A stretch of DNA of 34,602 bases. Origin: Gammaproteobacteria bacterium. Its GTDB lineage: Bacteria; Pseudomonadota; Gammaproteobacteria; Thiotrichales; Thiotrichaceae. The first letter of the stretch is position 1; the number at the start of each line of letters is the position of its first letter. The notes under the pieces are model-generated. The model saw only the letters and a list, made by a program, of their open reading frames with translations. It had not been told where the DNA came from and searched no databases. Made by a program: the position numbers and the translations under genes. Of the stretch, positions 1-34,602 are shown piece after piece. The DNA lies in NCBI GenBank assembly GCA_018822845.1, contig JAHJJD010000118.1:1-34602 (forward strand). Reading direction: 5' to 3'.

Positions 1-51
1 AAACTGGTGGACATGGCTGGGGTGGATGTGGGGATGACTGTCCCGGTCTGA
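1..51 (+). CDS. Group II intron-encoded protein, last residues (partial)
   Basis: Frame 1 is open from the window edge to a TGA at 49-51 and ends in ...DVGMTVPV. Its stop lies 18 bases before domain V, where the reverse transcriptase/maturase encoded in domain IV normally ends. Only 16 residues are visible, so no catalytic motif can be checked. The assignment rests on position alone. Confidence 0.45.
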   Translation, partial: KLVDMAGVDVGMTVPV

Positions 52-140
52 CCGGGTGATGGGCGGCAAGAGCCGTATACGTGACCCGTATGTACGGTTC
101 TGTGAGAGGGATGGGGCGGTAACGCCTCACCCTACTCGAT
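1..140 (+). mobile_element. Group II intron, 3' end (domains V and VI)
   Basis: The RNA end of a group II intron is visible. Positions 70-100 form a domain V hairpin: GAGCCGTA pairs with TACGGTTC, followed by a two-base bulge and a short upper stem (TACG/CGTA), with the catalytic AGC triad in place. Positions 107-135 can form a domain VI stem around GGCG-GTAA-CGCC with an unpaired A on the 3' side as likely branch point. The intron probably ends at the AT at 139-140. The short domain V recalls bacterial class C introns, but the subclass is uncertain because only the end lies in the window. Confidence 0.8.
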
Positions 141-449
141 TGTCCGGGTATTTGAATGCTTGGTCGTTTCATGTCGACAATAAGTATTGAAAGTAGACTG
201 TTCTACTTGGGGTTTGGCAATTTTTTACGGTATCGGAATACGTCGCTGTGCCGTCTTATCGCTAGAGTTTCTATGAAAATTTTGTATTGGACGGAAATGC
301 TGCAATGCCGCACTCCATAAGGCTTGCAGGCATGTCGCCATGCAGCATTGTCGACAATTGTTGCAAAAATACCCATTCCACGTATAGAAATTGCCTGCAT
401 ATCCGTTTTATTATCTACACCTCGGTCATTATGGGTGCTGAAGGTGAAT
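141..449. other. Non-coding gap before mqo
   Basis: This 309-base stretch holds the 3' exon flank of the intron and the upstream region of mqo. No convincing gene is seen: the short open frames overlap each other and lack ribosome binding sites. Two TGTCGACA palindromes occur, at 172-179 and 349-356. No strong sigma-70 promoter is evident; an AT-rich stretch at 405-417 could hold a weak -10. Confidence 0.5.
347..358. promoter_or_regulatory. Candidate operator ATTGTCGACAAT before mqo
   Basis: A perfect 12-base palindrome lies about 90 bases before the mqo start. Its core TGTCGACA recurs at 172-179, 1909-1916 and 2014-2021, the last directly before aceA. The ATTGT-NN-ACAAT form resembles sites of FadR-type GntR regulators; the regulator identity is inference. 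Confidence 0.4.
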
Positions 450-1973
450 ATGGTTACAAAGCATGTGAATGTTTTGCTCGTTGGAGCAGGGACAATGAGT
501 GCCACCCTGGGGGTGTTGTTGAAGCAACTGGATGCTTCGCTGTCAATTTGCATGGTCGAAAAGCTCGATGATGTGGCAAAAGAGAGCACCAGTGGCTGGA
601 ATAATGCCGGAACAGGCCATGCAGCCTATTGTGAGCTGAACTATACCCCGGAAAAGGCTGATGGCAGCATCGACGCCAGCAAGGCTTTCGCCATCAATGA
701 ATCCTTCGAGCGCACCCTTCAGTTCTGGACACACCTCGTCAAACAGCATGCGTTACCTGACCCTACTTCGTTCATCAATCCCGTCCCGCACCTGAGTTTT
801 GTCTGGGGGGAAAAGAATGTTTCCTTCCTGCGCAAGCGCTTTGCAGCCATCGGCAATCACCCGATGTTTGTAGGCATGCAATACAGCGAAGACCCGGCAG
901 TATTGCGTGAGTGGATGCCGCTGGTCATGGATGGGCGGGACGCTTCGCAGCCAGTGGCGGGAACCCGCATTCCGCACGGTACGGACGTGAACTTCGGTTC
1001 CCTGACCCGCAGTATGGTGGGCTATCTGCAAGGGGATGAAAACTTTGAGCTGCTGGTCAACCATTCCGTAGATGGATTCACCCGGCAACAGGATGGCAAG
1101 TGGCGCGTGCTGGTGAAAGAAACGGGCAGTGCAACAACGACGGAAATTTTTGCAGATTTTGTATTCCTGGGAGCAGGAGGCGGCGCACTGCCGCTGTTGC
1201 AGAAATCCGGGATTGATGAGGGGAAAGGCTACGGCGGTTTTCCTGTCAGTGGTCAGTGGTTGGTATGCAAAAAACCTGAAATCGTTAGCCAGCATTTCGC
1301 CAAGGTGTACGGTAAGGCTTCCATTGGTGCGCCACCCATGTCAGTACCTCATCTGGATACCCGCATTATTGATGGGGAAAAAGCCCTGTTGTTCGGGCCA
1401 TTTGCCGGTTTTACCACCAAATTTCTCAAGGAAGGCTCGTTCCTTGACCTGATTGCTTCCATCAAGCCGGGCAATCTGTGGCCAATGATTAAAGTGGGTT
1501 TGGGCAGCTTTGACCTGATCCGTTACCTGATTTCCGAAGTCATGCAAAACCATTCTGACCGCATGGATGCCTTGCGTGAATATTTCCCGCTTGCCAAAGA
1601 TGAAGACTGGACATTGGCTTCCGCTGGCCAGCGTGTACAGATCATCAAGCGTGACCCGCTAAAGGGCGGCAAACTGGAATTTGGTACTGAGGTGCTCACT
1701 TCGGCTGATGGCTCCCTGGCTGCGTTGCTGGGTGCTTCACCGGGCGCATCCGTGACCGTTTCCGCCATGTTGCAAGTGCTGGAAAAATGCTTTCCTTCAC
1801 AACTGGCTACCCCGGAATGGCAAGGCAAACTCAAGGAAATGATTCCTTCTTACGGTGTGTCCCTGCTGAACGATCCAGCCCTGATTGAGCAAATTCGTCA
1901 GGACACATTGTCGACACTGGGGGTTATACCGGCAGCAGAAATAGTACAGGTTGCTGAAGAGCTGGCGGCTTAA
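450..1973 (+). CDS. mqo: Malate:quinone oxidoreductase
   Basis: FAD-dependent, membrane-associated enzyme that oxidises L-malate to oxaloacetate and passes electrons to the quinone pool, replacing or complementing soluble malate dehydrogenase in the TCA cycle. The 507-residue product begins MVTKHVNVLLVGAGTMSATL, carrying the GxGxxS-type dinucleotide-binding turn typical of Mqo at residues 9-19, followed by the family's SGWNNAGTGHAAYCELNYTP block, with further matching blocks along its length. The ATG at 450 was chosen because the FAD fold starts a few residues later and GAAGGTGA precedes it; the frame stays open upstream to 324, but that extension lacks Mqo-like sequence. Length fits the family (about 490-550). 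It stands alone, with aceA next on the same strand, and both are preceded by a TGTCGACA palindrome. Confidence 0.95.
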   Translation: MVTKHVNVLLVGAGTMSATLGVLLKQLDASLSICMVEKLDDVAKESTSGWNNAGTGHAAYCELNYTPEKADGSIDASKAFAINESFERTLQFWTHLVKQHALPDPTSFINPVPHLSFVWGEKNVSFLRKRFAAIGNHPMFVGMQYSEDPAVLREWMPLVMDGRDASQPVAGTRIPHGTDVNFGSLTRSMVGYLQGDENFELLVNHSVDGFTRQQDGKWRVLVKETGSATTTEIFADFVFLGAGGGALPLLQKSGIDEGKGYGGFPVSGQWLVCKKPEIVSQHFAKVYGKASIGAPPMSVPHLDTRIIDGEKALLFGPFAGFTTKFLKEGSFLDLIASIKPGNLWPMIKVGLGSFDLIRYLISEVMQNHSDRMDALREYFPLAKDEDWTLASAGQRVQIIKRDPLKGGKLEFGTEVLTSADGSLAALLGASPGASVTVSAMLQVLEKCFPSQLATPEWQGKLKEMIPSYGVSLLNDPALIEQIRQDTLSTLGVIPAAEIVQVAEELAA

Positions 1974-2012
1974 GCATTGCTTCACACAATAGTCACAATT
2001 GAATTTATTATA

Positions 2013-2039
2013 TTGTCGACACATTCCCCATTTTATACT
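2013..2039 (+). promoter_or_regulatory. Candidate aceA promoter with overlapping palindrome
   Basis: TTGTCG at 2013-2018 and TATACT at 2034-2039 form a plausible sigma-70 pair, although the 15-base spacer is short. The TGTCGACA palindrome (2014-2021) overlaps the -35 box, the position expected for a repressor. This would give a leader of roughly 160 bases before aceA. Confidence 0.35.
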
Positions 2040-2102
2040 ATGCAAGAGCGGGCATTCCTGATGGATTGTCCGGCATTTGCACTAAATGAGAGATTCGCAA
2101 TA

Positions 2103-2168
2103 GCGGACACGAGAGAGGAAAGCGTGCTGCACCCGTGCAGTCCGCAGGCAACAGCCTGAAATATTTTT
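2103..2168 (+). ncRNA. Structured leader RNA upstream of aceA
   Basis: Four helices can be drawn: an outer stem GCGGAC (2103-2108)/GTCCGC (2140-2145); inside it CACG/CGTG (2108-2111/2123-2126) with loop AGAGAGGAAAG, and TGCAC/GTGCA (2128-2132/2135-2139); then CAGGC-AACA-GCCTG (2145-2158) followed by AAATATTTTT. The last element resembles a weak intrinsic terminator or attenuator 40 bases before the aceA start. The purine-rich loop contains a GGA that could bind CsrA/RsmA. It matches no riboswitch class that I recognise. Confidence 0.4.
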
Positions 2169-2208
2169 ACCGGTTTCGTTCACTTTTATGACTCTGAGGA
2201 GACTTTAC

Positions 2209-3522
2209 ATGACTATGACTCGTGAAGCGCAAATTGCGGCATTGGAGAAAGACTGGGCAGAAAACCCACGTTGGGCAAACGTTAAGCGCACTTATTCTGC
2301 GGCTGACGTAGTACGCCTGCGTGGCTCCCTGCAAGTTGACCATACACTGGCGAAACGCGGTGCAGCCAAGCTGTGGGATCTGGTTAACGGTGGCGCGAAA
2401 AAAGGCTACGTAAACGCTTTCGGCGCGATCAGTGCTGGTCAGGCCATGCAACAAGCCAAAGCGGGTCTGGAAGCGGTTTACCTGTCCGGCTGGCAGGTTG
2501 CTGCTGACGGCAACACCTCAGAAACCATGTACCCTGACCAATCCCTGTACGCATACGATTCCGTACCTACTATGGTTCGCCGTATCAACAACACCTTCAA
2601 ACGTGCTGACGAAATCCAGTGGGGCCGTGGCATCAGCCCAACTGACGAAGGTGGTATCGACTACTTCCTGCCTATCGTTGCTGACGCAGAAGCCGGTTTC
2701 GGTGGCGTTCTGAACGCATTTGAGCTGATGAAGAACATGATCACCGCTGGCGCGGCTGGCGTTCACTTTGAAGACCAATTGGCAGCGGTCAAAAAGTGCG
2801 GTCACATGGGCGGCAAAGTACTGGTTCCAACCTCTGAAGCGGTTGAAAAGCTGGTTTCTGCACGTTTCGCGGCTGACGTTATGGGCGTTCCTACCGTTAT
2901 CCTGGCACGTACTGACGCAGAAGCGGCTAACCTGATCACTTCTGACCATGACGCTAACGACAAGCCGTTCCTGACTGGCGAGCGTACTGCGGAAGGTTTC
3001 TACCGCGTCAAGAACGGTCTGGAACAAGCCATCAGCCGTGGCGTTGCTTACGCCCCTTACGCTGACATGGTTTGGTGTGAGACTGGTACACCTGACCTCG
3101 GCTTTGCACGTGAATTCGCCCAAGCGGTTCAGGCAGCTTGCCCAGGCCAATTGCTGTCTTACAACTGCTCACCTTCCTTCAACTGGAAGAAAAACCTGGA
3201 CGACAGCACCATCGCAAAGTTCCAGGACGAATTGTCTGCAATGGGCTACAAGTACCAGTTCATCACCTTGGCGGGTATCCACGTCAACTGGTTCAACACC
3301 TTCCAGTTCGCACACGCTTACGCACGCGGCGAAGGCATGAAGCACTACGTCAATATGGTTCAAGAACCTGAATTTGCTGCCCGTGACAAAGGTTACACCT
3401 TCGTTTCTCACCAGCAAGAAGTTGGCGTTGGCTACTTCGATGACGTTACCACTGTTATCCAGGGTGGCGCTTCATCCGTAACAGCGTTGACTGGCTCTAC
3501 TGAAGAAGAGCAATTCCACTAA
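2209..3522 (+). CDS. aceA: Isocitrate lyase
   Basis: Cleaves isocitrate to glyoxylate and succinate, the first step of the glyoxylate bypass needed for growth on acetate and other C2 units. The 437-residue product contains the family signature KKCGHMGGK with the catalytic cysteine (about residue 197), the substrate-binding ARTDAEAA block and the [12 protein letters not shown] block. Length fits the bacterial enzyme (about 430). The ATG at 2209 is preceded by GAGGAGA at 2197-2203; an in-frame ATG at 2188 lies upstream of that site and is rejected. Codon use is strongly biased, suggesting high expression. No malate synthase gene is in the window. A structured leader and a TGTCGACA palindrome lie upstream; a large inverted repeat follows. 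Confidence 0.97.
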
Positions 3523-3525
3523 GAA

Positions 3526-3645
3526 CCCCTCACCCCCTAGCCCCCTCTCCCTCAAGGGGAGAGGGGGAACAGGACATCTATTTTTTCTTGCCCCTCTTTT
3601 CTCTTAGCCCCTCTCCCCTTGAGGGAGAGGGGTTGGGGTGAGGGG
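3526..3645. repeat. Long inverted repeat between aceA and rraA
   Basis: Arms of about 36 bases (3526-3563 and 3611-3645), rich in CCCCT/AGGGG and built around CTCTCCCTCAAGGGGAGAG-like half-hairpins, flank a 47-base T-rich spacer. It probably acts as a transcription terminator after aceA. The same architecture recurs at 11081-11178 and 23125-23229, so it belongs to a dispersed repeat family. Confidence 0.8.
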
Positions 3646-3666
3646 TACTCCGAAGGAGCATTCCTC

Positions 3667-4155
3667 ATGACATTCAAAACAGCCGACCTGCTCGACGACA
3701 ACGAAGACAAGCCACTGCAAGTGGTACAACCGGGTTTCAACAACTACGGTGGCCGCAGCAAATTCTCTGGCGAAATCGTCACCATCAAGATTTACGAAGA
3801 CAACTCCCTAGTACGTGAACTGGTTGCTGAAGATGGCAAAGGCAAGGTGCTGGTGGTTGACGGCGGCGGTTCCACCCGTTGTGCGCTGTTGGGCGATATG
3901 CTGGCAGAAAAAGCCGTCAAGAACGGCTGGAATGGCATCGTGGTTTACGGCCTGATCCGCGATTCCGTCGACATCGGCCAGATGGATATTGGTGTGAAAG
4001 CCCTTGGCACATTGCCACTGAAAAGCGTCAAACGCGGCGTTGGTCTGCGCAATGAAGTGGTGCGTTTCCACGATGTGATCTTTACACCGGGCCACTACCT
4101 GTATTCGGATGAGGACGGGATGATTGTTTCTCCCGTCCCCTTGCTGGGTGAATAA
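3667..4155 (+). CDS. rraA: RraA, regulator of RNase E activity
   Basis: RraA binds RNase E in enterobacteria and damps mRNA decay; many members of this fold are annotated as 4-hydroxy-4-methyl-2-oxoglutarate aldolase-like. The 162-residue product has the family's N-terminal NNYGGRSKFSGEIVT block, the VLVVDGGGSTRCALLG core and a C-terminal GHYLYSDEDGMIVS block, at the same length as the E. coli protein (161). The R(x)2D pair usually needed for aldolase activity is not obvious here, so the RNase E role is preferred. ATG 3667 follows GAAGGAG at 3652-3658. It abuts dctM tail to tail with no spacer (4155/4156). Confidence 0.88.
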   Translation: MTFKTADLLDDNEDKPLQVVQPGFNNYGGRSKFSGEIVTIKIYEDNSLVRELVAEDGKGKVLVVDGGGSTRCALLGDMLAEKAVKNGWNGIVVYGLIRDSVDIGQMDIGVKALGTLPLKSVKRGVGLRNEVVRFHDVIFTPGHYLYSDEDGMIVSPVPLLGE

Positions 4156-5745
4156 TTACTGATCCAGTTGAAACTGGATTTCTTTACCCTGCGGTTTGGC
4201 TGGCTCTTGCGGTGTCGCCGGAGCCTGGCCATCCAGTTGGAACTGCATTTCATTGCTGCCAGAAGAGCCCCCGGCTGGTTTGTCATTCTCGATCGTGAAA
4301 TTGATTTCCTGCCCTTGCTCGGCTTGTGCATGGCCTTTATCCAGCAGGCTTGTCACCAGACCCGGTGAGAACATCACGATCACAGTCATGATGATTTGCA
4401 GCCCGACCCACGGCACTGCGCCCCAGTAAATATCGCTGCTTTTCACCTCCTTCGGCGCAACCCCACGCAAATAGAACAGCGCAAACCCGAACGGCGGATG
4501 CATGAACGAAGTCTGGATATTGATGCTCAGGGTAATGCCAAACCACACCAGCGCAGCAGTCGCTGCATCTGCGCCACTAAAGCCCATCGCCTCCAGTTCC
4601 GGCGTGAGGATTTTCTGCGCCACCGGAGCCAGCAATGGCACCAGGATGAACACAATCTCAAAGAAGTCGAGGAAAAACGCCAGAAAGAAAATGAACAGGT
4701 TGACGATGATCAGGAAGCTGACCCAGCCACCGGGCAAGTCACTAAACAGGCTTTCCACCCAATGCCCGCCGTCCACGCCCTGGAACACCACCGAAAACGT
4801 GGTTGCGCCAATCAGGATGAACACCACCATTGAAGTAATCCGTGCGGTGTTCTTGTACGCCTGCTTGATCAGGCTCCACCATTCCGCCTTGCCGCCCAGT
4901 TGTTTGTAGCGCAGGAAAGACAGCAGCACTGCGCCCATTGCGCCCATCGCCCCGGATTCCGTTGGGGTAGCAATGCCCAGCATGATGGTTCCCAGTACCA
5001 GGAAAATCAGCACAGCGGTAGGAATGATGCCGCGCAAGGCTTTTTTCCACAGTGCAGCGCCCTTCAAGGTAATCTGCTCTGCGGGGATGCCTGGCAACCA
5101 GTCTGGCTTGATGCGGGTAACAATAAAGGTATACAGCATGAACAGGCTGATTTGCATCGCAGCCGGAATCCATGCCCCCAGATACATGCTGCCCACATCC
5201 GCACTCGCTGTTGGCGTTTTCAACTGGTCAGCAAGGATGATCAGCACCAGTGACGGTGGCACAATCTGCGCAATGGTTCCCGATGCCGCTAGCACCCCGG
5301 TTGTGTAACGCATGTTGTAGCCATAACGCATCATCACGGGAAGCGAAATCATCGCCATCGCAATCACCTGTGCAGCTACCGTACCGGTGATGGCCCCCAT
5401 CACGAAGCTGACCAGAATCACCGAATAGCCTAAGCCCCCGCGCATCCGTCCGAATAGCTGTCCCATGGAATCGAGCATGTCTTCGGCAAGGCGGCTGCGT
5501 TCCAGCACTGCACCCATGAAGGTGAAAAACGGTATCGCCAGCAACAACTCGTTGGCGATGACACTGCCGAAAATCCGCTGCGGAATGGCTTGCAGGAATG
5601 CGATGTTGAAAAAGCCCATTTCGATCGAAATGAAGCCGAAAAACAGCCCGACAGCCATCAGTGAGAAGGCCACCGGGAAACCGACCAGCATGAATAGAAC
5701 CAGCCCTGCAAACATCAGCAGGGGCATTATTTCCAGTGGGATCAT
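4156..5745 (-). CDS. dctM: TRAP transporter large permease, DctM type
   Basis: Large membrane subunit of a tripartite ATP-independent periplasmic transporter, which uses an ion gradient to import organic acids, typically C4-dicarboxylates. The 529-residue product has about 12 hydrophobic segments, including an N-terminal PLLMFAGLVLFMLVGFPVAF-type segment and the TGTVAAQVIAMAMISLPVM region. Its start overlaps dctQ by four bases (ATGA), so the two are translationally coupled. Unusual: the last 55-60 residues form a hydrophilic Pro/Gln-rich tail containing three related short motifs, INFTIEND, MQFQLDG and IQFQLDQ, absent from ordinary DctM proteins (about 425-450 residues). Substrate is not determined by sequence; neighbouring mqo and aceA make dicarboxylates likely. 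Confidence 0.93.
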   Translation of the reverse strand: MIPLEIMPLLMFAGLVLFMLVGFPVAFSLMAVGLFFGFISIEMGFFNIAFLQAIPQRIFGSVIANELLLAIPFFTFMGAVLERSRLAEDMLDSMGQLFGRMRGGLGYSVILVSFVMGAITGTVAAQVIAMAMISLPVMMRYGYNMRYTTGVLAASGTIAQIVPPSLVLIILADQLKTPTASADVGSMYLGAWIPAAMQISLFMLYTFIVTRIKPDWLPGIPAEQITLKGAALWKKALRGIIPTAVLIFLVLGTIMLGIATPTESGAMGAMGAVLLSFLRYKQLGGKAEWWSLIKQAYKNTARITSMVVFILIGATTFSVVFQGVDGGHWVESLFSDLPGGWVSFLIIVNLFIFFLAFFLDFFEIVFILVPLLAPVAQKILTPELEAMGFSGADAATAALVWFGITLSINIQTSFMHPPFGFALFYLRGVAPKEVKSSDIYWGAVPWVGLQIIMTVIVMFSPGLVTSLLDKGHAQAEQGQEINFTIENDKPAGGSSGSNEMQFQLDGQAPATPQEPAKPQGKEIQFQLDQ

Positions 5746-6278
5746 TGCTCCGGCCTCTCGTAATGGGTATCAAGCTGCAAGTCGCCATGCAGGGCGGCAA
5801 AGCGTTTGATCAGTTCCGACAAACCCTGTAGTACCAGCAGGAAAAAGCCCAGCGGCAGGATAAACTTGATCGGGTAGCGCGGCAAACCACCCGCATTGCT
5901 GGAATGTTCCAGGATTTCCCACGACGGCAGGAACAGGGTGTCCCATGATAGCCATGCAAACAGGCTGCAAGCAGGCAGCAGGAAAAACACCAGCCCGAAA
6001 ATGTCGATCCACAGGCGGGCGCGTTCAGACACATTGCCGTAGATGATGTCTACCCGTACATGGCCGTTTTGCTGGAGGGTGTAGGAGGTTCCCAGCATTA
6101 CGGCAGCACCAAACAGATACCACTGCAATTCCAGTGGCCAGTTGTCGCTGATGGAAAAACCGTAGCGCAGCAGGGTATTGCCCGCGCTGACCACGCAGGC
6201 CAGCAGGATCAGTACGTTGGCGATATGCCCGAACCAGCTGTTGAGGCTGTCAATGGCGCGTGAGATGGTTAGCAGCAT
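5742..6278 (-). CDS. dctQ: TRAP transporter small permease, DctQ type
   Basis: Small four-helix membrane subunit joining DctM and the periplasmic binding protein in a TRAP importer. The product (178 residues) starts MLLTISRAIDSLNSWFGHIA and shows four hydrophobic segments with the usual DctQ spacing; the middle block NWPLELQWYLFGAAVMLG is characteristic. Two starts are possible: ATG 6278, preceded by GGGGGAA, or ATG 6296, which sits at the edge of a repeat hairpin; the former is preferred because the family normally begins near the LLxxxRAID block. The gene overlaps dctM by four bases and follows dctP after a hairpin. Confidence 0.9.
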   Translation of the reverse strand: MLLTISRAIDSLNSWFGHIANVLILLACVVSAGNTLLRYGFSISDNWPLELQWYLFGAAVMLGTSYTLQQNGHVRVDIIYGNVSERARLWIDIFGLVFFLLPACSLFAWLSWDTLFLPSWEILEHSSNAGGLPRYPIKFILPLGFFLLVLQGLSELIKRFAALHGDLQLDTHYERPEQ

Positions 6279-6302
6279 GGCGAAGAATTCCCCCATCCCC
6301 AG

Positions 6303-6327
6303 CCCTTCCCCCGCAAGGGGTGAAGGG
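6303..6327. terminator. Hairpin between dctP and dctQ
   Basis: CCCTTCCCCC at 6303-6312 pairs with GGGG/GAAGGG up to 6327 around a GCAA loop. No U-tract follows on the minus strand. It probably works as a processing or attenuation point giving more binding protein than permease, as is common in binding-protein transporter operons. Its half-sequence matches the repeat at 23125-23229. Confidence 0.5.
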
Positions 6328-6341
6328 AGCAGGCGTTTTCT

Positions 6342-7445
6342 TTACAGTTTCTTGTTGAAGGCAAATTTGGCGAATGACTGTTCCGCTACATTGAACCACT
6401 GCGCCTGATTATTACGGAACACCTTCCAGTCGTCGTAAATCTTCTTGAAGGATGCATTGGCTTTGGCTTCTTCCTCAAACGTTTCGATGGTGGCCTTGAA
6501 GCAGGCTTCCATGATCTCGTCGCTGAAGGAGCGCAGTTTCACATCGCCTTGCAACAGATTGGCCAGCGCCTGCGGGTTGTTGGCGTCGTACTTGGCCTGC
6601 ATGTCGTTGTGTGCCAGTTGGCAGGCGGCTTCCCATGCGGCTTTGTACGGCTCTGGCAGTTTTTCCCACTGTTCCTTGTTGACGTAGAAGGAGAGTTGCG
6701 GGCCTGCTTCCCACCAGCCGGGGGTGTAATAGTTTTTGACGATTTTGGCGAAACCAAGTTTCTCGTCGTCGTAAGGGCCAACCCACTCGGCAGCATCGAT
6801 GGTGCCTTTTTCCAGTGCCGGGTAAATGTCACCACCGGGCAATTGCTGTGGTACGACACCTAGTTTGCTCAGCACCTTGCCAGCGAAGCCGCCAACCCGG
6901 AATTTCAGCCCTTCCAGATCCTTGACAGTGCTGATTTCCTTGTTGAACCAGCCGCCCATCTGCACACCGGTGTTGCCACCCATGAAGTTGACCACGTTAT
7001 ATTCAGCGAACAGTTCGCGGGTCAGCTTCATGCCATTGCCGTGCATCATCCAGGCAGTTTGCTGGCGGGAGGTGAGGCCGAAGGGAACCGCGCAGTCAAA
7101 CGCCAAAGCGGCATTCTTGCCGAAATAGTAGTAGGAGGCAGTGTGGCCAGCTTCTACCGTACCATTTTGCACGGCATCCAGCACTTGCAGGCCGGGGACG
7201 ATTTCGCCTGCTGCAAAGACTTTCAGGGTGAACTTGCCACCGGTTATTTTTGACAGGGAGTCGGCCAGTACATCGGATGCGCCGAAAATGGTGTCGAGTG
7301 ATTTGGGAAAGCTGGAAGTCAGTCGCCAGCTGATGCTGGGCAGGTCGGCAGATTTGGCTTCATCGGCAGCCAGTAGTGTGGTGGGGGCGGCGACTGTCAG
7401 GGCAGCAGCGCTGGCTGCTTGTTTAAGGAATGATCGGCGTTCCAT
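6342..7445 (-). CDS. dctP: TRAP transporter substrate-binding protein, DctP type
   Basis: Periplasmic receptor that captures the substrate and delivers it to DctQM. The 367-residue product starts MERRSFLKQAASAAALTVAA, a twin-arginine-type signal (RRSFLK) with a hydrophobic core and likely cleavage after about residue 27. The mature part carries typical DctP blocks, including WRLTSSFPKSLDTIFGAS and the LKFRVGGFAGKVLSKLG substrate-binding helix region, where the conserved Arg (in KFRV) contacts the carboxylate in characterised members. ATG 7445 is preceded by GAAGGAGA. It is the first gene of dctP-dctQ-dctM. A Tat-exported DctP of this type is often annotated as binding 2-oxo acids or mannitol, so the substrate is open. 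Confidence 0.93.
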   Translation of the reverse strand: MERRSFLKQAASAAALTVAAPTTLLAADEAKSADLPSISWRLTSSFPKSLDTIFGASDVLADSLSKITGGKFTLKVFAAGEIVPGLQVLDAVQNGTVEAGHTASYYYFGKNAALAFDCAVPFGLTSRQQTAWMMHGNGMKLTRELFAEYNVVNFMGGNTGVQMGGWFNKEISTVKDLEGLKFRVGGFAGKVLSKLGVVPQQLPGGDIYPALEKGTIDAAEWVGPYDDEKLGFAKIVKNYYTPGWWEAGPQLSFYVNKEQWEKLPEPYKAAWEAACQLAHNDMQAKYDANNPQALANLLQGDVKLRSFSDEIMEACFKATIETFEEEAKANASFKKIYDDWKVFRNNQAQWFNVAEQSFAKFAFNKKL

Positions 7446-7720
7446 GGTGTCTCCTTCTCATTTGGCGGGTGAATCAGCTAGAGTCTGTTTTAATTTGTGC
7501 CTGAACGGAGTGTAGCGGATTGGTCTGAAAATTGACATGCCACTTCCTGTAGAGGGCGGAGTGGGGCTGAGTGAGTGAATTTCTTGCATAAAAAATGCTT
7601 GATTATTTGTAGATTCATAAAAGTGAATAATTTCAAATTAGCATTAATAAAAATTAATCTAATTTCATTCAGTTTTCATTCATTTTGGTATTCATTTATC
7701 GTTCAGGTTGTGTGAGAATA

Positions 7721-7814
7721 CACCTACCCCAAGTTAGGTGACAGGAAGTTACCGGATAAGTCCCAAGGATTGGGATTGGCGGAGGATGCGCCCACATCCT
7801 CCGCTCGATTTTTT
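7721..7814 (+). ncRNA. Candidate small RNA with multiple GGA motifs
   Basis: An orphan plus-strand terminator (7779-7814) has no protein gene upstream, so it must end a non-coding transcript. The roughly 94 bases before its end fold into hairpins: CACCTA/TAGGTG (7721-7726/7735-7740); TCCCA-AGGAT-TGGGA (7761-7775), with GGA exposed in the loop; and the terminator stem. Five or six GGA triplets lie within 60 bases, including ACAGGAAGT. GGA in a hairpin loop is the CsrA/RsmA-binding hallmark, so a Csr/Rsm-type sponge RNA is possible. The 5' end is a guess; the upstream AT-rich stretch is promoter-like, but no clear box pair is seen. Confidence 0.45.
7779..7814 (+). terminator. Intrinsic terminator, plus strand
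   Basis: GCGGAGGATG (7779-7788) and CATCCTCCGC (7795-7804) form a perfect 10-bp stem with a six-base loop. A T-run at 7809-7814 follows. The T-run exists only on the plus strand. Confidence 0.8.
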
Positions 7815-7856
7815 CTGCACTCCCGCCTCCGTACATACAATTCTTAACCTCTGGTA

Positions 7857-9452
7857 TCAGATTTGCCGTACTTGAATATTCAGGGTCTGGATACGGTAGG
7901 CAATTTGTCGTGGCGTCATGTTGAGCAAGCGGGCGGCTTTGGCTTGCACCCAGCCCGCTTCTTCCAGTGCGGCTATGACGCGCTCGCGTTCATCAAGGTC
8001 AGGGGCATTCAAATCCGTTTTCGATCCCCCCGTTCCCGTAGAGACGCAAAATCTTGCGTCTCTACCGCCACCACCACTTTCCAGCGGGAAATGGCTGTCC
8101 AGACCGCTGAGGCGGATTACCTGCGCGTCAATGTGCCCGTCGGGGCTGAGGATGGCGGCGCGTTCCATGCAGTTTTCCAGCTCACGCACGTTACCCGGCC
8201 AGCTGTGGTGCATCAGGGCGCGGATGGCGCTGTCACCAATGTCCAGCGGTCTGCCTTGTTTCTGGCTGATCTTGTTGACCAAGAAACGGGTGAGGTCGGG
8301 CACGTCTTCCAGCCGTTCCCGTAGCGGCGGCATCATGATGGGCATGACGTTGAGGCGGTAATACAGGTCTTCACGGAAATCGCCTGCGCGCACCTCTTCT
8401 TCCAGATTGCGGTTGGTGGCGGCGATCACGCGCACATCGACTTGCAGGGTTTTGCTGCCGCCGACGCGCTCGAATTCACCTTCCTGCAATACCCGCAACA
8501 GTTTGGCCTGAAAAGTGGGGGTAATTTCGCCGATTTCGTCGAGGAACAGCGTGCCGCCGTCGGCTTGCTCGAAACGCCCCTTGCGCTGGCTGACCGCACC
8601 GGTGAAAGCGCCTTTTTCATGGCCGAACAGTTCCGATTCCAGCAAATTGTCTGGTAGCGCGGCGCAGTTGAGCTTGATGAAAGCGCTGTTGGCGCGCGGC
8701 GAATGGTAGTGGATGGCATTGGCAATCAACTCCTTGCCAGTGCCGGATTCACCCCGGATCAGCACCGTGGTGTTCCATTTCGCCACCTGCCGGGCTTGCT
8801 CGAATACGGTCTGCATTACGCGGGTGTGGCCGATCAGGTTGCCGAAACCGTGGTCGCCCTTGACCTTGCGGCGCAGCGAGTCACGTTCCTTTTGCAACTC
8901 TTGCTTGTCGCTGGCAACCTGGTTGGCGAGTACCACGTTCTGGCCGATCAGGTTGCCGACCATTTCCAGGAAGCGGCGGCGTTCGGCCAGCAGATGCAGT
9001 TCCGCCGGAGGTTGCGCAGTCAGCACACCGACGATTTCATCGCCCCGTGCGCGGATCGGTACGGCAATCAATGGCAGGGCAGGGTTGTAAACACCCAGCC
9101 GGTCGAGGAAGCGCGGCTCATCGGCCAGTTTGCGGATGATCAGTGGTTTATCCATCTCGATCACCAGCCCCATGATGCCCTCGCCGGAACGGTAGCGCAC
9201 GTTTTCCATGGTTGGCTTGTCTTGCCGGTGCAGCTCGCACAGCAGCAGGTCGCCACTGGCTTCGTCCAGCAGGCTGACCATGCCGTGTTCCAGTTGGCCC
9301 TGTTCATGCAGCACACGCAATACTTCACGCAAGCTTTCCTGCAAATTCAGGGAACGGTTGAGTACCTTGCTGACTTCATAGATGCAGGCCAGCTCGTCTT
9401 CCAGCAGGGTGAGGGTCTGTTCCAGTTGTGCGGAATCATGCCGGTCGGTCAT
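7857..9452 (-). CDS. nifA: NifA, sigma-54-dependent activator of nitrogen fixation genes
   Basis: Bacterial enhancer-binding protein that activates nif promoters with RpoN. The 531-residue product has an N-terminal GAF domain (about 20-180), an AAA+ sigma-54 interaction domain with Walker A GESGTGKE (234-241), the sigma-54-contacting loop GAFTGA (281-286) and Walker [10 protein letters not shown] (301-309), and a C-terminal Fis-type helix-turn-helix (about 489-527) ending in the NifA-typical [12 protein letters not shown]. The paired-cysteine linker of oxygen-sensitive NifA is absent, fitting control by NifL. Odd: residues 463-472 in the linker before the HTH are encoded by a perfect palindromic repeat (8038-8065). 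The start overlaps nifL by four bases (ATGA), giving coupled translation. Confidence 0.95.
8038..8065. repeat. Palindromic repeat GTAGAGACGC inside nifA
   Basis: GTAGAGACGC (8038-8047) and GCGTCTCTAC (8056-8065) are perfect inverted arms around AAAATCTT. Similar TAGAGACGC palindromes are well known as dispersed repeats in cyanobacteria and other bacteria. Here it is read in frame as [10 protein letters not shown] in the NifA interdomain linker, flanked by glycine codons, without breaking the gene. Confidence 0.8.
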
Positions 9453-11020
9453 TCCATGGCCTCGCTGGTGTATTTGATCGGGAGGTTGATCAGGATGCGG
9501 CAGCCGTTGGCGTAATCAGGGTCGATGCGGATGCCGCCGTTGTGGCGGTTGACGATTTCCTGCGCCATGCACAGGCCCATGCCTGCCTTGCCACGCCCAC
9601 GTTTCCAGCTACTGTGGAATGGCTCAAATACCTTGAGGCGCTGGTTGGCAGGGATGCCAATGCCGTTGTCGGTGATTTCCACCCAGATGAATTCGTCTTT
9701 CACGCTGGTATGCAGGCGCAATTCCGGGTTCCTGCGTCCGGCTTCTTCCAGTGACAGCAGGGCGTTGTCGAGCAGGTAGTGGAACATGCGCCGCAATGAG
9801 GCTTCGCTGCCGGTGATGGTGGGCAGGACAGGTTCCGGTTTCCAGTCCACCACAACGCCAGTGGATAGCAGACGGTCGGTGGAAATGACCAGCAAGTCCT
9901 TGAGGATCTGGTTGATATTGACCAGGAAACGGCGTTCCTGTTCGGCTTTGGGCAGCGCCTTGCGCATGGCGTCAATGGCGCGCTGGGAGGAGTCCAGTAC
10001 TTGCCGCAGGATGGGGTAGAGCGCTTCCGGCGAGGATTGCGGCATGGCGAGCGCGGCCTGGATGACGTTGATTGGCGTTTCCAGTTGGAAGATCGCGCCG
10101 GACAGGGTTTCGCGGACACTCTGGGTCAGTTCCTGTTCCGCCATCTGTACTTTGAGTTGCTGGAGGCGGGAGCGTTCGGCTTCGGCCTTGCGGGTGGTGA
10201 TGTCGGTAGCAACCAGTAACAGGTAGTGGCCATTTTCATCGCCAGTGTTGAAATAGCTTTGCGCGGCGTGGTCCAACTCTTTCACATGGATGCCGGACAC
10301 GGTGAACCAGCATTCCGAGCCATTGGGGGCATCGAAGCGCACCTGTGCGTCGTTGAAGCCACCGAACAGGTTGCCATCCAGCCGGTCAGCGAGTGCTTCC
10401 ATGAACAGGTGGGCAGGTTCGGTTGCGCCAAAACCGGTTTTCAGTTGTTTGTAAGCCTGGTTGTCGAGCAGCACGTTGCGTTCGCTGTCCAGCAGCACCA
10501 CGATGGTGGGGGCGAGGTCAAGGATGGTTTCCGACAGGGCTTTCTGGTGCTTGAGTTCCTGTTCCAGTTGGTGAAGGGTGGAAATGTCACGGTGCATGCC
10601 GAGGAAATTGGTGATGCGCTGATTGGCATCCAGTACCGGGGCGATACTGAGTTCGGCGAGATAGCTTTTCCCTGCTTTGGTGCGGTTGACCAGGGTACCA
10701 CGCCATACTTTGCCGCTCTGGATGCTGCGCCACAGATCGCGGTAAACCTCAATCGGGGTGGTTTTGCAGGACAGCACGGATTCGTTCTGTCCGCAAATTT
10801 CATTGCGGGTGTAGCCGGTCAGCGACTCGAAGGCAGTATTGACGTAAAGGATATTGGCGCGGGTGTCGGTGATGGAAATCGCCACCGGAGCCTGTTCCAC
10901 CGTTTCGAGGATGGCTTGCAGCGACAGGCCGGGGGCGACATGCTCGAAACCGGGAATGCCGGAAATATCTGCTTGTAGTCCGCTGAAAGGCGTTGCATAG
11001 GTCTGGATCGGTTTTGGCAT
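9449..11020 (-). CDS. nifL: NifL, redox- and nitrogen-sensing antiactivator of NifA
   Basis: NifL binds NifA and blocks it when oxygen or fixed nitrogen is present. The 523-residue product has PAS1 (about 33-150, the FAD-binding redox sensor in Azotobacter NifL), PAS2 (about 165-275), a central coiled helix region, and a GHKL ATPase-like domain (about 405-520) with N-box LLDNALLSLEEAG, G1 DNGIGIP (451-457) and G2 GKAGMGLCMAQEI. The usual HisKA histidine is missing: the matching block is IFQLETPINVI (310-320), with Phe where His would be, so phosphotransfer is not expected and action should be by protein contact. It is the first gene of nifL-nifA and has its own sigma-54 promoter (11058-11073). 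The ribosome binding site before ATG 11020 is weak. Confidence 0.95.
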   Translation of the reverse strand: MPKPIQTYATPFSGLQADISGIPGFEHVAPGLSLQAILETVEQAPVAISITDTRANILYVNTAFESLTGYTRNEICGQNESVLSCKTTPIEVYRDLWRSIQSGKVWRGTLVNRTKAGKSYLAELSIAPVLDANQRITNFLGMHRDISTLHQLEQELKHQKALSETILDLAPTIVVLLDSERNVLLDNQAYKQLKTGFGATEPAHLFMEALADRLDGNLFGGFNDAQVRFDAPNGSECWFTVSGIHVKELDHAAQSYFNTGDENGHYLLLVATDITTRKAEAERSRLQQLKVQMAEQELTQSVRETLSGAIFQLETPINVIQAALAMPQSSPEALYPILRQVLDSSQRAIDAMRKALPKAEQERRFLVNINQILKDLLVISTDRLLSTGVVVDWKPEPVLPTITGSEASLRRMFHYLLDNALLSLEEAGRRNPELRLHTSVKDEFIWVEITDNGIGIPANQRLKVFEPFHSSWKRGRGKAGMGLCMAQEIVNRHNGGIRIDPDYANGCRILINLPIKYTSEAME

Positions 11021-11057
11021 GACGTTCTCGCTAGATCAGGTTTTGCTAATATTGCAA

Positions 11058-11073
11058 AGCAATAACTGTGCCA
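11058..11073 (-). promoter_or_regulatory. Sigma-54 promoter of nifLA
   Basis: On the minus strand the sequence reads TGGCACAGTTATTGCT, matching TGGCAC-N5-TTGCW exactly, with GG-N10-GC spacing. Transcription would start near 11047, giving a leader of about 27 bases to ATG 11020. The enhancer protein (NtrC or NifA itself) is not settled; no NtrC-type site was recognised. Confidence 0.85.
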
Positions 11074-11080
11074 TGGGAGG

Positions 11081-11178
11081 GAAACCCCTCCTAACCTCCC
11101 CTTGTCAGGGGAGAAACAAGAGGGAATGGGAGTAAATCTTCGCTCCTCCCCTGACAAGGGGAGGCCGGGAGGGGTTTC
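11081..11178. repeat. Long inverted repeat upstream of nifL
   Basis: Two 33-base arms, 11081-11113 and 11146-11178, are inverted copies with about three mismatches. Each contains CTCCCCTTGTCAGGGGAG-like sub-palindromes. It lies just upstream of the nifL -24 box and separates the two divergent sigma-54 promoters. It belongs to the same family as 3526-3645 and 23125-23229. Confidence 0.8.
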
Positions 11179-11209
11179 TTTTGTTGTTGGGACTGCGACA
11201 AAATGAGGA

Positions 11210-11229
11210 ATTGTCGGGAATGCGACAAT
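11210..11229. promoter_or_regulatory. Palindrome ATTGTCG-N6-CGACAAT
   Basis: Seven-base perfect arms, ATTGTCG (11210-11216) and CGACAAT (11223-11229), are separated by GGAATG. An extra half-site TGCGACAA starts at 11194. The shape and position between divergent nif promoters suggest a transcription factor site; the factor is unknown. Confidence 0.4.
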
Positions 11230-11272
11230 AGAATCGGCAGCGTTGGTGGATGGGTTTGTTCCATCCGAAAAA

Positions 11273-11288
11273 TGTAACAAACCTCACA
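11273..11288. promoter_or_regulatory. NifA upstream activator sequence of rnfA
   Basis: TGTAACAAACCTCACA is an exact TGT-N10-ACA NifA-binding site. It is centred about 120 bases before the predicted rnfA transcription start, the usual position. Being palindromic, it could also serve nifL, about 230 bases away. Confidence 0.85.
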
Positions 11289-11301
11289 GCCCCAACCACG
11301 A

Positions 11302-11322
11302 TGTTGTAAACCACACCAATAA
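11302..11322. promoter_or_regulatory. Second, imperfect NifA site with conserved ACACCAATAA box (rnfA)
   Basis: TGT (11302-11304)-N10-ACC (11315-11317) lies 29 bases after the perfect site and overlaps ACACCAATAA (11313-11322). The same arrangement is present before rnfC at 18810-18830. The conservation suggests a functional second half-strength site. Confidence 0.5.
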
Positions 11323-11374
11323 ACAAATTATAAAAGCACCGTTAATTCAATGAATTGTTTGCAATTCCTGTGAC

Positions 11375-11390
11375 TGGCACGCTCCCTGCA
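11375..11390 (+). promoter_or_regulatory. Sigma-54 promoter of rnfAB
   Basis: TGGCACGCTCCCTGCA has GG at 11376-11377 and GC at 11388-11389 with exactly ten bases between. Transcription is expected near 11401, about 26 bases before the rnfA start. Confidence 0.9.
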
Positions 11391-11426
11391 TCACTCCCTC
11401 CACTGACACATTTCAGGGAATGCGCA

Positions 11427-12005
11427 ATGGAATACTTCATGCTCCTGCTGGGAACCGTACTGGTGAATAACGTGGTGCTGGTCAAGTTCCTCGGCCTGTG
11501 CCCGTTCATGGGCGTTTCCAAACAGATTGACTCTGCCATCGGCATGGGCATGGCGACCACCTTCGTGCTGACGCTGGCGACGGTGGCGGGCTGGATGTTG
11601 GAACACTGGGTGCTGAAACCGCTGGATCTTGGTTTCCTGCGCATCCTGTCCTTCATTCTGGTGATTGCGGCGACGGTGCAGTTTACCGAGATGGTGATCA
11701 AGAAAATCTCACCCGCACTGTATCAGGTGCTGGGGATTTTCCTGCCACTGATAACGACCAACTGCGCGGTGCTGGGCGTGGCGCTGCTGAATATCCAGGA
11801 GCAGCACAGTTTCGTGCAGACGCTGTTGTACGGCTTCGGTTCGGCGGTCGGGTTCACGCTGGTGCTGGTGATTTTTGCCGGGTTGCGTGAACGGCTGGCG
11901 CTGGCGCAGGTTCCGGCTGCTTTCAGTGGTTTGCCGATTGCGTTCGTGGTGGCCGGGCTGTTGTCGCTGGCCTTCATGGGCTTTGCCGGTCTGGCGGCAC
12001 ATTGA
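11427..12005 (+). CDS. rnfA: RnfA, electron transport complex subunit
   Basis: Integral membrane subunit of the Rnf complex, which couples an ion gradient to electron flow between NADH and ferredoxin. In diazotrophs it provides low-potential electrons for nitrogenase. The 192-residue product starts [29 protein letters not shown]-like (positions 1-29) and has about six membrane helices. It includes the conserved [17 protein letters not shown] segment, whose Cys is thought to help ligate the membrane iron-sulfur centre shared with RnfE. Length is exactly that of the family. ATG 11427 follows AGGGAA at 11415-11420; in-frame codons back to 11355 lie across the sigma-54 promoter and are rejected. 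It is the first gene of a NifA-controlled transcript. Confidence 0.95.
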
Positions 12006-12026
12006 GGCATTGAAAGGAGCGTTGCG

Positions 12027-12560
12027 ATGAGTGCGATTTTGACATTGATGACTCTGGGTCTGGTGCTGGGCGGTTTGCTGGGCGTGGCGGCGCGTTATTT
12101 GCGGGTGGAAGGCAACCCCTTGCAGGAAGAGATTGAAACGCTGCTGCCCGGTTCGCAGTGCGGGCAATGCGGCTACCCCGGTTGTAGCCCGCTGGCGGAA
12201 GCAGTCGCCAATGGGCAAGCGCCCGTCACTGCTTGCCCGCCCGGTGGCAAGGCGCTGGCGGAAATGCTGGCCGCCAAACTTGGCGTCAGCATCGACCTTT
12301 CCGGCGTGGAAGACAAAGGCCCGACCATTGCCTATGTGCATGAAAACCTGTGCATTGGCTGCACCAAGTGTTTCAAGCGTTGCCCGACCGACGCGATCAT
12401 GGGTGGGCCGAAGCAGATTCATGCAGTGTTTGCGGATGCCTGCACCGGCTGTGAGAAATGTGCGGAAGTGTGTCCGACTGAGTGTATTGAGATGCGTCCG
12501 CAGACTGCGACCTTGCAGACCTGGTATTGGCCGAATCCGGCTGTGGGTAGTATCGCCTGA
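12027..12560 (+). CDS. rnfB: RnfB, iron-sulfur subunit
   Basis: Membrane-anchored ferredoxin-like subunit that passes electrons between the complex and soluble ferredoxin or flavodoxin. The 177-residue product has an N-terminal hydrophobic helix (about 3-25), a 4Fe-4S motif of the Fes type (QCGQCGYPGC, about residues 44-53), and two ferredoxin motifs, CIGCTKCFKRCP and CTGCEKCAEVCP. The start is preceded by AAAGGAG. It lies 21 bases after rnfA. In most genomes rnfC follows directly, but here a 6-kb accessory block intervenes. Confidence 0.95.
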   Translation: MSAILTLMTLGLVLGGLLGVAARYLRVEGNPLQEEIETLLPGSQCGQCGYPGCSPLAEAVANGQAPVTACPPGGKALAEMLAAKLGVSIDLSGVEDKGPTIAYVHENLCIGCTKCFKRCPTDAIMGGPKQIHAVFADACTGCEKCAEVCPTECIEMRPQTATLQTWYWPNPAVGSIA

Positions 12561-12570
12561 GCCATGCTAC

Positions 12571-12597
12571 AATCTGGCAAGGTGCATCCGCCAGATT
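12571..12597. terminator. Hairpin after rnfB
   Basis: AATCTGGC (12571-12578) pairs perfectly with GCCAGATT (12590-12597). No T-run follows, so termination would be incomplete at best, and transcripts from the rnfA promoter may read into the next gene. Confidence 0.4.
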
Positions 12598-12610
12598 GAG
12601 GCTTGAGTGA

Positions 12611-14401
12611 ATGATCACATTTCCCTACGGTATCAGCGATTTCCACCATATCCGCAGCAAAAGCATGTTGTATGTGGATCGTACTGCCTGCATCCCTGCG
12701 CTGGAAACAGCGGGACAGCAATTGTTATTCCTGCGCCCACGCCGTTTTGGGAAATCCCTGTTGTTGTCGATGCTGGCGAATTATTACGACATCAACAACG
12801 CCGATGAATTTGCGTGGCTGTTTGGTGATCTTGCCGGGGGCGCCGACCCTACGCCGGAACATAACCAGTATTTGATCCTGCAATGGGATTTTTCCAAAGT
12901 ATCGGCGCAAGGTGATGTCGGCACGATTACCCAAAACCTGTTCGATCACGTCAATGCCTCCATTGAGGGGTTTTTGCAGCGCTATCAGGATCGGCTGAAA
13001 TTTCCGGTCACTATCCACGCGGAAAATGCCATTGCCTCGTTTGAATCCTTGGGGAATAGCGTCAAAAACAGTGGTCAGCAGTTGTATTTGCTGATCGACG
13101 AATACGACAATTTTGCCAACGAAGTGTTGATGCAGACCCGCCCTGACGAGGCGCGTTACAAAACCTTGCTGCATGGCGAAGGCATTTTGAAAACCCTGTT
13201 CAAAGCCATCAAGGGCGGTGCTTCTGAGGGCAAGGTTGGGCGGGTATTCATCACTGGGGTATCGCCCGTGGTAATGAGCGACATGACCAGCGGCTATAAC
13301 GTCGCCACCAGCATTTATCTGGATAATGAATTCAACAGCTTGTGCGGGTTGACCACCAGCGAATTGCAGGGGTTGGTGGAAACGGTGACGGCGCAATGCC
13401 AGCAACCCGCTGCAACTGCCTCCACCACGCTTGAAACCATGCGAGTGTTTTATAACGGCTACCGTTTTTGCTACGACACCACGCGGGAACGGGTTTATAA
13501 CCCCACGCTGTGTTTCTACTTTTTGCGCCATTTCCAGAAAAACTGCCAGCCGCCGGAGCAAATTCTGGATGGCAATCTGGCGATGGATGCCGGGAAAATC
13601 CATTACATTGCCTCCCAACCCGGTGGTGATGCGGTTATCCAGCGGGCACTGGATGAGCAACACGTTTTGCTGGTGGATACGCTGGAAGAAAAGTTTGGGG
13701 TGGAAACCCTGCAAACCCTCCAGCAAGGCGAACGCTTTATGATTTCCCTGCTGTATTTCTTCGGGGTGCTGACCATTACTGGGCGCGGGGCGATTGGTGA
13801 ACTGGCGTTCGGCGTGCCGAATCTGGTGATCCGCCGTTTGTATCTGGAGGAGTTGCGCAAACGGGCTTTGCCAGCTCCGCAGGATACCGATACGGTGCGG
13901 CATCTGGCGGGGGCGTTCTATCAATCGGCAGATTTGCAGCCGCTGGTGGATTTCATGGAAAGCAAATACTTCGCGGTGTTCAACAACCGGGATTACCGTT
14001 GGAGCAATGAACTCACCATCAAGACGGCGTTTCTGACGCTGCTGTTCAATGACACCTATTACATCATGGATTCGGAAACGGCTTTGCAGCGTCGTTATTC
14101 TGATTTGACCCTGATCGTGCGCCCCAATATGCGCCAGTATCCGGCGTTGTTGGATATGGTGCTGGAGTTTAAATACCTTGGGTTGAAGGAGTTGGGGGTG
14201 AGTGCGGAACAGGTTCGGGGAATGTCGCGGGCAGAACTGCAACAGCTTCCGCTGGTGGTGACGGCGTTGCAGGATGCTACGCAGCAATTGCAGCAATACC
14301 GTGCGGTGCTGGTGGAAAAGTACCGTGAGCCGCAGCGGTTGCGGTGTTTGGCGGTGGTGGCGTTGGGGTTTGAGCGGTTGGTGTGGGAAATGTTGGGCTA
14401 A
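12611..14401 (+). CDS. AAA-ATPase-like / PD-(D/E)XK nuclease-like protein
   Basis: Member of a large, poorly understood family pairing an N-terminal AAA-ATPase-like domain with a C-terminal PD-(D/E)XK-like domain (Pfam AAA-ATPase_like and PDDEXK_9 types), often mobile and multi-copy in bacterial genomes. The 596-residue product begins MITFPYGISDFHHIRSK and carries the family's P-loop block FLRPRRFGKSLLLSML (40-55), a Walker B-like LYLLIDEYDNF (about 158-168) and a nuclease-core block DMVLEFKYLG near residue 515. Cellular role is unknown. It starts 50 bases after rnfB without a clear promoter. Its stop codon overlaps the stop of the opposite-strand CHAT gene (14398-14401). Codon use looks AT-richer and less regular than in rnf, consistent with acquisition. 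Confidence 0.85.
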   Translation: MITFPYGISDFHHIRSKSMLYVDRTACIPALETAGQQLLFLRPRRFGKSLLLSMLANYYDINNADEFAWLFGDLAGGADPTPEHNQYLILQWDFSKVSAQGDVGTITQNLFDHVNASIEGFLQRYQDRLKFPVTIHAENAIASFESLGNSVKNSGQQLYLLIDEYDNFANEVLMQTRPDEARYKTLLHGEGILKTLFKAIKGGASEGKVGRVFITGVSPVVMSDMTSGYNVATSIYLDNEFNSLCGLTTSELQGLVETVTAQCQQPAATASTTLETMRVFYNGYRFCYDTTRERVYNPTLCFYFLRHFQKNCQPPEQILDGNLAMDAGKIHYIASQPGGDAVIQRALDEQHVLLVDTLEEKFGVETLQTLQQGERFMISLLYFFGVLTITGRGAIGELAFGVPNLVIRRLYLEELRKRALPAPQDTDTVRHLAGAFYQSADLQPLVDFMESKYFAVFNNRDYRWSNELTIKTAFLTLLFNDTYYIMDSETALQRRYSDLTLIVRPNMRQYPALLDMVLEFKYLGLKELGVSAEQVRGMSRAELQQLPLVVTALQDATQQLQQYRAVLVEKYREPQRLRCLAVVALGFERLVWEMLG

Positions 14402-17400
14402 ATCCCAGCCTCCCCCAACCCCTCCAACAACAAAACCAACTCCGCCGCATACTGATAGTGCAGCCCCTCATCCTCCGCCAAAGCCAAATCCCGCTCCCCG
14501 GCAATAACCGCTTGCAGCTTGTGCAGGAAGTTTTTGTCCAAATCCCCGCGTTCAAGCAACTGTCCGATCACCTGCTCAATCTCCACCGTATCCCCCTGCT
14601 GTATCGCCTGTCCCACCGCCAAAGCCAAACGTCCCGCCCAATGATGATTCTCCCCACCATCCCGCCGATACGCCAGATACGCCGCCAGTGCCTGTTGCCA
14701 TGCCTCGCGTGCGGCTGGGGGATTGCCGCTGGCTTGTTCCAGATCGTGCAGGATGTCCCATGTTTTCCACAGTTCAGCCGCATGACCAAATGCCTGATCG
14801 CACTCAATCGCCCGTAGCAGTTCCGGGCGGGCTTCGTCATAGCGTTGGAGTTTGATCAAGACATTTGCGATGTTGCTACGCACAACACCTTCATAGCGTA
14901 AATCCCCCAATGCCACATACATACCCGCTGCCTGCCGATAAAAACTCACTACCTGTTCCGGGCGATTCCAAGCATTATAAAGATTGCCCAGTTCAGTCAG
15001 GCTATTCGCTTCACCCGCCTTATTACCTTGCTGACTTTCAATTGACAGGGACTGCCGATACGCCTGCTCAGCCTGTGCAAAGTCGCCTGCCTTCCTGTGC
15101 GTCATCCCGATCTGATGCCAAGCCGTTGCCACTGCACCCGGTTCATCCAGTTGCTGGAACAGTGCCAGTGCTTGCTGATAGCCTTGCAGGGCATCGGCAT
15201 AGCGTTTTTGCAATAGACGTACCGAAGCAAGCTGGATTTTGCCTACCGCAACATCACGCAAAGCATCACGTTTTTCATCTAATCCAATCGCATCCTCATA
15301 AGCTGCCGCCGCTGCTTCCAGTTGCCCCAAGGCTTGCAGGCAATCGCCCTGTTCCGTCAAGGCTGCTGAAGCCATACTTGCCCCACTTTCCCCCAAGGCT
15401 TCAAAACGCCGTTGTGCTTCCTGCAAATAGGGTAAGGCTTGCGCGGCTGCTCCGCCTGTTTCCAATACCCGCCCCACATTGAAATGAGCCATCGCCAGAT
15501 CGTAATCCGCCCCGGCATACGCTTGTTCCCCAGCCTGCTGGCACTGCTGGAACAAGGCTTGGGCTGCCTGAAAAGCGGCTTGCAGATCACCCTGCTGCAA
15601 TAGCCGATCAAAATTCTGATCTTCATTTTGATAACGGGCATGACTCCACTCGCCCAAAGCCTGCGCTGCCTGCTTGCGCCATGCCACCACCTGTGCCAGT
15701 GCCTGCGGTTGATGCAGGTTTGCCAGCACAGACTCGACATTGCCTGCTTTGCTAGCCACCACTTCCGCTGCCACGCTTCCGACTTGTAAATCCGCCACCA
15801 GCGTTTGCAAATAAGCCATCAGGTTGGGCAGTTCCAGTTGGGTGAGTTGTGCTGCCAGCTTGGTATCTTTGAATCGCTGCTGATAGAGAAAATCCACCAG
15901 TTGCCCCATCACTTCCCGCCAGCGTTGCCGATAATCCTCGCGCTGTTGCGCTGTCAGCCTCAAATCCAGCGTCGCAGGCAAAGCGGGATCAAGGCGGATG
16001 TAGCTGTAGTCGCCGATGGGTTGTGCCAGACCGACTTCGATCAGTGCTTGGATGATTTCAACGACTTGGTCAGTATCTACACCCAACACATATGCCAAGC
16101 CTTCCAACTTGCTGCCATCCTGAAACACTGCCAGCCCCGCAATCTGCTCGCGCACTTCCGGCGATAGCCGCCGCAGGGAGAGTTCCACGCTGGCGAACAG
16201 CGACAGTTCGCGCTGCCCCGGATGGCGTTGTTCCAGCTCCTGCATGATCGCCCGCACATTCGCAGTGGTCGCCGTTACTCCGCGCTGTGCCAGTTCTCCT
16301 GCCAGCAGTACCAACGCCCGCGCATGGCAACCGACCGAACGCACCAGATCGTCCACTTCCTGCGGCGTATTGCCCTGATCATCATGGCGCAGGCGTAAAC
16401 CTTCGTTATTCATCACCTGCATCACCAACGCCTTGGCATCTGTTACGCTCAATGCGCCGAGTTCAATATCGCAGGCTTGGTGGTTGAATGGAGCGGGAAG
16501 CGGTTCGCGGGTTGTGAATAGTAAACGAGTTTGCGGCGAAGATTTCAGTAACCTATCAGCTAGAGCTAACACAGGCTCAGTATTCCCGACATCTGCCAGC
16601 AATGATTCCATATTGTCGATGACTAGCAGGGTGCGCTGGGTTTGCAACACTTGCATGATCGGCTGCAAAGCTGCATCCAGATCATCGCCGTATTCCGCCA
16701 CGCTGTATTTTTCATTCACCAACTGTTTGCCGAGAATGTCCACAATGGCACGTTCATGGGTGTAAGTTTCCACACTCACAAATGCACAACGCTCAAAACG
16801 GCGGCATTGCACTAACCAGCGAGCCAGTTCTACTGCCACGGCTGTTTTACCGATGCCTCCCATACCCCGAATGACAGCATAAGACTGCCTGTCCAGTAGG
16901 CGTTCGAGTTTTAGCAGGTCACGGCTACGCCCGATGAAGGTGTGTTTGGGCGTTTCCGGTAAATCACCAAGCAACAATTCCGGTTCAGTTTCCTCGGGCA
17001 GTTGTAGTGCATGGCTGAATAAGCGTGGGTCATCTTCTCGTTGATACAGCACTGGCACAAACCAATCCTGCATTTGCAACGTTCCTGCCCCGGCAATATT
17101 GATACGGTCGGTGGATTGCATCAGGGCTTGTCTACCCGCTAATACGGCTGACCCAATCCGTTGCCCTTCTGCCAGTTGTTGGTAAAACGTGCTGACAAAT
17201 CGCCGCGCCGTTTCCACCAATACGCTATGGCTCATGGCAATGACGGAAGCCACACCCGCTTGCAACAAGGCTGCCGCAACCGATGCATTAGGGTCGGTAT
17301 GCTCTTGTTTCTCTGCTTCACTTTGCCCGGTTTGGCAGGCTTCCAGAAATACCAATGGCAGGGGGAATTCGGTTAGTAGTGCTGCCAAATCATCAGCGTA

Positions 17401-18270
17401 AATTCGCTTCACAAACTCAGGCAGTAATTTCTTATTGTCCAGCGGATGTTCAAAACACAATGCGCCCCTGCCTGTCTTGGTATCAAATACCCCATGCCCA
17501 TCAAAATGCAGTACATGAAAGGGATTGCCATCCGCTTGTGCCTGACGAAGTTCAGTTTTCAGTTGCTGAAATGTCGGTGGGTTTACACGCACCAGTTCCA
17601 CCCGTTTACCCAAACTTTCTACTGCCTCCACCAAGGGTTTGATACTGGCGCGGTGGTCAATGTAACCTGCTTGAGAAGGGCGCGGACTAACTGCCAAGAC
17701 ACGAAGAACCGTCTGGTTTTGATCGTATGGAGTAACGGAGGGTGTATCTAACCTTGGCAGATTACGCCGAATTCGCACAGGTAGATTATGGGTAAGCAAG
17801 TATTGGTCATGGTAGCGTAACAGTTCCCAAGGAAACCCTAACAAACGGCTTGCGGCTGTTTTGGATTCTGGTGTATCGCTCAGTTGCACATGCAGGCTAA
17901 AGACAGGTTCATGGTTGGATGATGCGTCAAGCCATTGTTGTACAACAGGTTGTGCGGTAGGTGAAGCCGTTATCGCTGTCAGCAGTTTGTCGCCCCATTG
18001 CGGAAAATACCGTTCAATCCGTTCTGCCCGTTCTTTGAATAAGCCGACAGGCCAGATGTAGTAGCTTTCCAGATACCACTTGATGTCATCCGCTTCCAGC
18101 AAGCCGATGGGCGCAACAAACGGAAAATGCTCACTTTGGGCAACAGCCATACCATTTTGGGCAAACACCATCTGGGCAGCAGCCGCTACCCGTTCGGTGT
18201 TGTCATCCCGCATCATCAAGCGCGGATTAGAGAAGGTTAAACGTAGTTCCGCGCTTGATGTGGTGTTCAT
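14398..18270 (-). CDS. CHAT protease / NB-ARC ATPase / TPR protein (STAND-type)
   Basis: A 1290-residue multidomain protein with the architecture of prokaryotic immune or cell-death switches. N-terminal region of unknown fold (1-120); CHAT caspase-like protease (about 120-410) with the FPWELL lead-in (146-151), catalytic-His block HFDGHG (His 259) and catalytic-Cys block LEACQTG (Cys 312), both intact; NB-ARC STAND ATPase (about 440-760) with Walker A GMGGIGKT (469-476) and Walker B TLLVIDN (about 547-553); a winged-helix-like segment; then a long TPR array (about 880-1240) full of AxxxYxxAL-type repeats, the probable sensor. By analogy to characterised CHAT and STAND proteins, ligand binding at the TPRs would trigger assembly and protease activation; the trigger and target are unknown. 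It follows the small gene at 18276-18674 by five bases, so the two form one operon. Confidence 0.9.
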   Translation of the reverse strand: MNTTSSAELRLTFSNPRLMMRDDNTERVAAAAQMVFAQNGMAVAQSEHFPFVAPIGLLEADDIKWYLESYYIWPVGLFKERAERIERYFPQWGDKLLTAITASPTAQPVVQQWLDASSNHEPVFSLHVQLSDTPESKTAASRLLGFPWELLRYHDQYLLTHNLPVRIRRNLPRLDTPSVTPYDQNQTVLRVLAVSPRPSQAGYIDHRASIKPLVEAVESLGKRVELVRVNPPTFQQLKTELRQAQADGNPFHVLHFDGHGVFDTKTGRGALCFEHPLDNKKLLPEFVKRIYADDLAALLTEFPLPLVFLEACQTGQSEAEKQEHTDPNASVAAALLQAGVASVIAMSHSVLVETARRFVSTFYQQLAEGQRIGSAVLAGRQALMQSTDRINIAGAGTLQMQDWFVPVLYQREDDPRLFSHALQLPEETEPELLLGDLPETPKHTFIGRSRDLLKLERLLDRQSYAVIRGMGGIGKTAVAVELARWLVQCRRFERCAFVSVETYTHERAIVDILGKQLVNEKYSVAEYGDDLDAALQPIMQVLQTQRTLLVIDNMESLLADVGNTEPVLALADRLLKSSPQTRLLFTTREPLPAPFNHQACDIELGALSVTDAKALVMQVMNNEGLRLRHDDQGNTPQEVDDLVRSVGCHARALVLLAGELAQRGVTATTANVRAIMQELEQRHPGQRELSLFASVELSLRRLSPEVREQIAGLAVFQDGSKLEGLAYVLGVDTDQVVEIIQALIEVGLAQPIGDYSYIRLDPALPATLDLRLTAQQREDYRQRWREVMGQLVDFLYQQRFKDTKLAAQLTQLELPNLMAYLQTLVADLQVGSVAAEVVASKAGNVESVLANLHQPQALAQVVAWRKQAAQALGEWSHARYQNEDQNFDRLLQQGDLQAAFQAAQALFQQCQQAGEQAYAGADYDLAMAHFNVGRVLETGGAAAQALPYLQEAQRRFEALGESGASMASAALTEQGDCLQALGQLEAAAAAYEDAIGLDEKRDALRDVAVGKIQLASVRLLQKRYADALQGYQQALALFQQLDEPGAVATAWHQIGMTHRKAGDFAQAEQAYRQSLSIESQQGNKAGEANSLTELGNLYNAWNRPEQVVSFYRQAAGMYVALGDLRYEGVVRSNIANVLIKLQRYDEARPELLRAIECDQAFGHAAELWKTWDILHDLEQASGNPPAAREAWQQALAAYLAYRRDGGENHHWAGRLALAVGQAIQQGDTVEIEQVIGQLLERGDLDKNFLHKLQAVIAGERDLALAEDEGLHYQYAAELVLLLEGLGEAGI

Positions 18271-18275
18271 GGGGA

Positions 18276-18674
18276 TTATTCCTGTACTTGCATGGCTTTG
18301 ATGATGTCATCCAGATTTTCGACTTTGACCGGGTAGGGGATGCCGTTGACTTCCAACCAGATGTATTCGTGGTCACGGGTCAGGATAGGTGTTGCCCAAG
18401 CAACTAATTCTTCCAGTTTCTTCCTGGTTTCGAGTAAGCCATGAGCAGTATCTATTGCCAGTTTGACACCAGATAACATCAATAGAATTTGGCTGAAATC
18501 AGAACCAAACTCGATACCTCTACTGTTCGCATCAGTGGCATTTAACGCTGATGTATCGGCAGGAGTCGCCTCTACCTGCACTTGCCACGCAGTTTCTAAG
18601 TATTGCTGGAGTTCATAAGCGGTATCGGCTGCGGAGTCTGGTGAGCCTTGGACAATGAAACGGATGTTGGACAT
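18276..18674 (-). CDS. Small EACC1-like partner of the CHAT-STAND protein
   Basis: A 132-residue protein encoded just upstream of the CHAT gene. It starts MSNIRFIVQGSPDSAADTAY and shows a short beta-strand, an amphipathic helix (ELQQYLE), a central hydrophobic stretch (FSQILLMLSGVKLAI), and a C-terminal strand-helix unit (YIWLEVNGIPYPVKV then LDDIIKAM). This layout resembles the effector-associated constant component 1 (EACC1) proteins described beside bacterial protease and STAND effectors, but identity is inferred from size, context and pattern only. The CHAT start codon lies five bases past its stop. A -10-like TATAGT reads on the minus strand at 18718-18723. It may adapt or restrain the effector. 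Confidence 0.6.
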   Translation of the reverse strand: MSNIRFIVQGSPDSAADTAYELQQYLETAWQVQVEATPADTSALNATDANSRGIEFGSDFSQILLMLSGVKLAIDTAHGLLETRKKLEELVAWATPILTRDHEYIWLEVNGIPYPVKVENLDDIIKAMQVQE

Positions 18675-18781
18675 GCTGTACCTCGAAGATAGCCCAGTTG
18701 AGACGTGATTTTAAGCAACTATAGCAAATTATTATTCACAAATAGACAAATCCTTATGATCAAATGGTTGGCTTCAATCAA

Positions 18782-18797
18782 TGTCGCAAACCCTACA
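18782..18797. promoter_or_regulatory. NifA upstream activator sequence of rnfC
   Basis: TGTCGCAAACCCTACA is an exact TGT-N10-ACA site. Its centre is about 119 bases before the predicted rnfC transcription start, the same distance as the site before rnfA. Confidence 0.85.
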
Positions 18798-18809
18798 TCC
18801 CCCACCGCT

Positions 18810-18830
18810 TGTCACAAACAACACCAATAA
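18810..18830. promoter_or_regulatory. Second, imperfect NifA site with ACACCAATAA box (rnfC)
   Basis: TGT (18810-18812)-N10-ACC (18823-18825) overlaps ACACCAATAA (18821-18830). It lies 28 bases after the perfect site, matching the arrangement at 11302-11322. Confidence 0.5.
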
Positions 18831-18881
18831 TCATCCCGTAAAAAACCTAATTATTCAGCCACCTACAAACCCGGAAAACTC

Positions 18882-18897
18882 TGGCACATTCCCTGCA
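18882..18897 (+). promoter_or_regulatory. Sigma-54 promoter of rnfCDGEH
   Basis: TGGCACATTCCCTGCA has GG at 18883-18884 and GC at 18895-18896 with ten bases between, nearly identical to the rnfA promoter. The expected start is near 18908, some 24 bases before ATG 18932. Confidence 0.9.
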
Positions 18898-18931
18898 TGA
18901 CTCCTCCCATAGTTATTTCCGGGAAAATGTT

Positions 18932-20437
18932 ATGGGATTCCTAGCTACCCACAAAATCACCAAACTGTTCCGCATCCGTGGCGGCGTACATCCGCACGAC
19001 CGCAAGACCCTGAGCGCCAGCCAGCCGATCGAAGATTTGCCGATGCCTGAGCTGTTGCACATCCCCTTGCAGCAGCACATCGGCGCGGCGGCGAAACCGG
19101 CGGTCAAGCGTGGCGACCACGTGCTCAAGGGGCAGTTGCTGGCCAACAGTCAGGGGATGATTTCCGCACCCGTGCACGCGCCCACCTCCGGGCGTATCGT
19201 CGGGGTAGGGCATTACCCGGCGCATCACGCCTCCGGCCTGTCGGTGCACACCATCACCCTGCAACCGGACGGCAAGGATGAGTGGATAGCACTCGACCCG
19301 GTAGCCGACCCGTTCGCGCTGGAGCCTGCCGAAATTGCCGCCCGCGTCGCTGCCGCCGGAATTGTCGGCATGGGTGGCGCAACCTTCCCCTCTGCCGTCA
19401 AACTCAACCTGCGCAACCGCTACCAACTGCACACGCTGGTCATCAACGGCGCGGAATGCGAACCCTACCTCACCTGTGATGACCGCCTGATGCGCGAATA
19501 CGCTGCCGACACCATCGACGGCATCCGCATCATGGCTTATGCGCTGGGTGTGGAAAACATTGCCATCGGCATCGAAAACAACAAGCCGGAGGCGCAGGCC
19601 GCGATGCGCGCAGCGGCGCAAGCTTTCCCCAATATTCAGGTGATCGGCTTGCCGATGCGCTACCCGATGGGTTCGGAAAAGCATCTGGTGCAAACCCTCA
19701 CCGGGCTGGAAACGCCTGCACGCGGCCTGACCGCTGACATCGGTATCGTGGTACACAACCCAGCCACTGCGCTGGCGGTACATGACGCGCTGCGTGCAGG
19801 CAAGCCGCTGGTGTCGCGCGTCGTCACCGTTTCCGGCGGGGCAATTTCGCAGCCGCGCAACCTACGAGTGCTGCTGGGAACCAAGGTGCAATACCTGATC
19901 GACCATTGCGGCGGTTTCAATACAGAACCTGCCCGCCTGATCAGCGGCGGGCCGATGATGGGCAATGTGCTGCCCGACACGCGCGTGCCGACTGTGAAAG
20001 GTGGCAACGGTATTCTGGCCCTCACCGCCAAAGAGGTTTCCGAAAATCAGGAGTCGCCCTGCATCCGCTGCGCCAGTTGCGTAAAGGCTTGCCCGTGCGG
20101 CTTGCTGCCGCTGGAAATGGCCGCCAACGCCCGCGCGGGCAATCTCGACGCCGTCACCAAACTGGGGCTGATGGATTGCATCGCCTGTGGTTCGTGTTCC
20201 TACGTTTGCCCATCGCACATTCCGCTAGTGCAGTATTTCAACTACGCCAAAGGCGAACTGGCCAACCGCCAGCGTGCCAAGCACAAGCAGGACGAAACCA
20301 AGCGCCTGATCGAACAACGCAACGCCCGCATGGAAGCGCAGGCCAAAGCCAAGAAGGAAATGATGGAACGCCGCAAACGTGAAGCCGCCGCCAAAAAAGC
20401 CGCAGCGGCGAAAAAAGCAGAGGGGGTGAGCGCATGA
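18932..20437 (+). CDS. rnfC: RnfC, NADH-binding iron-sulfur subunit
   Basis: Peripheral subunit that binds NADH and FMN and carries two 4Fe-4S clusters, exchanging electrons with the pyridine nucleotide pool. The 501-residue product has the RnfC N-terminal GGVHPHDRK block, the Rossmann-like GIVGMGGATFPSAVKL region for nucleotide and flavin binding, and cluster motifs CIRCASCVKACP (377-388) and CIACGSCSYVCP (416-427). The C-terminus is a short Lys/Ala/Glu-rich helix; the long repetitive tail of the E. coli homologue RsxC is missing, as usual for nif-type RnfC. It is the first gene of rnfCDGEH, overlaps rnfD by four bases (ATGA), and is read from its own NifA/sigma-54 promoter. Confidence 0.95.
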   Translation: MGFLATHKITKLFRIRGGVHPHDRKTLSASQPIEDLPMPELLHIPLQQHIGAAAKPAVKRGDHVLKGQLLANSQGMISAPVHAPTSGRIVGVGHYPAHHASGLSVHTITLQPDGKDEWIALDPVADPFALEPAEIAARVAAAGIVGMGGATFPSAVKLNLRNRYQLHTLVINGAECEPYLTCDDRLMREYAADTIDGIRIMAYALGVENIAIGIENNKPEAQAAMRAAAQAFPNIQVIGLPMRYPMGSEKHLVQTLTGLETPARGLTADIGIVVHNPATALAVHDALRAGKPLVSRVVTVSGGAISQPRNLRVLLGTKVQYLIDHCGGFNTEPARLISGGPMMGNVLPDTRVPTVKGGNGILALTAKEVSENQESPCIRCASCVKACPCGLLPLEMAANARAGNLDAVTKLGLMDCIACGSCSYVCPSHIPLVQYFNYAKGELANRQRAKHKQDETKRLIEQRNARMEAQAKAKKEMMERRKREAAAKKAAAAKKAEGVSA

Positions 20438-21507
20438 GCCTGATGATCAGTAGCCCGCATACCCATTCCGGCAAGAGCGTACAGAACACCATGCTGCTGG
20501 TGATGCTGGCGCTGGCCCCTGCGACGGCGTTTGGCCTGTACCTGTTCGGCTGGCCCGCCATCAACCTGTTTCTGGCTACCATTCTCGGCTGCCTGCTGTT
20601 TGAAGCGATCGGCCTGAAAATCATGGGCAAGCCGGTCGGCAAGTATCTGTCCGACGGTTCCGCGATCCTCACCGGCTGGTTGCTGGCGATGAGTCTGCCA
20701 CCGTCTGCGCCGTGGTGGATCGGGCTGCTGGGTGCATTCCTCGCCATTATTATCGGCAAGCAGGTATTTGGCGGTATCGGCCAGAACCTGTTCAATCCGG
20801 CCATGGTGGCGCGGGTGGCGCTGCTGATTTCGTTTCCGCTGGAAATGACCACATGGATGCATCCGGCTCCACTGTTGTCCGCCAATGCACCGGATTTCAT
20901 GCAGGGTTTGCAGATTACCTTTGGCGGCTGGGTGCCGGATGGTTATACGGGGGCGACTACGCTGGGACATATCCGTACTGAAACCGGGCAGGGACATGCG
21001 CTTTCCTCGCTGGGTGATATGGCTTCCAGTTCCAGCATGGCAATGGGCTGGATGGGTGGCAGCATGGGCGAAACTTCCGCGCTGTTGCTACTGGGGGGCG
21101 GTTTGTTGCTGCTGTGGAAACGGATTATCAGTTGGCATATTCCGCTGTCGATGATCGGCACGCTGTTGTTGCTGGCGGGGATCATGCACGCAGTCAACCC
21201 GGAAAAATTCCCCGGCATTGAGGTGCATCTGCTGGCGGGGGCAACCTTGCTGGGCGCGTTCTTCATCGCCACCGATCTGGTGACTTCGCCAGTGTCGCCT
21301 GCCGGACAACTGCTGTTTGGCGCGGGCTGCGGGCTGCTGGTGTATGTGATCCGCACCTGGGCGGGCTACCCGGAAGGCATGGCTTTCGCCGTGCTGCTGA
21401 TGAATGCGCTCACACCCTTGATTGACCACTACCTGCGTCCGCGCATTTACGGGCGTGACCGCAAAGGTCAGCCACTCAACTACGCCAGCGGGGAGGGCAA
21501 GTCATGA
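20434..21507 (+). CDS. rnfD: RnfD, membrane flavoprotein subunit
   Basis: Integral membrane subunit related to NqrB that carries a covalently bound FMN and takes part in ion translocation. The 357-residue product has about nine to ten hydrophobic segments, and the flavinylation-type block YTGATTLG near residue 172, in which a threonine is the usual FMN attachment site. The GKQVFGGIGQNLFNPAMVAR block is highly typical. It overlaps rnfC and rnfG by four bases each, showing tight translational coupling in the operon. Confidence 0.95.
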   Translation: MSLMISSPHTHSGKSVQNTMLLVMLALAPATAFGLYLFGWPAINLFLATILGCLLFEAIGLKIMGKPVGKYLSDGSAILTGWLLAMSLPPSAPWWIGLLGAFLAIIIGKQVFGGIGQNLFNPAMVARVALLISFPLEMTTWMHPAPLLSANAPDFMQGLQITFGGWVPDGYTGATTLGHIRTETGQGHALSSLGDMASSSSMAMGWMGGSMGETSALLLLGGGLLLLWKRIISWHIPLSMIGTLLLLAGIMHAVNPEKFPGIEVHLLAGATLLGAFFIATDLVTSPVSPAGQLLFGAGCGLLVYVIRTWAGYPEGMAFAVLLMNALTPLIDHYLRPRIYGRDRKGQPLNYASGEGKS

Positions 21508-22151
21508 GTACCGAAACCGAAACGGCTGCCAAAACCGGGCTGGACAAATGGCTGGACAAAATTCCCTATCAGGCTGCACTGCTGGGTGTGTGTGCTGCGA
21601 TTGCCGCTGCGCTGCTGGTCGGGGTCGACAATGCCACCCGCGAACCGATTGCCCAGCGCAAGATGGAAGACCTGCAAGTGTCACTGGCGCAGGTAGTTCC
21701 CGATAATTTGCACGACAACAACATGGTGGCGAAACCACTGCTGCTGACGGATGGTGATGGCGATGAAGTAAAGGTTTATCAGGGAACCAAAGCGGGTGTT
21801 GTCACCGCGCTGGTGTGGGAAACCGTGGGACTGGGCTATGCCGGTGAAATCCGCACCATTATCGCACTCGACCCGGCAGGCAAAATCCTCGGCACGCGCG
21901 TGCTTTCCCACAAGGAAACCCCCGGCCTCGGCGACAAGATTGAGGAGGCCAAGGATGACTGGATTCTCAAATTCACCGGCCTGTCACTGGGCAACCCACC
22001 CGCAGAGCAGTGGGCGGTGAAAAAGGATGGCGGCCAATTCGACCAGTTCAGCGGTGCAACCATTACCCCGCGTGCGGTGGTGCAAAGCATCCGCGAAGCC
22101 CTGCACTTTTTCGCGGCGCACAAGGCCGACATGCTGGAGGTAAAACCATGA
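21504..22151 (+). CDS. rnfG: RnfG, periplasmic flavoprotein subunit
   Basis: Subunit with one N-terminal membrane helix (about 22-42) and a periplasmic FMN domain. The 215-residue product contains the covalent-flavin motif SGATITPRAVV (about 187-197), in which the second Thr after SGA-type sequence carries FMN in characterised RnfG/NqrC proteins. The GYAGEIRTIIALD and SHKETPGLGDK blocks are family hallmarks. It overlaps rnfD and rnfE by four bases each. Confidence 0.95.
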   Translation: MSTETETAAKTGLDKWLDKIPYQAALLGVCAAIAAALLVGVDNATREPIAQRKMEDLQVSLAQVVPDNLHDNNMVAKPLLLTDGDGDEVKVYQGTKAGVVTALVWETVGLGYAGEIRTIIALDPAGKILGTRVLSHKETPGLGDKIEEAKDDWILKFTGLSLGNPPAEQWAVKKDGGQFDQFSGATITPRAVVQSIREALHFFAAHKADMLEVKP

Positions 22152-22840
22152 GCATCAGCTACAAACGCATTGCCAGCGATGGCATCTGGGATAACAACGT
22201 GGTGTTTGCGCAGGGGCTGGCCTTGTGCCCGCTGCTGGCTGTCACCAGTACCGCCACCAACGGGCTGGGCATGGGTCTGGCGAGTACGGCAGTGCTGGTG
22301 ATGTCCAACCTGCTGGTTTCGGTGATCCGCCGGATTGTCAGCCCGGCGGTGCGGATTCCGGTTTACATCACCCTGATCGCCACACTGGTGACGCTGGTGG
22401 ACATGATCCTGAATGCCTGGGCGCACGAGCTCTACAAGGTGCTGGGGCTGTTCATCGCGCTGATCGTGGTCAATTGCGCGATTCTGGGGCGGGCGGAAGC
22501 GTTTGCCTCCAAAAATTCGCCGGTTCCTGCCGTATTCGACGGCCTGATGATGGGGCTGGGTTTCACGCTGGCGCTGGTGATGCTGGGCGGAATGCGTGAA
22601 ATCCTCGGCAGTGGAACCCTGTTTGCCAGCGCTTCGTTGTTGCTGGGCAAGGCGTTTTCCTTCATGGAATTGACCATTATTCCCGGCTATCGCGGTTTCC
22701 TGTTGATGATCCTGCCTGCGGGCGGCTTCATGGCACTGGGTTTCCTGCTGGCCGGTAAACGTGTGCTCGACGCGAAACTGGCGGCGTGGGCGCTTGGCCG
22801 GGCGTCCGGCGCGACAAAAATGGCGGAGGATGCAGCATGA
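22148..22840 (+). CDS. rnfE: RnfE, electron transport complex subunit
   Basis: Integral membrane subunit paralogous to RnfA; the two pack as an inverted pair around a membrane iron-sulfur centre. The 230-residue product starts MSISYKRIASDGIWDNNVVF and has about six helices with the LFIALIVVNCAILGRAEAFA segment matching the conserved Cys region of RnfA. The ATG at 22148 overlaps the rnfG stop (ATGA); an in-frame extension back to 22010 would run through rnfG and is rejected. Confidence 0.95.
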   Translation: MSISYKRIASDGIWDNNVVFAQGLALCPLLAVTSTATNGLGMGLASTAVLVMSNLLVSVIRRIVSPAVRIPVYITLIATLVTLVDMILNAWAHELYKVLGLFIALIVVNCAILGRAEAFASKNSPVPAVFDGLMMGLGFTLALVMLGGMREILGSGTLFASASLLLGKAFSFMELTIIPGYRGFLLMILPAGGFMALGFLLAGKRVLDAKLAAWALGRASGATKMAEDAA

Positions 22841-23112
22841 ATGTAGGCATCGCATACGCCGACAAATTCAAGCAGACCTGGCTGAAGCTGGAAGTGCCGG
22901 ACGGCAGCACGGTGCAGGAAGCGATCGAACATTCCGGCCTGCTCAAACAGTTTCCCGACATTGATCTGGAAACGCAGGCGGTGGGTATTTTCGGCAAGAT
23001 CACCAAGCTGAACGCCAAAGTAGAGGATGGAGACCGGGTGGAAATCTACCGCCCGATCACCGCAGACCCGGAGAAGGTCGAGCGGCGGGATCGGGATAAT
23101 GATGATGAATAA
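22837..23112 (+). CDS. rnfH: RnfH, ubiquitin-fold accessory protein
   Basis: Small RnfH/YfjF-family protein with a beta-grasp (ubiquitin-like) fold, encoded at the end of rnf operons in diazotrophs; its exact role is unsettled. The 91-residue product starts MNVGIAYADKFKQTWLKLEV and includes the conserved VGIFGKITKLNAKVEDGDRVEIYRP-type block in its C-terminal half (residues about 48-72). The start overlaps rnfE by four bases. A long inverted repeat that probably ends the transcript starts 12 bases after the stop. Confidence 0.92.
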   Translation: MNVGIAYADKFKQTWLKLEVPDGSTVQEAIEHSGLLKQFPDIDLETQAVGIFGKITKLNAKVEDGDRVEIYRPITADPEKVERRDRDNDDE

Positions 23113-23124
23113 AGAAAGAGCGTA

Positions 23125-23229
23125 CCCCCCATCCTAACCTTCCCCCGCAAGGGGGGAAGGAACAAGAACACCCCCTTCTTCACTCTTGCTCCCTGCCCCC
23201 CTTGCGGGGGAAGGGCTGGGGATGGGGGG
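23125..23229. repeat. Long inverted repeat after rnfH
   Basis: Arms at 23125-23156 and 23196-23229 read CCCCCCATCC...CCCCCGCAAGGGGGG and its near-inverse, with a 39-base spacer. It is the third member of the family seen at 3526-3645 and 11081-11178, and a half-copy sits at 6291-6327. It is a likely terminator for rnfCDGEH. Confidence 0.8.
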
Positions 23230-23290
23230 AGTTCGAAGGGGAGTAACTGAATTTAAAGACCAAGTGTTTTAGCGTATCAAGGAGCTAATC

Positions 23291-23620
23291 ATGCCAAAAC
23301 CAGAACGTCACGTATTCGTTTGTACGCAACAACGCCCGCCTGGCCATCCGCGCCCGTCTTGCGGGGCTAACCACGGCAGTTTTTCGTTGTACGCCGCCTT
23401 GAGCATGGAGCTGGATCAGCGTGGCCTGTTCCAGAAAGTGCAGGTGACTTCCACTGGCTGCATGGGGCCGTGCCATCGCGGGCCGAGTGTGCTGGTGTAC
23501 CCCGAAGGTGTGATGTATGCGGGGATGCAGGAATCAGACCTGCCTGCTTTCATCGAGGAGCATCTGGTTGGCGGCAAGCCGGTGGCAAGCTTGTTGATGC
23601 CGCAGGAAGACTGGGGTTAA
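23291..23620 (+). CDS. Thioredoxin-like [2Fe-2S] ferredoxin (Shethna/FdI type)
   Basis: Small electron-transfer protein of the thioredoxin-like [2Fe-2S] ferredoxin family, known from Azotobacter and Aquifex. The 109-residue product begins MPKPERHVFVCTQQRP and has four cysteines, C11, C24, C57 and C61, spaced C-x12-C-x32-C-x3-C, in line with the family. ATG 23291 is preceded by AAGGAG at 23279-23284. It lies 178 bases after rnfH, beyond a terminator-like repeat, and two bases before the next gene. The location suggests that it is an electron partner of Rnf or nitrogenase, but no NifA site was found directly before it. Confidence 0.88.
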   Translation: MPKPERHVFVCTQQRPPGHPRPSCGANHGSFSLYAALSMELDQRGLFQKVQVTSTGCMGPCHRGPSVLVYPEGVMYAGMQESDLPAFIEEHLVGGKPVASLLMPQEDWG

Positions 23621-23622
23621 CC

Positions 23623-24003
23623 ATGACCGACAGTTTGGCAGAGAAAATCAGTGCCGCCGCGCCGCAAGCCGCCAATATTTGTGCGGAGTTGAACCGGCAA
23701 ATCCTCAAACTCGGTTTCCCGCAGGAACGTGCCGATGTGGCGCTGGGCGATAACGTTCAATACAGCCTGCAACGTGACACCTTTTCGGGGCTGGATTCGC
23801 TGGTCGGGGTGTGGATGCACCCCACCAGTGGCTACAAGCTGGGCACGCTGTTGTTCCATGCGGATGGGACGTTCTTTGCCGAATACGACGTGTTACAGCC
23901 GCATCCGACCAAAAGCAAGTGGTTTGTGGAAGCGGTGACAGCGTGGGGCAAGGGCGGCGACATCAAGGGCGACCCGCGTTTGTTGCCTGCGCTGGGGGAG
24001 TGA
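23623..24003 (+). CDS. Conserved protein of unknown function downstream of the ferredoxin
   Basis: A 126-residue soluble protein starting MTDSLAEKISAAAPQAANIC. It is coupled to the ferredoxin gene, with only two bases between stop and ATG. Visible features are an N-terminal helical half and a C-terminal half with short strands and conserved-looking aromatics (GVWMHPTSGYKLGTLLFH, DGTFFAEYDVL). It has no signal peptide, membrane segment or metal motif; the single Cys is at residue 20. I recall no named family. Position suggests a role with the ferredoxin or nitrogenase electron supply. A longer frame opening at 23470 runs through the ferredoxin gene and was rejected. Confidence 0.75.
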   Translation: MTDSLAEKISAAAPQAANICAELNRQILKLGFPQERADVALGDNVQYSLQRDTFSGLDSLVGVWMHPTSGYKLGTLLFHADGTFFAEYDVLQPHPTKSKWFVEAVTAWGKGGDIKGDPRLLPALGE

Positions 24004-24041
24004 GATGACGGCGACCAGCTTTTGATCCTTTCTGAAACTTT

Positions 24042-24055
24042 TTGATATAGATCAA
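24042..24055. promoter_or_regulatory. FNR/Anr box before the roadblock operon
   Basis: TTGATATAGATCAA is a perfect match to the TTGAT-N4-ATCAA consensus. It lies about 100 bases before ATG 24152. A possible -10 TAACAT is at 24092-24097. It implies control by low oxygen, fitting the nif context. Confidence 0.75.
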
Positions 24056-24151
24056 TATTTGCGCTGTCAACTTTTCTTTTCTGTCAAACCGTAACATACA
24101 CTCCATCTGACCCGATAAATAGTTCTGGTATACGCAAGGAGAAATTACGCT

Positions 24152-24529
24152 ATGGACAGCGATGCCCCAATGCAAAAGGTTGCCGACGCAGTGGAAGCTG
24201 ATCCACTGAATACGGGGTTGTTGAAAGATGTCAGCACCGTGCTGGGTGTTTCGGGAATGACCCTGACAAACCCGATGGGGGAGCTATTGCATTCCACCAT
24301 TGAAGACGAACACCTCAATGAGTTCATTGCCTTTTTATCAGGGACACTGCCAACGCTGGAAGAAGTGTTGGGCTTGGGAGCCATTCACCATGTCCTGCTC
24401 AAAAGTCCCCAGAACAGTAACCTGAGTTTGTTTTCCAGGCAGGGGCAATCACTTGGTATCGTGTCCCGTCCCAAAGCCTCACTGCATGGTATTGCCCAGC
24501 AGATGGAAAGCCTGCTGGCAGGGGTATAA
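24152..24529 (+). CDS. Roadblock/LC7-domain protein
   Basis: A 125-residue protein whose centre (about 20-120) reads like a roadblock/LC7 domain: LLKDVSTVLGVSGMTLTNPMGELLHSTI, followed by a helix and a strand-rich half (HHVLLKSPQNSNLSLFSRQGQSLGIVS) and a final helix. Bacterial roadblock proteins usually dimerise and regulate small Ras-like GTPases (as MglB does), but no GTPase is encoded nearby. ATG 24152 is preceded by AAGGAGA. It is the first gene of a three-gene unit with 24534-25199 and 25216-26091, behind an FNR box. Confidence 0.75.
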   Translation: MDSDAPMQKVADAVEADPLNTGLLKDVSTVLGVSGMTLTNPMGELLHSTIEDEHLNEFIAFLSGTLPTLEEVLGLGAIHHVLLKSPQNSNLSLFSRQGQSLGIVSRPKASLHGIAQQMESLLAGV

Positions 24530-24533
24530 ATCA

Positions 24534-25199
24534 ATGGATGATATTCTCGTAAGCATCAAGGCATTACGTGGTGTGCAGGACGTTTGTTTTTACCATGATA
24601 ATCAGGTGTTGGGTTCAACCTTTCCGCCAGTGCAACGGGTAGCCATTCATGCCGCAGCCCCGATGCTGGAACAGGTTTTTGCTGCCTTGCAAACGATCCA
24701 GCAAGACCACGAAGAAATGTACATTGCCATTGGTGACCAGCAGTTGATTGCCTACCAGATCAAGGATTGTGGCACGGTGCTGTTATTGACGGAAAAACGG
24801 GTCAATATCCCCCTGGTTCACATGGGTGTGAAATCGGCAGGCAATAAGTTGAAAGCAGCCCTGGCAATCAGGGCCGCCATGCCAATACAGGCTGCGCCGA
24901 CCGTTACCGCTACTCCCCCCGCACCAACCGTAGCGGAGAAGGTATCAGCCGGGATTGACCTCAAGCCGATACTCGACCAGTTGCAAGCCTTGTTACTGGA
25001 CTATTTTGGCCCAGCAGCCGGTTTTATTTTCAACGACGCGCTGGATGAATGGCAACGGCAGGGAACACCCCAATACCAGAACCTTGGGCAATTGCTGACC
25101 CTGCTATTGGCGGAATTTGACTCCGCTCAGGAAAAACACTCATTCCAGCGCAGTGCCGAAGCTGCCATTTCAGCAGGAAAGCTGACCCCTACCCATTAA
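24534..25199 (+). CDS. Second roadblock-like protein with C-terminal extension
   Basis: A 221-residue protein starting MDDILVSIKALRGVQDVCFY, four bases after the first roadblock gene. Residues about 1-120 resemble a roadblock/longin-type domain (GVQDVCFYHDNQVLGS; EMYIAIGDQQLIAYQIKDCGTVLLLTEK). An Ala/Pro/Thr linker (about 124-142) leads to a helical C-terminal domain (LKPILDQLQALLLDYFGPAAGFIFNDALDEW...). The C-terminal part is of unknown function and might bind the partner sensor. A longer frame opening at 24453 overlaps the previous gene and was rejected. The pair may form a heterodimeric platform. Confidence 0.7.
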   Translation: MDDILVSIKALRGVQDVCFYHDNQVLGSTFPPVQRVAIHAAAPMLEQVFAALQTIQQDHEEMYIAIGDQQLIAYQIKDCGTVLLLTEKRVNIPLVHMGVKSAGNKLKAALAIRAAMPIQAAPTVTATPPAPTVAEKVSAGIDLKPILDQLQALLLDYFGPAAGFIFNDALDEWQRQGTPQYQNLGQLLTLLLAEFDSAQEKHSFQRSAEAAISAGKLTPTH

Positions 25200-25215
25200 A
25201 CAAAGGAATGTCATC

Positions 25216-26091
25216 ATGGAAAAGAGCTACAGTATCCGCACCCGCTTTAACCTGGTCTTGTTGCTGGTTTATCTGGCCTCGTTGCTGATCACCCTGTCGA
25301 TTGTTTATGTTTACACCAAGCAGGAAATGTATGCCCAGGCCAACCAGAAACTCACCCTGATGGTGGATATGGTCAGCTCCATGCGCAAATACATTACCGA
25401 AGATGTGCGCCCGGCGTTGCTGGAACAAAAGGTGATGCACGCGCCTGCCATTTCTTCAACAGTAGCAACCAGCCATGTGGCCGGGCATTTCAAAAAGCTG
25501 CAACCGGATTATTACATCAAGACGGCTTCAGATAACCCCCTGAACAAGGCGAACCTGCCTGAACCGGTCGAGCAAACCTTTCTGGATGATTTCCGCCTGG
25601 ATCGTGAAAAGAAATTGATTATCCGTGAAGGCTCCTTGCATGGGCAGGATTACCTGTTGTCTTCCCACCCAACGGTCAGCAAGGCTGACTGCATGATTTG
25701 CCACAGCACCCCGGACGCAGCCCCGGAAGCGATCCGTTCCAAATACACCTCCGGTGGCTTCGGTTACAAGCTGGATGAAGTTGTCGGGGTAAGCGTGGTC
25801 GGGGTTCCACTGGAAAACATCAAGGCCGCCGTCCTGACACGCAGCCTTGCCATTGCTGCCATCCTGACCGCGATCTTCACCATTATGATGGTGCTGGTGA
25901 ACATGACGGTGCGCAAACAAATCCTGCAACCGCTGGATGACATCACCGCCGCCGCCCAGGCCATCAGCAAAGGCAATCTGGATACCCCGCTGACAGTGAT
26001 CCGCAATGATGAAATCGGCAAGCTGACCCATGCCATCGAGCTGATGCGCCGCAGTTTCGTCAAGGTGCTGGAACGCATGAACCGCAAATAG
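25216..26091 (+). CDS. Membrane haem c sensor, Tll0287-like (DUF3365) with HAMP domain
   Basis: A 291-residue membrane protein: TM1 (about 11-33), a periplasmic Tll0287-like domain with one haem c motif CMICH (159-163), TM2 (about 208-230), and a cytoplasmic HAMP domain (about 230-285) ending just after it. No kinase, cyclase or methyl-acceptor output domain follows, so the HAMP must signal to another protein. The two roadblock proteins encoded directly upstream are the obvious candidates. Related haem c PAS-like domains sense redox state or gases such as NO; the ligand here is unknown. ATG 25216 follows AAAGGAATG. It is the last gene of the FNR-box operon. Confidence 0.85.
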   Translation: MEKSYSIRTRFNLVLLLVYLASLLITLSIVYVYTKQEMYAQANQKLTLMVDMVSSMRKYITEDVRPALLEQKVMHAPAISSTVATSHVAGHFKKLQPDYYIKTASDNPLNKANLPEPVEQTFLDDFRLDREKKLIIREGSLHGQDYLLSSHPTVSKADCMICHSTPDAAPEAIRSKYTSGGFGYKLDEVVGVSVVGVPLENIKAAVLTRSLAIAAILTAIFTIMMVLVNMTVRKQILQPLDDITAAAQAISKGNLDTPLTVIRNDEIGKLTHAIELMRRSFVKVLERMNRK

Positions 26092-26302
26092 CGTAAAGGC
26101 AAATGGCTTCACTTGTCGTGAAGTCAACAAAGCAAAGGATAGAAGCAGTCTGAAAAATCAATGGTTTGAAATGTGGCGCATACTTCCTATAAATATCGAC
26201 ACTTTGATAGGTTTGGTTTAGATTCTATCGTTTCTGAAACAAATCCCAACTTTGCTTTCCTGTGGTGGTTGAACCCGTTTTCGTTCTATTGGGCTTCCCC
26301 CC
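26092..26302. other. Non-coding gap with small hairpin
   Basis: 211 bases without coding potential. CTTCAC (26107-26112) and GTGAAG (26118-26123) form a small hairpin 15 bases after the sensor gene, without a T-run. The right half is AT-rich and should hold the AraC gene promoter; no exact boxes were chosen. Confidence 0.4.
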
Positions 26303-27169
26303 ATGAAAACCCTACCTATGCAAGAAATACCTACTTATGATTTCGCTCCAGCCTGGCTTGTCAGTACCAGGCTTGAAGAACGCGGCGGTGATGCCTTTGT
26401 CAACAACCCCCATCGCCACAAATTCTATGAGGTGCTGTGGTTTGAAGGCGGAAGTGGTGAACACCGGGTCGATTTTGTGGACTACGAAATATTCCACGGC
26501 AGCCTTTTTTTCATCGCACCGGGAATGGTGCATAGCCTCAATCCGCAGGATAAACAAGGCTATCTGCTTGCATTTTCTCCTGAGTTTCTTGCTCAAAGCA
26601 GATTGCCCGGTGACAGTTTCGAGTTTGACCTTTTCTGTGACTACAGCAGTAAGCCCTATGTTATGCCGGATGAAAACGAACAGTTTGTCTTACAGAACCT
26701 GCTTGGGTTCATGGCATTCGAATGTAAAAGCGAGAACCCGGATCCGCACATACTGCAATCATACCTGCGTGCTTTTCTGCTCTATGCCCAGCGGGTCAAG
26801 AAAGATTGCTCAAGCCCTCTCCAACCCGTCAATAACGGTTTCAGTCTGGCAAGGCTGTTCCAGATGATCGAGCTCCATTACCGGTCAAATAAGACCACGG
26901 AATTTTATGCCGGTCAGTTCTTTTTGAGCACCAAGCGGGTCAACGGGATTCTGCGCCAGCGGATCGGCAAAACAATTACCCAGCTTTTGCAGGAACGGTT
27001 GCTGCTGGAAGCCAGGCGGGAGTTGCACCTGGGTAATGCCAGTATCACGGAAATTGCCTACCAACTTGGCTTTGAGGATCCGGCCTACTTCAGCCGTTTT
27101 TTCAGGTCACAGACCGGTTTCTCACCCAGCCAATACCGCAAACGTATCAGTCCGCCTTCCGATCAATAG
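26303..27169 (+). CDS. AraC-family transcriptional regulator
   Basis: A 288-residue regulator with an N-terminal AraC-type cupin domain (about 30-150; HRHKFYEVLWFEGGSGEHRVDF, IFHGSLFFIAPGMVHSL) and a C-terminal double helix-turn-helix (about 185-282). The last helix region reads NASITEIAYQLGFEDPAYFSRFFRSQTGFSPSQYR, split here across about residues 247-281, the classic AraC signature. The cupin ligand is unknown. The gene lies 123 bases before, and on the same strand as, the GH5 glycosidase, so it may control that gene. The ribosome binding site is weak. Confidence 0.92.
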   Translation: MKTLPMQEIPTYDFAPAWLVSTRLEERGGDAFVNNPHRHKFYEVLWFEGGSGEHRVDFVDYEIFHGSLFFIAPGMVHSLNPQDKQGYLLAFSPEFLAQSRLPGDSFEFDLFCDYSSKPYVMPDENEQFVLQNLLGFMAFECKSENPDPHILQSYLRAFLLYAQRVKKDCSSPLQPVNNGFSLARLFQMIELHYRSNKTTEFYAGQFFLSTKRVNGILRQRIGKTITQLLQERLLLEARRELHLGNASITEIAYQLGFEDPAYFSRFFRSQTGFSPSQYRKRISPPSDQ

Positions 27170-27197
27170 GTCTTTTGGTAAATCTGTCCCGATAGTA

Positions 27198-27233
27198 CAA
27201 ATGGATGAGCAATAAATCCATTAACTCCATTTG
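27198..27233. promoter_or_regulatory. Inverted repeat before the glycosidase gene
   Basis: CAAATGGA (27198-27205) and TCCATTTG (27226-27233) are perfect inverted arms. An extra AATCCATT lies between them. It could be an operator for the adjacent AraC regulator or a leader hairpin. Confidence 0.35.
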
Positions 27234-27292
27234 CTAAATGAATGATCATATTACCCAGTACAAAACCGAAATCATTGCGAGGGAAGTGTATT

Positions 27293-29803
27293 ATGAAAAA
27301 GACAATTTGGTTCAGTGGTTTGCCATTGGCGTTGGCAGTCAGCAGCGCCTTGGCAGGTACAAACCTCATCACTGATGGGGACTTTGAAGGGGGAGCACTG
27401 CTATGGAACAGTACCAAATCCATATTGACCCTTGACCCGGCAGCTGCCTATGCAGGTCAGGCAGGCATGAAAGTCGATTCTGCCTATGCGTGGTGTCCTT
27501 ACGGTGCGTTGTATACCCTGGATACCAGCCAACTCCAGAATGGTACGATGTACGAATTCGGGGCGCGTATCCACCTTGCCAACAACACGGACACATTCGC
27601 CAACCATTGGCTGGGACTGATCAAGAACGGGGCTGACCCGGTTTGGCTGGATGGTGAGCAGTCCAGCTATGACGGTGGTGCTTATCCGGATAAATGGACT
27701 CAGTTATACGGTGTATATAAAGCCAATTTTGCCCCTACGGATAATGTCAAAATATGCATCAGCGGCGCGGCCAATAAGCCGTTCCGAGTGGATAACATTT
27801 TCGCCGCCCCACTGACCACGGCAGAAGTTGGCTACCAGCCACCTGCAACTCTGGATGCGTCGTCCCTGGTCTATGCTGACGGTAACCGCCTTGTCATGGG
27901 GCCGCAGAAAACCCCGTTCCTGATGAAAGGGGTTAACGTCTATCAATATGATCCCGGATATGGCAACCAGCACGCCCTGGAAAATTTCAAGTACAAGAAC
28001 GTTGATGCCGCGTCTTACCAGGAAATCCGTGCCCTGGGTTTCAACACCGTGCGTTTGATGTTGTCTTATAGCCTGTTTGAAGACGATGCCACTCCCGGTG
28101 TTTACAAGGAAGAGGGTTGGGCAATCGTTGACCGGCATATCCAGTGGGCAAAGCAAAACGGGTTGAGCCTGATACTGGATATGCATGTACCACCCGGTGG
28201 CTACCAGAGTAACGACTTCAAGGGCTTCGGCAACCGGGCTGATTTGAAAAAACGCCTGGAGGATCTATGGGTAGCCATCGCACAACGTTACCGCAATGAA
28301 ACTACCATCGTTGCTTACGATCTCATCAACGAACCGCACATCAACAACTGGTTTGCTTATGCACAAACCCTGATTGATAAAATCCGGGCTGTTGACCCTA
28401 ATCACCTGATCGATGTGGAAGTGTCTTTCCACCCCAGTGACAAGGGTATGTACAAGTTGGCGGACGACAATATCCTGTACGATGTCCACTTCTATGACCC
28501 ATGGGAATGGAGCGGCTCACATACCAACAATACCCCCTATACCGGCACGTTGGCACAGTTTAAACAAGCCTTGCGTGAGGCAGAGGGCCTGACCAATTTT
28601 TATGATGCCGCTACCGATAGTTTTACCGTACCGTTCAATATTGGTGAATACGGCGTGGTCTTTGAGAAATACGAACTGGCCGGAGTGAATGGCGTCATGT
28701 GGTTGCAACATGCCAACGCAGCTTTCGACCACTTTGGTATCAGCCGTCAGTTGTTCCACTATAACGAAGATAACTTTGGTATTTACCGTCAGTGGAACAG
28801 TTACCCCAATGAACACACCAAAACCACGGTAGACCTAAAAGCAGCATTGCCTGCCATTAATGGTGCTGAACCCCCACCGCCACCGCCGCCTCCGGTACTG
28901 GACATCACTACCACCAGTTTGTCTGGCGGGACAGTAGGTACAACCTACTCTGCACAAGCGAGTGCCAACGGTGGCACATCGCCTTACACTTGGTCATTAG
29001 CAGCAGGCAGTTTGCCCACAGGGTTAACCTTGGGCAGTGACGGCAAAATCACCGGAACACCCACCACGGCGGGAACATTTAACTTTACGTTAGGTGTGGC
29101 AGACCAAAACAACGCCACGGATACCCAAGCTATCAGCATGACCGTAGCGGCGCAGCCGGTTGTTTTGCCGCCGGACATCACCACCACTTCCTTGACTGCC
29201 GGGACAGTAGGGAAAACCTACAGCGTAACCCTGAAAGTCAGCAAGGGGGCAGCCCCGTATAGCTGGTCAGTCGATAGTGGCAACTTGCCTGCTGGATTGT
29301 CCTTGAGTACGGCAGGTGTCCTCAGTGGTACACCCACTACGGCAGGAACATCCAGTTTCAGCGTCAAGGTAACAGATGGCAAAAACTTGTCTGATACCCA
29401 GACCCTGGGCCTTGCCATTAACGCCGCCCCGCCTGCCACAGGCAATGCAGATATGGCATTGACCACGTTTAGGGCAACCGCTACCAAGCCGAAGGCAGGT
29501 GCAGCAGTTGGGTTTAACTTTGTGCTGAAAAATAATGGCAAGGGCGTGGCAAAAAATGCACGGTTTGTGTTGCCCATGCCTGCCAATACCGCCTGGGTAT
29601 CCGGTGCTGCGGAATGTGTGTCTTCTGCTGCGGAAGTCGTGTGCAGCTTTGGTGATCTGGCAAAAGGGGTATCGCGTAACCGTTACATCTACCTGCGCCC
29701 TGCTGTAGCTGGGAAGCTTACCCTGAACGGCAAAGCAGTATCCGACACCGGGGACAGCAGCACAGCCAACAACAGCAAAGCCGTTACCCTGACAGTGAAA
29801 TAA
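27293..29803 (+). CDS. Secreted GH5 glycoside hydrolase (cellulase-like) with Ig-like domains
   Basis: An 836-residue exported enzyme predicted to cut beta-1,4-glucan or a related polysaccharide. Order: Sec signal peptide (1-22, ...SSALA); CBM-like jelly-roll region (about 23-175; NLITDGDFEGG start); GH5 TIM barrel (about 190-540) with acid/base Glu in AYDLINEPH and nucleophile Glu in FNIGEYG; an eight-proline linker; two putative Ig-like (He_PIG) repeats, each with a GTVG...TYS start and ITGTPTTAGT-type core; then a DUF11/CARDB-like domain to the C-terminus. ATG 27293 follows GAGGGAAG; the frame's upstream extension to 27242 lacks a signal sequence and is rejected. A strong terminator follows. 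A role in sheath or extracellular polymer processing is possible. Confidence 0.9.
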   Translation: MKKTIWFSGLPLALAVSSALAGTNLITDGDFEGGALLWNSTKSILTLDPAAAYAGQAGMKVDSAYAWCPYGALYTLDTSQLQNGTMYEFGARIHLANNTDTFANHWLGLIKNGADPVWLDGEQSSYDGGAYPDKWTQLYGVYKANFAPTDNVKICISGAANKPFRVDNIFAAPLTTAEVGYQPPATLDASSLVYADGNRLVMGPQKTPFLMKGVNVYQYDPGYGNQHALENFKYKNVDAASYQEIRALGFNTVRLMLSYSLFEDDATPGVYKEEGWAIVDRHIQWAKQNGLSLILDMHVPPGGYQSNDFKGFGNRADLKKRLEDLWVAIAQRYRNETTIVAYDLINEPHINNWFAYAQTLIDKIRAVDPNHLIDVEVSFHPSDKGMYKLADDNILYDVHFYDPWEWSGSHTNNTPYTGTLAQFKQALREAEGLTNFYDAATDSFTVPFNIGEYGVVFEKYELAGVNGVMWLQHANAAFDHFGISRQLFHYNEDNFGIYRQWNSYPNEHTKTTVDLKAALPAINGAEPPPPPPPPVLDITTTSLSGGTVGTTYSAQASANGGTSPYTWSLAAGSLPTGLTLGSDGKITGTPTTAGTFNFTLGVADQNNATDTQAISMTVAAQPVVLPPDITTTSLTAGTVGKTYSVTLKVSKGAAPYSWSVDSGNLPAGLSLSTAGVLSGTPTTAGTSSFSVKVTDGKNLSDTQTLGLAINAAPPATGNADMALTTFRATATKPKAGAAVGFNFVLKNNGKGVAKNARFVLPMPANTAWVSGAAECVSSAAEVVCSFGDLAKGVSRNRYIYLRPAVAGKLTLNGKAVSDTGDSSTANNSKAVTLTVK

Positions 29804-29828
29804 CCAATCTGACTTTTCACGAGAAGCT

Positions 29829-29859
29829 GGGGGAAATCGCGAGGTTCCCCCCTTTTTTT
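29829..29859 (+). terminator. Intrinsic terminator after the glycosidase
   Basis: GGGGGAA (29829-29835) pairs with TTCCCCC (29845-29851), followed by seven T residues at 29853-29859. It ends the AraC/glycosidase unit. Confidence 0.9.
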
Positions 29860-30013
29860 CCGGCTGAAATAAGGGGGTGTATCCTGTCGCTACCTTCCTG
29901 AACACCTTATGGGCTGATTCCTGTTTGCCTACTCCGCCGTTCCATCAGGTAAACAAACCGGGAATAACTGCTCACTTCCGGGAAGGCAAACCGCAGCCAC
30001 TGACACAGGTAAT

Positions 30014-31093
30014 TTACGCAATTCTGATCGGTAAACGTCTGGCTCCCCACGCACCGGGCGCGTCTTCAAATACCCCGGCACAGCTTGCCCCGCAGGTGGG
30101 GCAAGTGCCCTTTGCCGCCATATTCCAGCGCACAATATTATACCAGTCACGCACAATCAGCGTTTCCCCACACTGGTGGCAGAAAGTAGTGTCGCCCTCG
30201 GTATTATGCACATTGCCAGTATAAGCGTGGCGGATGCCATTTTTATGGGCAATATCCCGCGCCCTGACCAAGGTGGCCGGTGGCGTTGGCGGCGTATCAC
30301 GCATTTTCCAGTCGGGGTGGAAGGCGGAAAAATGCATCGGTACATCCGGCCCCAGATGTTCCATTACCCATTGGGTCATGGCCTCGATTTCTGCGGCGGA
30401 ATCGTTTTCGCCCGGAATCAGCAAGGTGGTCAGTTCCAGCCAGGTATTGGTTTCGTGGTGGATATATTCCAGCGTTTCCAGCACTGCTTGCAGGTGTGCG
30501 CCGGTCAGTTTCCAGTAAAAGCGTTCAGTGAAGGCTTTCAGGTCGACATTGGCAGCATCCATGTGGTGGAAGAATTCAGCGCGGGGTTCCGGTTCGATGT
30601 AACCGGCAGTCACGGCTACCGACTTGATGCCACGTTCACGGCAGGCAATCGCGGTATCAACCGCGTATTCCAGAAAGATGGTCGGGTCGTTGTAGGTATA
30701 GGCAACACTACGGCAACCCGTTTGCACTGCTGCTTCAGCGAGTTGTGCGGGGGATGCGGCCTGTTGCAACGTATCCATTTCCCGTGATTTGCTCATGTCC
30801 CAGTTCTGGCAGAATTTGCAGGTCAGGTTGCAACCCGCCGTGCCGAATGACAGCACGGGTGTGCCGGGCAGGAAATGATTGAGCGGTTTCTTTTCAATCG
30901 GGTCAATACAGAAACCGCTGGAGCGCCCATAGGTGGTCAGGACGATCTGGTCGTTTTCACGGGCGCGGACAAAACACAAGCCGCGCTGACCTTCTTCCAG
31001 GGTGCAAAGACGTGGACACACATCGCATTGTACTTTGCCGTTTTCCAGCTTGTGCCAGTAGTGGGTAGGGTGGTTTATATTGACTTCTGTCAT
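30014..31093 (-). CDS. amrS: AmmeMemoRadiSam system radical SAM enzyme
   Basis: Radical S-adenosylmethionine enzyme of the AmmeMemoRadiSam set; its substrate is unknown. The 359-residue product has an N-terminal Cys-rich segment (C23, C26, C30, C40), the radical SAM motif CNLTCKFC (C88, C92, C95; C-x3-C-x2-C), the AYTYNDPTIFLEYAVD block, and a C-terminal zinc-ribbon-like part with FCHQCG and CPTCGASC. It was formerly named as a pyruvate formate-lyase activating enzyme homologue. It is divergent from amrB-amrA, with 62 bases between. GGGGG lies about ten bases before ATG 31093. Confidence 0.92.
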   Translation of the reverse strand: MTEVNINHPTHYWHKLENGKVQCDVCPRLCTLEEGQRGLCFVRARENDQIVLTTYGRSSGFCIDPIEKKPLNHFLPGTPVLSFGTAGCNLTCKFCQNWDMSKSREMDTLQQAASPAQLAEAAVQTGCRSVAYTYNDPTIFLEYAVDTAIACRERGIKSVAVTAGYIEPEPRAEFFHHMDAANVDLKAFTERFYWKLTGAHLQAVLETLEYIHHETNTWLELTTLLIPGENDSAAEIEAMTQWVMEHLGPDVPMHFSAFHPDWKMRDTPPTPPATLVRARDIAHKNGIRHAYTGNVHNTEGDTTFCHQCGETLIVRDWYNIVRWNMAAKGTCPTCGASCAGVFEDAPGAWGARRLPIRIA

Positions 31094-31155
31094 AACATTT
31101 TACCCCCTTCACAGTATCCTATTCTTAAAGGATAGGCGTAACAGGAGGACTTGCC

Positions 31156-31965
31156 ATGATAGAAAGCAAGAAACCGGAGAAAAAACGCATCCGTCCCGCT
31201 GCGGTAGCGGGGATGTTTTATCCGGGTGATGGTGCAACGCTGCGCTCGATGCTGGAACAGATGTTGATGCGGGCAACCACAAGCGGAACTGCTCCGAAAG
31301 CCTTGATCGTCCCTCACGCGGGTTACATTTACTCCGGGCAGGCAGCGGCGGATGCTTACGCCCGCTTGCAAAACCGTCAGCCGCCGATCACCAAAGTGGT
31401 ATTGCTGGGGCCTGCGCACCGGGTCGGTTTCCAGGGCATTGCCGGTTCTACCGCAGATTATTTCGTCACGCCCTTGGGCAAGATTCCGCTGGATCGTGAG
31501 TTGATGGCTCGCGCCTTCCAGCTTGAAGGTGTTGTGCCGTTTGACCATGCCCATGCCGAAGAACACAGTCTGGAAGTGCAATTGCCTTTTCTGCAAAGCG
31601 TGCTGGGGGATTTTACACTGGCTCCCTTCGTGGTCGGTGATGTGCCGGAAAGCCTGACTGCCAGCCTGTTGGAAGCCTTGTGGGGCGGGGATGAAACCTT
31701 GGTCGTGATCAGTTCCGACCTCAGCCATTATCTGGATTACGCCAGTGCCAAACAGCGTGACAGCGATACGGCGCACAATATCGAAACCTGCCACGGCGAA
31801 CGCATCGGCCCGCAGGATGCTTGTGGTTATGGCGGGATTCGCGGTTTGCTGCGGGTAGCAGCGCATAAAAATATGACCGTGGAGCGGGTGACGCTGTGCA
31901 ATTCCGGTGATACGGCGGGGGATAAACGCCGGGTAGTGGGGTATGCATCTTATGTCTTACACTGA
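31156..31965 (+). CDS. amrB: AmmeMemoRadiSam system protein B (MEMO1 family)
   Basis: MEMO1-family protein, structurally related to class III extradiol dioxygenases; in eukaryotes MEMO1 binds metal ions. The 269-residue product starts MIESKKPEKKRIRPAAVAGM and contains the family blocks AAVAGMFYPGD, IVPHAGYIYSGQAAADAY (with metal-type His), FDHAHAEEHSLEVQLPFLQ, and SSDLSHYLDYASA. AGGAGG precedes ATG 31156. It overlaps amrA by 14 bases. Its fixed association with amrS and amrA across bacteria and archaea is known; the joint reaction is not. Confidence 0.93.
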   Translation: MIESKKPEKKRIRPAAVAGMFYPGDGATLRSMLEQMLMRATTSGTAPKALIVPHAGYIYSGQAAADAYARLQNRQPPITKVVLLGPAHRVGFQGIAGSTADYFVTPLGKIPLDRELMARAFQLEGVVPFDHAHAEEHSLEVQLPFLQSVLGDFTLAPFVVGDVPESLTASLLEALWGGDETLVVISSDLSHYLDYASAKQRDSDTAHNIETCHGERIGPQDACGYGGIRGLLRVAAHKNMTVERVTLCNSGDTAGDKRRVVGYASYVLH

Positions 31966-32512
31966 AGCAGAGCGGCAACAATTGCTGCAAATTGCCCGCG
32001 AGAGTATTCGCTGTGGTTTGGAAAAGGGTAAACCGTGTGCGGTGAAGCTCAAGGATTTGCCAGCAGCATTGCGGGAAAAACGGGCGAGTTTCGTTACCTT
32101 ACAGAAGGCTGGGAAGCTGCGGGGTTGTATTGGCACGATTTCAGCATACCAGCCGCTGGCGGAGGATGTGGCGCAACGGGCGTATGCCGCCGCTTTTGGC
32201 GATTCCCGTTTTTTACCAGTGAGGGCAGATGAATTGATGCATCTGGACATCAGCATTTCGGTACTTAGCCCGCCTGAACCGCTGGCGTTCACCAGTGAAG
32301 CCGATTTGCTGGCACAAATCCAGCCACAGGTCGATGGCCTCATTATCGAGGAAGACGGTTTGCATGGAGTGTTTTTGCCTAGCGTGTGGGAATCACTGCC
32401 CAACAAGCGGGAATTCCTGCGGCAACTCAAGCGCAAGGCCGGGTTGCCTGCGGATTATTGGTCGGATGCGATCAAGGTATCGCGTTTTCGTACTGAGTAC
32501 TTGAGCTGTTAG
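31952..32512 (+). CDS. amrA: AmmeMemoRadiSam system protein A (AMMECR1 family)
   Basis: AMMECR1-domain protein, third member of the set. The 186-residue product starts MSYTEAERQQLLQIARESIR and contains the invariant LRGCIG block followed by SAYQPLAEDVAQRAYAAAF and DSRFLPV, plus the C-terminal GVFLPSVWESLPNKREFL region. ATG 31952 is preferred to ATG 31943 because the family begins near the YTEAER helix, although both are possible. Translation is coupled to amrB by overlap. Confidence 0.92.
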   Translation: MSYTEAERQQLLQIARESIRCGLEKGKPCAVKLKDLPAALREKRASFVTLQKAGKLRGCIGTISAYQPLAEDVAQRAYAAAFGDSRFLPVRADELMHLDISISVLSPPEPLAFTSEADLLAQIQPQVDGLIIEEDGLHGVFLPSVWESLPNKREFLRQLKRKAGLPADYWSDAIKVSRFRTEYLSC

Positions 32513-32695
32513 CGGAGAGTGTCATCTGTAACAAGAAGCGAAGGGCTGCATTGTATGAGAAACCTCCTCAGTTTGCAGGCATAGTCGTAAAACCAACAAA
32601 ATATCAAACTCGGAAGTATTGAAAATCAGTACCTTACCGGGTGGAATACACTTTGCATTAACGTCAGCGTGATCAGCCATGCGTGATATGCCGCC
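32513..32695. other. Non-coding gap after amrA
   Basis: 183 bases with no coding potential or clear terminator. It marks the change from the conserved amr genes to a degraded region. Confidence 0.4.
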
Positions 32696-33079
32696 ATGAA
32701 ACTCCAAATCGAACGCCCTTACGTTGAAGCCTTAATCAGAGAATTTCCTGACCTCGGCGTATTGCGTGAACAACTCAAATTCGGCAACAAGGCCGAGTTG
32801 CCTTGCCAGCAGCTCTCCGCACCCCAGCTCGCTTTCCTGCATAGCCTGTATGCAGCGGCGGGTGCTGCCATGCAAGAGCGTGCTGCCCAGCTTGCCACCT
32901 TGCACCGGGCCACCGGGGGGGGCAAGACCCTCACCGCCGAAGTTTATTCCGAAATCATCAAACGCCCGCTCTACCGGGTGCACTCCGGGCAACTCGGCCT
33001 GAACGTGGTGGAAATGGAAACCGCGCTGAAAAACACCCTGACACGGGCGCAACGCTGGGGCGCGGTGGTGGTGTCGTGA
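32696..33079 (+). pseudogene. Truncated AAA ATPase, N-terminal part only
   Basis: The 127-residue frame has an N-terminal helical region, then a P-loop-like block HRATGGGKTLTAEVYSEIIK (about 85-104) and the segment PLYRVHSGQLGLN followed by RAQRWGAVVVS, where it stops. In intact AAA ATPases of this type the next residues form Walker B (hhhhDEAD) and the rest of the ATPase domain. These are missing, and the first P-loop glycine is Arg. An eight-G run encodes the P-loop. The product could not hydrolyse ATP in the normal way. It was most likely truncated by a deletion; its stop overlaps the next gene (GTGA). Confidence 0.7.
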
Positions 33080-33420
33080 ATGCCGCGCATGTGCGCCAGT
33101 GGGTGCTGGAACATCCGCTCTCGCCCGCCCATGTTGATTGTGCCACCGCCGTCATGCTCAAAATCCTCGACGGCAAGTGCAAGATGGATGCGGAGGAAAA
33201 GCTTGTCATGGCGTTGCTGTACGACGCGGTGAAAGGCTGCCCCGGCGTGATTTTGGGAGCGGATATTCATGCACTGATTGAAACTGCCCGACATTCCCAT
33301 GAGGATGACGAGATTCGGGAATTTGTGTATGAAAAACGGGTGTTGGCGGAAACGATGATTTCCCGCCCGGTGATGAAGGGGTTTAAGGGGATGATCCGGG
33401 CGGAGGGGTTGTTTGGGTGA
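33076..33420 (+). CDS. Hypothetical protein after the AAA remnant
   Basis: A 114-residue frame starting with GTG that overlaps the stop of the AAA remnant (GTGA). The product is hydrophilic and mainly helical (VDCATAVMLKILDGKCKMDAEEKLVMALLYDAVKG in the middle, residues about 21-55; a charged EDDEIREFVYEKRV helix near 77-90). No family is recognised. It may be the C-terminal part of another gene joined by the deletion that truncated the ATPase, or a small coupled partner gene. No separate ribosome binding site is clear. Confidence 0.5.
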   Translation: MNAAHVRQWVLEHPLSPAHVDCATAVMLKILDGKCKMDAEEKLVMALLYDAVKGCPGVILGADIHALIETARHSHEDDEIREFVYEKRVLAETMISRPVMKGFKGMIRAEGLFG

Positions 33421-33437
33421 TGTAGGTTTCTTGCTCT

Positions 33438-33758
33438 TTACCTGTTGTAGCCGATACTTGGGTCTTTAGCATTGAGGGCTTTTATGTATTGCTGTTCTAC
33501 CCGAAGGATGTCGCCAACTTTTACATTTTCTTGGGCATAAAGAATTTCCTTCTGAAGAACATAAGCATCACCCGCCGTCAGGTATGCGCCTAATTCGTGG
33601 AGCATGTCAGTTTTAGCCTTACGAGGCGAGCCAAAATATTTGAAAAAATCGAGACGTGCAGTGCTGGCAGTGTCACTACCGACATAAATTTTTCCATTGG
33701 GAAACGTGATTTTGAAAACGCAGCCCCATGAAATGACGGTATCTTTATTTGGGCGCAT
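33438..33758 (-). CDS. GIY-YIG-like nuclease-family protein
   Basis: The 106-residue product reads VFKITFPNGKIYVGSD near its start (about 14-29), which matches the GIY-YIG core of two strands with the KIYVG form, followed by YFGSPRKAKTDML and ending NAKDPSIGYNR, typical of small phage or mobile GIY-YIG-like proteins. Start 33758 was chosen because the longer frame (to 33806) overlaps the vapC remnant and lacks family sequence; the ribosome binding site is weak. The catalytic Arg/Glu set of active homing nucleases is not certain, so it may be inactive. Confidence 0.6.
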   Translation of the reverse strand: MRPNKDTVISWGCVFKITFPNGKIYVGSDTASTARLDFFKYFGSPRKAKTDMLHELGAYLTAGDAYVLQKEILYAQENVKVGDILRVEQQYIKALNAKDPSIGYNR

Positions 33759-33768
33759 GGTTTGGTAA

Positions 33769-34066
33769 CTAAACCCACAACCGTTCAAAGCAACTGCCAT
33801 CAGCAAGCCGGTACACCGAGAAATCCCGTTCGTCCACGGTCAGTATGTGCCGGACTTTGAGGATGCTCGCCAGCGTTACCAGGACTGCGTCGGTAAAATC
33901 CGGCTCAAGATTTTGGTATTTCTCCAAGGTATTACGCACCAATGGCAGGTCTTGCGGGCTGAGATCGTGGAGTGTCATTGCGCCGCTGATTGATGATGGG
34001 GGTCTTCCTTGGCAAACAAAAGGCAACCAGAAAGCCGGTATCAACCCAAGCGGCGGTGTTCGGCAC
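33769..34066 (-). pseudogene. vapC: PIN-domain toxin (VapC-like), decayed
   Basis: The N-terminal PIN start AAWVDTGFLVAF is readable from a GTG at 34066, overlapping the antitoxin end, but its C-terminal half (DLPLVRNTLEKYQNLEPDFTDA... with HILTVDERDFSVYRL, about 60 residues) is in a different frame. The middle 50 or so residues of a normal PIN domain are absent. A deletion plus frameshift therefore destroyed the toxin. The remaining acidic block (DFTDAVLV, TVDERDF) is typical of VapC ribonucleases. Confidence 0.7.
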
Positions 34067-34298
34067 GCAGCTTCTCCCAAATCTGGCGTTTCATGGGGTC
34101 ACTGGGGGCAAGAGCGAGGCTACCTGTCCCGAACAAATCCTGCCCTAGGCTGTAAGGTGTGCGGTTATCTGCTGCTAAACGTTGGCAAAGCTCCCGTACT
34201 GCCTGCCGCATCAGGTCACTTTTGCTGCGCCCCACACGCCGTGCCAGTGTTTCCAGCATATGCTGCTCTTCCGGTGGAAGACGTACAGAAATAGTCAT
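34041..34298 (-). CDS. vapB: Ribbon-helix-helix antitoxin (VapB/CopG-like)
   Basis: An 85-residue protein starting MTISVRLPPEEQHMLETLAR, a clear ribbon-helix-helix DNA-binding region (1-45: strand, then two helices with RSKSDLMRQAVREL), followed by a polar C-terminal tail that would wrap the toxin. It overlaps the decayed PIN toxin, the usual toxin-antitoxin layout. With the toxin lost, it may persist as an orphan. ATG 34298 was chosen because the RHH fold begins there. Confidence 0.75.
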   Translation of the reverse strand: MTISVRLPPEEQHMLETLARRVGRSKSDLMRQAVRELCQRLAADNRTPYSLGQDLFGTGSLALAPSDPMKRQIWEKLRAEHRRLG

Positions 34299-34387
34299 GG
34301 CGTCATACCGTAATACAAGATGGTTTGAGTGTAGCAACAAACCGCTGAACCGGGAATGCCCGGAATGTCGTGCCATCGGCAAGTTGC

Positions 34388-34602
34388 CTTCGACTCCGCT
34401 CAGGCAACGGGTCGTGGATTCTGCCACGAACGGTGGGTTCTTTCGGTGTCTGTGCGAAGACAGACCCGAGGGCTGAGCGGAGTCGAAGCCCGGAAAAGGG
34501 CAATGGTTTCTTCCGATGTTTGTGCGAAGACAGACCCGAGGGCTGAGCGGAGTCGAAGCCCGGAAAAGGGCAATGGTTTCTTCCGATGTCTGTGCGAAGA
34601 CA
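34388..34602. repeat. 70-bp tandem repeat with CTGAGCGGAGTCGAAG element
   Basis: A 70-base unit starts at 34451 and 34521 and begins a third time at 34591, running out of the window; the copies differ at only one or two bases. Each holds CTGAGCGGAGTCGAAG (34473-34488, 34543-34558). An inverted copy, CTTCGACTCCGCTCAG, lies at 34388-34403. This 16-mer is a widespread intergenic repeat in bacteria. No coding function is apparent. Confidence 0.85.

What the first reader, a model, noticed from the sequence alone, without database searches (positions are those of the whole stretch)
12611..18674. A CHAT-STAND immune-like locus inserted inside a nitrogen-fixation rnf operon
rnfABCDGEH is normally one uninterrupted operon in diazotrophs. 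Here rnfAB and rnfCDGEH are separated by 6.3 kb carrying an AAA/PD-(D/E)XK gene and a two-gene CHAT-NB-ARC-TPR unit. The flanking rnf genes are intact. Seen directly: gene order and domains. Inferred: the block was acquired later, and it may profit from nif regulation or guard the electron-transfer machinery.
Basis: partly seen in the sequence, partly recalled or inferred. Interest (0 to 1): 0.75.

Follow-up and report, generated by a model that had tools for sequence, protein, structure and literature searches.

The report
Mobile bacterial immune cassette, swapped sensors
Between two halves of a nitrogen-fixation gene cluster in a filamentous sulfur bacterium sits a gene cassette resembling an immune receptor; its presumed killing half is nearly identical in four species while its sensing half differs strongly between some of them, so it looks like a natural case of bacteria swapping immune sensors.

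Summary
In detail: rnfAB and rnfC onward are separated by an AAA-ATPase_like/PD-(D/E)XK gene (+) and a two-gene unit (-), a 132-aa protein and a 1290-aa CHAT-NB-ARC-TPR protein. The block is acquired: among four species its shell has dS 0.12-0.39, against pair medians of 1.35 to saturation for genes near the housekeeping rnf locus, and a relative without this rnf cluster has the same three genes elsewhere. But rnfC has a NifA/sigma54-type promoter of its own in 7 of 7 split loci, and nothing found supports nif control or guarding. The unexpected result lies inside the block. The 3' end of the AAA gene, the CHAT/NBD half and the small gene form a constant shell; the ARC-TPR sensor half has been exchanged at a junction just after an NB-ARC motif. 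The window's sensor matches TIR-CHAT-NB-ARC-TPR paralogs (dS 0.25 to the closest, where the effector halves are near or beyond saturation) and not the sensors of two sister cassettes (34-38% identity). Best reading: a horizontally spreading NLR-like defence cassette that changes specificity by sensor replacement, a new variant of a known kind. Antiphage function is inferred, not shown.

The parts
7857..9452 (-). nifA
   Evidence: TIGR01817 E 7.9e-206
9449..11020 (-). nifL
   Evidence: TIGR02938 E 1.5e-154
11273..11390 (+). NifA/sigma54-type promoter of rnfA: UAS TGT-N10-ACA 11273-11288, -24/-12 11375-11390
   Evidence: pattern searches; counts in the window are not above chance, position is the argument
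11427..12005 (+). rnfA
   Evidence: TIGR01943 E 1.4e-86
12027..12560 (+). rnfB
   Evidence: TIGR01944 E 8.8e-64
12561..18727 (.). the cassette: left homology edge at or a few bases before the rnfB stop, right edge at TATAGCAA
   Evidence: alignment of edges with G001, G002, G003, coordinates
12565..12598 (+). extended -10-like TGCTACAAT and inverted repeat CAATCTGGC/GCCAGATTG upstream of the AAA gene
   Evidence: promoter read by eye (inference); inverted repeat also I16
12611..14401 (+). AAA-ATPase_like + PD-(D/E)XK gene; its 3' end (about 13958-14401) belongs to the constant shell
   Evidence: 3' end dS 0.12-0.20 over six pairs, for G001 on its 3' remnant
14398..16443 (-). exchanged sensor half of the CHAT gene: ARC part of NB-ARC plus TPR repeats
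16443..16515 (-). junction zone, residues about 586-610, just after the LLFTTR motif (583-588)
   Evidence: codon-window identity, motif places
16516..18270 (-). constant half of the CHAT gene: CHAT protease domain (HFDGHG 255, EACQTG 310) and NBD (GMGGIGKT 469, LLVIDN 548)
   Evidence: catalytic roles of the motifs are recalled
18276..18674 (-). 132-aa partner gene, constant (88-95% identity to four other copies)
18719..18727 (-). extended -10-like TTGCTATAG at the right edge, reading into the partner gene
   Evidence: by eye; inference
18782..18897 (+). NifA/sigma54-type promoter of rnfC: UAS 18782-18797, -24/-12 18882-18897
   Evidence: homologous to the rnfA promoter, local score 43 against a maximum of 21 in 500 shuffles
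18932..20437 (+). rnfC
   Evidence: TIGR01945 E 1.9e-180
20434..22151 (+). rnfD, rnfG
22148..23112 (+). rnfE and rnfH-like reading frames (names by position and by eye; family search not run on them)

Best explanation
A horizontally spreading, NLR-like abortive defence cassette with a constant effector shell and an exchangeable sensor. Shown: the three-gene unit occurs at two sites and its partner gene at a third; the shell (3' end of the AAA gene, CHAT protease, NBD half of NB-ARC, partner protein) is recent and similar among species, while the ARC-TPR half has a different history and, in the window, matches the sensor pool of TIR-CHAT-NB-ARC-TPR paralogs. Inferred: the TPR half binds an invader cue, NB-ARC then assembles, the CHAT protease is released and cleaves its target, possibly with or on the 132-aa partner, and the cell dies or stops growing. 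Sensor replacement by recombination just behind the NBD changes specificity without changing the killing part. The rnf site is a permissive gap: rnfAB and rnfC onward each have a NifA-type promoter, so nitrogen-fixation expression can survive.
For: Same order, orientation and convergent stop overlap in the window and G003, at different sites. dS of the shell: CHAT half 0.18-0.24 (six pairs), AAA 3' end 0.12-0.20 (six pairs) and partner 0.15-0.39 (ten pairs, G019 included), against pair medians of 1.35-1.96 or saturation for 7-13 genes near the housekeeping rnf locus and 0.64-1.26 for nif/rnf of the window against G001 and G002. Sensor identity of the window: 85/83/81% to the TIR paralogs of G012/G007/G003, 75% to the G003 cassette, 38% and 34% to the G002 and G001 cassettes. 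Window against G012 TIR paralog: constant part (150-575) dS 3.18, sensor (700-1290) dS 0.25. The N-half tree holds the four cassettes together at 100/100; joining the window with three TIR rows there is rejected, p-AU 0.003. Sensor omega 0.39-0.46 in the five window pairs with dS under 0.5 (0.19-0.28 in the more distant ones) against 0.11-0.15 where it can be measured in the effector half within a type. Full-length frames with CHAT, NB-ARC and TPR matches in window, G001, G002 and G003.
Against: On the sensor half the AU test does not reject keeping the cassettes together (p 0.28 for four, 0.35 for window plus G003); that tree is star-like with long branches, and the case rests on dS contrasts and the sharp identity step. 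recQ and ksgA beside the TIR-CHAT locus give lower yardsticks than the other genes: window against others 0.41-0.80, and recQ of G001 against G003 is 0.24, no higher than the shell (0.23); I read these genes as exchanged with that locus, which is not proven. No activity is known. The partner has no family and no significant fold match. No integrase, transposase or target duplication explains transfer. The G019 copy is broken by a stop codon, so the cassette is dispensable there. PADLOC gives only weak or partial matches. The window assembly has 130 contigs; a misjoin at the near-identical ARC stretch is conceivable in it alone.
Confidence: 0.7

Rival explanations
1. The cassette is part of the nif programme: it is induced with nitrogen fixation or guards the Rnf complex.
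For: It sits between two NifA/sigma54-type promoters in 3 of 11 nif-linked loci. The AAA gene lies on the strand of rnfAB and could be read through from their promoter.
Against: The same genes lie at another site in G003, which has no close match to this rnf cluster, and the partner gene at a third site in G019. The AAA gene has its own leader with a -10-like element, shared with G003; the CHAT pair reads away from rnfC.
Confidence: 0.05
2. Ordinary divergence: one cassette whose TPR half simply evolves faster than its effector half, with no exchange.
For: Sensor omega is 3-4 times that of the effector half in close pairs, and AU tests on the sensor half do not reject cassette monophyly.
Against: Synonymous sites contradict it: CHAT half dS 0.2 with sensor dS saturated between window and G002 or G001, and the reverse between window and TIR paralogs. 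The step falls within about 25 codons.
Confidence: 0.08
3. Same molecular machine, other purpose: kin or strain recognition in filamentous bacteria, as with fungal NB-ARC-TPR incompatibility genes, instead of phage defence.
For: Replaceable sensor and constant killer fit allorecognition; Thiothrix strains are described as filamentous (start of the abstract of PMC8570282); a passage of PMC10907252 proposes this alternative for related systems.
Against: No contact or delivery partner identified; nothing tests it.
Confidence: 0.15
4. Assembly artefact: reads of the TIR paralog joined to the cassette at the near-identical ARC stretch.
For: The window genome is in 130 contigs and its TIR paralog seems itself split over contigs C82 and C44.
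Against: G003 is a single contig and G001 has 4 contigs; both hold cassette and TIR paralog with different sensors (72% and 31% identity). The window genome has a distinct second sensor on C44 (69%).
Confidence: 0.04

Closest known systems
Bacterial STAND/NLR-like defence proteins (Avs, bNACHT), effector - STAND NTPase - variable C-terminal sensor
   Same: Three-part order with N-terminal protease, NB-ARC and TPR sensor; the general scheme, with TPR sensors binding phage proteins, was read in passages of PMC10907252.
   Different: NB-ARC core, CHAT effector and a separate 5' partner gene; PADLOC Avs4 only E 0.0023 over part of the protein; sensor replaced while the rest stays similar.
EACC1-caspase two-gene conflict system (Kaur et al. 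2020, PMC7159879, passages read)
   Same: Small 5' gene described as constant, 3' gene with N-terminal caspase-superfamily protease, diverse 3' component, and occurrence mostly in multicellular prokaryotes.
   Different: The partner does not match the EACC1 model at E<=1, and the own genome has no match. A likeness in the order of strands and helices is recalled, not tested.
DGR-diversified sensors of multicellular bacteria (PMC10907252, passages read)
   Same: Conflict proteins with CHAT and TIR domains and diversified C-terminal sensors.
   Different: There, targeted point changes by a retroelement in lectin domains; here, replacement of a 2-kb ARC-TPR segment.
Type III-E TPR-CHAT (Craspase; PMC9729208, search listing only)
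   Same: TPR and CHAT in one protein.
   Different: Here CHAT is N-terminal and joined to the TPRs by NB-ARC; no CRISPR gene was recognised among the window genes that were scanned.
rnf beside nifLA in Azotobacter and other diazotrophs (recalled; PMC2820453 search listing only)
   Same: rnf beside nifL-nifA under NifA-type promoters.
   Different: Here split into rnfAB and rnfC onward, each with its own promoter.

Membership tests
STAND/NLR-like immune protein | N-terminal effector, central NB-ARC/NACHT with Walker motifs, C-terminal repeats | tested here: met
STAND/NLR-like immune protein | triggers a response to an invader | not testable with these tools
   needs phage assays
Avs (AVAST) | full match to an Avs model | tested here: not met
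   Avs4 E 0.0023, residues 446-591 only
EACC1 two-gene system | 5' gene matches EACC1 (PF19953) | tested here: not met
   no family at E<=1, no match in own genome (its 14 control genomes gave none either), 0 of 398 genomes over cut-off, 4 with weak partial matches
EACC1 two-gene system | 5' protein has one transmembrane helix between alpha+beta ends | tested here: inconclusive
   strand-helix-strand, helix 77-100, two strands, helix; mean pLDDT 75.6 from 5 similar sequences; membrane insertion not tested
EACC1 two-gene system | 3' gene with N-terminal caspase-superfamily protease | tested here: met
   CHAT 143-388; that CHAT belongs to that superfamily is recalled
DGR target | reverse transcriptase and template repeat nearby | not tested
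   no specific search was made
Transposon or integrative element | target-site duplication, terminal repeats, integrase or transposase | tested here: inconclusive
   no duplication seen by eye; no repeat joining the edges in the repeat list, which is capped; none of the three cassette genes matches an integrase or transposase family

The most novel reading that the evidence does not exclude
The AAA/PD-(D/E)XK gene is the exchange engine: its nuclease cuts at or near its own 3' end, which overlaps the stop codon of the receptor gene, and so drives gene conversion that copies new ARC-TPR sensors from paralogs into the cassette. The three genes would then be a dedicated receptor-editing system, a bacterial counterpart of cassette switching. 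Not excluded: the AAA 3' end belongs to the constant shell (dS 0.12-0.20) where the AAA 5' part has diverged in G003 (dS 0.98), and in G001 only that 3' end persists directly beside the receptor. Against it: TIR-CHAT paralogs vary their sensors with no AAA gene in the fetched flanks (L080-L090), and in the 16 of 20 AAA regions fully visible the gene stands, single or in tandem, between other genes with no CHAT gene recognised.
Probability: 0.07. Interest if true: 0.85.

Novelty: new variant of a known kind. Interest (0 to 1): 0.6.

Why it matters
How immune receptors of the NLR type gain new specificities is an open question in bacteria, plants, fungi and animals. Here the same effector half (dS about 0.2) carries at least three strongly different sensor halves (30-38% identical) in related species, and one sensor family is shared by two different effector heads (TIR-CHAT, and CHAT plus partner). 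That is a ready-made set of natural chimeras: exchange the halves at the natural junction, and ask which half carries phage specificity. It also suggests that a nif-linked rnf cluster can be opened at rnfB/rnfC without losing NifA control, because the second half has a promoter of its own.

Tried and rejected
Composition as a mark of insertion: GC of the block equals the rest of the window; only nif/rnf stand out, though codon usage of the block is somewhat unusual. The count of sigma54 or UAS motifs in the window is not above chance (4 against 3.05 expected, 38 of 100 shuffles reach it; 13 against 9.05, 15 of 100); I rely on position and conservation. Promoter twins are clear in the window (43 against shuffle maximum 21); the other six loci gave 33, 32.5, 20.5, 17, 27.5 and 36.5 (G002, G001, G006, G014, G013, G005), and shuffles were run for the window only.

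Yardsticks of divergence: mqo (dS 1.9 to saturated) agrees with the genes near the housekeeping rnf locus. recQ and ksgA beside the TIR-CHAT locus are much closer (recQ 0.49-0.80, ksgA 0.41-0.75 from the window) and do not agree with those; see evidence against. The genes are reciprocal best reading frames of 150 or more codons with over 45% identity and 70% coverage, not annotated genes.

Forty-residue periodicity of variable sensor positions: not significant (0.156 against 0.215 for the 95% shuffle). Phage or plasmid carriage: none for the partner in viral contigs or plasmids, none for the CHAT protein in viral contigs; the block's DNA gave one 3% match, an AAA gene on a Thiothrix fructosivorans plasmid; the GenBank phage collection was not searched. 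Partner fold: best Foldseek E 0.026, not significant. EACC1: see membership. Papers on the AAA gene family: 5 papers hold either domain name, none read, none on its function by title.

Full report
What is there. The window is contig C114 of a 4.0-Mb genome in 130 contigs. Its genus has 16 genomes held, the own one included; the contig of one relative (G002:C27) has the length of the public record Thiothrix sp. STA_22 NZ_JAQTLS010000027.1 (48,634 bases), so I take the genus to be Thiothrix. nifA and nifL read leftwards, rnfAB rightwards, then the block, then rnfC onward. Models confirm NifA, NifL, RnfA, RnfB and RnfC. The block is an AAA-ATPase_like gene with a C-terminal PD-(D/E)XK match (+), convergent with a CHAT-NB-ARC-TPR gene (-) whose stop overlaps that of the AAA gene, and a 132-aa gene just upstream of the CHAT gene. 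The CHAT His and Cys motifs and the NB-ARC P-loop and Walker B motifs are present in the window's protein (their roles are recalled).

The junction in relatives. Eleven genomes of the genus carry the nif-linked rnfC at 89% identity or more; a twelfth, G004, keeps fragments only. State between rnfB and rnfC: cassette in 3 (window, G001, G002), a lone AAA gene in G006, a UPF0175/DUF3368 pair in G014, rnfAB far from rnfCDGE in G013 and G005, contiguous in G009, G010, G012 and G015. A second, 60%-identical rnf copy in G002 is contiguous, as are 19 of 19 other rnf loci. In all 7 split loci a NifA-type upstream site and a -24/-12 element stand before rnfC (by eye); in the 4 contiguous loci the genes nearly touch and there is no room for one. 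In the window the rnfC promoter aligns with the rnfA promoter (score 43, maximum 21 in 500 shuffles). On a tree of seven nif/rnf proteins the contiguous loci nest among split ones, so the split may be the older state here; the root rests on one long branch and is weak.

The block travels as a unit. In G003, a single-contig genome whose best rnfC and rnfB matches are only 43% and 48% identical, the three genes lie in the same order and orientation, with the same stop overlap, between genes that read as galU-like and der-like (by eye), with an XisH gene beside them. In G019, of another genus of the family, the partner gene and a stop-broken CHAT reading frame lie at a contig end with other neighbours. 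The partner was found in 4 of 16 genomes of the genus and 5 of 63 of the family. Of 369 genomes drawn from the class, 4 had matches: the window itself, G019 and two weak partial ones. One scan for close relatives in one genome for each of 84,980 species gave 2 loci, both named Thiothrix; records near the window's genome may be left out there.

Constant shell, replaced sensor. Sliding nucleotide identity (150-base steps) between the window and G002 or G001 is 86-97%, mostly above 90%, over the partner gene, the CHAT and NBD half and the AAA 3' end, and 31-64% over 14451-16400. For G001 the match at the AAA end is a separate 3' remnant, beside a complete AAA gene that is 64% identical to the window's and 92% to that of G006. 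dS over six pairs among window, G001, G002 and G003: CHAT half 0.18-0.24, AAA 3' end 0.12-0.20, partner 0.20-0.39. Genes near the housekeeping rnf locus have medians of 1.74 (9 genes, window-G001), 1.35 (13, window-G002), saturation (11, window-G003), 1.49 (8, G001-G002), 1.96 (7, G001-G003) and saturation (13, G002-G003). So the shell most likely spread among species after they parted. Two genes beside the TIR-CHAT locus disagree: recQ dS is 0.49 for window-G001 and window-G003 and 0.24 for G001-G003, and ksgA is 0.41 for window-G001.

The sensor half tells another story. Ten genomes carry a full-length paralog with an N-terminal TIR (TIR confirmed by Pfam for the G012 copy only); the window genome's own seems split over two contigs. 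In 7 of the 10 recQ lies in the fetched flank and in 5 of the 10 ksgA. The effector half is 91-97% identical among eight of the ten, 70-73% to the other two, and 51-54% to the cassette type. The window's sensor is 85, 83 and 81% identical to those of the G012, G007 and G003 TIR paralogs, 75% to the G003 cassette, but 38 and 34% to the G002 and G001 cassettes. Against the G012 paralog the constant part has dS 3.18 and the sensor (700-1290) 0.25. The change falls at residues 586-610, behind LLFTTR (583-588) and before a region to about 715 that is almost identical between window and four TIR paralogs compared codon by codon. G002 and G001 sensors still hold TPR and NB-ARC matches. For the G002 sensor the best foreign match over most of its length in 63 genomes of the family is 39% identical; its first 113 residues are 59% identical to the broken G019 copy.

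Against this, the AU test on the sensor half does not reject grouping the cassettes (p 0.28 and 0.35), while on the effector half grouping the window with three TIR rows is rejected (p 0.003). The sensor tree is star-like with long branches. I therefore rest the exchange on synonymous distances and the sharp step, not on trees.

How it most likely works. Inferred from the family: TPR binds a cue, NB-ARC assembles, CHAT cuts, the cell stops or dies; the partner is a cofactor, substrate or inhibitor. The sensor evolves under weaker constraint (omega 0.39-0.46 in close pairs against 0.11-0.15 in the effector half), as expected of a recognition surface under changing demand. Both edges of the unit carry extended -10-like elements (by eye), so it probably brings its own promoters. 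The AAA gene belongs to a dispersed family (1 to 16 matches a genome in 15 of 16 genomes, fragments and distant members included), and in 5 of the listings visible its stop overlaps that of a convergent neighbour by 3 bases; it may be a passenger, the carrier, or, boldly, the exchange engine.

Literature. Kaur et al. (PMC7159879) and a 2021 follow-up (PMC8195603), both read in passages, describe small constant components beside caspase-type proteins with variable parts; the window's partner fails the EACC1 model. PMC10907252 (passages) describes retroelement diversification of such sensors, and duplication plus recombination of target genes. PMC10532065 (passages) reports variable nif content in Thiothrix. 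Searches listed no paper that by title or the start of its abstract reports sensor replacement in a CHAT-NB-ARC-TPR cassette or this Thiothrix locus; only listed papers were seen (10 of 16,425), and most subscription journals and bioRxiv preprints are not covered.

Noticed in passing
window 68-140: Group II intron catalytic-domain match (Rfam RF00029, 47.9 bits) at the contig start; perhaps a repeated element that ended the assembly.
   Followed up: no
window 34434-34602: 70-bp tandem repeat, 2.4 copies, at the contig end, with TGTCTGTGCGAAGACA units.
   Followed up: no
L043 (G006) 8801-14800: nifL-nifA tandemly duplicated beside rnf; the first nifA match is partial.
   Followed up: no
L049 (G004) 13121-14158: Only a nifA fragment overlapping an rnfC fragment remains: a decayed nif-rnf cluster.
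   Followed up: no
L041 (G014) 5577-6310: UPF0175 plus DUF3368 pair, a toxin-antitoxin-like module (that reading is recalled), occupies the rnfB-rnfC gap in place of the cassette.
   Followed up: partly
L077 (G003) 13153-13569: XisH gene (PF08814, E 2.1e-45) beside the relocated cassette.
   Followed up: no
L108-L127: Dispersed AAA/PD-(D/E)XK genes sit between other genes, 5 of the visible listings with stop codons overlapping a convergent neighbour by 3 bases; a possible mobile family.
   Followed up: partly
L048 (G001) 13961-15401: rnfC reads as two overlapping pieces in different frames: broken or a sequencing error.
   Followed up: no
L079 (G005) 7523-9768: nifL, rnfA and rnfB are each in several frames; broken or base-call errors in that genome.
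   Followed up: no
L080-L089: recQ and ksgA beside the TIR-CHAT locus are much closer between some species than other genes (G003-G001 recQ dS 0.24 against a median of 1.96), which suggests that this locus is exchanged by recombination in its flanks.
   Followed up: partly
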